This document shows positions 1 to 64,000 of a stretch of 64,000 nt of DNA, piece by piece. The stretch lies in NCBI GenBank assembly GCA_949751835.1, contig CATKHK010000073.1, positions 170,519-234,518 of the forward strand. Direction: 5' to 3'. The notes beneath the pieces are model-generated. The model did no database searches. It was not told where the DNA came from and saw only the letters and a program-made list of their open reading frames with translations. This DNA comes from Blepharisma japonicum. Its lineage: Eukaryota; Ciliophora; Heterotrichea; Heterotrichida; Blepharismidae. Position 1 is the first letter of the stretch, and each line of letters begins with the position of its first letter. Both the position numbers and the translations under genes were made by a program.

Positions 1-2
1 AT

Positions 3-1781
3 TCTAAAAAGTTACTTGATATCAGAGCTAAAATCTCTATTTTGGAAAAAGAAAATATTCAGCTTAGAAGTGAAAAAGAAGACTTAAAAGTTCAACTCGG
101 AGTCGCTTTAGAAAAATCAATTAAAGAAAGAGAAAATAATTTTGAACTAATAAAAAGGCTTGATGGTGAATTGCAAGAAACTAAGAAAAAATCAGAAAAA
201 TCAAGTAAAAAAATATCAAAAAGGGAAGAAAAAATTTCAAAATTAAAATTGCTTAATGAAAGATTATTAGAGGATTTAAAAGAGACAGAGAAAACTGTAA
301 ACGAAGGAGCATTGGATAAGGAAAGACTTAGAACTGATAATTGAAAATTAAGAGAAAGCTTAAGAGAAACAATTGATAAATCAAATAAGCTTCAAAAACA
401 GCTGGAGATGGCTAATGATGAAAATATTATCTTAAAAGCAAATCTTGAGAATATTCAGCAGCAAAATATAGATTTGCAAACAAATTTCGAAAATTTCAGG
501 AAAATTTCTGCAGAAAATGGTGACAGTTCAATTGGAGCGGTTCCAGCTTCATATAAAAGAAACTCTGAAAATTACACAAAAACTTTAAAAATGCAATTAG
601 AAACAGCTAGCCGTGAAAGAGAAGAAGCTTTATCCCAACAAACAGAGCTCACACTCCAAATCCAAAGATATAAAACTGAAAAAATGAAAATTGAAGAAAA
701 ATACAAAGATGATCTCGAAAATTTTGAAAAAGAAATTGAAAAGCTTAGAGAAGAAAATTACGAATTAAAGCAAAAATATGATCAAGAATCACTAGACAGA
801 AAAATAAATGAGAGAAAAACACTTATCCAAAATGAAGACACTGATCTTAAGCTGAGAAGATTAACACTAAATTTCCAAGAAATTAAAAATACAAAAGAAA
901 AGCTTGAGCAGGCTGTAGCAGATTATGAAGTAAAATTAAACCAAAGAAACACAGAATATCAAAGCGGATATTTAGATTTGCAATATTTTAAAGACCAAGT
1001 AGAAAATAAAGAAAAAGATATTAAAAAGCTGAAAAATGAATTGAGAGAAAAGGAAAAAGAAATTGGAGAGATTTATTCGTCAAAAGAAATACTGGATAAT
1101 GAAAATTGGGTGCTGAGAGAGCAGATAAAAAAACTAACAGAAAGCGAGTTTTCTGATCCAGCCACTTTTATTATGCAAGAGCAAATTCATGAGCTGGAAA
1201 ATAGAGTGACTACACAAGAATTTGCGTTTAATCAAGAAAAAGCCTCTCTTAAAGAACAAATTGATATACTAGAAAAACAATTAGAAATCCTTGAAGAAGC
1301 CAAACAAAAAGAATCAAAAAATTTTGAAGACCAAATTGGAAAAACTTTAGTCCAAAATAGACTATTAAAGCAGCAAATAGAAGAGTCAAAAATTAATACT
1401 TTATCTGAAGAAAAAGCAAAAAATTCCACAATGGTTAAACTAATAGAAGAAAATTGTTCTCAAAATATCCAAATGTACCAGCTTGAAAACAATGATTTAA
1501 AAGCCAGACTCAAAAAGCTAGAAGAAGATTACAAAATAATAGAAAAAAAATATTTAGACCTAAAGTTCAGTATAGCTAACTCTGAAATGGCAAAAGAAAA
1601 CCTTGAAAAAAAGTATAAAGAAGCCCAAGAACAAATGAGGGACTATTCTGCACAATTTACAGCAATGGAAGTCGAGCTTTATAAAGTCAATGAGCGCTTT
1701 GGAGAAACTTTAAATATGAATAATGAGCTGGAAGGAAAAATACACAAATTAAAGCAAAAATTGAAGGGAGTCAAGAATTAA
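3..1781 (+). CDS. Coiled-coil protein, 5' end outside window
   Basis: The frame is open from base 3 to a TAA at 1779-1781, about 592 residues. It includes one in-frame TGA (342-344) read as Trp, and the coiled-coil pattern continues straight through it. Nearly the whole visible protein is Lys/Glu/Gln/Leu-rich with heptad-like spacing, as in long structural or centrosome/cortex coiled coils. No globular domain is visible. The start codon lies upstream of the window, so the N-terminal domain, and with it the function, cannot be judged. It lies 26 bp upstream of the next gene on the same strand. Confidence 0.8.
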
Positions 1782-1807
1782 TAGTGTAAATAATTATATA
1801 TATAATT

Positions 1808-2272
1808 ATGATCGGAAATTTCGAGCTAGCTTTTGAGCAAATGTACCAAACCTTTAACCAATTATTTAAGCCAGGTACTTTTTGGAATATTCAGCGAAAA
1901 CTTCTCACAAAGTACATAGATGAGCTCCTGGAAAATCCTAGTGATCATAATAGAATCGATCTCAACAGCAAAGCATTTAATGAATTTGGCATGGGCATGG
2001 AGGCCGTTTTAATATCAATAGGTTTTACAAAAGAAGACTCAATTTTGGTATATCAAGGCAACATTGATGAATTATCTCAAAATAAAGATCAAATTATAAA
2101 AATCATTGATGAGCGAAAATACTTCAGCTTCGCTGAAGTTAGTGAAATAATTAGCAAAGGAGAGCAGCCTCCAGGGATTAAACAAATAGATGACAGAGCT
2201 ATACAAGAGCCTCCTTCTGTATCAACTCTTCAGAGACCACAAAAACCATGGGAAAGAGCAGAAAACTCTTAA
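1808..2272 (+). CDS. PUB-domain-like small protein
   Basis: 154 residues, ATG to TAA. Residues about 15-95 have the layout of a PUB (PNGase/UBA-type) domain: a helix, then an ENPSDHNRIDLNSKAF segment like the 'N-x-P-x-x-x-x-R-x-I-x-x-x-N-x-x-F' signature, then a hydrophobic stretch leading into an IGFTKED turn. In the family, PUB domains bind the tail of the AAA-ATPase p97/Cdc48. The C-terminal 40 residues are Pro/Gln-rich and end in KPWERAENS. The assignment rests on pattern only; no catalytic domain is present, so an adaptor role is an inference. It sits 42 bp upstream of a RING-type gene on the same strand. Confidence 0.5.
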   Translation: MIGNFELAFEQMYQTFNQLFKPGTFWNIQRKLLTKYIDELLENPSDHNRIDLNSKAFNEFGMGMEAVLISIGFTKEDSILVYQGNIDELSQNKDQIIKIIDERKYFSFAEVSEIISKGEQPPGIKQIDDRAIQEPPSVSTLQRPQKPWERAENS

Positions 2273-2314
2273 ATATTTAAATCCCCAAACATAATAAAAC
2301 TTAATAATCTAGAA

Positions 2315-4099
2315 ATGGAGTGCCCCACTTGCTTTGAGATCTACAACGACGATGCAAAAAAGCCTCATAATCTTGAATGTGGTCATACTTTTTGCGAAGA
2401 ATGCTTAGCACGGTTATTACAGACAGCAAGGATCCAATGCCCCGCATGTAGAAAATCATTTAACAATATTGTCCCGAAGCTTCTCCCTGTAAACTTTATA
2501 GCTGCCGATTTAGCTCGAAAATATCATGAGGATAGAAAGAAGCTTGTTATGTGTGAAAAACACCCTTTTGACCCTATTAAATTCTTTTGTAATACATGCG
2601 ATGAATGCATTTGCATTGAGTGCATTATTAGCCATAGTGGGCACCAATTTGTCAAGCAAGAGGAAAGCATTAAAGTTTTGAGGTCAAGAATTGAGAAAGT
2701 TGGGAGTAGAATTGATATTTGTATAGATAAAACTAATAAGGCGAAAAAAGAAATATCTAAAGAAGAAGCCTCTTTAAATCAACGTAAAGAAGCTGACAAA
2801 CAAAAAATTGAAACCGATTTTAACACCATGATAGAAATGCTGATAAATCGTAGAGATCAGCTGCTAAATATCTATGAAAATATGATTGGAATTGAAGTAA
2901 GCAGACTTAAAGAAGAGCAAGGGAAACTTGATAATCAAGAACATGAAATTCTAAGTGTCAAGCAAATTCTCCAAAACAAATCTGAAGAGCTTCAGTTTCT
3001 TACAGATTCAAGTCTAATAGGCGGAAAATATGCAGAAGAAATAAACTTAATCAGAGAAAAAGTCACGAATTTAGAGTCCACTACATGTGGAGCTATAAAT
3101 TTATTAACAATGTGCCCTACAGTCGATATTAATATAACTCTGTATTTAGACTATATCCAAAATATTGGAAATATTATATGAGACCCTAGAAGAAACTATG
3201 AAATAACAGAGCCGTTGATCTGTTACTTTGGAGACAAAAATAAAGTAATGACCTATGATATCAACTCTAATACCTGGGACTTAAAAACTTATTATGGGCC
3301 CTATGAGTTTAATTATTATGCAGCTGCAGTTGCTCTTCCTGATGGTAGTGCTCTTATAACAGGTGGTGGAAGCTCCAATTCTGTCTATCATTACAAAAAT
3401 AAAACAATTTATTTAAAACAGTCAATGATACAGATAAGAAAAGAACACTCAGCAGTCTGCATAAATAATTATGTATATGCCCTTGGAGGCTATGATGGGA
3501 TGGTTAATGGGTTTCTTAAACAGACCGAAAGATATTGCATTCAAACTGACACTTGAGAAGAATGCGCTAACATGAACGTCCCCAGATGTGCTTTTAGTGC
3601 CACAGTTGTAAATAACCGTTATATCTATATATTTGGTGGCTATGATGGGACACAAAGACTAGGAAGTATCGAAAAATATAACCCAGAACTCAATATATGG
3701 CTTGAAATTAGAGCAAGCTTACAGTTTCCACTGTCAAACTGTGCATGTTTTTCTCCAGAGCGAAATAAAGTGATTGTGCTAGGCGGGGGGTTTTCTTCAG
3801 GATTCTCATTATCTGTAGAAAAACTTGATATAGAAACGGAAACATGGGTTTCTTTGCCTATGATGACCGAAGGTAGGGACTTAAGAAATAAGGTGACATA
3901 TTTTAATGGAAATGCCTATTGTGTAGGAGGTTATAGTTTTAAAGCAGAAATGATTAATTTAGCGAGAGAAATGTGAATTCAACTGCCTAATTATTTGGTA
4001 AGTGATAATTTGGATTCATGGTCTTCAGCACTGACTTATAGATTGGTTGAAAAAAGAGAAAGCGAGGCTGTGTCAAGAGCTTCTTCTATGAAAATATAG
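2315..4099 (+). CDS. RING/B-box/coiled-coil/kelch protein (TRIM-like)
   Basis: 594 residues when TGA (3179, 3554, 3974) is read as Trp; stop TAG. Residues 3-46 form a C3HC4 RING (CPTC..., CGHTFCEEC, CPAC), followed at about 82-115 by a B-box (CEKH ... CNTC..CIEC..SHSGH), then about 100 residues of coiled coil. From about residue 295 kelch repeats follow (YALGGYDG, YIFGGYDG, IVLGGG, YCVGGY). RING domains recruit E2 enzymes, and kelch propellers usually bind substrate, so an E3 ubiquitin ligase is likely. The RBCC order matches TRIM proteins, but the kelch C-terminus is not the common SPRY end. The last 30 bases of the gene were copied 130 bp downstream (see repeat). Confidence 0.85.
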
Positions 4100-4327
4100 G
4101 GTTAATAATTATTATAAAAATAACTTTATGAACTAAAAATGTTGATTAAAGTTTAGTTCAAATATCCTATATAGTAAGTACCATGCTATTAAATGGGGGC
4201 GAGTCAGAGCTTCTTCCATAAAAATATAAGATTAATAATTATTATAAAAACAGCTTTATGAACTGAAATTATTGATTAAAGTATTGTTCAAGCATCATTG
4301 TCATTGCCTATATAGTCAGCACAATGA
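4074..4327. repeat. 130-bp-offset duplication at convergent gene ends
   Basis: About 4074-4186 and 4204-4327 are diverged copies of the same sequence: AGAGCTTCTT at 4076 and 4206, then a shared TTAATAATTATTATAAAAA stretch, GATTAAAGT and CTATATAGT. Copy 1 contains the true end of the RING/kelch gene. Copy 2 contains the true end of the Rieske/AIF gene on the other strand. Confidence 0.75.
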
Positions 4328-6072
4328 CTGCAAGCATTTTCTTTCGCTTTTTCTGAAATAGTGTTGAAATTTGCTTCCCCTTTAATAAATTCATTTTTCG
4401 AAGGCATAAAACCTTTAGTAAGGGCAATTCTAAGCTTCAAAATCGCCCCTGGCCAATTGCAAGCTGCAGCTCCAATACAATTGTCTCCTTTAAAGTAATA
4501 AGTTATTTTCCCAACTTTAAATAAGTCTGGGTCATTTTTCGTCTCAGTGAAGCTCCAGTCTTTTCCAGCTCCAAAGCCTACAAACTGTACATTAAGCCAC
4601 TGGTTGCTCCAAAAGAAAGGCAAATCATCGTATTCGTGTCTCTTCCCAGCCATATTGGAAGCGGCTCTCATTCCTTGGGCTTGGGCGACCTGCCAATGTT
4701 CAATTCTTTCATGAGAATTTGTCAATTCGCTATGGAATGAAGCAATATCTCCACAGGCATAAATATTAGGGTCACTAGTTTGGAGAAGTTCATTGACTTT
4801 GACTGATTTGTCTTTAGGGTTTAATAAGGATGGAGGGATATAATCTGTTACTATTTGGGCCCCAGTTGCAACAAGCACTAAATCAGCTTTGATTTCTTCT
4901 TCTCCAGTCTGGGTTGGGATTGTTACACTTTTAACTTTTCCATTCTCTTGATTTATCGATTTCGCAGACACTCCTGCAATTACACGATTTCCTTTAGAAA
5001 TTTGGGTCTGTATCAATAAATTAGCAATATCATGAGCAAAAATCCTTTCAAGCGGCTTTGGGTCGAATTCGACGATGGTAATATTCGCATCTGGAAGTTT
5101 TCTTCTTAATGAAGTTGCAGCTTCAAGTCCAAGAAAAGAGCCGCCTATAATTACAACGTCTTTAGCGGTTGGCAAACTTTCTTTGATTTTCTTATGGTCT
5201 TCAGCGTTTCTAATAGTCACCACATTTTTTATACTTGACACAGCTTCTTGGATTTGCGGGGGAACTCTTGCTGCAGACCCAGAAGCTAATAGAAGTTTAT
5301 CATATGTAATTTGTTCACCATTTCCTAAAACAACTTGTTTTTGGTCTGGGACAATCATTTTTACTTCAGCTTGTTTTCTGAATTCTATACCGAATTCATC
5401 ATAAAAGTCTTGCTTTCTGAGCAAAATATCGTCGACACTGGCATCAAAATTTTTGGAGAGTACAACTCTATCATAAGCCAAATGGTTTTCTTTGCTTAAA
5501 ATTGTGATTTTTCCTGTAAAACCTTCAATTCTTAAAGTTTCAGCTGCCATATGTCCTGCAGTGCCTCCGCCTACAATAACAAAATGGGTTTCATTGCTCG
5601 GGTCTCGCTTCACCATTCTGCGATTGTTGATATATTGAGCGACATTGTCTTTTTTCTCATTTGGAACTTCAATAACAACTTCTTTATTTACAACTCCTAC
5701 TTTATATTTAGGAATCGACTTAATCCCAGGTGCTGTTGTCATTTCTCCATTTCTCACATCAAATTCTGCAGCATGCCAAGGACACATAACATTATACCCA
5801 TTCATAAATCCCATATGAAGTGGTGCTCCATAATGTGAGCATTTTCCTCCAACCGCATAGAGCCCTGAGTTAACTTCAGCAAGCAGAATGATATTGTCTG
5901 GATTTGGCCCGACCTGTACAGCTTTCATCATCCCATCTGTAACCTCGTTTTCTTTACAAACCACAATCCTTTGAGGCTTATTTGACTCAGAAAAATTTCT
6001 TACCTTGGTAGTCCAGATTTTTGAAACAAAATTATGTCTTGTGATAGCTCGACAGAATTTAGAACTGAGCAT
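4276..6072 (-). CDS. Rieske/FAD pyridine nucleotide-disulfide oxidoreductase (AIFM3-like)
   Basis: 598 residues from the ATG at 6072; a longer start at 6114 adds 14 residues. I prefer 6072 because it begins a typical mitochondrial presequence (MLSSKFCRAITRHNF). A Rieske [2Fe-2S] domain is visible with C78-x-H80 and C97-x2-H100. It is followed by an FAD-binding GGGTAG (about 168-173) and an NAD(P)-binding GGSFLG (about 309-314). This order is that of AIF-like flavoproteins (AIFM3), NAD(P)H-dependent oxidoreductases of mitochondria. The first TGA (4288-4290) is Trp, so the protein runs four residues further (W-T-I-L) to a TAA. A CSHC pair lies near the C-terminus. Confidence 0.9.
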
Positions 6073-6157
6073 AATAGACCAATAATTAATATGGCTTTTG
6101 CCACATTTCAGCAAGATAGCTATAAGAATTTAAATTAGTCGTTTCTAATAATAAGTT

Positions 6158-9076
6158 ATGATGGACGTGAAATACAAAATTGAAATAAAGGACCCATATG
6201 AGGAAGAAAATATAATATCGACAGAAAAAATACGAGGAGAATCGCCTTCTGTTGCAGATATTGAAGCTGAAGAACAAGAAAAATCTCATGATTCAAAATC
6301 TCAAAAATCAGAAATATCTCAAGTCTCAAAATCTCAAAAATCAGAAAAATCATATTCACAAAAATCCCAAAAATCTGGAAAATCCCAAAAGTCAGAGAAA
6401 TCATTATCTCATGCTAGTAAAAATCCTGAAATTGAGATCAACAATTCTCAAGACCTAGAAGAAGTAGCTCAAGACCCAGAAAATCCTGATCAACCTCCAG
6501 AATCTCAAGAAAATTCAAAACAAGATGAGCCAAAACCCCAGAGAAAAATATACAACGCTTGTAACTTAAACAACTCCAATATATATGAAGAAGACAAAGC
6601 CAGGCTAGAAGAAGCTATTAAAGCTATAGAAAGCACAAAAGACATCGTTATGCAAGTCCTAAATCTATTTAGAGAAGAAGATAGCAAGCTATATAATAAG
6701 CTAATCAGCAAAGGAGTCAAAGGAAAACACTTGAAATTTTTGCTGTCAGAACTATATTTGAGAGTAAATATGTTCCCAGAAAGCGCCTTGATATTTTTAT
6801 TAAATTCTTATGATGAAGTTGGCTTGGGGAGGCTCTTTTTGTCATTCTACTTAGAGTTCGATGAAAGTAATGATAGAAAAATGCAGGAGGACGAGCTAGA
6901 GCAATGCATTGAGTTTTTAGGACTAAAAGATTATATAGGAAAAGAGAAAATGATAGCTGCTTTGAAAATTATTGGTATAGATGCATCAAATAAGCTTAGT
7001 TTTTTACAAGAAGGATCTGCTGCACAAAAAATCTTAAATGACGAAACTCGTAGTCACTTATTCCAAATTTTAAAAGTCAAAAGAGAAAAGCCTGCTGAAG
7101 ATGCCCCACAAAGTATTATGAATATTGGGAAAGCTTTGCTATTTCTTGGAGAAAATAAATCTGACGATTATGTTGATTTCTCGACAATCTTACCATATCT
7201 TATAGCTTGTTTTTTAGAAGTGGAAATCAAGTCTTTTTTTAAAAAACAGAATATGTTTCGTATTCATTTAGGATTTCCTTATAAAGTGCTTGATAATGGT
7301 AAAGTCAAATTTGACCCTAATGGACAAGTAGGTGGATTATATCGTACATTTATTAGCTACCTAAGAGGAGAAGCAGATATAAATAAAGAAGTCTTAACTT
7401 ATAGAATTGTCTCCAAAGCTCTCATTGCTTATAGGTCAGAAGGATATTGCGAGTCTATAACACTTGAAGGGCTTGAAAGAATTCTAAAAAAAGTCAGAAC
7501 TATTATGGACGTCGACTTAATTTCAGGACTTGAAAAGAAAAAATTTACCATGAAACAAATCCTTCCTTTTCTTGCTGCACAGTTTGCGACGGAAAGTACA
7601 TGAAATACAGTACAAGTCAAAAACTCAATTGAAAAATATGACCATTTAGTCCACTGGGAAGGTGGTGGGAATATTTACAAAATAAAAAAAGCAAGAATCC
7701 ATAAGCTTCTAGCAAAAGAAATAAGTGTGGATTCAAAAGTGCCGATTGATGTTTTGACTCTAGCGCTAAATAAAGTACTCAAAAAACTAATACCGACTAT
7801 TAATACCTCAGCAGCTTACCATGTAGTAAAACAGCTGTCTAAATTTGAGGGAATTTATGATAAAGCTACCAAACTTTTCTCAATGAAAGCTATTTTTGAA
7901 GAAGATGATATATACGCCAGGCTTTATGACTATACAATGAACACCAGATTAGACGTTTTTTTAGTAAATGTGCAGCGCAAAGATGAATTAAATTTATATA
8001 AATTATCAAGAAATTTAGATAAAGCAGAAGAAAAATTCCAGTTAATTTGTGATGGAAAATATAGATTTGGAGCCGAGTTAATACATGTTATTCTTGATAA
8101 AGGCTTAAAAGGAGTAGAAGAAGACCAAGAAAAGCAGAAGGACGTACAGAGGAGATTTATGGTGGAAAAAGCATTAAGATTTTTATTCGACAGACCTGAC
8201 GATTACCAACCCAAAAATGCTGAAGAAAAAGATGGGACAAACGATTTAGATAAAAGTACAAAAAAAGGGAAAAGTACTGAGGAAGATCCTTCAAAAAATA
8301 GAGCAAAAGAGTTGCAAAACGCGAATGAAAGACAGATGAAGCTACAAGCACAGTCTAATAAAATTGATAGGCTTATCAGTGAGGTCGAAAACTTAAAGCT
8401 GGCTAGAACTTTAAATACAAAAGAAAGCGGCGCATTTCCGAATTCTAGAGAAGTCAACCCTTTGGTTCTTCTAAATATGATTGATTCTGCAAACTCTGAT
8501 AGTAAAGATCTGTTAAAGCTTAAAGAATATTTAAAGGAAAATGAAGACCAGCTCACCTATCAAGATGTGGCCAAATTTTTAACTATTGAAAGAGTGAAAA
8601 AGACTAAATCAAAAAACGCCCGAAAACATAATCTCATTATAAACTCAAAAAGCCGCTATCTTATCAATCAAAATAATATAGACGAATATTATGACAATTA
8701 TGAAGACCTCTCAGAACCAGAAGAAATTACTTCAGAAATTACTACCAAAGAAGAATCAAAAACTGAAGAAGACGAAGACTCAGACTCTAAAGATGAGTCA
8801 GTCGTAGTGGAAGAGAAAAAAGAAAAAAAAGTCAGAAATATTCGAGATAATGATTTTAAAATCAAATATGTAATGGGAAGTCTTTATGACGAAGAAAAGG
8901 TGAAAAATATGAAACTTAAACCTTCTCCAAAAGATGCAGAATTTAAGTTGAAACCAACCCCATTATTTGAGAAATTAAGAGAACAGAACAGAAGTGTGTT
9001 CTCTTCTGACCCTGGTCAGCCAAAACAAGAAAGTAAAATTGAAAAATCCCGAGGCTGCGAATGCAAATTATTTTAA
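6158..9076 (+). CDS. Large helical protein with one EF-hand-like loop
   Basis: 972 residues with one TGA (7601-7603) read as Trp; stop TAA. Residues 43-85 are a low-complexity Ser/Lys/Gln tract built from S-Q-K-S-E-K units. Residues 235-246 (DESNDRKMQEDE) match a canonical EF-hand loop with acidic or polar residues at positions 1, 3, 5, 9 and 12, so calcium binding is possible. The rest is helical and acidic in the last third. The C-terminal CKLF has a Cys four residues from the end, like a weak CaaX box. I do not recognise the family. It diverges from the AIF-like gene by 85 bp and is followed 37 bp later by a MAP kinase. Confidence 0.8.
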
Positions 9077-9113
9077 AAAATATTAATTTTAGCTATTTTT
9101 AATAGTGACAAAA

Positions 9114-10379
9114 ATGGAACCTTCAACTAGAAATAATCCGCCAGGGCCTCCAAGAAATCCTTATGCAATTTCTCACGTAGGAGGTCCTTCTATAGTAAAT
9201 AAAAGACAAGTAAATGTAATCGGCGCCACCTTTTTAATTGATGCCAGATATGAAGTTATAGGGACTGTAGGCAGTGGCGCTTATGGTGTTGTAGTGTCTG
9301 CAAGAGATACTCTTACAGGTCAACGTGTAGCAATAAAAAAAATCGAAAAAGCGTTTGAACATTCTACTTTTACAAAAAGGACATTAAGAGAATTAAAAAT
9401 ACTAAGACTATTAGAGCATGACAATATCATGAGAATTGTGTCTATTCAGCTTCCGCTTTCTAGAGAAGAATTTGACGAAATTTATGTGATAAGCGAACTC
9501 ATGGAAACTGATTTAAGCTCAATTATTAAGTCTCCTCAGGTGTTTTCTGATGAGCATTGCCAGTTTTTCTTGTACCAAATCTTGATGGGTCTAAAGTATA
9601 TGCATAGTGCAGGAATAATTCACAGAGATTTAAAACCCAGAAACTTGCTTGTGAATTCAAACTGTGATTTAAAAATATGTGACTTTGGACTTGCAAGACC
9701 TATTATAAGCGATTTAAAAGTATCAGGAGCTCAAATGACTGATTATGTCGCTACGAGATGGTATCGGGCACCTGAAGTCCTTTTAGCGTACAAAAAATAT
9801 TCGTCAGCTATGGACATGTGGTCAGTTGGATGTTTATTTGGAGAATTACTATTAAGAAAACCTATTTTACCAGGAAATGATTCTAATCATCAATTAGACT
9901 TAATATTCAATCTAATAGGAACACCTTCTGAAGAAGACATAGAATCCATCCCAAATCCTCTATCAAAAGAAAAAGTCTCCCGTTTGGCTAAAAAACCGGG
10001 AAAAAATTTCCAAACCATTTTCCGGGACGCGAATCCTGATGCTTTAGATTTACTAAGAAAAATGCTTATTTTTAACCCAGAAAAGCGAATTACAGTTCAA
10101 ACTGCCTTAGAGCATCCATATTTAGCTACTTTTCACTGTGAAGAAGACGAGCCAACTACAACTCCTGTGTCTATGTTTGATTTTGAGTTTGAAAAGCAGC
10201 CACTAATGATGAGGCAGCTGAAAAACTTAATTTATGAAGAAATTTTACTTTATCATTTTCCTCAAAAAAAGGAAGAGTATGAAAAACTTAAAGCAGAGTA
10301 TGACAATCAACAGCAGCAAGCAGGGAAAAATATGCCACAGGAGTTTGAAGAAGAGGAAGAGGAAGAAGAGCTTAATTAA
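9114..10379 (+). CDS. MAP kinase with TDY activation motif
   Basis: 421 residues from the ATG at 9114. All kinase motifs are present: glycine loop GSGAYG (53-58), VAIKK with the catalytic Lys at 75, HRDLKPRN (170-177), DFG (190-192), and the activation segment [14 protein letters not shown] with T-D-Y at 209-211. TxY plus TRWYRAPE identifies the MAP kinase group. TDY, rather than the commoner TEY, is also found in plant group D and in some protist MAPKs. The C-terminus has the YEEILLYHF segment typical of MAPKs and ends in a run of Glu. A close paralogue with SDY lies at 55349. Confidence 0.93.
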   Translation: MEPSTRNNPPGPPRNPYAISHVGGPSIVNKRQVNVIGATFLIDARYEVIGTVGSGAYGVVVSARDTLTGQRVAIKKIEKAFEHSTFTKRTLRELKILRLLEHDNIMRIVSIQLPLSREEFDEIYVISELMETDLSSIIKSPQVFSDEHCQFFLYQILMGLKYMHSAGIIHRDLKPRNLLVNSNCDLKICDFGLARPIISDLKVSGAQMTDYVATRWYRAPEVLLAYKKYSSAMDMWSVGCLFGELLLRKPILPGNDSNHQLDLIFNLIGTPSEEDIESIPNPLSKEKVSRLAKKPGKNFQTIFRDANPDALDLLRKMLIFNPEKRITVQTALEHPYLATFHCEEDEPTTTPVSMFDFEFEKQPLMMRQLKNLIYEEILLYHFPQKKEEYEKLKAEYDNQQQQAGKNMPQEFEEEEEEEELN

Positions 10380-10470
10380 TGTTACATAAATAATGAAGAA
10401 TCGAATAATTAATTATTTATATGTAAAATTGCTGGAATAGTTAGGCTTAGAAAATTATCATAAATATTGA

Positions 10471-10851
10471 TTAATTAGAAGCTGATCTAAGAATTGCATA
10501 AATTTGGTCTGGAGATAGCTGAGTCTCTACCTCTACAATTTTACTTCTTGATTTTTGTGTACCTGGCTTGACTGATACTTGCCTCTTTTTTACTCCTATG
10601 ACTTGTGATAAATATTCGCATAATTCTGTATTGGCTTCTCCTTCCCTAGGAGGAGCTGCTACACAGACACCTATATATTGATCATTTATTTCAGTGATGG
10701 TGCTTTGCCTTGCATTTGGTTTTGCTTGAACAGAGAGAAAAATAGAATTTCCTCGCTTTTTGATACTGTCTGGAACGTTTGACTCCATCCTTAAACTCTG
10801 AAAAACATATATGGTGGATCTAAATATGCGATTTTTTACCAAAGTAAACAT
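10471..10851 (-). CDS. DUF167/UPF0235 (YggU-type) protein
   Basis: 126 residues, ATG to TAA. After an N-terminal segment that looks like a mitochondrial presequence (MFTLVKNRIFRSTIYVFQSL), residues about 32-112 carry the DUF167 pattern: VQAKPNARQSTI, AAPPREGEANTEL, a YLSQVIGVKK helix, then VKPGTQKSRSKIVEVE. The family (bacterial YggU, human C15orf40) is small, alpha/beta and of unknown biochemical function. It converges on the MAP kinase gene with 91 bp between the stops. Confidence 0.85.
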   Translation of the reverse strand: MFTLVKNRIFRSTIYVFQSLRMESNVPDSIKKRGNSIFLSVQAKPNARQSTITEINDQYIGVCVAAPPREGEANTELCEYLSQVIGVKKRQVSVKPGTQKSRSKIVEVETQLSPDQIYAILRSASN

Positions 10852-11330
10852 TAAATTGTTTATAATAGAGAAATTAATAAAAATTGGCTATGTATTAGAA
10901 TTATTAAGCCAAAATTTATAATATATTAAATTCCAACATAAAAGAGAATTTTTTTTTAGACTTCATCAGGCAAAATCACTTGAACCTTAAATAATTTAAA
11001 GGCAAGGCGTAATCCGAGTTTAAAATAGCAATATCTCTATTTATAAATAAAAGCCCTGATTTTATCTTTTAAATATTCTAATACTATTTATATCTTTTAT
11101 AAAATTGTTTTATGCTTTAACCAAGAAATAATTTAAGAGAAAATCTCTAAAAAATAATTAAAATTTCGGTATTAAAAGCTATTAATCAGCAGCTAATTAA
11201 AAAAATCTCAGATTGAGTATTTTAATTTTGAATTTTTTAATAATATGATCAGATCTTACTAGTTTTCTCCATTTTTAAATTCATGATTACAAACAGATTA
11301 CAAAGATCTGATCCATCTATTATAAAAAAC
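10852..11330. other. Gene-free AT-rich interval
   Basis: About 480 bp with no supported coding frame. A less AT-rich patch lies at about 10960-11030 without recognisable RNA-gene signature. The right end holds an inverted repeat (separate entry) just upstream of the next gene. Confidence 0.5.
11247..11313. promoter_or_regulatory. Perfect 11-bp inverted repeat before secreted-protein gene
   Basis: GATCAGATCTT at 11247-11257 is exactly mirrored by AAGATCTGATC at 11303-11313. The spacer is 45 bp, and the right arm ends 17 bp before the chosen ATG at 11331. It could be a paired protein-binding site or a hairpin in the leader. Its function is inferred from position only. Confidence 0.4.
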
Positions 11331-11711
11331 ATGTCAAAAGTCTTATTTCTAATTGCATTAGGAGTCTTTGCAGTTTCTGTACAAGCAGGAATTGTCAAAG
11401 GTTATGGTGCAAATAAAGTATCAGGCTTTCAGAGCGCATATGAGCACAATGATAGGTGCGGATACAATAGCGGAGAAAGAGATGATAGAGATGAGCGTAA
11501 TGAATACGATGAGCATAATGAATACGATGAGCATAATGAATACGATGAGCATAATGAATGCAATGAAAGAGACGATTATAGATATGACCATGATGACAGA
11601 AGCCATGGATACGGAAATTACAGAGATGAATATGGAGATGAAAACAGATATGACCACGATGAAAGGGTTGTTAATTACAGATTTGAGAAAGATGATCATT
11701 ATTGCCATTAA
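11331..11711 (+). CDS. Secreted Asp/Glu/His/Tyr-rich repeat protein
   Basis: 126 residues from the ATG at 11331. This start is chosen over 11283 because it opens directly with a signal peptide (MSKVLFLIALGVFAVSVQAG). The mature part is extremely hydrophilic and rich in Asp, Glu, His, Tyr and Asn, with four YDEHNE-type hexapeptides and an ending of DDHYCH. It resembles no family I know. The composition suggests an acidic, possibly metal-binding extracellular or vesicle-content protein, which is inference only. The start near 11283 would put 16 extra residues before the signal peptide. Confidence 0.7.
   Translation: MSKVLFLIALGVFAVSVQAGIVKGYGANKVSGFQSAYEHNDRCGYNSGERDDRDERNEYDEHNEYDEHNEYDEHNECNERDDYRYDHDDRSHGYGNYRDEYGDENRYDHDERVVNYRFEKDDHYCH
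11490..11561 (+). repeat. Four tandem 18-bp units in the coding region
   Basis: Four consecutive units of the form GATGAGCATAATGAATAC begin at 11490, 11508, 11526 and 11544, encoding DE(R/H)NEY/C. The first (CGT) and last (TGC) differ slightly, so the array grew by 18-bp duplication. Confidence 0.9.
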
Positions 11712-12039
11712 GAGGATCTTAAGTAACATTTTTGAAAAATAAATCTTTTTTTGGATAAAAATGGTTAATAGATATACCTACGATCTCTTAGTTACCATAG
11801 TTTTAATAAGATATTTATTCTTTATATCATCCTCATCGGCTTGCATATTCATTAATTGCTCTATCTTTATTTAATAGAAGTTGACCTTAAAACTTAGCAA
11901 TGAATTTATTACTAACTCTATATTTAGAGCAACACTTACAAAATGCTTAAATTCTAGCACATAGACTAAGTTTTTTAAATTTTAATAGCAGTGAAAAATT
12001 GTTATTATAAATTTTAAATAATTTAAATAATTTTAAAAA
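11712..12039. other. Gene-free AT-rich interval
   Basis: About 330 bp, very AT-rich. I see no coding frame, RNA gene or repeat in it. Confidence 0.5.
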
Positions 12040-12573
12040 ATGATATCAATTTTACTTATAGGCCTTGATAATTCAGGAAAATCTACATTGATATCTCATG
12101 CCAAGTCACTTCCTGCTAATGGAATGTTTGAAATCACTCCTACAATGGGATTTGCAATTGAAGAAATTGCAATGCCAAGTGGCAATAAAGGAATTATTTA
12201 TGACTGTAGCGGCGCGGCAAGATATCGAAATATGTGGGACCACTTTATAGGAGAAATACAAGGAGTTATATACGTCATTGACAGTGCAGATAGAGGACGA
12301 TTGAGCATTGTAAAGAAAAATATTGAGGAATTTTTTAAGCATCCTTTACTTAAGAAAAAGCCTATTGTATTTTTGGCAAATAAACAGGATTCTCCTGATG
12401 CTTTAAGAAAAGAAGACATTAAAAGAATTCTTAGGATAGAAAAAAAATCACTTTCCAATCCTTTTTCTGTAAAAGAAGCAATTTCTGCTACTGGGATGGG
12501 ATTAAACAACTCTTTAAGCTTCATTGAAAACAACTTACAAACCAAATTCGAATACCACTTAAAGCCTTTATAA
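12040..12573 (+). CDS. ARL6/BBS3-like small GTPase lacking the switch-II Gln
   Basis: 177 residues, ATG to TAA. The P-loop is GLDNSGKST (8-16), switch I contains TPTMGFAIE, and NKQD lies at 114-117. The switch-II segment DCSGAARYRNMWDH closely follows the ARL6-specific pattern of Asp-x-Ser-Gly followed by R-Y-R-N-x-W. In most ARF-family GTPases, Gln follows that Gly; here it is Ala59. ARL6 recruits the BBSome to membranes and cilia. The protein also begins directly at the first beta strand, so the usual N-terminal amphipathic helix is missing, and no upstream exon is visible. The family call is firm to ARF/ARL and probable for ARL6. Confidence 0.85.
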   Translation: MISILLIGLDNSGKSTLISHAKSLPANGMFEITPTMGFAIEEIAMPSGNKGIIYDCSGAARYRNMWDHFIGEIQGVIYVIDSADRGRLSIVKKNIEEFFKHPLLKKKPIVFLANKQDSPDALRKEDIKRILRIEKKSLSNPFSVKEAISATGMGLNNSLSFIENNLQTKFEYHLKPL

Positions 12574-12666
12574 TTAATATTATTTTTCTAGATAATTATT
12601 CTTCAGGTTAAACCATTGCTCTATTATTTACTGATAGAATTATTCTATTGTGATCTCAAGCACTCT

Positions 12667-13770
12667 ATGAAAAATCCCAAAAAATCATCAAAAAAGTCAT
12701 CCAAGGCCAAAACCACTAAAAATCTGTCTTCGCCTGATATTTTACATTGCCCGATCCCAATAAAACCGAGCACATATTTTACTTCTAACCAAGATATAAA
12801 TAGCAAGCAGAATCTTGACTATGAGACTTATAAATTAATGAAGGACGCGTTTAAATTAAGCCATAAAGGAGCTGTTATGCTGCGTAGATGTGCTATTTAC
12901 TCTGATATTTCAAGCGAAATAAGACGCTTGCCGCTTCTTACCCTTTTGACAGAAACTGCTGAAGAAATGCTGATGAATGACTTAGAAATTGCTGTGTGGA
13001 CTATTTACTTAAAAAGATTTGTATGGGACGAAACAAATCAGCCTTTTAAAGCAATGCTTTATATAACTGCATTAGCAGTAAAATCCTATATGAATCTTTC
13101 AGTTCACCCGTTTAAAGCATATTTGGTATCAAAAATTCCGAGTTTTTCTAATATTTACAATTGTTGGGCTGGAAAAAGAAAAAATTGCTTATCTATTTTT
13201 CCTCAAGAGCTGAATAGGGTGTATAAATCTTTATCCAAACCTGTGGTTTCTCAAGATGATTTAAAGCTTATTGATTATAATTATTATGTTGATGATATTT
13301 TGGAACTTGCCCCTTCAATCCCTCATAAGCCACATAATGCACAAGCTAAAGAAAAAGCTTTAGAGCCTATAAAAGAAATTCCTGAAAGCGTTTTGATTAA
13401 TATGATGGCTTATAAAGAAATTGAGCCATCAGGAATTTTATTAGGGAAAAAAGACTCGATTTTTTGTCCAAATTTGAATTGTGAAACACCTACATTAGCA
13501 ACCTCATGAAGCTATATGTCAACTGGCAGCAAAAGCGGTCAAGAAACAGCTTGCTTTGACAATTCCGACTCTGATATAAAAAATCAAGGTAAGCATGATA
13601 TTTGCTATGGAGAACTCCCGGCATTTAATCCCCAGCAATCTTTATTTTCATCATATTGGAATTCTGGAAAAATCCAAGAAAATGAAAAGCACCATGATGA
13701 GGAAATTCCTGCATTTGCTAGCCAAAAATCATTGTTTTCATCATTTTGGAACACTCAACCTACAAAATAA
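12667..13770 (+). CDS. Possible cyclin-fold protein with duplicated C-terminal motif
   Basis: 367 residues from the ATG at 12667, with TGA (13507-13509) as Trp; stop TAA. The first 25 residues are Lys/Ser-rich. Residues about 60-200 are helical. The segment DLEIAVWTIYLKRFVW followed by AMLYITALAVKSYMN looks like helices of a cyclin box, but this is weak evidence. Near the C-terminus a motif occurs twice, 90 bp apart: LPAFNPQQSLFSSYWN and IPAFASQKSLFSSFWN, the look of a duplicated short linear binding motif. It converges on the Dicer-like gene with 21 bp between stops. Confidence 0.6.
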
Positions 13771-13791
13771 TAAATTTTTAACAAAAATTAT

Positions 13792-16005
13792 TTAATTAGA
13801 CTCTATTTCAGCAGATTCTTGCTCTTTTGTAACAATTTGGTAAGCTTTAAGAGCAGCTTGTTGTTTTGCAAGCCATCTTGTTTTAGAGTAATGCGAAACT
13901 ATTGGGACTTCATCAATATAAACTGTTGCTAAGCATCCAAGTTCTGTATCACTTTCTTCAATCCTAATTTTTTTCCTTGATCTTTGCCCATATACAGATA
14001 ATCTTGACCTTATATTTGACTCACATTTTTCATTATTTCGAGCAAGATGAATCATTGGCAATTTCAAAATTGACCCAAAAACCTGACATACCACTCTTAA
14101 AGATCCTGAGTCAATTAATATAGCTCCAGCCAGGGCTTCAAAAATATCGTTAAGACATTTAGGAGGATCGTCATCATAAGCTCCAAAATTGCATATATCT
14201 TCATCCCAAGTTACTGTATCCAGAAATTTATTCACAATTTCTGCCTGGCATAAATCACACTTCAAAAACCTATGAAGCCCTAATGAAATTGACAACTTTG
14301 AAAGCACATTATTGTTAGCAATAATATGCTTAAAAGTAGTCAATTCTTCAGCATTAAAGTTTCCGAGCAAAAACGTATTAGAAACCACTATTAGATCTAG
14401 CAAAGAATCTCCTAAAAATTCAAGTCTTTCATAATTTGTTTTATTTTCTTGTGATGCATGGGTAAATGCTTCAAAAAGCAAAGACTTGTCTCTGAATTTG
14501 TACCCAATAATGCCTTCTACCATTTCTGGGGTCTCAAAAAGGTCCCCACAGGAGTGTTTTTCACTCATAGGAGGTATTATGTCACCAAAACTAGGATTTT
14601 CACATAAAATGTCAGAGCTCAGCATATTAATATCAAGGACTGTTAGTTTTTCATTATCAAAGTACTGAAGGGTGTAAGCCCAATTCTGCTCTTCTTCAGG
14701 CAAGACATCAAGCTGATATACGAATTTCGCTGAATTTAGCATGCCTTCTCCCATGAAAAAAGCGCCAATTGTTGATTCAACCATGTCAGCTAGCTGCCCA
14801 TCTGAAATTCGTTGAAGGACTTGATCTGTTTCGTCTTTGGCATTTTGGCCTTCATAGTATGGCGGTCTGAGCTTTATATATTTAAGCTCTCTTGTCCTCA
14901 AATAATTTTGAAACTCGTGGCGTTTAGCTATTTTACTGAGATAATCATTTTTTATTTTTTCTGTGCGTCTTCAGGTCAAATAATGTTCACGGTCTTTTTC
15001 ATATTTAGAGAAGAAGTGAAGGGAGGCTATAACTTTTAATATGACATCTCCTAAATTTTCAAGGGAGTCATAGTTGTTATCATTGTCTAGTGAAGGGGCT
15101 GTTAGGCCGTTTCTTAAGTAGGTAAAGGAACCAGTATAGTTATATAGTTTAGCGAACTCGATAATATAAGACACGCTTTCAAGAGAGCTTAGCATTACTA
15201 GAAGATGTGTCGCTTCTTCATATTGGGCATTACTTAAGTAAAAGATTTGCATTTCGTCTTCAGAAAGAATTTGGTAATTATTAGGAGTTTTTGTAGTTGT
15301 TGTAACAACTCTAAGCATTCTTCTTACAGGTTTAGCGTTTTTGACAATGATAAATGGTTTGCAGCTATCATTATTTCTTTTCTTATCAATCATAGCTTTT
15401 ACCAAAGTCCTCCTATCAGAAATCGTTTTATTTTCATTATTTACAATCACAGTTTGGGACTCAAAAATTTCATTTAAAATTTCTTCAGTTTCCTCATAAG
15501 GCATAATTGACTTAACATACTGTAAAAAATGCCTTTTCTTCACATTCTGAAACATATAATTCGGTCTATCATTTATAGAGATTTCTCTAATAGTTTTTAA
15601 GTCTACATCATACAGTGCATTTTTTACTATATCTCAATCAATTCTTTTTTTTTTAATAGGAACGACCAAGTAATTCGCATGAGAAAGCTTTCCATTCTTT
15701 ACTTGAGGCACCTGAAAAAGATCGCACCACATAACATGCTGAAACTCTCTCAAAGAGTTTAACTCGCTGCTCCACAGTTTTTGTTTCTTTATAAACTGAA
15801 TAAAATCAGGACATGGCTTAAATTCTACTGGGAACAGTATCCCAAACTGTGAAATTTCGAAAAATTTGTAAAAATACACTTCATATTTTGCACTTTTTAA
15901 AAGAAAAGGCTGGGATAAAATATCTGCATAGCTTCTTATATTATAAGCTTCAAATGCTTCAGTCTTCAGCTTTTTTGTGGGATCAGCATCAATTTCTATG
16001 TCCAT
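13792..16005 (-). CDS. Dicer-like double RNase III without helicase
   Basis: 737 residues, with TGA at 15634 and 14971 read as Trp; stop TAA. Residues about 1-310 resemble the Dicer platform/PAZ/connector region (YLVVPIKKKRIDWDIV at about 112-127). RNase IIIa has LENLGD (315-320) and ADMVE (406-410). RNase IIIb has YERLEFLGD (525-533) and NDIFEALAGA (619-628). The acidic metal ligands of both halves are therefore kept. Residues about 690-728 look like the second half of a dsRNA-binding domain. The start is fixed within 23 bp of the divergent gene, so no helicase is encoded. Ciliate Dicer-like enzymes of this shape make the small RNAs that guide DNA elimination; that role here is inferred. Confidence 0.9.
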
Positions 16006-16028
16006 TTTGGTGTGTTGTTATTATAATC

Positions 16029-16943
16029 ATGGAAAATTTAGACGAATTAGACAATCTAGCTGAAAAATATAAATCTGAAGGAAATTTTGTAGAGGCTTTA
16101 AATGTTGTAGAAGAAGGCTTAAATATTAGAAAAACTAGGTTTGGGGACGACAGTTTAGAAGTAAGGAAAAGCTATATCAAATTGTGTGAGCTTTGCAATA
16201 TTCTTGCAGCTTATTATCTCCAAAGAGATAATGCTGATTTAGCCTTTGATTTATTGAAAAGGGCTGAACTGTTGTGTGATATTGATGAGCATGCTAAAGC
16301 TGTGACTTATAACAACCTAGCCTGTTATTATAGAAAAACAGGAAAAGCAAGAGTAGCTTTAACGTATTTAGGAAAAGCTTTAGTAATTGATAATGATCAG
16401 CCAAATACCCATTTAAATTTATGTGCGTCTCTTTCACAGATTGATAGGCATGAAAAAGCATTAGGGCATGCAATGCAGGCTATTGTACTTTTGCAAGATC
16501 TTTTTATTAATTCTATACAAGCTAATACAGGCTTTGAAGAGCATGCCCATGAGCTTGCTATTGCTTATCACAATATGGCAGTAGAGCTTGAATACCTAAA
16601 AAGAACCAATGAAGCTTTAAGAATGTACCAAAAGGCGGTAGAATTTGCCCAGAAATATTTACCTGAAGACCACCCTATCAATGAAAATGCCCAAAGAGTG
16701 CTTCATAATGCTGCAAAAGATGAAGAAGAACATAGAGAAAAAATGCTGAATCGACGAGAATGCACATCAAAAAACCAATTTTATAGTAAAAAACTTGAGA
16801 GAAAAGCGTCAAGAAAAGAAATTGATGAAGACAAAAATGCAGAAATGAAAAGAAAAGCATCGTCAACTGATCCAGGAGTCAGGTTTGGGAAGGACTATGA
16901 AAGAGGAAATGAAGGCCGAAAACCTAATTTAATTGAAATATAA
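16029..16943 (+). CDS. TPR-repeat protein
   Basis: 304 residues from the ATG at 16029; stop TAA. Residues about 5-230 are a series of tetratricopeptide-like helix pairs (AEKYKSEGNFVEALNVVEEG, TYNNLACYYRKTGKARVALT, AYHNMAVELEYLKRTNEALR). The AHELAIAYHNMA and LPEDHP elements are like kinesin-light-chain-type TPRs. The last 70 residues are basic and disordered. TPRs mediate protein binding, and the partner is unknown. The gene starts 23 bp from the divergent Dicer-like start codon, and its stop is 24 bp before the helicase gene. Confidence 0.85.
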   Translation: MENLDELDNLAEKYKSEGNFVEALNVVEEGLNIRKTRFGDDSLEVRKSYIKLCELCNILAAYYLQRDNADLAFDLLKRAELLCDIDEHAKAVTYNNLACYYRKTGKARVALTYLGKALVIDNDQPNTHLNLCASLSQIDRHEKALGHAMQAIVLLQDLFINSIQANTGFEEHAHELAIAYHNMAVELEYLKRTNEALRMYQKAVEFAQKYLPEDHPINENAQRVLHNAAKDEEEHREKMLNRRECTSKNQFYSKKLERKASRKEIDEDKNAEMKRKASSTDPGVRFGKDYERGNEGRKPNLIEI

Positions 16944-16967
16944 ACTATACAATTAGGAAATATTAAA

Positions 16968-18446
16968 ATGGAATCTGAATTGATAACTACACAGACGTTT
17001 ATAGACCTCGGAATTACTAAAAAGTTTATATTAGACGCTCTTGAATATTTTAATTTCCAATATTCTACCCAAGTCCAAGCCCAAGCTATCCCTAAAGCTT
17101 TATCAGGTGAAAATTTAATTGTCCAAGGCAGAAGTGGAACAGGGAAAACTTTAGCATTTACTTCAATTTCTTTAGAAACCATTAATCCTTCAGAAAATAA
17201 GCCTCAAGCCTTAATAATTACCCCAACCAGAGAGTTAGCGAACCAAATCTTTGATTTTCTTAATGAAATGACCTTTACCTCTGACACTCCAATATATTCA
17301 TTAATGTGCTGTGGAGGCTATTCAAGAGCAGACACCATAAAATCTCTTAATCAAGGCATTCATATTGTGGTGGGTACATTAGGGAGAATAAAAGACATGA
17401 TCACTTATAATTACCTTTCTGTCGAAAATCTAAAAATTCTTATCATGGATGAGGCCGACAAAATGATATCAAGCTGCAGCTGGCTTTTTTTGAAAATCCC
17501 TAAAAATACCCAAATTTTGGCATTTTCAGCAACTTATTCTGAACAATCTTTATCCCAGCTTAAAAAGTATATTGAAAATCCCCAAATTATAAAATGCCAA
17601 GAAAATGATATGAAGTCAAAAGAGCTAAAAGAATATTATGCAGAAAGTGACGCTACTATGCAAGCAAAAGTAACTAAAGTTTTACATGTATTAAATACTG
17701 TACCTTTTCATCAAGCTATTATTTTTTATAACAATAAAGGATCGGGAAATGATATGGCCGCTAGATTAAGAGGGTCAGGATTCCCTTGTTTATTTATATC
17801 AGGGGATATGCCACAAAATCAAAGGATTGAGGTTATGAGGTCATTGAGGTTTTTAGGGATCAGAGTTATGCTGAGCACAGATTTGGTATTTTTTATATAG
17901 ACTAGCAGAGGAATTGATGTACTTAATGTAAATTTGGTTATAAATTATGACATTCCAGACAGATCTGACGTATATATCCACAGAATAGGCCGTGCTGGTA
18001 GGTTTGGGACCCCTGGTATTGCAGTTACGCTGGTATCTGGGCAGTCTGATATAGACAAACTCAATAAATACACAAACCCAGAGAATTTCGATTTTTTTAT
18101 AAAGGTAAGAAATATATAGGAAAATTTTGCCCCAATTGAGCTATTAGAAGAAGAAAAAGAAGCCTTCAAAAATATCACCAGCGATGGGAAAGAATGAGTA
18201 GATGTCCCTATTGAAGAATCAATTGATAATAAATTTACAATTCCTATTGATATAGAAGAAGATGAGTGGGTAGATGTGCCAGCGGAAGAATCAATTGAGA
18301 AAAGGTTCACAATTCCTGTCACTCTAGAAGATTTATCGAATTTATCATGCAGTTTGTGTGCTGAGCTTGGGTTTTCCACACATTGCCACTGCAATACATG
18401 CAAGGAAAATTATATTTATATTACTAAATATTTAAAATCAGAATAA
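16968..18446 (+). CDS. DEAD-box RNA helicase, three exons
   Basis: 482 residues from exons 16968-17885, 17901-18104 and 18120-18446. Motifs in order: GRSGTGKT (I), PTRELA (Ia), GG, TLGR (Ib; usually TPGR), DEAD (II), SAT (III), TSRGID (V) and HRIGRAGR (VI). The motif V sequence is only complete when the first 15-nt intron is removed. The core is closest in feel to DDX20/eIF4A-type helicases ([19 protein letters not shown]). After the core lies a tandem 24-residue acidic repeat (E-W-V-D-V-P-x-E-E-S-I) and a Cys/His-rich end (CSLC...HCHCNTC) that may bind zinc. RNA unwinding is expected, but the specific pathway is unknown. Confidence 0.92.
17886..17900 (+). other. 15-nt intron
   Basis: GTATTTTTTATATAG, phase 0. 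Removing it joins STDL to TSRGID of helicase motif V. If retained, it ends in an in-frame TAG. Confidence 0.95.
18105..18119 (+). other. 15-nt intron
   Basis: GTAAGAAATATATAG, phase 0, ending in an in-frame TAG if retained. Removing it opens a further 108 codons with a tandem repeat and a Cys-rich end. Confidence 0.92.
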
Positions 18447-18497
18447 AACATAATATAAGCTATTTTTCTTGTAAGCTTATTATTTCTTGAGTAATTT

Positions 18498-18728
18498 TTA
18501 TCCTTTAACCCCGTAGCGATGCCTGAAAAAGCATTCAAGGTATTGTCTTCTGGCATTTTTAATCAAATCTCTATTTCTTGATTCTCTGGTAGCTTCATAT
18601 TGACTATAAACTTCTCCACAAGCCTCTAACGGTTTGGACTTATCTTTCGACAAAGAAAAAAGGTAAAGTACTCCTGCCCCACCAAGTATTAAGGTTGCTA
18701 TTATATTTGAAGCAGACGTGATAGCCAT
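18498..18728 (-). CDS. Small single-span membrane protein
   Basis: 76 residues, ATG to TAA. An N-terminal hydrophobic segment (IIATLILGGAGVLYLFSL) is followed by a charged helical tail with two cysteines (EACGEVY, YLECFF). This is the layout of many small mitochondrial inner-membrane subunits, but I do not recognise it. It stands between the helicase and the methionine aminopeptidase with room for its own 5' end, which supports it as a real gene. Confidence 0.55.
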   Translation of the reverse strand: MAITSASNIIATLILGGAGVLYLFSLSKDKSKPLEACGEVYSQYEATRESRNRDLIKNARRQYLECFFRHRYGVKG

Positions 18729-18811
18729 TTTATTATAAACATTTTAAAAGCTGCCAAAAGTATGAAAATCGCTTATATGTTAATAGCCTTATTAGTCTAA
18801 ATAATTATGTA

Positions 18812-19780
18812 TTATAATGGTCTTTTTGTCAATACTTCATTTCCTGTTTCTGTTATCAAAATTGTGTGTTCCATTTGCGCTGAAGGTCCCATGGTCATAT
18901 CTACGACTGTCCATTTGTCTTCCCACTGGCCAAGTTCATAATCTGGATTCATCATTACTATTGGCTCAATGGTAAATGTCATTCCTGGCCTCATTATTGT
19001 CTCTACTACATTTTTATTGAATAAGACAGGTGGAGGAATATGCATGTGTCTTCCAATCCCATGTCCGCAAAACTCTTGACATACACCAAATCCTCTGTCA
19101 TTTACATATTTTTCAATCACTTCCCCAACCTTATTTATAGGAGTTCCTGGTTTACAAATTTTGATGGCTTCAGCTACAGACTCCCTTGTCGTATTTACTA
19201 ATTTAACTATTTCTTCTGGGTGAGAGTTTCCTATCATAGCCATATCACTATTATCTCCATAAACTCCATCAATTCACGTCACTACATCAAAATTGATAAT
19301 ATCCCCATCAGCGAAAGGCCTTAAATTAGGAATTCCATGGCATACAATTTCATTAGGACTTATACATAAGCTTTTAGGGAATCCCATATAATAAATTGCT
19401 GCTGGATAAGCACCTTGAGAAATGATATAGTCATGGACAACCTTGTCGATGTCTTCTCCAGTTACCCCAGGTTTAGCATAATCTAAAGCAACTTGTAAAG
19501 CTCCTGCTGCAATTCTGGCGGCAAGTCTCATTTTTTCGATGGTCTCAGAATTGTGAATTTGCAGTTCATGACTATCATTAGTTGAGACAAATTTTGTTTG
19601 GCCTTTAAATTCAAAATAGAAAGGCTTCGGTATATTGTCTGGGATAGGGTGGTGAGGCAGGACTTGGTATTCACCCATTAAGATAGGTTTTTGGAAGAAC
19701 TTAGGCTTGTTAATAAAAGACCATGGGAATTTCATTTTTATTCTTAAAATATGAGGAAATTCTGTGATCGCACAAAACAA
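18812..19780 (-). CDS. Methionine aminopeptidase type 1, probably organellar
   Basis: 322 residues with TGA (19274-19276) as Trp; stop TAA. The pita-bread metallopeptidase ligands are all visible: D165 (INFD), D176 (GDNSD), H240 (GHGIGRHMH), E272 (FTIEP) and E304 (QMEHT), with the substrate-pocket His in CISPNEIVCHGIP. The enzyme removes initiator Met from new proteins. The N-terminal 30 residues lack acidic residues apart from one Glu and look like a mitochondrial presequence, and the HPIP-x-x-I-x-KP spacing before the core fits the MAP1D type. An alternative start is the Met at 19735. Confidence 0.92.
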
Positions 19781-19811
19781 TTGTTAATAATGACTCTAAA
19801 TAAATTAATAA

Positions 19812-21891
19812 TTACTCACACGCAAACTTATAGTCGAAGCTAGAAAGTGCAACCCCAAAAGCTTGTAGCGGTGAAAATGGCCACTGGAAGTCCATATTAA
19901 AGTTTTGGTCCCCAACCCTTCCGAATTGCATATAAACTTTATTTTCATCTCTGTCATCAATAAGCTGGAAATTTTTTACTGATGCTCTATCAACTCTTCC
20001 ATTGAAATTTAACACAAATGCTTGGACATCTACTTATCAATTACGTTCATTCCATTTTGGAGGCTTATTAAAGAAGCAAAACATCCCTGACGTGTTTCCT
20101 GCATTATATTGTTTGAGCATGCCGTCATCTTTCTGCTATAAAAATTACATTCATAGGTTTCCACACATAATGATCTCCAGCATTATTTACAGCTGGTATT
20201 AAAACTCTCATTTTTCTAGGTCCTTTGGATCCAAGAATATTTGATTGCTAAATATCATTTACATATAAAACAATTCCCAGTTCTTCTCTAGCGTTCATAG
20301 GATTCGCTCCTTTATGTTTAGGATTAATGCCAGTATCAAACAGGTGGAATTCAGTTCCAATGAAATTTGAGCGGACTTTTCCTAAATATGAAGGAGATTT
20401 TACTGAAAATTCTTTTTGGTTGCTGGTTATCATATAATTTGAAGTTCGGTTTCCTCCTCTTTTTTTGCCTGCAAGCAAAAATGTCATCCCATCTGATATA
20501 TGTAAATAATATTTAGGGTATAGTCTTCCAAATCCTGCTTTTTCTCGTCTGATATTGCATTGGAGCATTATACCTCGAGGGATTGGGCTGGTCAGGAATT
20601 TTTTCATATCAGTCATTTCTTGAGCAAGGACTTCACGAACATTGACACTAGGCTGACGAGGGATTTGTTGTTGGCGGGCTGAGTCAGGCCTATTGAGAGG
20701 ATGAGTAGGGGCTGGAGGCTCTTGTTTTTCACCTTGACGCTTACCTTCTGGTTGGCGATCGCCATCTGGGGTTGGCCTTTCTATTTGAGCTGGGCGTTGC
20801 TCTTCTCTTTGAGGTGGCTTGTCTTCTACTGACTGTCTTTGTCTTGGAGGCTCATTTGTAGGTGCCCTTTCATTCGGGAAACGATCAGGCTGAGCTTCTT
20901 GAGCTGGCTTATTAGGTAGCTGAGGAATAGCTTGTTCAGGATTTATAGGTTTTGCTGCATCAAAAGGTCCATATCTTGGCTCAGCTGGGACAAATCTTTC
21001 TGAAGCTGTTGTAGCCCGAGATTCAGGCTGTGAAAATTGGCCGTCATTTGGCTTCTCAAATGGTGCTGGAGGTGGGTTTTTGGATTCTTCTAGCTGTCTA
21101 TGTATGCCTTGTAGCGTTTTACTTGGTGTATGTCTTGAACCTTCATCAAGTTTTACTTCTTCAAGCTCATCATCAGCTTTAAACACAGTCCTATCAGCCT
21201 TTATAGGTGCTGGCAAGTTATCAGTCTGTTTAGCTTTTATAGGGCCAGGCTCATATGCGAAATTTTTAGGTGCAGTAAACCCTCTTAAGTCTCTATTGGC
21301 GTTTAAATCTTTTTCATTGTAAATTTGATTTGAATAAAGAATAGATCCTATCCCACTTTGCTGCTCTAGCCCTTGTGCAACCATTGAGCTCACACCAGGC
21401 ATAAACATATTGCTTGATTGCACTTGAGTAGTTCCAGTTGATCCACGACTTATTAATTTGTTTCTTTGCATTTCCAACATTTTAGCTCGCATTTGGGCAT
21501 TGCTGCTGCCTGGCCTTGCTGTGCTTGTATCAGGACGTGGTTCTTGTCTTTCAGGCTCTTCGTAGTTGACAAAGCCAATTTTTTCGCTATTTTCTTTTTT
21601 TACAGGCTGGAAACTTTGTTTTGGTCCTCCCATCCCGTCAATCACGTAGCCGCTCGTTACAAATTCACTTGGCTGTGGCGGATAATAGGTAGGCGGAGGT
21701 GGGTTGGTGTAAAAGTGGCTTTGTTCTACTGGCTGAAGGTTTTGATACCTAGGCTTTTCATCATATTCAAAATCCCTATCAATTTGGGCAGGCATAAATG
21801 AATCAGAAGGTTGTTGATAATAAGGAGGAGTTCCTGGCTCTTCTGGATCTGAAAAGCTATCTGAATCTTCTAAGTATTCACGCTGAAACAT
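19812..21891 (-). CDS. Tubby-like protein, four exons
   Basis: 677 residues from exons 21891-20263, 20247-20149, 20132-20045 and 20029-19812. The first 420 residues are Pro/Gln/Arg-rich and disordered. From about 430 the Tubby C-terminal domain runs to the last residue: FLTSPIPRGIMLQC, RTSNYMI, GKVRSNFIGTEF, NILGSKGPRKMRVLIP, VLNFNGRVDRASVKNFQL, and the terminal FDYKFACE. The domain only reads through when introns of 15, 16 and 15 nt are removed. Tubby domains bind phosphoinositides and carry membrane proteins into cilia. The disordered N-terminus may hold an IFT-binding motif, which I cannot point to. Confidence 0.92.
20030..20044 (-). other. 15-nt intron (Tubby gene)
   Basis: On the minus strand GTAATTGATAAGTAG, phase 1, joining PKWNE to HVQAFVLNFNGRV. 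Retention gives an in-frame TAA. Confidence 0.92.
20133..20148 (-). other. 16-nt intron (Tubby gene)
   Basis: On the minus strand GTAATTTTTATAGCAG. Removing 16 nt restores the frame (KPMN then KDDGMLKQY). It could also be read as a 13-nt intron ending at the earlier TAG, but that keeps CAG and extends the protein by one residue in the same frame. Confidence 0.8.
20248..20262 (-). other. 15-nt intron (Tubby gene)
   Basis: On the minus strand GTAAATGATATTTAG, phase 0, joining GIVLY to QSNILGSKGPRKM. Retention gives an in-frame TAG. Confidence 0.95.
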
Positions 21892-22083
21892 TTTTTATAA
21901 ATTAATGAAAGAAATTTAAAGTAAAATAAATAATTCTAATAAAATGATCTAATTATCCTATAATTTTTGTCTTAATTATATATACAGCATTTTAAATTTG
22001 CTATATTTATCATATATAAATATGAATTTTATAGTATCAATTCTCTTAAAATAAAAAATGTTCTAAAATAAGCCTAATTTTTA

Positions 22084-23946
22084 TTATACACTATCGTCTT
22101 TTTCATCAAACTTTACCATCACCTTTACGTTATTTCTTGAGTTTCTAGCTGGTCGATACTGAATAGCTGGTATCTGTGGGCCTTCAATAGCGAAAATTTC
22201 TCCTTCCAGATTTTCACTTGCCATAATTTTCAATATTCCAGCTTCAATATCCAATACGACACACAGTTTTGAAATACTTTTCCCAAGCCCATACGAATAC
22301 AAACACCCTACAATATTTTTATTTTTAGGCGACGATACCCCAATTTTTAACTGTCCAGATTTTTCATCAGCAGAAAAAATTGCATTAGAAATTACTTTGA
22401 TTTTTCATATGTGTTTTCCAAAATAATAAGGATATTGGGCAAGAATAATCCCAGCCCTTTCGAACTGGACTCATTTTTCCTCTCCACGTTTATTGATTAT
22501 TGCAAAGTTTTTACATGTATTTTCATCAATATCTTGGGAGTCATAAGTGGAAACTGAGGTAATTTCACTTCATGGGCTTTGTTTAGTGTCGTCTTCATAG
22601 AAAGCAGCAACTCGAAACCTATAAGTGGTTTTAGGGAGAAGGTCAGTTATGATACAAGTGTGGGCTTCTCCTTTATATACCTGTCGAAACTGCTCAACGC
22701 CACGAATTTTACTTCCAACTCCATATTCTAATGAATAGGTACTTTTTGCAGGTGTATGGGTTCAGGAAAGTTTGATTTCTGAAGAAGTTTGCTGTTTTAA
22801 TATAAATTTTCTAGGCTCTGCTGGGTCAGAATTAATGAGATCTGTAGTTGTGTTGCTCCCTGCATAGGAAAAAGGGTTTGGGCTGGGAACATTGCTTCTT
22901 CTAGAATGTGAAATGGAATTTAATGGAGATTGAGTATTATTTAAGGAAGGTTGTGGAGATGGGAAGCTGAAACACCGGTCCTGAGAAGGGTAATTATTTG
23001 TTTCGAAAAAATTTCCTGAATTTATTCCTTTTAAAATTGCTGATATATCAATGTCAGGAAATTGAGCATCTACGCTATTCATATGAGCTTCAGAGACTGC
23101 TAAAGAATTGTCAATCATTTTACTTAAATATTTAAGGCTTTCAAGCATAGCACTTTTTGGGAGCTCTACCGCAGTTTCTATTAATTTTACGGCAGCGTTG
23201 ATGCTTATTAATTTCCCATTAATTTCTTCTCGATTGAAATTAAGCTGCTGAAATTTTTTTTCGTTAAAATTATTGATTTCGTCTATGCATTCTTCTTCTT
23301 TTAGCTCAATTGCCCGTTTAGCTACTTTAAAAGCTCCTTTTATTTTATTTATCGCTTGATTTTTTGCATATTCTATGTCAGGTTCTAAAACTTCCATATC
23401 ATTTAACTCAAAAATCAGCTTTTTTCGTAATTTTTCTAATTTATTATGTTTGCTTTTAATTTCGTGTAAAGTCTCTGAAAAAGCTTCTTCAATTTTTAAT
23501 ATTGGGTGGCTACTATGCATAGAAAGGCAGTATTTGCATATTGATTTTCAGTCTTCTGTACAAAAGTGGGTCAAGTTTTCCTTATGGAATTCACATGAAT
23601 TAAAAGTTGTAATTTTTGATAGCTTAATAGGTGCTTGTGAATGCGATTTATATGCTCCTAAAGAATGAATATAACTATAACACTCACTACACAGTAATAA
23701 TTTGCATGTTTCACAGCTAGTTTTTGCAGGTCTTGTAGTGCATCTTTCACAATTTAAAGGATCCAAAGTTTCCGCCAAAGCAAGCAAAATCCAATTATGT
23801 GTAGTCTCAGACTGTGATATGCTAATATTACATAAGGGGCATGAATTTCTAATGTGACTAAAGCATACTGAGTTATAACAGCATGGTAAAATTGTAGGGT
23901 ATATCTGTATTTGATTACAAACTGAACATTTTATTTCCTGTTCCAT
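22084..23946 (-). CDS. RING/B-box/coiled-coil/FN3 protein with SPRY-like end
   Basis: 620 residues with several TGA codons as Trp; stop TAA. A short RING (CSVC ... CPLC) at residues 7-40 is followed by a Cys-rich B-box-like region (CERCTTRPAKTSCETCKLL), a second B-box (CEFH...HFCTEDWKSICKYC), a coiled coil (about 150-260) and a Ser/Pro-rich linker. A fibronectin type III domain with a SPWSE motif follows from about 385, then a beta-rich C-terminus that may be a SPRY/B30.2 domain. This order is that of the MID1/TRIM class, E3 ligases that bind microtubules in animals. Ligase activity is expected; the substrate is unknown. Confidence 0.82.
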
Positions 23947-23979
23947 TTATTAAATTAACACAAAGCAAATATAATTAAT

Positions 23980-24804
23980 TTAATTCTTGCTTCTTTTTAT
24001 TCTTGAAATAAGCGTCTTGCATTTTTTACAATGGTAAAGAATTTCTTGGAATTCCCCACTTCCATAGCAAGTTCTACAGCACAATTTTTGCCAGCTAAAT
24101 AAAAATTACAATGACATTGATGGAAATTTAAACTTCACTGTAGTAGGAACTTCACATTCGCATTTAGGGCAAAATCCTTTAGAAGTTACATAATTCATTG
24201 GATCACCATGAGCTGCACAAGTTTCTTGTTGAAAATGCTTTTCCCTCTGCGAATCAGGCTCGTTTTCATGGGTGCTTAGAGTTGGCTTTGTGTTAGCCGA
24301 GTCTTTTATTTTTTCTGATATTTTTGTGACGGTTTTATGTGTGATATTGCTTTTTGACTCTGTGATTAGAGATTGCTTAATGGAGTTTTTTGTGGAATCT
24401 TGGGCGAAAGATTTCAAAGGCTCCTGGCATTTTTCAGCATCTTCGAGATCGGAATCACTGCTTAGTATTTCACCTGAATCATAGGTGAAGTTTAAATCTA
24501 AACTTCCTACTCCATGATCCCAAAAATCCAATGATGTTTCAAGCCTTGGCAACCCATCAGCAGGAACTTTGTTTAATGCTGACACAAAAGGCTGGGTTTT
24601 ATTAAGATCGTTGATGATCATTGTCGGTTGCCTAGTATGAGAATTCTCTGAGTTAGCGCTTTCTCTGGACTCCAAGTAAGTATCTGCTTCTTTTTGAATT
24701 GCTGCTTCTTTTGAGTCTTTCGCTTTCATCTTATCATTATGTCGATAAGATATTTTTGGCTCCAAATGCAGAATTGCATTTCTTGCATATGCCAGATTTT
24801 TCAT
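23980..24804 (-). CDS. Disordered protein with C-terminal zinc-binding cysteines, two exons
   Basis: 269 residues from exons 24804-24110 and 24094-23980; stop TAA. The first 190 residues are polar, Ser/Lys/Glu-rich and probably unstructured. The end has Cys pairs (CAAHGDP, CPKCECE, CCRTCYG, CKKCK) that look like zinc ribbons. The last two pairs exist only after removing a 15-nt intron; without it the protein would stop at MSL. I do not recognise the family. Its start faces the kelch-type gene cluster with a 210-bp gap. Confidence 0.75.
24095..24109 (-). other. 15-nt intron
   Basis: On the minus strand GTAATTTTTATTTAG, phase 2. Retention makes TAA the second codon after the junction. Removal adds 38 codons with two CxxC pairs. 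Confidence 0.9.
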
Positions 24805-25014
24805 TTTTGGATTAAAATTATTAATCTCCTTAGCATTAGTATTTAATAATTGAGGTTCTTGTAAATTTTATATTATCCATACAAGATTTTAAATTTAGAT
24901 TTATTTTACTATGAAGGATATCCAAATATAAATTAATAAAATTTTATTAGATAGCTGAATGATAATATATATTAAAGTAGCTATTATTTTCCCAAATAAT
25001 TATCTAATATTATA

Positions 25015-26268
25015 ATGAATTGCTGGAAAAAAGATTGTGTAAAAGAATCCGTATATGTTTGCCAATGCACTGAACAAGGAACTAACTCGTGCGAATTTCA
25101 CTATCTTGAACATTTACAACTCAACAACCAGCAAAGCCATCTGGTTAAGCAAGTATTATTCAAACCAAAGCAAGCCACAAGGCATGCACTTTGTTCTTAT
25201 CTTAGAAAAAGGAATGCAGAGTTAAACATCTTTCAATCAAAAGTAATTAGTGAAATTTCTCAAAAAATTACGCAACTCAACACTCAATTAAAAACTGCAA
25301 TAGATGAAATCATAAGAGTGAAAAACGAAAATCTAGCCTTAATAGACAGACTTATACTGGCTGAAAACGTATCTCAAAATGATGATTGGGCAAAGCTTTT
25401 AAATTTAGAGCCTGATGTAGCAATTAAAAGCATTCAAGATAATATTTGTAGAATTGATATTCAAAAAATTCCTAAATATGTTGGATGCGAATTTGATATT
25501 TTTGACTATTCTATAAAGGGAAACGAAATTGATATATTTCGTGATAATTCAAAAAAGTTATTAAGAGTAAGTCTTAAAGATCTTAAAATTAATGAAGCTG
25601 AAATTGCAATAGTTCAAAATACTAATACTTATTTATCAATGTGTAAAATTCCAAATGGAAATCTTATTTGTATTGGAGGTTATCCTTATGCTTCAACAGC
25701 ATTTATTGTATATCCAGATAATAGTATTAAATATCTTGCTAGTTTATTAGAGCCAATCGGATTTGCAAGCGCTATTTATTATAAGAATGAAATTTATGTA
25801 TTTGGTGGTCAAAATAATAGTGGATACGTTATGATTCCTGAGAAATATAATATATCAGAAAATAATTGAAATCAGCTGCCTCGAATTAGTACTGGTGCAA
25901 ATTATTGCAATGGATTTGGTTATAAAAATAAGATTTTTTTTGCAGGCTATCAGCACTCAAATGTTTATATCTACGATATTCAGCAAAATTCTTACTCAGA
26001 AATTCCAATCGGATTATGTTCGAACGGTAAGGCTTTAATTTTAATCAGAAATATATTTTATGTGATCGTGTCTAGCTCCAATATATATGAAATTAACCTT
26101 AATAATACAAATAATTGGAAAGTTGTTGGAAGTTGTGAAGGATTGGCAAGTTTTCCAGTATCTCATTTTGTTGAATTTAGAACTTTTATTTACTGTTTTA
26201 ATCAAGAATCTAATATTTTCAAATTTGATTTAAATTCGAAATCAATCCAAAAAATCCAGAAAATATAA
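25015..26268 (+). CDS. Kelch-type protein, tandem copy 1
   Basis: 417 residues with TGA (25867-25869) as Trp; stop TAA. The N-terminus MNCWKKDC...CQC...SCEFHYLEH is a Cys/His cluster resembling a B-box. A short coiled coil follows (about 75-115, KITQLNTQLKTAIDEI), then a beta-propeller with kelch-like signatures (NLICIGGYPYAS, IYVFGGQNNSG, KIFFAGYQ). Ciliates have many such kelch family proteins, and their partners are unknown. No RING is present. Codon 4 is TGG here but TGA in the two downstream copies. Confidence 0.8.
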
Positions 26269-26581
26269 TTAAGAAAAAATAATTTTGTTAATTGGAAGAA
26301 TTTTATTTCATTATTAATTTGTCACTGCATAATTATTAATTTTATATAAATAAATGAGCTAAAGCAAGGTATTTTTATAATATTTCTAAAGAAAATATAT
26401 CTTAAGATATGTATTTAATTATAGTGGTTCTTGTAAATTTTATATTATTCATACAAGATTTTAAATTTATGTTTATTTTATTTTCAAGATATCAAAATAT
26501 AAATATAATAGAATTCTATAAATTAAATAATAAAATATGTTCTAATAGTTATTATTTTACCAAATAATTGCTTATATTATA
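26269..26581. other. Gene-free spacer in kelch cluster
   Basis: About 310 bp. It holds copies of cluster-flanking sequence: a block at about 26271-26340 recurs at about 29466-29530, and about 26425-26520 matches about 24852-24950 upstream of copy 1. These mark the ends of the duplicated unit. Confidence 0.7.
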
Positions 26582-27831
26582 ATGAATTGCTGAAAACAAG
26601 ATTGTGTAAAAGAACCAATATATGTGTGTCAATGTTCTGAACAAGGAATTTACTCATGCAAAACTCATTTAATTGACCATCTGCAACTTAAAATCCAACA
26701 TCATGTTAAGCCTCTATTATTCAATGCCAACCCAGATACAAAGAACGCACTGTGCTCTTATCTTAGAAAAAGGAATGTAGATTTAAGCATCTTTCAATCA
26801 AAAGTAATTAGTGAAATTTCTCAAAAAATAAAGAAACTCAACACTCAATTAAAAACTGCAATTGATGAGATTGCAAGAGTAAAAAACGAAAACCTTGTCT
26901 TAATAGATAGAATTATAAAGACTGGATGAGTGCATCAAAATGACGAATTTGAAAAGTTTTTTCTATTAGAGCCTGATGTAGCAATTAAAAGCATTCAAGA
27001 TAATATTTGTAGGATTGACACTCAAAAAATTCCTAAATATGTTGAATGCGAATTTGATATTTTTGACTATTCTATAAAGGGAAATGAAATTGATATTTTT
27101 CGTGATAATTCAAAAAAGTTATTAAGAGTAAGTCTAGAAAACCTTACAATTAAAGAAACTGAAATTGCAATAGATCAAAATACGAATACTTATTTATCAA
27201 TTTGTAAAATTTCAAATGGCAATCTTATTTGTATTGGAGGTTATCCTTATGCTTCAACAGTATTTATGATATATCCAGATAATAGTATTAAATATCTTGC
27301 TAGTTTATTAGAGCCAATCGCATATGCAAGCGCTATTTATTATAAGAATGAAATTTATGAATTTGGTGGTTCTAATAATAGCGGATACGTTATGATTCCT
27401 GAGAAATATAATATATCAGAAAATAAATGAAAGCAGCTACCTCGAATTAATGAAGGCGCAAATTGCTGTACTGGATTTGGTTATAAAAATAAAATATTTT
27501 TTGCAGGAAACCAACACTCAAATGTTTATATTTACGACATTCAGCAAAATTCTTACTCAGAAATCCCAATTGGGTTAAGTATAACGAATGGGAAGGTTTT
27601 AATTTTAATCAGAAATCAGTTTTATGTTATAGGTCTTGCTCCGAAGTATATGAAATTGACCTTAATAATACAAATAATTGAAAAGTTGTAGGAAGGTGTG
27701 AGCCATTGGAGTGTCGTCCAGTATCTCATATTGTTTGGTTTAAAACTTTTATTTATTTTTTTGATCAGCAATCATATATTTATCAATTTGATATAGATTC
27801 AAAATCAGCCAAAAAATTGAAGAAAATATAA
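26582..27831 (+). pseudogene. Kelch-type copy 2, frameshifted near the 3' end
   Basis: This copy keeps the start MNC(TGA)KQDC and good identity to copies 1 and 3. However, between 27621 and 27640 one base is missing relative to both neighbours (TATGTTATAGG against TATGTGATCGTG). The frame then ends at a TAG at 27689-27691, about 369 codons. Downstream of the lesion the original frame stays open to the TAA at 27829-27831, so the damage is recent or a sequencing error. No 15- or 16-nt intron would repair it. The truncated product would lose the last propeller blade. Confidence 0.75.
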
Positions 27832-28207
27832 TATTAAGAAATAGAGTTCGCTTATTAGAAAAATTTATTTTCTTAATTAATTTATTAGCTACATAATTGC
27901 TGCCTTTTATATAATAAATGAACTAAAACAAGGAATTTATAAAATTTCATAGCCCTTGAAGAAAAATATATCATTTTAAATATGCTAAGAATTAAACCAA
28001 TATAAGTTGAAAATTTAATTCCTATTTTCCAATTTCTATAAAATTAAGTAAGAAATTTCAAAGATATAAATAAAATTAAAAATATGAGCATTAGCTAGGC
28101 TTTATTTGATGCTATGAATATTTTATTAACATAATATAATTTTAGAATATAATTTGTAGAAACTCCAATAGTTATTATTTACCAAAAATTTGTTTATAAA
28201 TATTAAA
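27832..28207. other. Spacer with remnant of a neighbouring gene
   Basis: About 375 bp, AT-rich. At about 28070-28131 it contains a near-copy of the 3' end of the convergent gene found at 29759 (see repeat entry). Otherwise I see no coding frame. Confidence 0.6.
28094..28131 (-). repeat. Duplicated 3' end of the 29759 gene
   Basis: GCTAGGCTTTATTTGATGCT at about 28095 recurs at about 29757. On the minus strand both encode FIASNKA and a TAG. This is a fragment of the convergent gene carried along when the kelch unit was duplicated. Confidence 0.75.
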
Positions 28208-29464
28208 ATGAATTGCTGAAAGCAAGGTTGTGTAGAAGAATGCATGTACTTTTGCCAATGTTCTGAAGCGGGAATTTATTCATGTGAAACTCATTATAAT
28301 TGTCATCTTCAGCTTAACATTCAACACAAGCATACGGTTCAACTTCTAATATTTGAGCCAAAACAAGATACAAAGCAAGTACTTTGTTCTTATCTTAGAA
28401 GAAGGAATGAAGAGTTAAATATCTTTCAATCAAAATTTATTAGTAAAATTTATCAAAAAATCAAAAAACTCAACACTCAATTAAAAACTGCAATTGATGA
28501 AATTTCAAGAGTAAAAAACGCAAACCTAGCCTTAATAGAGAGGATTATGCAGACTGAAAGAGTACATCAAAATGATGTTTTTGAAAAGTTTTTTATTTTA
28601 GAGCCTGATATAGCAATTAAAAGCATTCAAGATAATATTTTTAGAATTGATATTCAAAAAATTCCTAAATATATTGAATGCGAATTTGATATTTTTGACT
28701 ATTCAATAAAGGGAAATGAAATTAATATTTTTCGTAAGAATTCAAAAATGTTATTAAGAGTAAGTCTGGTAGACCTTACACTTAAAGAAACTGAAATTGC
28801 AATAGATCAAAATACCAATACTTCATTATCAATTTGTAAAATTCCAAATGGCAATCTTATTTGTATTGGAGGTTATCCTTATGCTTCAACAGTATTTATG
28901 ATATATCCAGATAATAGTATTAAATATCTTGCTAGTTTATTAGAACCAATCACATGAGCAAGCGCTATTTATTATAAGAATGAAGTTTATGCATTTGGTG
29001 GTCGAAATAATAGTGGATTCGTTATAACTCCTGAGAAATATAATATATCAGAAAATAAATGAAATCAGCTGCCTCGAATTAGTACTGGTGCAAATTATTG
29101 CAATGGATTTGGTTATAAAAATAAGATTTTTTTTGTAGGCCATCAACACTCAAATGTTTATATCTACGATATTCAGCAAAATTCTTATTCAGAAATTCCA
29201 ATTGGATTAGATTCGCAAAACGGTAAGGCTTTAATTTTAATGAGAAATATATTTTATGTGATTGTGTCTAGTTCCAATATATATGAAATTGACCTTAATA
29301 ATACAAATCATTGGAAAGTTATTGGGAGTTGTGAAGGATTGGGAAATTTTCCAGTATCTCATTTTGTTGAATTTAGCACTTTTATTTACTGTTTTAATCA
29401 AGAATCTAATATTTTCAAATTTGATTTAAATTCGAAATCAGTCCAAAAAATCCAGAAAATATAA
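28208..29464 (+). CDS. Kelch-type protein, tandem copy 3
   Basis: 418 residues with TGA as Trp at 28217, 28955 and 29060; stop TAA. It has the same architecture as copy 1: an N-terminal Cys/His cluster (MNC-Trp-KQGC ... CQC ... CETHYNCH), a short coiled coil, and a kelch-like propeller (CIGGYPYAS, AFGGRNNSG). The C-terminal 130 residues are closer to copy 1 than to copy 2, and the 3' flanks of copies 1 and 3 also match. This suggests that copy 1 and copy 3 are ends of the same duplication history, or exchanged sequence. Confidence 0.8.
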
Positions 29465-29758
29465 TTAAGAAAAAATAGAATTTTGTTAATTGGAAGAATT
29501 TTATTTCATTATCAATTTGTCACTGCATAATTATTTATTTATATAAATAAAAGGGCTAAAGCGAGGTATATTTATAATATTTCTAATAGTTCTTAAAGAA
29601 AATATGTATTTAAATTAATCTCTAGTAATTATTTAAGAAGACAATCAGACAGGAGCTGGAATAGAAGATAAAGATTTACTTTTGATTTTCTCAAATTATA
29701 TAAAATTAAGTTAAGCTATTTCAAAAGTACCAAGAAAATTAAAAATTACTAGCATCAA

Positions 29759-30535
29759 CTAGGCTTTATTTGATGCTATGAATTTTTTATTAAGCAATAC
29801 AATATCATCTTTCAATCCTGGATATTTTTTAGCATGCTTTTTCATTATTTCAACCAGCCCTCTCACATACTCCTCACTAGCCGAAAAAGTGTCCATTCTA
29901 TCCATTTCTCTACTAAATGTCGACAAATTTCTATTTTTCCCTTTTTCAACAATAACATTTTTTGCTTTTCTTTTAGCTGAATTCCTCGTTTCATTCAAAT
30001 TTGAAAATTTTGTTGCCCCAAGATCACGCATTGTGCTTCTTTTTGCTTGATCTCTATTATTTAAATCCTTCGGAATCTCTAAACATGAGGTTGTTCTTAA
30101 ATTTTTACTTTTAGACCTGTGGCCTGGCAATAGAATTTTTCTTTTTAAATTATCGATCCTATTTTCTAATTGTTCTCATTCATTTTCAGTGTTTTCTCTA
30201 TTTGTTTCATAATCGGCCCTATCATATGAAATTTTTTCAAATGGTTCAATTAATTCTGAGAGCTGCTTAACTTTGGGATGTTTGTAAGTGTAGGAATAAT
30301 TTAAGTTGGGAGAAGGATCAATATCTTGATATAAATTCATAGAAAGCTCTTCCATTGGTTTAGAAATGTGAGGTTCAGGGATTATTTTTTCTGTTGGCCG
30401 AAAGGATTCAAAGATTTCTGGTTTAGCTGGCTCAGGCTGAAAATTTAGTTGTCTTTCACCATATAGATAAGAGTTGTCGCGTAAGTAAGGAATTCTTTCA
30501 TCTTCTTTGTAGGATTGGCTTGAAGAAATTATCAT
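29759..30535 (-). CDS. Polar protein with short coiled coil, unrecognised
   Basis: 258 residues with TGA (30176-30178) as Trp; stop TAG. The first 80 residues are Pro/Glu/Tyr-rich, residues about 105-135 form a short helix (WEQLENRIDNLKRKI), the next 80 are basic and Asn/Arg-rich, and the C-terminal 40 residues form a compact helical segment (EEYVRGLVEIMKKHAKKYPG). I recognise no family. It converges on kelch copy 3, and its last codons were duplicated into the copy 2/3 spacer. Confidence 0.7.
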
Positions 30536-31065
30536 GATTAACGAATTTTAAATTTAAAAAGAAATTAGTTATTTCATAAATATTTAAAAACTAATTAATT
30601 AGTATATATGCAAGATTTTCATTTGGGCTAAGATTTCAGTATTTCTTTTGCAATAATTTTGATAATTAATATTGAGAAATTCAAAAATGTATAATATTTC
30701 TATGCTATCATATTTTATTATCAGAAAATTCTTTGTTATAATTTCATTTAAAACACTTTTGCTAGTTATCAATATATGAATTGGCTTATATTTTAAGCCA
30801 AACAATCTATCCCTTCAAATTATATTAAATTTTAGTCTATAATAAAGAATTAATCATATCTAATAAAAAAATCCTTTGAATTTAGCAAATTTTCCTCTGA
30901 TACTAATATATATCCCCTTTTCAGCTCATCACTATTCTTTCTCCATTAAAAATTATTCCCATACTTAATTGCCAATATATCAGAAAACGTCTCATCCTCC
31001 ATCTTTTAATTCCATCCAACGCAATAAACAGATAGGTACGATATTCTCATAACAGGATAATTAAT
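30536..31065. other. Gene-free AT-rich interval
   Basis: About 530 bp upstream of the first collagen-like gene. A short AT-driven open frame on the minus strand (30599-30805) has no coding features. No RNA gene or repeat is visible. Confidence 0.5.
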
Positions 31066-31617
31066 ATGGTCAAACTGGCAATTCTGATGATTTTAGCTCT
31101 AACTGCCCTTGCATTTAGACCCAATTTCAAAAGCTCGTTTATAGAAGGAGATCAGTCAAGCTGCGAACAGAAGCAGGAAGAGCAGCCATGCGCAGAAGAA
31201 GCAAAACCAGAAGAGCAAAAGTGCCAAGAAGAAGCAAAACCAGAAGAACAAAAATGCCAAGAAGAGCAGCAGGTTAAAATTGTATATCAAAAAGGAGATA
31301 AAGGAGATGTAGGAGAACAAGGATGCCAAGGACCACAAGGCCCACCTGGCCCACAAGGACCTCAAGGGTGCAAAGGAGAAAAGGGGGAAAAAGGAGAAAA
31401 AGGTGATAAAGGAGACCAAGGAGAGCAAGGATGCAAAGGAGAAAAAGGAGAAGCAGGAGAAGCAGGACCATGTGGACTTCAAGGGTGCAAAGGTGAAAAA
31501 GGAGATCGTGGAGATAGAGGACCAGCAGGGGTCATTATTCGATGCCAAGAAATCGATGAAGTTGTAGAGCAGTGCAAGTGTCAAGAAAAAGACGACAAGG
31601 CTGCATCAAAATGGTAA
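31066..31617 (+). CDS. Secreted collagen-like protein 1
   Basis: 183 residues, ATG to TAA. A signal peptide ([17 protein letters not shown]) is followed by a Glu/Gln/Cys-rich segment containing a doubled [11 protein letters not shown] unit. An uninterrupted block of about 27 Gly-X-Y triplets follows (residues about 82-162), rich in GEK, GDK and GPQ. Cys appears inside triplets (GCQ, GCK, GPC), and a Cys-rich tail follows (QCKCQE). Uninterrupted Gly-X-Y means a collagen triple helix, and the intra-helix cysteines suggest disulfide cross-linking. It is the first of three tandem paralogues. Collagen-like secreted proteins are uncommon in ciliates. An extracellular or cyst-wall role is inferred. 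Confidence 0.88.
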
Positions 31618-32018
31618 GCCAAAGGTAATACATAACTTATTCTTACTGACATCCTGTGTTATTTATTAATAATACTGAAAATATAGCTATATATAAATTT
31701 AATAATACTATCAAAAAACTCGATTTTTCTTAAAAATGTCATTATACAAATACACAAAATTTTTACTAATTTTTGAAAATATAAAATTATAGTCTTTATA
31801 TTTATCAATTTTTTTAAATTTCCTTTAAGATTTAATATTCTATCGACATACAATTTAAATAATAAATGATACTATTTTACTAACCTATCAGATCTTTAAA
31901 AAAATAATTTAGTTTCAATTGACTATTTTTCGCAAAATATTCTGTGATATTTATTTTTCATTTTTTTACTATTTGCAAGCTTATTAACCTCAATAAAATA
32001 ATGGTTATATAAATTTAA
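31618..32018. other. Spacer between collagen-like genes 1 and 2
   Basis: About 400 bp, very AT-rich, with no coding frame supported. Its right end (about 31958-31990) contains the element shared with the spacer before gene 3. Confidence 0.5.
31961..31991 (+). promoter_or_regulatory. Shared upstream element, collagen-like gene 2
   Basis: TTTTTTTACTATTTGCAAGC followed by TTATTAACC, about 30-55 bp before the ATG at 32019. It matches the element at 32822-32850 before gene 3. Confidence 0.45.
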
Positions 32019-32480
32019 ATGGTACGAGTTGCAATTCTGATAGCGCTCTCTGTAGCTGTTTTAGCTGTTAAGCCTGGCTTATTGCAACAGGAATCAGTTG
32101 TGGTTGCTGGAAGTGGATCCTGCCCATCTGTACAAACACAAACTGTAGATTTCGACGAATGTGTGGTAACCAGACAGGGATGTCCTGGACCACAAGGATG
32201 CCAAGGACCACCAGGATGTCCAGGACCTCAAGGACCTAAAGGGCCTCAAGGATGTCCAGGACCAAAAGGACCTAAAGGACCAAAAGGAGACACAGGAGAC
32301 GAAGGCCCACAGGGATGCCCAGGACCACAAGGATGCCCAGGACCAAAAGGACCACAAGGATGTCCAGGCCCACAAGGTCCTCCTGGAGAAAAAGGTTGCA
32401 CAGGTCCAAGAGGATGCAGCGTTAAAATCATTGAATATGATGACGACGAGTGTGGATGCGAAGAAGCTATAGTGCACTAA
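32019..32480 (+). CDS. Secreted collagen-like protein 2
   Basis: 153 residues, ATG to TAA. The signal peptide [17 protein letters not shown] is followed by a 35-residue linker and exactly 27 consecutive Gly-X-Y triplets, mostly GPQ, GPK and GCP. About a third of the triplets are GC-y, so Cys is spaced regularly along the predicted triple helix. The tail holds acidic residues and a CGC pair (DDDECGCEE). The signal peptide and the AVKP(G/N)L(L/I)QQ junction are nearly identical to gene 3, so these two are the closest pair. Confidence 0.9.
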
Positions 32481-32876
32481 TAACGGGTAAGATTAAATAA
32501 TTATTTTTAAAAAATATTCCTATCAGTTAAAAAAATGTAAAAAGGGATGGAGATAATCAAAAATAAATAAAATTTAATAAAAAGATTAATTTAATAAAGA
32601 AAATTGTATAAAATCATAGTCTAAAGAAAAGATAAAGTTAATAAGACCAATATTTCAGCTATTTTTAATTTTTTTAAATATTCATATGATTATTTATCTT
32701 TTCTACCATAAATATTTATGCTTACTCATACTTTTTCAATACAGTTATAAGAAACCAAGCTATTCTTTTTACCATAAAAAATATTTAATATAAACTACTT
32801 TCTGGTAGGGTTGTTTTACCATTTTTTTCACCATTTGCAAGCATATAACCACCAATGATAAGTCTAATATAAACAA
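32481..32876. other. Spacer between collagen-like genes 2 and 3
   Basis: About 395 bp, AT-rich and without a supported frame. It contains the shared upstream element at 32822-32850. Confidence 0.5.
32822..32850 (+). promoter_or_regulatory. Shared upstream element, collagen-like gene 3
   Basis: TTTTTTTCACCATTTGCAAG followed by CATATAACC, about 27-55 bp before the ATG at 32877. ATTTGCAAGC and AACC are conserved with the element before gene 2, while the surrounding AT-rich sequence is not. Confidence 0.45.
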
Positions 32877-33329
32877 ATGGCAAAGCTAACAATTCTGATT
32901 GCTCTCTTCGTTGCTGCATTAGCTGTTAAACCAAACTTAATCCAACAGGAAGAAACATCTGTATGTGGATGCGACTGTGATGAAATTTATGATCAACCTG
33001 TTAATATTAGAGGAACCATCAAACTAGTTCAGGGTGCACAAGGATGCCAAGGACCTGCTGGTCCATGTGGACCACAAGGCCCTCCAGGTCCACCAGGCCC
33101 ACAAGGAGATCAAGGATGCCCAGGACCTCAAGGAGACCAAGGAGATGAAGGATGCCAAGGACCAAAAGGGCCATGCGGCCCTCAAGGCCCACAAGGACCT
33201 AAAGGAGAAACTGGATGCCCAGGAGTTCAAGGTCCAAAAGGATGTACTGGCCCAAGAGGTGATAGAGGATGCCCAGGAGTTGTTGTTAATGCATGCAAAT
33301 ACTGTGAATGCGATGAAAACGCTGAGTAA
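32877..33329 (+). CDS. Secreted collagen-like protein 3
   Basis: 150 residues, ATG to TAA. The signal peptide is [17 protein letters not shown], followed by a Cys cluster (CGCDCDE) and about 28 uninterrupted Gly-X-Y triplets (GAQ GCQ GPA ... GCP GVV). The tail is [11 protein letters not shown]. The triplet count equals that of genes 1 and 2 to within one although the triplet content differs, which points to selection on helix length. Cysteines before, inside and after the helix suggest a cross-linked trimer or network. Confidence 0.9.
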
Positions 33330-33567
33330 GCGAACCATCAATAATTAACTAATCTATTTTAAGTAAAGCGCCTTATTTTTTATGATATAAAGTTCATATT
33401 AAATTCTGATTAGTCTTTTTATTATTAATATCAAATAAAAATTATTTTTTTATGAATAAAATTCTTTATTTATAGGATAATTTTTACTTTTTATTATTTA
33501 TAAAAAAGTTATCAGAATTATTTCTAAGAAAAGAATAAATAATTAAGCTGCATTATATATATAAATC

Positions 33568-34590
33568 CTAATTGTTTAGCGCTTCTTCATACCTATCTCT
33601 ATCACAAAACTCTGGAAACTTGCATCTACAAGGCCCTCTTCTAATTTTTCTAAAAGTAAGAGAAATTCTCCTTTTCCTATGGACCATATTCCCATTGACA
33701 ATATCATGCCTTCTCTGCTGTATTGAGTGTTTCCACACATATCTTGCCTCATCAGTCATTGCCAGCATTGATCTTGGTGGTATAAACTGATTAAATTCCC
33801 TCCCATCTACATGTCGAAAACACATACTTATAGGCCCAAGTATGCTGATACAAGCTAAAACTTCTTCAAATGGCGAATGGCTGTCTATATGGGGAGGAAT
33901 ACTGTCTCCTGGCTGATAATCATTTACTGTAAGCTGGTCATAAAGAATTCCAAATTTCAGTTGTAAATCAGCTAAAAGAGGATTTATTCAGTCAGGAAAG
34001 CCAGAAGACGGGGTTTCTTGGTTTATAGAGTTAGCTCCATATATAAAATCAAACCCAAAATGCTGGACTCTTCTATTGGTTAGAGGATTCCAAGGCAATC
34101 TGTCAAGTTCTGTTACTAAAAGCTGCTCATATTCAGAAGAAATAAAGTCTTTTTCTATGATTAAGCCAGGGACTGGAACACTTTCATAGCATATAGAGTC
34201 CTTCCCAAGCTGTAAATTGTGTAATTGGATTGGGGTATATAAGACTGTAAAAGGATGAGGTTTTGGGGAAAATGGTAAAATTGGGTAGGAATTGTTGATG
34301 GTTTCATATGCTTTGACTGCAGATTCTAAAGACTCATAAGAAGCGTAGCCATAATTAATCCCAGAAAGGATAATTAATGAAGATAAAGACCCATACTGTA
34401 AAAGATGAGACCTAAGTATATGATAATCATCTTCAGAGCCTTCAGAGTAATGCAAAATAAATAATCCACAAGATGGGCTTTCCTCTAAAAGCTCTTCTAA
34501 TTTTTCATCTCTTTTTATAAGCTCAATCCCTTTAATTTTTTTCTTTTTCAAGCCTTTCAGATACACCTTCATTCGCTTATCCTCACTCAT
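33568..34590 (-). CDS. ALKBH8-like Fe(II)/2-oxoglutarate dioxygenase without methyltransferase
   Basis: 340 residues with TGA (33988-33990) as Trp; stop TAG. Residues about 40-120 resemble an RRM (CGLFILHYSEG, GYASYESLESAVKAYETIN). The AlkB core follows: NDYQPGDSIPPHIDSHSPF with iron ligands H234 and D236, the LPPRSM-like IPPRSMLAMTDEARYVWKHS with the third ligand H288, and RRISLTFRKIR for 2-oxoglutarate. RRM plus AlkB is the ALKBH8 order; animal ALKBH8 adds a tRNA methyltransferase, absent here. The family hydroxylates a modified wobble uridine in tRNA. Its start codon is 11 bp from the divergent giant gene. Confidence 0.88.
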
Positions 34591-34601
34591 TGTAAATTAA
34601 T

Positions 34602-37600
34602 ATGAAATTATTACTAATCTACCTTTTCTTTTTCACTACCCAAATTTGGGGGTTTTATAGTGTATCTGTTACTCCAAGCTCAAAGGCAATTAACGCTAAA
34701 AACAATTATCAAGTACAATTATTCTTAACAAGCTCTTTTACAAATGTCCCTTCAGGATTTACATGTGTCATGGTATTGCCTAGTGCTTTTTCTGTTGTGG
34801 ATTCGGTAGGTGCTAACCCTACTTCATGTTTTTTACAAGATATGCTTGGGGTAAACGCAAATACTTATTTAACAACTACTTATAGCTCTTCTAACCCTCA
34901 GCCTGGACAATGCGGGGTTTCGGCAACAAATACTTATACATTTATAACTCCATCTCAGCAGTCCTCAGGACTTAAATTTACAATTGGACTGATAAAAAAC
35001 CCATTAGCGTCTTTAACTCAGGCTAATACTGGGTCTATACAATTTTCAGGCTATAATCCTGGAAGTTCAACAGTAAATTATTCAATTACTTATTCATTTG
35101 CAAATAATTATTTTACATCTGGAAGCTTGTCTCTTTCATCATTTTCCCAATCAGTTGCAACAGTTGGGTCATGGTCGAATTTTATATTTATATTTACAGC
35201 TAATGATAGTATCCCGAAAAATGGGAAGATTCAATTTACTTTTTCATCTGATTTTGGGCTTGCTGATGCATCAAGCACACAAGTAAGTGGATATGTGAAC
35301 TCAAATTCTGCGACATCGTTGACTCCAACTATATCAGGAATGGTTTTAAGTGCAACTGGTCTATTTACTTCCGCTTTAACAGTTACAGCTGGAGTTACTA
35401 AATTTACTATTGAAATTGACCAAGTAAGAAATTTAAGATATGTCGGGACTGCTTCAATTGTAATTGCTACAACTACTAGTAATGCTGAAATTATAGATAA
35501 AGTGACTACCAATCAAGGCCCTACGGACCCTTGCACGCTTCCTATGAATTTGTTATATCCATCTGTATCTACTGTGCTCTTATCGACTACTATAGTATTG
35601 TTTTTTACTGATTCTATTTTTGATGATACTCTGGATAATTCTTTTTCTATAGAGGTAGACTTTCCTGCAACTTTTACGATTCCAACATCTATAGAATGCA
35701 ACCCACTGATCGGGATCAGTGATGCTTCAATGACCTGCTCAGTTAATTCTAACAGTATTTCTACGACTACAACAATTACTGCTTTTCAGACTACTGTAGG
35801 ATTTAATTTAAAGTTTCCTATTAATCCTCCGAATACAAAAACTACTGATTATTTTCAAATATCAACATATAAAAGCACAGGAGAACTTATATGCCAAAAC
35901 ACACAGTTTTCTACATATACAGCTACTGTTAATGCTATCACTGTTTCTACTAGCTCTAGAGGTAGCAATCTAGTCGGCGAGCCTTGTATCTACACCCTTA
36001 CCTTCAAAACTTCTACCCAAATCCCATCAGGCGGAAAAATAAAAATCATTCTCCCAATGGACCAAGTTCTCGAAAACACAGGGATTGTCTGCTATCCTCT
36101 TGTAAACGGGGTCAAATCCTCCACAAATCAATGCACAAAGTCATCAACCTCCTCTACTTATGTTCTCACCTTAACAGAGTGATGTTCAGCTTATGATTCT
36201 TCCTGTAGTTCCTGCTGCAGTGCCTCTACAACGCTAACTGTCTACATCCAAGGTGTTCAAAACCCTCTTTTCTATAACCCAAGCGTATCCTCTAGTGTCT
36301 CAATTTATACAGCGAATTCAGATTTTTCTGGATATATAGATCAAATTACTTCAGGAGTCCAATTTACCCCAAGCTTAATAGCAAGGACTATTACAGATGC
36401 AGCTGCTATAAGGACTACTGACACTGTAGGGCTTTATAGCACATTCCAATTTACTTATACACCGACAATAAATTATGTAGCAAACTCAGTTATTGTATAT
36501 AGTTTTCCTAGTGATGTGGCTTATTTTGCAGATGATAGTGTAGCTCCTCAGTGCTCAAATACAGGGACTGCATATGGGAATATTAATACACCAAGCTGCA
36601 CATATACGACAAATGGGGATGGGTCATATGCAACGATCACTATTAGTGGGATGTGCCCTTCTGGCTGCACATCAGGGCAGAAATTAGCCATTTCTATGGG
36701 ACATTTACAAAACCCAAATACTGTTGCACCTTTAAATACTGGCTACAGTGTCAGTGTATACACCAGTAATAGCTATATAATTGAGCAAGGAAGTGCTGGA
36801 TCATCAGGGGTAAATTCATTAGTTACTAATACAATAACAAGTATCAGCGCAACAAGGTCTACAAATAATATTAAATCAAGCTACTCTATGACTATTTCTT
36901 TTGTGCATGCTACTTATTTATCCACGACAGGGAAAATTGATATTTCGCTGCCTATAAATATGGTGACTATAAAATCAAGCTTAGCTGTTTATAGGAAAAG
37001 TGACAGCTCTTCAGTATCATTTACGTCAACTATAGATTCAGCAACCAATAGTGTGACTCATATTACAATTACCAATTATTGTTCTACAGCTTGTGCTAAA
37101 GCAGGGACTATACAGATTTTGTTAGGAGGCATTAAAAATTTGAATTATGTTCAGACAATCACTGGGACAATGAGCATTACGACGTCAGATAACAGCTATA
37201 ATAGTGATATTGGGACTGTTAGCGATGTTTCTACTATATTAAGCCCACTTGTGCCTGGAAGTTTAAGTAATATTGAAATACACCCTATGGATCCAACTGT
37301 TTCGGCTAGCACAATTTATAGGATTATTTTTACGACTGGAAGTGATGTGCCAAGCTTGGCTTATTTTACTGTCACTTTTCCGACCGGAATTTCTCTATCT
37401 ATAAGCTCATGCACCGCTTATATAAACTTAGATAGTGGGCTGAGCTGTAGTGCTTCAGGCAGCAAATTGACCTTGTCATCAGGAGTGCCAGCTACTTTAA
37501 CAGGACCAATTATGATAGGCTTCCTTGTCAGTACCATTACAAATGGACCATCTGCAACCTCATATGGGACCTTTACAATATCTAGCTGAGACCCTGCAGG

Positions 37601-40600
37601 ATTTATCATAGACACTGACTCCACCGCCACTGTAACTTTTTATTCTGCTTTGCCCTCTTCAAGCTGCTCTACAAGCTGCAACCATTGTTCAGGTACTTCC
37701 AGCAACTGTGATACTTGTGCCAACCCTTCATCTACCCCTATAATCCAAGGCTATACCTGTATATCTTCCTGTCCTTCTGGGTATTATTTAGTATCCAGCA
37801 CTGATCTTACTTGTATTAAATGCTATTTCACATGTGGCACTTGCAAAGGCCCACAGTCTACTGACTGCTTATCCTGTGCTTCTACATATTTTATGTCTGA
37901 TTCTAGCTGTATTGATGCTTGTCCATCAGGGACTACAAATAATAATGGAGTCTGTACAAATAATAGTCCTTGTACATCTCCCTGCTTAACTTGTAGTACC
38001 TCTTTGACTTATTGTTTGACATGTGACAAGACCTCATCATACCCTGTGCTGGATTCTAAGACAGGGACTTGTGTAAATGAAGAGACGGCTACGAGCGATT
38101 ATTGTAGTGCAGGATATTATGAAGATAGTAATAAAGTCTGCCAAATTTGTAATATCAATTGTTTAGAATGCTATTCAGCTGCTAGCTATTGCAGCTCATG
38201 TCCTAGTATTTATGGGGATAAATATTTAAATTTGCTAACCAATGTATGCGTTGCTACTTGTCCTGCACTAATAACAGTGCCTGATTCAAGCGATTTTAAA
38301 TGTTATCCATGTGATAGCTCTTGTGCGACTTGTAATGGAAAAAATGCGAATAATTGTTTGACTTGTCCGAGTACAGGAACAATTTATTTTACTAGCGATA
38401 ATAAATGCTTGTCAAGCTGTACCCCTGAGTATAACTTTTATAATACGACATCAGTAAGATATGAGTGTATAAGTACTTGCCCAACTAACCATTATTATAT
38501 AACTACAGATTTAACAAGCTGTTTACCTTGTGATAGCACATGTTTAACTTGCAATGGATCAACTAATAATAATTGTTTAAGCTGCGATATGACCGGTACA
38601 TATCCTTATAAGACTCCTGACAATAAATGCGTGACTACTTGTCCTTCTAACTTATATAAAAATACCCTTGGTACAGAAATGCTTTGTGTCACAGATTGTG
38701 GGCCTACTTATATAAATTTCGAAGATTCGCAAGGAGTATTAATGTGCATAAGCACTTGCCCTGTAAATCATTATTATATTACAAATAATTTCTGCAAACC
38801 ATGCGACAGCACATGCTTAACCTGCAGCGGATCTGCCAATAATAACTGTCTCACCTGTAATACCACAGGAACTTACCCATATTTTACTGCAGATAGCCAA
38901 TGTGTAACTGACTGTCCTTCCAATCTCTACAAAAACACCCTTAACTCCCAAATGCTATGCGTCACTAAGTGTGGGCCTACCTATTTAAATTTCGATTTGT
39001 CAGCCTCGGCCAAAGTCTGCATTTCTTCATGCCCCACTACTCTTTATTATATAGATTCTGCCAACTATTACTGCAGACCCTGTGACCAAACTTGTTTAAC
39101 ATGCTCTGCATCCGCCAATAATAACTGCCTCACCTGCAATACTACAGGAACTTACCCATATTTTACTGCAGACAGCCAATGTGTAACTGATTGTCCTTCA
39201 ACTCTCTATAAAAATACCTTTAACTCCCAAATGTTATGCGTTACCAACTGTGGGCCTACCTATTTAAATTTCGATTTATCAGCTTCCTCCAAAGTCTGCA
39301 TCTCTTCTTGCCCTACAACCCTTTATTATATAGATTCTGCCAACTATTACTGCAGACCCTGTGATCAAACATGTTTAACATGCTCTGCATCTGCCAATAA
39401 TAACTGTCTCACCTGTAATACCACAGGAACTTACCCATATTTTACTGCAGATAGCCAATGTGTAACTGACTGTCCTTCCAATCTCTACAAAAACACCCTT
39501 AACTCCCAAATGCTATGCGTCACTAACTGTGGGCCTACCTATTTAAATTTCGATTTATCAGCCTCAGCCAAAGTCTGCATCTCTTCTTGCCCCACTACCC
39601 TTTACTATATAGATTCTGCCAACTATTACTGCAGACCCTGTGACCAAACCTGTTTAACATGTTCTGCATCCGCCAATAATAACTGTCTCACTTGCAATAC
39701 CACAGGAACTTACCCATATTTTACTGTAGACAACCAATGTGTGGCTGATTGTCCTTCAAATCTCTACAAAAATACAATAGGGACAAATATGCTATGCGTC
39801 ACCAACTGTGGGCCAACTTATTTAAATTTTGACATCTCTGCAACCGCAAAAGAATGTATTGTAACCTGCCCAAGTACTCATTACTATGTGGATTCTGCTA
39901 ATTATTATTGTAGAGCATGCGATTCTACCTGTTTGACGTGCAATGGCACAGATGCTAGTAGCTGCTTAAGCTGCGACACAACAGGTACCTATCCTTATTA
40001 TACAGTAAATAATCAATGTGTGACTGCTTGTCCATCTACTTTATACAAGTATACTTTTAACTCAGAAATGCTATGTGTAACAGACTGTGGGCCAACTTAT
40101 TTGAATTTCGACGTCTCAGCGACAGCAAAGGAGTGTATTGATACTTGTCCATCGACTCATTATTATGTTGATACTGCAAATGACTATTGTCGGCCATGTG
40201 ATAGTACTTGTTTAACTTGTAGTGGATCTTCAAGCACAAATTGTTCAACTTGCGATACCTCTGGGACGTATCCTTATCTAACTCCTTATAATGAATGTCT
40301 AAATGACTGTCCTTCTACGCTCTATAAATATACTTTTAACTCTAAAATGTTATGCGTCCTTAACTGTGGGCCTACTTATTTGAATTTTGATGCTTCGGCT
40401 ACCTCAAAAACATGCATAAGCACTTGTCCATCAACTCATTATTATATAGACAGTGCTAACTACTATTGTAGGGCATGCAATGAGACTTGCTTGACTTGTA
40501 GCGGATCTAATGACGATAATTGTTTAACATGTGACACAAGCAGCTTATACCCATATTTTACTGTTTATAACCAATGTATGTCGGACTGTCCTTCGAATTT

Positions 40601-43600
40601 ATATAAATATGAATTTTTATCAAAAATGCTATGTGTGCTAAACTGTGGCCCAGACTATTATAATTATGACATTTCTCCCACATCAAAAAAATGTGTAAGC
40701 CAATGCCCTTCTACTACCTATTTAGACTCTGCAAATTACTATTGTAGACCTTGTGATACAACATGCTTAACTTGTAGCGCAGGGGCAAATAATAACTGTT
40801 TAACCTGTGACACAGCTGGACAATACCCATATTTTACTTCTGATAATAAATGTGTGTCTGACTGTCCTTCAAATCTATATAAATATGAATTTAACTCTAA
40901 ATGACTCTGCGTCGCAGACTGCGGGCCGACTTATTTAAATTTTGATATATCTGCGACATCAAAAAAATGCATAAGTACTTGTCCAACTCAGCATTATTTT
41001 GTGGACACTCCGAATAACTATTGTAGACCATGTGATGATACTTGCTTAACGTGCAATGGGACAGCTAATAGTAATTGTTTAAGCTGTAATCAGACTAGTA
41101 ATGATCCTTATTTTACTGTTGATAGTTATTGTGTGAATGACTGTCCTTCAAATTTGTATAAGTATGAGTTTAATTCAGAGATGCTATGCGTGGTGAACTG
41201 TGGTCCGAGCTATTATAATTATGATAGCTCAGCAACAACAAAAGTGTGCTTAAGTAAATGTCCTGATGGGACATATTTGGATGCTCCAAATTATTACTGT
41301 CGGCCATGTGATAGTTCTTGTGCGACTTGTAATGGAAAAAATGCGAATAATTGTTTGACTTGTCCGAGTACAGGAACGATTTATTTTACCAGTGATAATA
41401 GATGTTTGTCAAGCTGCACCCCTGAGTATAACTTTTATAATACGACATCAGTAAGATATGAGTGTATAAGTACTTGCCCAACTAACCATTATTATATATC
41501 TACAGATTTAACAAGCTGTTTACCTTGTGATAGCACATGTTTGACTTGCAGTGGGTCCGCTAATAATAATTGTTTAAGCTGCGATATGACCGGCACATAT
41601 CCTTATAAGACTCCTGATAGTTATTGTGTGACTACTTGTCCTTCTAACTTATATAAAAATACCCTTAGCACAGAAATGCTTTGTGTCACAGACTGCGGGC
41701 CTACTTATATAAACTTCGAAGACTTACAAGGACTAAAGCAGTGCATCAACTCCTGTCCTGTAAATCATTATTATATGACAAATAATTTCTGCAAACCATG
41801 CGACAGCACATGTTTAACTTGCAATGGATCTTCTGACACTAACTGTCTTACTTGCAATATAACTAGTACATACCCATATTTTACTTCAAATAATCAATGT
41901 GTAACTGACTGTCCTTCAACTCTCTACAAAAATACCATAAATTCCGCAATGCAATGTCTCACTGACTGCAGGCCAACTTATTTAAATTTTGAGACTACAC
42001 CAAAACAATGCATAACCACTTGTCCGACCACTAATTATTATGTTGATAATGGCTCCTGTCTATCCTGTGATATTACTTGTTTAACCTGTAATGGGAATGC
42101 TAATAATAACTGTTTAAGCTGCAATATGACGAGCACCTATCCTTATAAAACTCCAGATAGCACCTGCCTTACTGACTGTCCTTCTACTTTATATAAAAAT
42201 ACTCTTGGGACAGAAATGCTATGTGTTACCAATTGTGGGCCGACTTATTTAAATTATGACAGTTCTGCTACCACAAAAGTGTGTGTAACTACATGTCCAG
42301 CTGGGACCTATAAGGACGCTCCAAATTATTATTGCCGACCATGCGATGCTACTTGTTTAACTTGTAGTGGGTCTACTTCAAGTGACTGCTTAAGCTGTCC
42401 TACTACAGGGCCTATATATTTTAACAACAATCAGTGTGTTTCTAATTGTACTCCTGAGTATAACTTTTATAATAAAACATCAGTAAGGTATGAGTGCATA
42501 AGTGACTGTCCTACTAATAATTATTATATAGATACAAGTTTATCGAGCTGCTTGCCTTGTTATAGCTCATGTTTAACTTGTACTGGAGCTGCTTATAATA
42601 ATTGTACAAGCTGCAGCACAAGTGGTAGCTATCCTTATAGGACACCTGATAACCAATGTGTGGGTACCTGTCCTTCGCCTTTATATAAGAATCCTTTTGG
42701 GACTGAAAAGCTATGTGTTACTGACTGCAACCCGACTTATTTGAATTTTGAAGACTCCCAAGGACAAAAAGAATGCGTCACCACATGTCCTACTACTCAT
42801 TATTATGCTGATACTGGTTTTTGTAGAGCATGTGATGGGACATGCTTAACGTGCAATGGTACAGCTTATGATAACTGTTTAAGCTGTGATACAGCTGGAT
42901 CATATCCTTTTAAGACCCCAGATAATCAATGTGTGGCTAGCTGCCCTTCAACATTATATCAAAATACTTTTAACTCAAAAAAACTATGTGTAGCAGATTG
43001 TAGGTCATCTTATATAAATTTTGAAGATTCAGATGGCTCTAAAGAATGCATTAGCACTTGTCCAAGCGAATATTACTATTTAAGTAATGGCTTTTGCAAG
43101 CCCTGCTATAAAACCTGTTTAACTTGTAGTGGCTCCTCTTACAGTAGCTGTTTAACCTGCAATGTATCTGCATCTTACCCTTACTTTACCCCCACAAATG
43201 AATGTGTTTCAAAATGCTCATCTTCTCTCTACGCAAACTCTTTAGACCCTACCTGGCTTTGCATGACTGATTGTAGGCCTACCTATATAAATTTTGAGAC
43301 TTCCCCCAAAGTATGCTCAGCCTCTTGTCCTGAGACTCATTATTATACTGACAATGGCTATTGTGAATCATGCAACGAGACCTGCTTATCTTGTAGTGGA
43401 GCCAATGACACCCAATGCACATCCTGCAATTTAACTAGTGAATACCCCTATTTTACTGCATTTAACCAATGTGTGGCTGACTGTCCTTCAACGTTATTTA
43501 AATATGAATTTAATTCAGAAATGTTATGCGTAACAAACTGTGGTCCTGAGTATATAAATTACAATAGTTCTCTCACATCAAAAACCTGTATAAGTTCTTG

Positions 43601-44312
43601 TCCTTCTGGATACCATGTAGATTTATTAACTTATTATTGTGTGTCTTCTGAAGTTACTCATGAAATGGTATATGCTGTGTATGGCTTAATAGCAGAATGC
43701 TTAATAGGCATTTCTCTTATAATCGCAGCAAGACTGAAAAAGCCTGATGTTTATTCTACCAAAGCGAATATTTTATCAATATTAAGTATTGTTGAATCTA
43801 CTGAAAAAATTTCGCTTTTTGTTTATCTTTGAATAGAAAATGGACCACAGGCTGGACTTTTTGTGTCTGTTAGTTCTGCATTTATAGGAGGATCAATTGC
43901 GGTAAGCATGATGTTTTTGACGCTGCATTTTGACCCACTGGTAGAAAGCAGCGCTACGCTGACTGATTTATCAAAATCAAATAAAATTTCATTTTTCCTT
44001 GTTAGGAACTTAACAATGCCTTTTGGGATACATTTTATTAGGATTTTATATAGCGGGTTTTTTGGATTTTCTATTACAACAGTACCGAAATCGATTGGGA
44101 GTGTAAGCGCTTTTAGGTATCCTTTAGAAAAATTATGTATCATGAATTTTATGATTATTAGTGTGCCGAGGCTTATAGAGTATGCAGGGATTTTAGCACT
44201 TTATAGCATCCAGACAAATTCATGGCAGATTGCATTGTTTGGAATTTGCTTAAATTTTTATATGTCAGTATATTTTATAGTGGATTGGTGGAGAAGTCCT
44301 TGGAGGAGCTAA
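34602..44312 (+). CDS. Giant cysteine-rich repeat surface protein with C-terminal membrane segments
   Basis: 3,236 residues in one frame with TGA as Trp at 36180, 37587, 40902 and 43830; stop TAA. The signal peptide is MKLLLIYLFFFTTQIWG. Residues about 20-1015 are Ser/Thr-rich and beta-like. Residues about 1020-3010 are a long run of furin-like Cys repeats of the type PCDxTCLTCxGxxxNNCLxC. Over much of their length these repeat every 93 residues, with alternating CxxCGPTYLNF and ISxCPxTxYY blocks. The last 200 residues hold four to six hydrophobic segments, so the protein is anchored by its end with a very large outer part. Ciliates have many such proteins; the ligand is unknown. No kinase or channel domain is visible. 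Confidence 0.9.
38310..41817 (+). repeat. Internal 0.5-kb duplication in the giant gene
   Basis: About 38310-38820 recurs at 41307-41817 with a constant offset of 2,997 bp (999 codons) and few substitutions, for example the blocks beginning TGTGATAG(C/T)TCTTGTGCGAC. This is a recent copy or gene conversion. Confidence 0.85.
38800..40760 (+). repeat. 279-bp tandem Cys modules in the giant gene
   Basis: The start of the CDxTCLTC block falls at 39081, 39360, 39639, 39918, 40197 and 40476, exactly 279 bp apart each time, and then at 40752 (276). The first three to four units are almost identical at the DNA level. Confidence 0.9.
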
Positions 44313-44845
44313 TTTAATAATTTTTATTATAAGTAATTTACTAATATTATTTAAATTCAGTTAAGCAGATATTTGTAAACTTTTTTTATTTTTAAACCTG
44401 CAAATTGCAAGTTTATTTATTCTCTGCTGAATAATAAAGAACTTTTATCCCTAGCAGATGTGTTTTAAGAGGAATTGAGAGAAATATAAAAGTTTTACTT
44501 TTGAAAAATTGAAGCTTTCGAGACACATTATATAAAGTAATTCGCAATATTCCAGATGCTGATATATTTTAAAGCTTAGTAGGTTTTCAATGAATTCTGG
44601 AAATTTATTATTATATCTTCTTTTGAAGCTTAAGATTAAGTAAATTAAGAAGAATTTATGGAGAAAACATTTTTGAAAATAATGAATAATTAATCATGTT
44701 TCAATATTCAACCCAAAAGAAAGATATAATTTACATTAGATTACATAAACTTAAGGTCACACAAGTTATCTTATAAAAGTGATCTGATGTGGACTTATTT
44801 TAATAATATAAATCTATTATATAATGAAAATGCTAATAAAATATA
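44313..44845. other. Gene-free AT-rich interval
   Basis: About 530 bp. I see no coding frame, RNA gene or repeat in it. Confidence 0.5.
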
Positions 44846-45478
44846 ATGCAAAACAGAGAATTTGAACATTTACTAGAAGAAGCTTATGGATCTGCATGAA
44901 GGCATTATTTGGATCAGGAGTCATGGGAACATTTATACTACAATGATGTTCTAAGTGTCTCTCAGAAGCCTCATGCGACAGGAGTCAATGTTATAATAGC
45001 AGAACTTTTGATAAAAAGGTCATCATCAGAAATCCAAGAATACTTATATAATATGGATAATTGGAAAGAATGGCATAAACAGTATAAAAAGTCAAGAGTC
45101 CTTGAAGATCTCCACCATAGCAGCAAAATCCTTTATTTTTGTACAAAACATATCAGCTACCTTCGTGGCAGAGAACTAATTCTTGCCTCGAAAAAATTCG
45201 CTGTAAAAGACCACAAGTTTGTTATTTTCACTAGTGTAAACTATGAAAATGCTCCTGGAATCTTTTATAAGGTAAGAGGGTGGTGTTATTTCTTTTTTTT
45301 TATTATCAAGCAGCTCAATTCAGTGGCTTCAACAGTTACTTTTCTATGCCAATATGACCCAAGAGGGGTAAGAATAAATTCTTTTTCTGAAAAAATCACC
45401 AAAAAATTTGTTGAAAATTTATTGGAATTGAAAAAAGTGATGGAAAAAGACCATTCGCCGATATCATTAAGTTTTTAG
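44846..45478 (+). CDS. START-domain lipid-binding protein
   Basis: 210 residues from the ATG at 44846; TGA (44897-44899) is Trp; stop TAG. This start is chosen because the frame upstream of 44909 is open and coding-like (MQNREFEHLLEEAYGSAWRH). The protein is little more than one START fold: NMDNWKEWHKQYKKSRVLE, a central sheet (KILYFCTKHISYLRGRELIL), and a C-terminal STVTFLCQYDPRG followed by the lid helix. The D-P-R-G turn is typical. START domains bind lipids or sterols and move them between membranes. There is no targeting signal. Confidence 0.8.
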
Positions 45479-45717
45479 TTGTGAAGACACAAGCCAACAC
45501 ATTTAATTTAATTATAAATGGCTCTGGGATTATAAGAATAGTAATAAAAACATATATCTATTAGCTGAATTGTCATTAATGTAGAAATGATATTGGGCAA
45601 GGTATATTTTAGGGCTTAAATAATTTAATGAGCACGAGGATATTTATATAATATACAATAAAAGCTTCTTTTATCATTAATATTGTTAGATTCTAATTAA
45701 TAGCAATTATTGTTATA

Positions 45718-46737
45718 ATGAGATATTTGCTTATTCTCTTATTTTCCCTCACATGCTTGTCATATGCCAAGCCTCAGCTGAAATTCAATGCTACAGGTCA
45801 ATTCAAAATAATGCAGCTCACTGACACTCATTACGACTACTTTAACCAAGATATCCCTCAAACCCTCAACATGGTGACAAATTTCCTTCAATGGGAAAAG
45901 CCAGATTTCGTCGCATTTACAGGCGACCTTATTACAGGATACCTCTGGAACGGAACTGCAGACTGGTTTTACGACCGTTGGAGTCCTCACGCCGCTTTAT
46001 TAACCAAATTTGGTGTCCCATGGGGTTATGCTTTAGGAAACCATGACGGTGAAGCTGATTTAGACCGCCGGCAATGTGTAGAACTTGATATGACTGCTCC
46101 TTTTTCCCTCTCAAAAACAGGTCCATCTTATATGGGAAACTCAACTTTTTATGTCCAAGTCTACGATAAATTTGGCAAAAAACCCTTATGGAATTTATGG
46201 TTTTTTGACACCGGTTCACAAGTTTGTTATGGAATCCCTGGATGGGGCTGTGTAAGCCATGAAGCTGTCCAATGGTATACTAGCAATGAAAAAGGTCTTC
46301 CTGGGCTTGCATTTATGCATATTCCTCTTGACGAATATTTGCAGATGTATAATTTACAAGCTACAGCTGGATTTTATGAAGAAATTATGGCCTGCAGCAG
46401 CTTAAATACAGGACTATTTGCAGCTTTTAAGAGTAAAGGAATGGTAAAAGGTGTTGGCTGTGGGCATAATCATGAGATTGATTTAGAAGGATATTTCGCT
46501 GGGCTTTATTTAGCTTTTGGCAGAAAATCAGGTTATGGCAGCTATGGTCCCGCTCCTGATATGCAAAGAGGCGTCAGAATGTGGGTGATTAATGAGGATT
46601 CAAGCTTTTATACTTATATAAGGCAAGAAGATGGGTCCATTATGCAAAGGACTATAAATGATTTATCAAACCATACCGCAATACAAGATTATTGCATGTG
46701 GGCACAGTATAATCTTCAGAATTATCACATCTTATAA
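45718..46737 (+). CDS. Secreted calcineurin-type phosphatase (PAP29/DCR2-like)
   Basis: 339 residues, ATG to TAA. After a signal peptide (MRYLLILLFSLTCLSYA) all metallophosphatase motifs appear: QLTDTHYD (I), FTGDLITG (II), GNHDGEAD (III), FMHIPLDE (IV) and GCGHNHEID (V). The WGYALGNHD context and short C-terminus fit the purple-acid-phosphatase 29/DCR2 subgroup, which is smaller than classical purple acid phosphatases. It is probably lysosomal or secreted and cleaves phosphate esters. Several NxS/T sites suggest glycosylation. Confidence 0.88.
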   Translation: MRYLLILLFSLTCLSYAKPQLKFNATGQFKIMQLTDTHYDYFNQDIPQTLNMVTNFLQWEKPDFVAFTGDLITGYLWNGTADWFYDRWSPHAALLTKFGVPWGYALGNHDGEADLDRRQCVELDMTAPFSLSKTGPSYMGNSTFYVQVYDKFGKKPLWNLWFFDTGSQVCYGIPGWGCVSHEAVQWYTSNEKGLPGLAFMHIPLDEYLQMYNLQATAGFYEEIMACSSLNTGLFAAFKSKGMVKGVGCGHNHEIDLEGYFAGLYLAFGRKSGYGSYGPAPDMQRGVRMWVINEDSSFYTYIRQEDGSIMQRTINDLSNHTAIQDYCMWAQYNLQNYHIL

Positions 46738-46785
46738 GCGATAATTGCTTATTTTTTAATAAATCCTATTTAGAATTATATAAAA

Positions 46786-47463
46786 ATGCTAAGCAGGCTT
46801 CTAAAAATCCCTATAAGATGGGGCTCGACAAAAGCTAAGGGAAATATTGCTGCTTTTGATGGTAGAAACACTGAGTGGTCTAAAAAAGATTTTAAAGAAG
46901 CTTCAGAGATCCATCAAGAAGTCCAACATGACCGCACATTGCAAAAACTCATGCATGCATGGAAGCATCCTCTAAAACTTAAGCAGGAATATAAAGCTAG
47001 ACGAGTTGAAAGAGAAAGTAAGATTCCTCCAATGCCTGAGCAGGACTCTAAGCTAGTTGTGCATTCTCAAGTGCCTATAACTTCAGTAGCCACACCTCGA
47101 GATGACCAGATTTTTGCTGTAATTAGATTGGCTGGGCTCCAGTACAAAGTAACCAAAAATGATTTAATTATCGCTGAAAAATTACCATATGAGGTAGGGC
47201 AACAATTCACTTTGGACTCTGTAATGCTCATTGGAACTCCTAGCTACACAATGATTGGAAGGCCACTTGTAGAAAAAGCTCAGGTTTATATGACAGTTGA
47301 GGAACAAACTTTAAGCGAGAAACTCATTGTTTTCAAGAAAATCAGGAGAAAGCATTATAAGAAGCAAAAAGGGCACAGACAGGAATTAACGATTTTGAGG
47401 GTTGAAAAGATCGAGCATGAAGTTGAAAATAAGCCAGCTTCTCTTTTTATTCCAGTTAGCTAA
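46786..47463 (+). CDS. Mitochondrial ribosomal protein bL21m
   Basis: 225 residues, ATG to TAA. It has a basic N-terminal presequence (MLSRLLKIPIRWGSTKAKG), then about 90 extra residues. The L21 core follows: FAVIRLAGLQYKVTKNDLII, GRPLVEKAQVY and the C-terminal FKKIRRKHYKKQKGHRQELT, where RRK-x-Y and GHRQ are the family's rRNA-binding signature. It is larger than bacterial L21 (about 103 residues), as expected for a mitochondrial version. It is a large-subunit structural protein. The gene starts 48 bp after the phosphatase. Confidence 0.92.
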   Translation: MLSRLLKIPIRWGSTKAKGNIAAFDGRNTEWSKKDFKEASEIHQEVQHDRTLQKLMHAWKHPLKLKQEYKARRVERESKIPPMPEQDSKLVVHSQVPITSVATPRDDQIFAVIRLAGLQYKVTKNDLIIAEKLPYEVGQQFTLDSVMLIGTPSYTMIGRPLVEKAQVYMTVEEQTLSEKLIVFKKIRRKHYKKQKGHRQELTILRVEKIEHEVENKPASLFIPVS

Positions 47464-47619
47464 ATATTTGAGAATAAGAGTGCTAGATAAAATTTAAAAT
47501 AAATTTTATAGGTAGCCTAATAGAATTTTAAGAGACGTAAAAATAAAAGCTTATGTCCCCTTAAATTTATTATTAAATTATACTTATTTTTCACATACTT
47601 TATAACTTTCTTCTCAATA

Positions 47620-48267
47620 ATGAACTCGTTTCAAAGATCGATCCATAAATCACACAAAAAAGGTAGGCCAGAATTCCTGAAAAGTTATAAGGCATATTCT
47701 GCCTCGTTTAAAGAATTGGAAGAAAAACATAAAGAAAAGAAAAGAAAATCTGAAAAGAAAGTAAAATGCCAATTGATGATTGTAGACGAAAACGGTAACA
47801 AACGTCCAACAACTATATCTGAGTTAGAATCGTTTGAAGAAGATTATCCTGATATATCTAGATATTGAAGAGACCCTGAAGCTTCATCAGAGCTCGACAC
47901 TTATGATCAAGATGCATTAGATGGCTTAAAACCTTGGGAAAAGCCGGGAAGAAAGCTTTTAAATGCTCTTTGGAGACATAAGCATGCTTGGATTTTCTAC
48001 GAGCCGGTTGACTGTATTAAGTTGAGAATCCCAGATTACTACGATGTAATTAAGCATCCGATGGACTTTGGGACAATCAAGAAAAAACTCAACAATAATG
48101 TATATGAATCAGGAGAGGAGTTAATCGCAGACCTCGACTTGGTATTCGAAAACTGCCGCATTTACAACCAGCCTGATTCAGATGTCTTTATAATGTGCAC
48201 TCAAGTTGAAAACGTGTATAAGCATCAATTGAAGATTTTAGGGTTGGATAAGCTTTATCTTAAATAA
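47620..48267 (+). CDS. Small bromodomain protein
   Basis: 215 residues with TGA (47866-47868) as Trp; stop TAA. The first 100 residues are basic (SFKELEEKHKEKKRKSEKK) then acidic. Residues about 110-205 form a bromodomain: WIFYEPVDCIKLRIPDYYDV, IKHPMDFGTIKKKLNN, and DLVFENCRIYNQPDSDVF with the acetyl-lysine-binding Asn in the IYN motif. It binds acetylated histones and probably works as a subunit of a chromatin complex, since there is no catalytic domain. It converges on the U-box gene with 42 bp between stops. Confidence 0.9.
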
Positions 48268-48309
48268 ATCAACTTGATTAAAATAACTATTTTATTTATA
48301 AATTTTCCA

Positions 48310-48930
48310 TTAATAATTATTATCTTTTCCTTCTTCGTTTTCAGGTTGCTTTTCTTCTTCAATCTTTTTCTTACGTTCTTGCATTTTTAAGAATTGCTCT
48401 ACAGCGGATTTTACTGTAAAGCAAGGGAATAACTGGTCTTTTGTTAGATGTTGTCCAGTCAATGGACAAGTATCATGATTTTCGAGTCATTTTTCTATAT
48501 GTTCTTTTTGGTAGCAGTGCCCGTAGGGAGTAATAACGGGGTCTGTCATTAATTCATTTGAAATTGGGCATAAAAGTGCGTCCATGTCATCTTCGCCTTC
48601 TACAGCTGGATGTTCATCTAATGGGATAGCAATTTTATTTTCTTCTACAACTGGAGGATTTACTAATAACTTGCCTAAGTCTTCAAGATTTTCCTGAGAT
48701 TTTCGGCAATTATTTTTTTTTCTCCAATGAATATTATGCTTTAAAGCTTCTTGAAGACCAAGGCAAGAATCTCGAAATCTTTCTTCTCTGTTTTTCATTG
48801 ACTTATTTCAGTTCTTCATTGAATTTTGAAAATCCTGGGCACCTTTCTCAAAAGCTTCTCTTGCCTGCTGCGACATCCTCTCAATAATCATGCCAAATTT
48901 GCTTTTTGGCTTTTTATTCCAAAAACTCAT
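48310..48930 (-). CDS. U-box ubiquitin ligase
   Basis: 206 residues from the ATG at 48930; TGA codons at 48799-48813 and 48487-48489 are Trp; stop TAA. An N-terminal helical part contains repeated N-x-(S/N)-M-K-N pieces. Residues about 128-190 form a U-box: LLCPISNELMTDPVITPYGH, CYQKEHIEKW, then CPLTGQHLTKDQLFP. The last 20 residues are Lys/Glu-rich. U-boxes bind E2 enzymes without zinc. The W of EKW is encoded by TGA, and the U-box is cut short if TGA is taken as stop. Confidence 0.88.
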
Positions 48931-49027
48931 TTATACTAATTATATTATCAGTTCATATCAGTTGTATTTTTTTATAAGAAATCATTATTTATTACTCTTT
49001 ATTTTTAAATTTATATTATTATCATCA

Positions 49028-50119
49028 TTATTTTTCAGTTCTTTTTACAAATCTCAATATCAGTAAGCCAAGTCCTGCAAATGGCAAACACAGATTAATC
49101 AGCAAGTACCCAGTGGCCCCTAAAGCTATAAATATAGGAGTCAAGACAATGCATTTCAAAAATATCAGAGAATTTACTATCTGTTTATATCTCTTATACA
49201 CTTCCATTCTTTTGATCAGATTATTAAATACCAGGATTCCCCACAAGCAGCCTCCTATAAGAATCGTTAAAATCGTTATAATTGGAGATAGCAATAATAA
49301 TATAGGATAATACAAAGCTTTAAAATATTGTATATGCTCAGCAAATTGGCTTGTTTCATTTAACCCTCAATCTTCAAAAAAATAAATTACTAGCAATCCT
49401 AGCTGAAAAGGGAATAAAATCCACATAGCGATCAATAAAAAAATAAATGTTCATGAAGAATTAAAATAGCTTCCACCTATCATGCATTGAAAAGTCTTAT
49501 GGTCCGCATTAATTAATTTCCCACATTTTATGCAAAATCGCGTCCCACATGTGCACGTCACACTTGGGCACCCTGATGATTTTTCCACATAATTTCTGCA
49601 GTTAGGACAAGGTTTTATTCCTCTTTTTTTAGTATATTTATTTAAAGCATTGTCCACTTTGCAGGATTTACCTTGGTGCCAGTCATTATGGCATTTTCCG
49701 CAGAATTTTGACCGACAGGTGTTGCAGGTTAAATGAAAATTTTCTTCGGTGATAAGATCATAGCCTTGACAGTTTGGCTTTGGACACCATCGAAGATTAG
49801 GCTGCTTTTGTAAGTAGTTTTTATTGCGGAAGGAATAGAATTTTTCTAAGGATACTGGATCTAGAAATAGATCTGCTAGTCCTGGCTGATCGTGGATTTC
49901 ACATGTATAGTCTGGGCAACTGAGAGGATAAAGCTTTCCTTCTTGGATTTTGGAATTTATATAATTTTGTAGGCATGAATTGCAAAACTCATGCATACAA
50001 TTTGGCATCTTTGTAGTTTCAGCCATTGGCTTTATTTCGTAACAGATTAAGCATTGGGCAGAGTTTGTGATCAGAATTTCAGGAATTTCTTCAATACTTT
50101 CAGAATGGTTGGGCTCCAT
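49028..50119 (-). CDS. Membrane RBR ubiquitin ligase
   Basis: 363 residues with TGA as Trp (49451, 49370 region); stop TAA. It has RING1 (CLIC...CMHEFCNSC...CPDYTC), an IBR (CNTCRSKFCGKCHNDWHQGKSC) and RING2 (CPNCRNYVEKSSGCPSVTC, CGTRFCIKCG). The catalytic Cys expected after Gly in RING2 (SSGC) is present. The residue two after it, usually His (GCNHM), is Ser. About 130 C-terminal residues include three to four membrane segments. RBR enzymes pass ubiquitin through this Cys like HECT ligases. It is related to, but well diverged from, the cluster at 58.4-64 kb. Confidence 0.88.
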
Positions 50120-50310
50120 TTTATAAAGTATGTTGTTAGTTTAGCTTAAATTACTTGGAATTATTGATAAGAAATTATTTAAGCGCTTTTAAAATCAAGT
50201 GTTGATTTTCCAAGGTTTATAAATTATTTAAAAATTATTATAAATAAGCTATGATTCTTAATATTTTTTTAATAAAAATTTAGATTTCATCCAATAAAAT
50301 AAGAAATAAA

Positions 50311-51120
50311 TTAAGCACTCAGTTTTTCCTCTTCACTTGCGTTTTTCTTATTAATAAGTTCTCCCCACACAGCTTTTTTGGTTTCGAAATCTCTTTTCCT
50401 CATCCCAACTGGTATTAAATTCCGAATTTGATCTGTCACTTGTATAAGTTTACTTTCCATGAATCCAATAATTTCTCTTCTCAGCTGTGCCTCAACATTT
50501 TCAATAGCTTTTATCATATAAGTTAACTCAATTTTACTATCATCAGCCCTTTGTACAACTTCTTCAACCTGCTTATCTTGACTTGCAGAAAAATCAAACC
50601 CTTCAGAATTTATGGTAACTAGCAGCCTTGTATTAATTTTAAACACTGTTTTGTGGTGTCCTTCATAAATCACTTCAATTACATGGGCAATGTCCCAGTC
50701 CCCTTCATCTGTTTGTTTTTTAATTAAAAAACAGACTTCATAGCTCCTATCCGAAGTCTCTTTTGTATAAGCTGAGGAAATCCCTTCATTATAATAGCAC
50801 ATCTGGTATTCTTCTAATACCGAATTTGCTCTAATTTCTATATCTCTTAATGATTTTGATAAATTGCACGCTTTATCAAGCTCAGGGACATAAGTATTAC
50901 TATACGGAGACCTATAAGAAAGCCCAAGTTGATTAAATTCACAGCCTAAGAATGGTTTCAGCGTTTCAGGGCATGCAAGAATTTTCAATGGAAGTAAAAT
51001 TCGCTTATCAAGTTCTTCTATTTGTTCAGCTGAAAAAAATGACTGAAAATCTGTCTGGATTTCAGGAGAAATTTTGACACGTTTTATAAGATCATACGCA
51101 GAGGCAAGCTTGTCAACCAT
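50311..51120 (-). CDS. F-actin-capping protein subunit beta
   Basis: 269 residues, ATG to TAA, close to the family's usual length of about 270. Recognisable blocks are the SYRSPYSNTYVP element (SYRSPWSNKY in animals), IRANSVLEEYQMCYYNEGISSAY, and DWDIAHVIEV. The C-terminal helix and tentacle are less conserved. The protein pairs with an alpha subunit to cap barbed ends of actin filaments. The alpha subunit is not in the window. Confidence 0.88.
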   Translation of the reverse strand: MVDKLASAYDLIKRVKISPEIQTDFQSFFSAEQIEELDKRILLPLKILACPETLKPFLGCEFNQLGLSYRSPYSNTYVPELDKACNLSKSLRDIEIRANSVLEEYQMCYYNEGISSAYTKETSDRSYEVCFLIKKQTDEGDWDIAHVIEVIYEGHHKTVFKINTRLLVTINSEGFDFSASQDKQVEEVVQRADDSKIELTYMIKAIENVEAQLRREIIGFMESKLIQVTDQIRNLIPVGMRKRDFETKKAVWGELINKKNASEEEKLSA

Positions 51121-51178
51121 AAAGCCTAAATTAATTAAAAATGTATTATATAATTATCTAATCAATAAGGAATATCAA

Positions 51179-52885
51179 TTATGGCTTAGTCAGATTTTTG
51201 GAATCAGACGCTAACAAATGCTGAGAGTTTTCACCTGTTTTTAATGCCATTTTAAATTTCAAGCCACTTGTATCTTTTGTGCTACCAATTCCGGTGGAAT
51301 GGTATTCAGCACTTATTTGTTTTCTGATAGGAGTAGGAATTTTCATGCCAGAAGCAGGGGATGCCATGTCACTTGGTGAAAAACTCTCTGTGAAATCTTT
51401 TTCGTTGGTATTTATTTGTAAATTTTTATTTGATGGGATTTTTTTTATGGAGTCAGGCTTGTAGCCTGGGGAGCAGCCTTCAATCATCTCTTTTTCGTCA
51501 AATAGAAAAGCGCCGCCTTGGCTGCAGTTTTCGGCGTTGATAAGGTCTTCTAGCTGTACATGGCGAGTGTTTTTCCAGGATTCGTCTAAAATTTGTTGTA
51601 AGCTGTTATCACTAAGCCCTTTACTTTGAGCACGGGAGCTGCTTTGGTTTTCTGGAGATAGCATGGTGTGGGCTAAGTCTTGGCCAATGTTTAAAATTAA
51701 GCCACTTTTAGGGGTTGTACATGAAAAATCATTACTTGCATCCCCAGCTGTATGAAAAATCATAATTTTTCTATTTGAGCCTGATATATGCTTTGGGGTT
51801 GGAGGTTTCCCGCTTGGATTTTTACTAATTTTTGATCTAGAACTCAACAGTTTGTTTTTACTTTTGAGCTCGATAATTTGGTAAATTAACTCAAGTTTTT
51901 CAGGGTGCTGGTTATCCTTTAACAAGTCAGAGATTTGGGTTAAAATGCTTTGGGATTTTGAATTAAATAAATTCGCCTTTTTTAATACATCAATCGCGTA
52001 TTTAATATCTTCAGGGTTAACTTCATATCTGCTATCTTCGCTCCCATTCCAGTTGCTAGAATTTCTCATTGAAATATCTACTGAATTTTCAGCAATTTCT
52101 TGTTTTTTGGCCATTTCTTCAATAATTTGATCAAAAATGCTTTCTTCAGACGCATTTTGAGAATGCAGCGGAGGGGGAATCTTTTTTTTTTGAAATTTTG
52201 GTCTTGATGAGCTCGACCGATGTGAAAAATCGCTTTTATTTTCTCCAATTGAAAAAGCACTCCTATTAGAAATAATATCTTCATCTCGGTTAGAAGAATT
52301 TGACCTAGCTGAAATTTTTGGAGGTGACCGCTTGGAAACTATTTTTAAGTTTAGGTTCGGGACTGGTTGATTTTCTTGATTTATCGTAAATTCAAGCTCT
52401 TGCTCTAATTTCTGGATTTTTTGTTTGATTTTCTTTTGAAGCTCTTTTTTTCTATTGTTATAAACTTTAGTCCTCACTTCTAAATCATCAATATTTTTCA
52501 TTCACGTTTCGTGAACTTTTTTTAGCGTGCTGCTTAATTCATTTTCTGATTTTAAAAGACTCATTTCCTTCGTTCTTACCTGCTTATCAAGTGTACGAAC
52601 TCGTCTAAACTGGCTTCTCAATATTTTTTGACGCTTAGATGCAAAACTGAAATTATATTGGTGGTGAACAATCGTTTTATTCATTTCCCTACAAAAACCT
52701 TCCCAATTTTCTTGTAAAATATTGAATTTTTCCTGAATTTCTTTCAGGATCACAGATGCTGGGGTCTGGCTAAGTTCGCTGATTAAGTCGCCTAATTCTG
52801 AGCTAAGATCAAGATTTTGACTGTTTAAGAATTCCAGCTTGTCAATAACTGTAGTGGTTAAATGCTCGTTGACAGAATTTTCCAT
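51179..52885 (-). CDS. Coiled-coil and disordered protein, unrecognised
   Basis: 568 residues from the ATG at 52885; TGA (52502-52504) is Trp; stop TAA. A start at 52927 would add 14 residues but lies only 2 bp after the previous gene's stop, so the inner Met is preferred. Residues 1-190 are helical with heptads; from about 200 to the end the protein is Ser/Lys/Pro/Asn-rich and mostly disordered, with a short helical patch near 290-330. I recognise no domain. Same-strand spacing suggests an independent gene right behind its upstream neighbour. Confidence 0.7.
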
Positions 52886-52929
52886 ATCGATATATGTTAC
52901 TATTACATTTAATTTTAGCAGATCCATAT

Positions 52930-54279
52930 TTAACTAAATTGTGCTCGCTTATAAATCAGCCTCTGATAGATTTTTGGTGGAGGCGAGGTTTTGGCTTCCA
53001 TTAGACCATTGAAAACTAAGATTTCTTTTAGGAAAAAGACCATTAAGCTAGCTAAAGGACTTTGTGAGAAAAACTGAGGGTTAATCATATTTTGATGGCC
53101 CGAAATGAGGATTTCTATACTGTCTAAATTTTCATTGGAAAAATTAAATCGTGAGATCAAGTCTGAGATTGCTTGCTTGTGAGTAGATTTAGCCCGAAGG
53201 ATCTGAAACAGAACTTTGCATATTTCCCATGCTTCTTCAGGGTTATCTGGTAAGGTCTGTCCTAAAAATTGGAAAAAGACTCGAAATATTCAAATTATAT
53301 CGTTTTCAGGGATTACATCAAGATAAAATTTTTCATCTGGCAGAGTTGTAATTACATTTAATACACTTTTTACACCAATTGAAGGGGAATATTCAATTGG
53401 GGAATTTAGATCCTCGATTTTATGAGCTGATAGCAATTCATTTAATTTTGAATTTAATTCGTCAAGTGTATAAGTCATAAGTAAAGGATTAATGGATTTT
53501 TCATTTGGAATTGGTTTTTCTTTCTCAATTTCTTCAATTGCTGTTTCGTTTTCTATTATTTTTTCTTCCTCAATTTTATTAACGCTATCTTCTTCACTTG
53601 TAGATTGCTTGACATTTTCAGCCTCTTGATTTAGATTTTTTTCGCTTTTTGATTTTGGCAACGTTTTCTTTTTTTCCTTTTTCTTTTCCTCTGCCAATTT
53701 TTCCTTTAATGCTTCTACTTTTTTTGCATTTTCAATTTTTTTTTTAGCTTCCTCTTCTTCAAATTTTACTCGATATTCATTAAATTTTTTAAGTTTTTCT
53801 TCTTCTATCTTTTTTTTCCTATCAATTTCTTCTTGCTTTTTTCTTTCTTTTTCCATTTCTATCCTTCTTTTGATTTCTTCTTTTTTCTTCGCTTCTTCAA
53901 GTCTTTTTTTAACCTCATCTTCTTTCATCTTAGCTATCATCAATTTTTTCTTTTCTTCTCCTTCTCCTTTCTTTTTTTTAATATCTTCGACTCTTTTTTT
54001 CTTGTTTTCTATCGTTTTCTTTACAACTTCTTCATAGATTTCTAATTTCTCTGGGCTTATGAGTGGACTTTTTATTGGTGTATTAAAAGAATTAGCATTT
54101 GTGCATGAACTTTCATTGTTTGTGTCTATCGTTATTTGGTTGAAGGATATAGGCAGGCTTTCTAATTTTGATATTAGGCTTTCTAATAATTCCCTTTGTG
54201 TTTGTATTATCCTATAAAGGACCTGTAGCTTGGCATCAACTATTTCATCAATTATTTTTTGAACTTGACCCAAATCCAT
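52930..54279 (-). CDS. Protein with long Lys/Glu single-helix region
   Basis: 449 residues with TGA (53290-53292) as Trp; stop TAA. Residues about 90-210 are almost only Lys, Glu, Arg and Ile/Ala (KKRLEEAKKKEEIKRRIEME), the composition of ER/K single alpha helices or MAP7-like microtubule binders. The C-terminal 160 residues (about 275-449) look folded and helical (MTYTLDELNSKLNELLSAHK, EEAWEICKVLFQILRA). I do not recognise that part. The matching plus strand is a pyrimidine tract of several hundred bases. Confidence 0.7.
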
Positions 54280-54308
54280 TATAACTTAAATTTTATTAAG
54301 CGATTTAT

Positions 54309-54539
54309 TTATGTTGTCTTTGATAAACTCAGATTATTCAAAGCTAGCACAATTCTGTCATTATAAAGCGTAATTTTCTTATAGCAATTGTATAAACATG
54401 TTTCTTCTGGTGGGACTAATTTCTTGCTAGCCATAGATCTTACACATTCCTTAAAGCAGCTAGCTACAATTTCGTTATAATGCTTCATTTCTTGATACAT
54501 AAGCATCTTTTGCAAGTCCTCCTCTGAGTAGCTTTGCAT
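54309..54539 (-). CDS. Small TIM chaperone (Tim9-like)
   Basis: 76 residues, ATG to TAA. Twin CX3C motifs (CFKEC and CLYNC), separated by 15 residues, flank the helical hairpin typical of Tim8/9/10/13. The ending NDRIVLALNNL and the E-E-x-C before the second motif favour Tim9. These proteins form hexamers in the mitochondrial intermembrane space and escort membrane-protein precursors. The start codon is 21 bp from the divergent next gene. Confidence 0.85.
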   Translation of the reverse strand: MQSYSEEDLQKMLMYQEMKHYNEIVASCFKECVRSMASKKLVPPEETCLYNCYKKITLYNDRIVLALNNLSLSKTT

Positions 54540-54560
54540 CTTTATAATTTACACATAAAA

Positions 54561-55280
54561 ATGATGCTTAGGAGTATTTTACGATTTTATCATAAAAACA
54601 CTCCAAAAAACCAACACTTGTATGATGACCCAGCGCCAAAAGTATTTCAGTTAATTTGCCAACTGTTTGGACAAGAAAGAAGACCTCCTGCACATATTTT
54701 AGCATTTGAAGCTTTGGAACATATCAATAGTGATTATATGAAGCAAAGTAATATTAAATTAGCATTTCCATCAATAACATCTGAATATAGCATACACAAA
54801 AATATCACTTTAATGCATTTTTCGATGATTGTGCAGAGACTTGAATATGAAGAAACCAGAGAATCAATCAATGAGGCAGCTAAATTTTATTTATTGTGTG
54901 AAAAATATATATTTGAAAGATATTTGGATTTAGTTGAAAATTTAATTGACGTTCCTGTCGCTGAATTTGAAGCAGAACTAGTCGAAATGCTAGTAAAAGA
55001 TTTCGAGTCAATTGACAGAAGTATTGCATGTTACGGCTACAAAAAACCTTTTATTGTTTTAGAAGAAATTCCTGGCTATAATATTCAAGGAGTTATCATA
55101 AAGTAGCATTTATTTAGCGAAATCTTTGAAAATCGCATCAAAAAAAATGATCCACAAATAAGCAAACTCAATGAATATTTTGAGGAGCATGTAAGAAATA
55201 AATAGAAAAAATACCTGGAGTCGTTAACCTATCATCAGTTTATTAATGAAAAAATAAATTGGGGTTTATTTAAAGACTAA
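54561..55280 (+). CDS. Unrecognised protein with mitochondrial-type N-terminus, three exons
   Basis: 229 residues from exons 54561-55102, 55118-55190 and 55206-55280; stop TAA. The N-terminus MMLRSILRFYHKNTPKNQHL looks like a mitochondrial presequence. The rest is helical and acidic-rich (about 60-170) without a motif I know. Without splicing it would end at codon 181. Removing two 15-nt introns extends it by 48 codons of the same composition, including a Trp. The pairing with the small-TIM gene across a 21-bp gap fits a mitochondrial role, as an inference. Confidence 0.7.
55103..55117 (+). other. 15-nt intron
   Basis: GTAGCATTTATTTAG, phase 2. Retention gives an immediate in-frame TAG. Joining gives VIINEIFENRI. 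Confidence 0.85.
55191..55205 (+). other. 15-nt intron
   Basis: GTAAGAAATAAATAG, phase 0, ending in an in-frame TAG. Joining gives YFEEHKKYLESLTYHQF. Confidence 0.85.
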
Positions 55281-55348
55281 ATTGAAGTATAATTAGCATT
55301 AAATAGTTATCAGAAATAATAGTGAGTAATTTATTTAGTTAATTTAAT

Positions 55349-56551
55349 ATGGAAAGTAGGATAGAGAGTAGAAGTTATCCAGAAAATCTTTATAAAAATT
55401 CACAAACTAATGGTCCTACAGCTAGAAATTATGAAATTTCTTCAATTCTTGGCACCACTTTTGAATTAGATCGCCGATATGTGATACTCAATGTAATCGG
55501 TTCTGGTGCATATGGAACTGTAGTTTCTGCTACAGATTCACAGAACGGTCAATGTGTCGCTGTAAAAAGAATGGAAAAGTCATGGGAAAACGTACTAATG
55601 GCTAAACGAGCCTTAAGAGAACTGATAACACTGAGAATCCTAAAACATGAAAATATTATAAGAATAAAAACAATTCAGCTCCCTTTTTCACGAAATGATC
55701 TAGAAGAGATTTACATTATTAACGAATTGATGGAAGCTGATTTAAGTACAGTAATAAAATCAAGACAAACACTAACAGATGACCAATGCCAATTTTTTTT
55801 ATATCAACTATTAAGAGGCTTAAAATATATGCATAGTGCTAATATTCTTCATAGAGATTTAAAACCAAGAAATATATTAGTCAATCGAAACTGTGACCTA
55901 AAAATATGTGATTTTGGCTTAGCTAGATTTGTAAATAGTAACAGAAGTGGGTTGAATTTGCGGACTATGAGTGATTATGTGGCAACAAGATGGTATAGAG
56001 CTCCAGAATTGTTACTATCAACCCATACATATACTGAAGCTATGGACGTGTGATCAGTTGGATGCATTTTTGGAGAATTATTATTAAGAAAGCCTATTTT
56101 TCCTGGAAGTGATACAACTAACCAATTAGAGCTCATTATAAATACCTTAGGCTCCCCTTCTTCTGAAGAAATTGAATCTATTCCTCACACAGAATCCCGA
56201 GAAACCTTAAAACGCATGCACAAACGCACAAAAAAGCCTTTAATCATGATAATCCCCAACGCAAATCCTCAAGCCTTAGACTTACTAGAAAAGCTATTAG
56301 CTTTTTCTCCATCAAGACGTATATCAATTTCCGAAGCCTTATCCCATCCTTATTTATCCTCATTTCATTGCCCAGAAGATGAGCCAATTTGCACAGAAGA
56401 TTTCCGATATGAGTTTCGCTTTGAAGAAGAAAATCTTGACATAGAAGACCTTAAAGATTTATTATATGAAGAAATCCTGCTCTATCATTTTCCTGGAAAA
56501 GTCGAGGAATATAATAAAGCTAAGGCAGAATTTCTATCAAAAATTAATTAA
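55349..56551 (+). CDS. MAP kinase paralogue with SDY instead of TDY
   Basis: 400 residues with TGA (56051-56053) as Trp of the DVWSVGC motif; stop TAA. Glycine loop GSGAYG (51-56), VAVKR (catalytic Lys 73), HRDLKPRN (168-175), DFG (188-190), and the activation segment [14 protein letters not shown] with S-D-Y at 208-210. It matches the kinase at 9114 over its whole length, including the YEEILLYHF end. The dual-phosphorylation Thr is Ser here. All catalytic residues are present, so it should be active. The 9114 copy has TGG at the DMWSVGC position. Confidence 0.92.
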
Positions 56552-56653
56552 AAATAATTATTTTTTGTGAAATTAAAAATTCGAAGAAAATTCATATTTC
56601 TGAAAATTTGTGAGTATTAAATATGCTTGTATCGCTAGCAAAACTGATATAAA

Positions 56654-57550
56654 ATGGAGCCAGATATCATTAAATCAGAATTTTCACTGCCTCAATGTGC
56701 CTTTATCGACATTCAAATTACCTTTGGGAATTCCCTTCTGACAGAAACAGAACTCGTCAAAAACATAACAGACCCTCACCTTATGTTTAACTGTGCTGGA
56801 GAAATACTATTAGCTCCACTGATAAGTCATTTAAAAATGCTTGGATACCCAATAGACTCTGCAATGGTTTGGTATTATTCTCCTACCGCAAACGTAAAAG
56901 TTTATTGTGGGAACGACCCATTGCCTTTCACAATAGCAATACCATTATTTGAGATAAAAGAAAATAGACTGATCATTGTCTGTCAGGAACCTATAAGAAA
57001 TAAATTCGGGACCGTTATATCCTTAGGGTCAAACCCAAGCCAAAAATCAAGACCTGAGGAAGAGACTGCTACTAATGATAAATCGTCGAGAAGGACAAAA
57101 GAAAGGAAAATTGGGTATATCATTGAAAAAGTCAGCAAGTGGCGAAAACTTTATAATGGTTCGTCTGGGGCAGCTCCTACAGATGATCAAAGCAAAATGA
57201 CGCTGGAAGAAGCTGCAAATAAAGTAGCGATTTCGAAAAAATCGCTGGATGATTATTTATTACAGCTGAGGTTCGGGAGAAAGTTTGGGTTTAATTTTCA
57301 GGAGCATAAAGATGATAAAGTTGGGGTTTTAAGGGCTTATGTAAAAAAATTCAAAAGCCTGCATCTTTATGCAAAAAAAATTGAGAACGGAGAAGAAGTG
57401 CCGCCTGATGTGATTCAAAAATTACAAGAGCCAGGAACACCTGCGTGCAAGCATAATAGATGTTGTGCACCTTCTTATGCTTTACCGTTTAAAAATAAAG
57501 AAAGCCAACAAAATAAGACACCTGCATATCCAAATTATCAAAACTTTTAG
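56654..57550 (+). CDS. Ciliate-type protein with putative helix-turn-helix domain
   Basis: 298 residues, ATG to TAG. The first 125 residues look folded (ITFGNSLLTETELVKNITD, VWYYSPTANVKVYCG) and unknown. Residues about 155-235 hold a basic helical unit: RRTKERKIGYIIEKVSKWRK, TLEEAANKVAISKKSLDDYL, LQLRFGRKFGFNF and VGVLRAYVKK. The A-A-x-x-V-x-I-S-K-K-S-L-D-D-Y pattern looks like a helix-turn-helix recognition unit, so DNA binding is possible. I associate this unit with ciliate proteins but know no characterised function. The tail has a CKHNRCC cluster. Confidence 0.65.
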   Translation: MEPDIIKSEFSLPQCAFIDIQITFGNSLLTETELVKNITDPHLMFNCAGEILLAPLISHLKMLGYPIDSAMVWYYSPTANVKVYCGNDPLPFTIAIPLFEIKENRLIIVCQEPIRNKFGTVISLGSNPSQKSRPEEETATNDKSSRRTKERKIGYIIEKVSKWRKLYNGSSGAAPTDDQSKMTLEEAANKVAISKKSLDDYLLQLRFGRKFGFNFQEHKDDKVGVLRAYVKKFKSLHLYAKKIENGEEVPPDVIQKLQEPGTPACKHNRCCAPSYALPFKNKESQQNKTPAYPNYQNF

Positions 57551-57735
57551 CATAATAAATATATTTTATATGTGAATAATCTCTAACAGATTTTCTGCAA
57601 TGCTAGACTAAAATTTTTTAAAGTTTTTTAATGCTTCTTGGGTTAATATAGAATGTTTATCTTATTTTTTCTTGCATTTTTTAATAATTTCTTACAGAAA
57701 ATCCAAAATTTCCAAAATTTATCGATAAAAGATTT

Positions 57736-58002
57736 TTAAGTTAGAGAGCCAGAACTCAGACCCGTGGTTTTGGGGAGAATTGCTGTATCATCATCTTCTT
57801 CTAGTTCTTTGAGGCTTTCAGAAACTCCCAGGGTTTCAATTGGAATAACACTTCCAGGTCTTTTTATTAGAAAACTTCTAGTCACTAAAGGTGTCAATGA
57901 AGGGACTAATCTTAATCCGCTTTGTCTATTTAAATTTATCATCGGCACTTTACTGATTGCCATAGCTCTTGAGAATTGTCTTGCATAGGCAAATAGCCTC
58001 AT
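57736..58002 (-). CDS. Small protein with mitochondrial-type N-terminus
   Basis: 88 residues, ATG to TAA. The N-terminus (MRLFAYARQFSRAMAISKV) is Arg-rich without acidic residues, like a mitochondrial presequence. The remainder is short, with an acidic patch (ELEEDDDT) and a Ser/Thr tail. No family is recognised. The open frame in the other direction over the same bases has no such features. A real gene is probable but not proven. Confidence 0.5.
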   Translation of the reverse strand: MRLFAYARQFSRAMAISKVPMINLNRQSGLRLVPSLTPLVTRSFLIKRPGSVIPIETLGVSESLKELEEDDDTAILPKTTGLSSGSLT

Positions 58003-58468
58003 ATTTTATTATTAAACGTGGATAAGGTAAAATTTTTATTCTAAAATTTCCATAATAAATTAATTGTGTCTATTTACTTACACAATAGAACTTTATTCTT
58101 TATATTCACAATATAATTGATATAATATTAAGGTATTTTATATAATGAGATTAATAAATATGAATAACTAAATGCTGATATATTTGCATAATTACGTTTC
58201 ACTTGTGGAATTTTGTCAGTGCCTAGATTTACATATTTGATGCTGAATAAATTAAACAAAATCAGCATTATTTATTAAAAATAAATAGCTTATTTCAGAA
58301 ATGCATGAGCATCATATAATAATGCTATAAACTATTATGACTCTTAAGTATAAAAAATTTATAGTAATATTTAAATACTATTTTATAGCTTATTCGTTAA
58401 ATCTATCTTCTTTTTTCTTCTATTGTTTTAAATAAGAAACTTCTAAATTCCTAAAATTTATTTTGCAA
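58003..58468. other. Gene-free AT-rich interval
   Basis: About 465 bp before the RBR cluster. I see no coding frame, RNA gene or clear repeat in it. Confidence 0.5.
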
Positions 58469-59662
58469 ATGTCGAATGAACAAAATTCTCCAATACCTCA
58501 AGAAGATCAAGAAGAGACTCATCTAGATCATCAAGAAATATCACCTAATATACTTGAATCAGAAAATCAAAATCCTATCTCTGAAGCCTTAGTCATTTTT
58601 GAAGAAAAGTCTTGCGAGATGTGCCCAATCTGTGATGCAAAACTCAATGAAGTCAATCAACTCATTGTTCCTGACTGTTTTCACAAATTTTGCAATTCTT
58701 GTATAGCAACATATATTACTTTGCGCGTTCAGGATTCACAAGTTAGTAAAATGCCTTGTCCACAGCATACATGCAAGTTTGAAGTTCCAATTGATCTAAT
58801 TAAAGCAGTTTTAACTCCTGAATATTTTGAAAAATACCAAAAATTCAAAAGAAGAGAAGAACTAAATAGGAATCCTAATTTGAGATGGTGCCCTTTACCT
58901 GACTGTGAGGGTTATGATACTGGCTCTACAAAAAAAAGACAATTAATTTGCAATAAATGTGGATACAATTATTGCTACTATTGCTCTGAAGCATGGCATG
59001 AGGGTCTTGCTTGCAAAGCACAAACAGATTATGTTTTTGATAATTGGTCAAAAGAAAATGGGATCAAATTTTGCCCATTTTGTACTCGAAGAGTTCAAAA
59101 AGCAGAAGGATGTGACCATATGACATGCCCAGTTTGCAAATATGAATGATGCTGGCTATGTGGGGAAAAGTACCATCCTGAACATTATGATATTTGTAAA
59201 GTAAGAATCATGGAAAAATTGAATCCTAAATGATCAGCAATCCTTGTTCTTATGTTTTGCATCCTAATTGCTCCATTTTTTTATATTTTCCTTTGCATGC
59301 GTGCTGTTCATCGCTCTCCAAATAAAAATAAGGTATCAAAAGTATGTATTTATCCAGCTACATTGATTTTCGCGCTATGCTTGACTCCATTCGTATATGT
59401 TGGGTTTATATGCTGCTGTGGATATATATGACTAAACAAATTCTGTCTCCGAGCTTTTAAAACTAAGAGATTTCTAATAAGAATGATTAATGGGCTTTTA
59501 TCAATTGTATTATCCCCTGTCTTTGCTTGTGCGGTAGTAATTATGCTGATATGAATGACATTTAAAGGATTTTCTAGAGCTTTTATAAAGATTTCGTTCA
59601 TTATTAAAAACCGTAGTAATCCAGATTATATGAAGCCTATGGATGACTATGTAGATTTTTAG
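58469..59662 (+). CDS. Membrane RBR ubiquitin ligase A
   Basis: 397 residues from the ATG at 58469; TGA codons (e.g. 59147, 59231, 59429, 59552) are Trp; stop TAG. It has RING1 (CPIC ... CFHKFCNSC ... CPQHTC), the linker NLRWCPLPDCEGYDTG, an IBR (CNKCGYNYCYYCSEAWHEG) and RING2 (CPFCTRRVQKAEGCDHMTCP, then CKYEWCWLCG). The catalytic Cys and following His (GCDHM) are intact. The C-terminal 130 residues carry three or four membrane segments. It should transfer ubiquitin at a membrane. Its 3' half is the parent type of the two broken copies downstream. Confidence 0.9.
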
Positions 59663-59882
59663 GACTCTTATAAACACTAATTAATAGTTTTTATAAATAT
59701 TAAATTAAATAAAAAATGAAAACAACAATTAATTATAATAATCCATCAGTATTAGAATTTAATGGACTTATTCATAAGCTAATTATTTGATTTCTTTTTA
59801 ATGCTAAAATTCTTATTCTTTCTATATTATTCTATTAAAAAACTAAAGGGTATTATAATTTGCATATTTTATAAGGTTCAAA

Positions 59883-61058
59883 ATGGCTAAGGTTTTACCA
59901 GATCCGCAAGAAGACGAAGAAGCGCATTCTTTAGATCTTGATTCTACTATCCGTCAATTAACACCAGATTTTCAAACTGTTTCAGTTTCTGTCGTATTTG
60001 AAAGTAATCTAAAAGAGTTCTGCCCTATCTGCGATTTAGTCTTGAACGAAGTTAATCAAATTTGTATCCCTGAATGTTCTCACAAATTTTGCAATTCATG
60101 TATAGGTTTTTATATTACCTTACGCATCCAAGACTTACAGATTAGTAAAATGCCTTGTCCACAGCACACATGCAGAGCTGAAATTCCAATAGATATTGTT
60201 CAAGCTAATTTAACGCCTGAATTTTTTGAAAAATATAAAAAATTCAAAATAATAGAAGAGTTAAATAGAAATCCTAATTTGAGATGGTGCCCTGTAGCAG
60301 ATTGTGGAGGGTATGATACTGGCTCAATGAAAAAACAAAGGCTGATTTGCAATAAATGTGAGTATAATTATTGCTATTATTGCTCTGAAGCTTGACATGA
60401 TGGTCTTGCTTGCAAAGGACAAATGGATTATATTTTAGATAAATGATCAAAGGAAAATGGGGTAAAATTTTGTCCGAACTGTACCAGAAGAGTACAGAAA
60501 AATGCAGGATGTGATCATATGACATGCCCAGTTTGCAAGTATGAATGATGCTGGCTTTGTGGGGAAAAGTATCATCCTACTCATTATGATATTTGTAAAG
60601 CAAGAGTCATAGACGAAAATAATCCAGAGTGATCTACGATTTTATTCATGATATTTTTTATACCAATTATTCCTTTCTATTTTGCATGCTTTTGCTGTTG
60701 ATATTTGTATGATACAATTCCAAGAAGAAAATGCGCAATTTGAAAAATTTTGATACTTTTAGCTATTTTTATTTTTTCTTTTGTTTTAACTCCTTTAGTT
60801 TATATTGTAGGAATATATGTTTTTACAGTATTTGGTCTTAATAAAATAAGTGAAAAGTTTACAAAAAAATTTATCGTAAAAGTTATTAATGGATTTATAG
60901 CGATTCCACTATACCCTATCACGGCATGCGCAGCTTTGATTTTTTCCATTATAGGTACTATAGCAGGATTCTATTGGCTTATTATAAAAATTAATTTTAT
61001 TAATAAGAGAAGAAGAAATCCAAATTATATGAGATATATTGATTATGTGACTTTTTAG
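59883..61058 (+). CDS. Membrane RBR ubiquitin ligase B
   Basis: 391 residues with many TGA codons as Trp (including 60394, 60444, 60546, 60630); stop TAG. It has the same RING1-IBR-RING2 order as A with CPICDLVLNE, CNKCEYNYCYYCSEA-Trp-HDG and GCDHMTCP, all zinc ligands and the catalytic Cys kept. The C-terminal membrane part (three to four spans) has a sequence quite unlike A. It is nearly identical in length and sequence to copy D, 2,237 bp downstream. Confidence 0.9.
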
Positions 61059-61236
61059 ACTTTAAAATTGCTATTTAATTCGATTTTATATAATGCTATA
61101 TTTTAGAAATTTTTTAATTTTCATGATTTATTTAGTATTTAAAATGGCTGAATATTCAAAATCCATATTTAATAAATATCCATTTTTGCTCATTGCAATA
61201 CTTGAGAATTGACTTTTGAAAGAAACCTTGACTATT

Positions 61237-61897
61237 TACAATTATTGCTACTATTGCTCTGAAGCATGGCATGAGGGTCTTGCTTGCAAAGCACAAACAA
61301 ACTATGTTTTTGATAATTGGTCAAAAGAAAATGGGATCAAATTTTGCCCATTTTGTACTTGAAGAGTCTAAAAAGCCAAAGGATGTGACCATATGACATG
61401 CCCAGTTTGCAATTATGAATGATGCTGGCTATGTGGGGAAAAGTATAATCCTGAACATTATGATATTTGTAAAGTAAGAATCATGGAAAAATTGAATCCA
61501 AAATGATCAGCAATCCTTGTTCTTATGTTTTGCATGCGTGCTGTTTATCGCTCTCCAAGTAAAAATAAGGTATCAAAAGCATGTATTTATCCTGCTACAT
61601 TAATTTTCGCGCTATGCTTGACTCCATTCGTATATGTTGGGTTTATATGCTGCTGTGGATATATATGACTAAACAAATTCTGTCTCCAGCTTTTAAAACT
61701 AAGAGATTTCTAATAAGAATGATTAATGGGCTTTTATCAATTGTATTATCCCCTGTCTTTGCTTGCGCTGTAGTAATTATGCTGATATGAATGACATTTA
61801 AAGGATTTTCTAGAGCTTTTATAAAGATTTTGTTCATTATTAAAATCGTAGTAATCCAGATTATATGAAGCCTATGGATGACTATGTAGATTTTTAG
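61237..61897 (+). pseudogene. RBR type-A fragment C, multiply broken
   Basis: Homology to gene A begins abruptly in the IBR (YNYCYYCSEAWHEG) and runs to A's stop. RING1 and half the IBR are missing. Lesions: TAA at 61369-61371 where A has CAA; a 36-bp in-frame deletion after GTTTTGCAT (near 61533) that lies between two TTTGCAT repeats in A; a 1-bp deletion at about 61687 that shifts the frame; and a further indel near 61847. There is no start codon in context. It is clearly a relic. Confidence 0.92.
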
Positions 61898-62119
61898 GAC
61901 TCTTATAAACACTAATTAATAGTTTTTATAAATATTAAACTAAATAAAAAATGAAAACAACAATTGGTTATAATAATTCATAAGTATTAGAATTCAAAGT
62001 TGGACTTATTTATAAACTATTATTTTATTTCTTTTTAATGCTAAAATTCTTATTCTTTTTATATTATTCTATATAAAAACTGAAGGGTATTATAATTTGC
62101 ATATTTTATAAGATTCAAA

Positions 62120-63295
62120 ATGGCTAAGGTTTTACCAGATCCGCAAGAAGACGAAGAAGCGCATTCTTTAAATCTTGACGCTACTCTCCGTCCATTAACA
62201 CCAGATATTCCAAATGTTTCAGTTTCGATTGCATTTGAAAATGATCCAAAAGAGCTCTGTCCTATCTGTGATGCAGTCCTAAACGAAGTCAATCAAGTTT
62301 TTATTCCTGAATGTTCTCACAAATTTTGCAATTCATGCATAACAAATTATATTACCTTACGCATCCAAGACTTACAGGTTAGTAAAATGCCTTGTCCACA
62401 GCACACATGCAAAGCTGAAATTCCAATAGATATTGTTCAAGCTAATTTAACGCCTGAATTTTTTGAAAAATATAAAAAATTCAAAATAATAGAAAGGTTA
62501 AATAGAAATCCTAATTTGAGATGATGCCCTGTAGCAGATTGTGGAGGGTATGATACTGGCTCAATGAAAAAACAAAGGCTGATTTGCAATAAATGTGAGT
62601 ATAATTATTGCTACTATTGCTCTGAAGCTTGACATGATGGTCTCGCTTGTAAAGGACAAACAGATTATATTTTAGATAAATGATCAAAGGAAAATGGGGT
62701 AAAATTTTGTCCGAATTGTATCAGAAGAGTACAGAAAATTGAAGGATGTGACCATATGACATGCCCAGTTTGTAAGTATGAATGATGCTGGCTTTGTGGG
62801 AAAAAGTATCATCCTACTCATTATGATATTTGTAAAGCAAGAATCATGCAAGATAAGAATCCAGAGTGATGAATGGTTTTATTCAGTCTATTTGCTATAC
62901 CAATTATTCCTTTTTTTGTTGCAATTTTAATCTGTTGATATTTGTATGATACAATTCCAAGAAGAATACGCACAATTTGAAAATTTTTTATATATTTAGG
63001 TGCTTTCATTTTTACTTTTGTTTTAACTCCTTTAGTTTATATTGTAGGAATATATGTTTTTACAGTATTTTGTCTTAATGAAATAAGTGAAAGGTTTACG
63101 AAAAAATTTATCGTAAAAGTTATTAATGGATTTATAGCGATTCCACTATACCCTATCATGGCATGTGTAGCTGCGATTTCACCCATTCTATTTACTATAG
63201 CAGGATTCTATTGGCTTATTGTAAAAATTGATTTTATTAATAAGAGAAGAAGAAATCCAAATTATATGAGACCTGTTGATTATGTGACTTTTTAG
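62120..63295 (+). CDS. Membrane RBR ubiquitin ligase D
   Basis: 391 residues, same length as B; TGA codons as Trp include 62522, 62629 and 62869-62874 (two in a row); stop TAG. The RING1-IBR-RING2 zinc ligands and catalytic GCDHMTCP are intact. Against B it differs mostly at the N-terminus, around the first membrane segment and at scattered sites. B has TGG where D has TGA in NLRWCPVADC, a direct sign of synonymous TGG/TGA exchange. It was made by a 2.24-kb tandem duplication that also copied fragment C/E. Confidence 0.9.
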
Positions 63296-63502
63296 ACTTT
63301 AAAATTGCGATTTAATTCGATTTTATATAATGCTATATTTTAGAAATTTTTTAATTTTCATGGTTTATTTAATATTTAAAATGGCTGAATATTCAAAATC
63401 AATATTTAATAAATATCTATTTTTGCTCATTGCAATACTTGAGAATTGACTTTTGAAAGAAACGTTGGCTATTTATCTTGTGTTTAATGAATTATAAGAC
63501 GC

Positions 63503-64000
63503 CTAAATAGGGATCCTAATTTGAGATGGTGCCCGTTACCTGACTGTGAGGGTTATGATACTGGCTCCGCAAAAAAAAGACAATTAATTTGCAATAAATG
63601 TGGATACAATTATTGCTACTATTGCTCTGAAGCATGGCATGAGGGTCTTGCTTGCAAAGCACAAACAGACTATGTTTTTGATAATTGGTCAAAAGAAAAT
63701 GGGATCAAATTTTGCCCATTTTGTACTCGAAGAGTCCAAAAAGCCGAAGGATGTGACCATATGAAATGCCCAATTTGCAAATATGAATGATGCTGGCTAT
63801 GTGGGGAAAAGTACCATCCTGAACATTATGATATTTGTAAAGTAAGAATCATGGAAAAATTGAATCCAAAATAATCAGCAATCCTTGTTCTTATGTTTTG
63901 AATCCTAATTGCTCCATTTTTTTATATTTTCCTTTGCATGCGTGCTGTTCATCGCTCTCCAAATAAAAATAAGGTATCAAAAGTATGTATTTATCCAGCT
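63503..64000 (+). pseudogene. RBR type-A fragment E, broken, continues past window
   Basis: Homology to gene A starts at the NLRWCPLPDC linker, so RING1 is missing and no start codon is present. A's Trp TGA (59231-59233) is TAA at 63872-63874, a nonsense change. Further on, a TGC of A is TGA (Cys to Trp). E keeps more of the IBR than fragment C and lacks C's 36-bp deletion, so C decayed further after the duplication. The fragment runs off the window edge. Confidence 0.85.

Follow-up and report, generated by a model that had tools for sequence, protein, structure and literature searches.

Three tandem genes for predicted secreted mini-collagens with cysteine inside the triplets, and their family in the ciliate Blepharisma japonicum

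The locus and its three tandem genes

What might a ciliate build from three adjacent genes, each of which encodes a leader, a short uninterrupted run of Gly-X-Y triplets and cysteines placed within the triplets themselves? The genes lie in a 64,000-nucleotide stretch of Blepharisma japonicum DNA, here called the window (contig C73:170519-234518 of an assembly of 45.2 Mb and 224 contigs). TGA encodes Trp in this DNA: under table 4 the longest ORF in the window grows from 1003 to 3236 aa, and in the kinase-like ORF of locus L017 a TGA stands, by eye, at the Trp of the DIWS motif. A TGA = Trp code has also been reported for Blepharisma stoltei (PMC9942806). The three genes are:

31066..31617, + strand: mini-collagen 1 (class I, Lys/Glu-rich), intact ORF of 183 aa, PF01391 match
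32019..32480, + strand: mini-collagen 2 (class II, Pro/Cys-rich), intact ORF of 153 aa, PF01391 match
32877..33329, + strand: mini-collagen 3 (class II), intact ORF of 150 aa, PF01391 match

The original prediction of a tandem trio with signal peptides, Cys-rich linkers, about 27 perfect triplets and Cys tails holds up well. All three ORFs are intact, and each has a leader by hydropathy (12-residue maximum of 2.9-3.2 at the N-terminus versus at most 1.4 elsewhere), a linker of 36-60 residues with 2-4 Cys (computed with the leader set at 16 residues), a helix of 27, 27 and 28 perfect triplets (including the final GVI, GCS and GVV), and a tail of 14-26 residues with 3, 2 and 3 Cys. In mini-collagen 1 the leader and the Cys-containing linker are followed by triplets at residues 77-157 and a CKC in the tail; the triplets of mini-collagen 2 span residues 54-134, and those of mini-collagen 3 residues 53-136, ahead of a CKYCEC tail. 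The Cys within triplets number 5 (4 at X, 1 at Y), 9 (all at X) and 8 (6 at X, 2 at Y), respectively. Collagen (PF01391) is the sole Pfam domain in these proteins, at 55-64 bits against a cut-off of 27.2. Helix length was said to have been held constant while the triplets diverged; its near-constancy is real, and the identity between the trio helices at X and Y positions is 26-28%.

Adjoining the trio are a 2OG-Fe(II) oxygenase (33568-34590, - strand) that matches PF13532, an AlkB-type family, and an ORF of 3236 aa (34602-44312) with a leader-like start and with furin-like and growth-factor-receptor Cys-rich matches (11 and 2 stretches), which is possibly a surface protein. Elsewhere in the window lie three related tandem ORFs beginning MNCWK (25015-29464), one of which (28208-29464) has Kelch repeats, and tandem ORFs at 58469-59662, 59883-61058 and 62120-63295, all with CPICD near the start and the last two closely alike.

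Members of the family in the genome

A genome-wide count of collagen-like genes had been proposed as a check, and it places the trio in a larger family. Using PF01391, at least 15 matches were found, at least 14 of them above the cut-off (both counts being lower bounds), and at least 13 of these are intact genes of a family of predicted secreted mini-collagens, distributed as follows:

Window: 3 genes
C64: 5 genes (a pair and a second trio)
C25: 2 genes (C25a and C25b)
C8, C62 and C81: 1 gene each

The helix is exactly 27 triplets long in 10 of the 13; the remaining three have 28, 29 and 20. All 13 match PF01391 at E <= 0.01 and have Collagen as their only Pfam domain; all have a leader-like N-terminus and, again by hydropathy, none has a strongly hydrophobic stretch beyond it. 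Both trios, in the window and on C64, have CxC in all six tails, and so does C8, whose tail is long, Ser/Asn-rich and holds 10 of its 11 N-glycosylation sequons; the tails of C25a and C25b are Ser/Gln-rich. The C62 gene, with 20 triplets, no Cys in the helix and a tail unlike the others, falls outside both of the classes described below.

Two further PF01391 matches were dropped as non-collagens: one on C30, with VEG repeats in a long protein that also has MORN-like repeats (named by eye), and one on C69, with SGV repeats. Leader and C-flank queries, which could have found helix-less members, led to 5 and 8 places in the genome, every one a known member; they missed 8 and 5 of the 13 known members, so divergent relatives could escape and the completeness of the family is unproven.

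Selection and block duplication

Each gene of the trio has a paralogue in the second trio, at locus L010 on C64:

L010:3976-4485: C64c1, paralogue of mini-collagen 1, helix dN/dS 0.19
L010:4935-5396: C64c2, paralogue of mini-collagen 2, helix dN/dS 0.11, 9 of 9 in-helix Cys kept
L010:5891-6352: C64c3, paralogue of mini-collagen 3, helix dN/dS 0.14 (one partner triplet omitted)

The trio helices are under purifying selection. The ratios are simple Nei-Gojobori values between paralogues of one genome only, and the synonymous divergence of the trio pairs is 0.37-0.88. Three other family pairs gave helix dN/dS of 0.13-0.23, and the three most distant pairs tested gave 0.40, 0.63 and 0.80, so that purifying selection is demonstrated for the close pairs alone. 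A chance or frame artefact is ruled out by this selection on close pairs together with the 13 intact paralogues.

The window genes and their C64 counterparts stand in identical order, and the same holds for further paired ORFs that flank the trio on both sides. The duplicated block covers 9114-48267 of the window and C64:60000-85499, with protein identities between paralogues of, for example, 92% (ORF 9114-10379) and 69% (ORF 15954-16943). Because the flanking ORFs were duplicated too, the shared order of the trio is by itself no evidence of joint function. The other two C64 genes (L009 5711-6265 and 6802-7329) match codon for codon in helix and C-flank, yet 6 of their 18 leader residues are different; gene conversion between them is likely.

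Two classes and their upstream elements

Two classes of helix can be told apart by composition. Class I (mini-collagen 1, C64c1, C25a, C25b, C8 and C81) has 7-9 acid-base triplets and 6-8 Pro at X, and class II (mini-collagens 2 and 3, the C64 pair, C64c2 and C64c3) has 0-1 and 14-18. The following elements lie upstream of the window genes:

30999..31005, + strand: CCATCTT motif, 67 nt ahead of the ATG of mini-collagen 1
31963..31984, + strand: class II upstream element, 56 nt ahead of the ATG of mini-collagen 2, 2 mismatches to the pattern
32825..32846, + strand: class II upstream element, 52 nt ahead of the ATG of mini-collagen 3, 0 mismatches to the pattern

CCATYTT is found 64-69 nt ahead of the ATG in all six class I genes; two class II genes have it as well, at distances of 58 and 50 nt. 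It occurs within 110 nt upstream in 8 of the 13 family members versus 1 of 37 other listed window genes, with an expectation of 0.024 per shuffled sequence. That single non-family gene is a small leader-bearing His/Asp-rich ORF with no Pfam match (11283-11711, start taken at 11328). As a whole, the class I upstream regions resemble one another no more than shuffles do (0.476, below the maximum of 0.502 in 15 shuffles); CCATYTT alone stands out. The class II upstream regions have an identity of 0.668 versus a shuffle maximum of 0.473, and their element lies 52-56 nt ahead of the ATG in all six genes. With at most one mismatch, 5 of 5 sites genome-wide precede family members, and with at most two there are 14 sites, 6 of them ahead of family members, compared with 4 for the reversed pattern, a test that is partly circular since the pattern was derived from family genes.

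Cysteine inside the helix

Across the family's 347 triplets, Cys occupies 73 of 694 X/Y positions, 61 of them X and 12 Y. Viral collagen stretches that match the family profile served as a yardstick (the best 80 of 371 matches, 79 of them scorable, with at least 15 triplets and Gly at X excluded); those 79 contain one Cys in 7054 X/Y positions. Cys inside the triplets had been described as regularly placed and as unusual for collagen. The second description fits its near-absence from the viral stretches, but one Clostridia metagenome-assembled genome (MAG) has denser Cys at X; as to the first, the Cys are dense but not evenly spaced, with a preference for X and one invariant site. This site, an X-position Cys 18 triplets ahead of the last triplet, is present in all 12 long members; no other Cys column is fully conserved (the runner-up is at 7 of 12). 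Its permutation value of 3e-5 was obtained with 8 representatives that are related to one another, and so it speaks of conservation rather than of independent events, with a contribution from shared ancestry.

The X-position side chains of a collagen triple helix point outward. With few Cys at Y, an X-Y bridge within one rod would seldom be possible, and the excess of X over Y would therefore favour bridges from rod to rod above those inside one. Disulfide-linked trimers or sheets, as in the original prediction, may form.

Helix stability and prolyl hydroxylation

Axial pairs were counted from a Lys at Y to the acid at the next X, with a one-residue stagger between chains. A gene 1 homotrimer has 30 such Lys-acid pairs versus 15.7 +/- 2.9 in triplet shuffles, which supports homotrimers for this gene. 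Gene 2 has 4 (1.9 +/- 1.5 in shuffles) and gene 3 has 2 (1.6 +/- 1.4), values so few and so near the shuffles that the stability of class II is left unexplained by charge. Pro stands at Y in 39 of the 347 family triplets, and 16 of the 347 are GPP.

The suggested check for a prolyl hydroxylase, carried out with profile searches read exon by exon, had a mixed outcome: a single PF13640 gene, on C39, was found, whose ORF start has by eye no leader-like stretch, and no secretory hydroxylase was detected, with limited controls. PF13661 gave no match in the genome, its positive controls giving a signal in 2 of 14 genomes; PF08336 gave none either, but no control gave a signal, so the domain may have been missed, and the same lack of a control signal goes with the null result for PF01755 (Glyco_transf_25). 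Bacterial collagens are triple-helical although they lack hydroxyproline (PMC8968730), so its absence would not preclude a helix.

Proposed function

The probable role, judged from the sequences, is that of hydroxyproline-independent rods held together by disulfide cross-links in a secreted layer. Each chain would enter the ER, shed its leader and fold as one strand of a triple helix; at the collagen rise of 0.286 nm per residue, 27 triplets of 3 residues give a length of about 23 nm. Hydroxyproline could be dispensable for stability in class I helices thanks to Pro at X combined with Gln or Lys at Y and to the axial pairs of Lys with Glu or Asp, and in class II helices thanks to Pro and Cys. 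The terminal Cys would lock the chains to one another; the outward X-position Cys, including the invariant one, would join adjacent rods in a lattice, which oxidation would harden, and the near-fixed rod length would set a uniform lattice spacing. The product is most likely a secreted structural layer. Within this reading a cyst wall is the leading candidate for its site, somewhat short of a majority, with a surface coat and granule content sharing the rest about equally.

A more far-reaching version, which we put forward tentatively, is that this is an independently evolved ciliate mini-collagen armour -- a single-cell counterpart of the nematocyst wall -- in which two rod classes of near-fixed length, one salt-bridge-stabilised and the other Pro/Cys-rich, might form a hydroxyproline-free disulfide lattice through the invariant Cys.

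It is rather unlikely that the proteins are instead packed in cortical extrusomes of the pigment type and oxidised on discharge, like the minicollagens of the nematocyst wall: they are small, Cys-rich, leader-bearing and encoded by a multigene family, and PMC12811490 counts the pigment granules of heterotrichs among the extrusomes, but in none of the 13 does a [KR]R site lie between leader and helix, and "collagen" is not a word of the main text of that paper. Soluble oligomers, in which Cys-locked trimers would form the stalk region of a protein secreted for recognition or adhesion and no lattice would exist, have a still smaller chance. The stalks of collectins and Scl proteins are rods with terminal Cys, which the family resembles, and the sequon-bearing tail of C8 and the Ser/Gln-rich tails of C25a and C25b would suit such proteins; yet no known globular head accompanies the Collagen domain in any of the 13, and the tails of the window trio are short. 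We give about the same low weight to the idea that the trio encodes the chains of a single obligate heterotrimer and is held together for that reason. The order is repeated in the C64 block, the helix lengths are nearly equal, and the best of the six possible 1:2:3 orders has 10 axial pairs versus 6.5 +/- 1.3 in shuffles treated alike; against this, gene 1 has a different upstream element from genes 2 and 3, duplication of the block is enough to account for the order, and the 10 pairs fall far under the 30 of the gene 1 homotrimer, so that charge pairing supports an obligate heterotrimer weakly. That the family consists of unexpressed relics of a low-complexity expansion is highly improbable, with 13 of 13 ORFs intact and helix dN/dS far under 1 in the trio despite its synonymous divergence.

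Layers built of collagen are usually regarded as typical of animals, while bacteria and viruses have look-alikes. A ciliate family whose rods are of near-fixed length and carry a conserved Cys in the helix, with no secretory prolyl hydroxylase detected, would be an independent solution; it would make it possible to test how Cys within a triple helix cross-links collagen rods, and would name actual proteins as candidates for the wall, coat or granule matrix of a heterotrich.

Comparison with known systems

As anticipated, the literature matches listed (open-licence papers) include no comparable ciliate system that has been characterised. "Collagen" is absent from the main texts of the Blepharisma stoltei genome paper (PMC9942806), the two encystment papers and the protrichocyst paper (PMC12811490). 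Among unicellular eukaryotes, Gly-X-Y repeats are described from Monosiga, Salpingoeca and Dictyostelium (PMC5395295).

A viral origin was considered and rejected: the best 80 of 371 matches are nearly free of Cys and align, for the most part, with the helix alone, and the 12 loci of a second viral search, with gene 2, contain one in-triplet Cys in total. The 56 PDB sequences found with the family profile are by name mostly collagens and designed peptides, their best stretches lying chiefly within the helix.

Among prokaryotes, gene 2 found 8 loci, of which L111, L112, L114 and L117 have Cys within triplets, although some peptide patterns of the query contain Cys and bias it accordingly. The densest are two collagen-like ORFs of the Clostridia MAG, L111 1-807 and L112 1459-1782 (the latter cut by the contig end), with GCP, GCT and GCA triplets; Cys stands at X in 16 of 45 triplets of L111 and 9 of 25 of L112. 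At its end L111 has a BclA_C head, which none of the 13 ciliate members has; BclA_C (PF18573) gave 0 matches in the genome, though no control gave a signal, and by eye the flanks of L111 and L112 bear no resemblance to those of the family. The bacterial Scl1/Scl2 and Lcl proteins, which are the best NCBIfam matches of the window trio (all under the cut-offs), share with it many charged helix triplets and a likely independence of hydroxyproline. The ciliate family differs from them in having Cys within the helix and in being without a known head domain, and an LPXTG anchor is absent in 13 of 13.

The cnidarian minicollagens are like the ciliate proteins in having a signal peptide, a short collagen domain, Cys-bearing ends and a possible disulfide network; in the ciliate family the leader-like start is found in all 13 members and the helix has 20-29 triplets. 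The cnidarian helix is shorter, at about 12-16 triplets. In the canonical minicollagen layout the helix is flanked by proline runs and CXXXCXXXCXXXCXXXCC domains (PMC4195985). That pattern, which belongs to groups 1 and 2, is absent in 13 of 13 ciliate members in strict or loosened form, as is a PPP run; the Cys-rich domains of group 3 are variable (PMC4195985), so the missing pattern does not by itself exclude a minicollagen of group 3. The ciliate family also has Cys within its triplets, in which it differs from the cnidarian proteins, and, by analogy with them, it may work like a minicollagen network.
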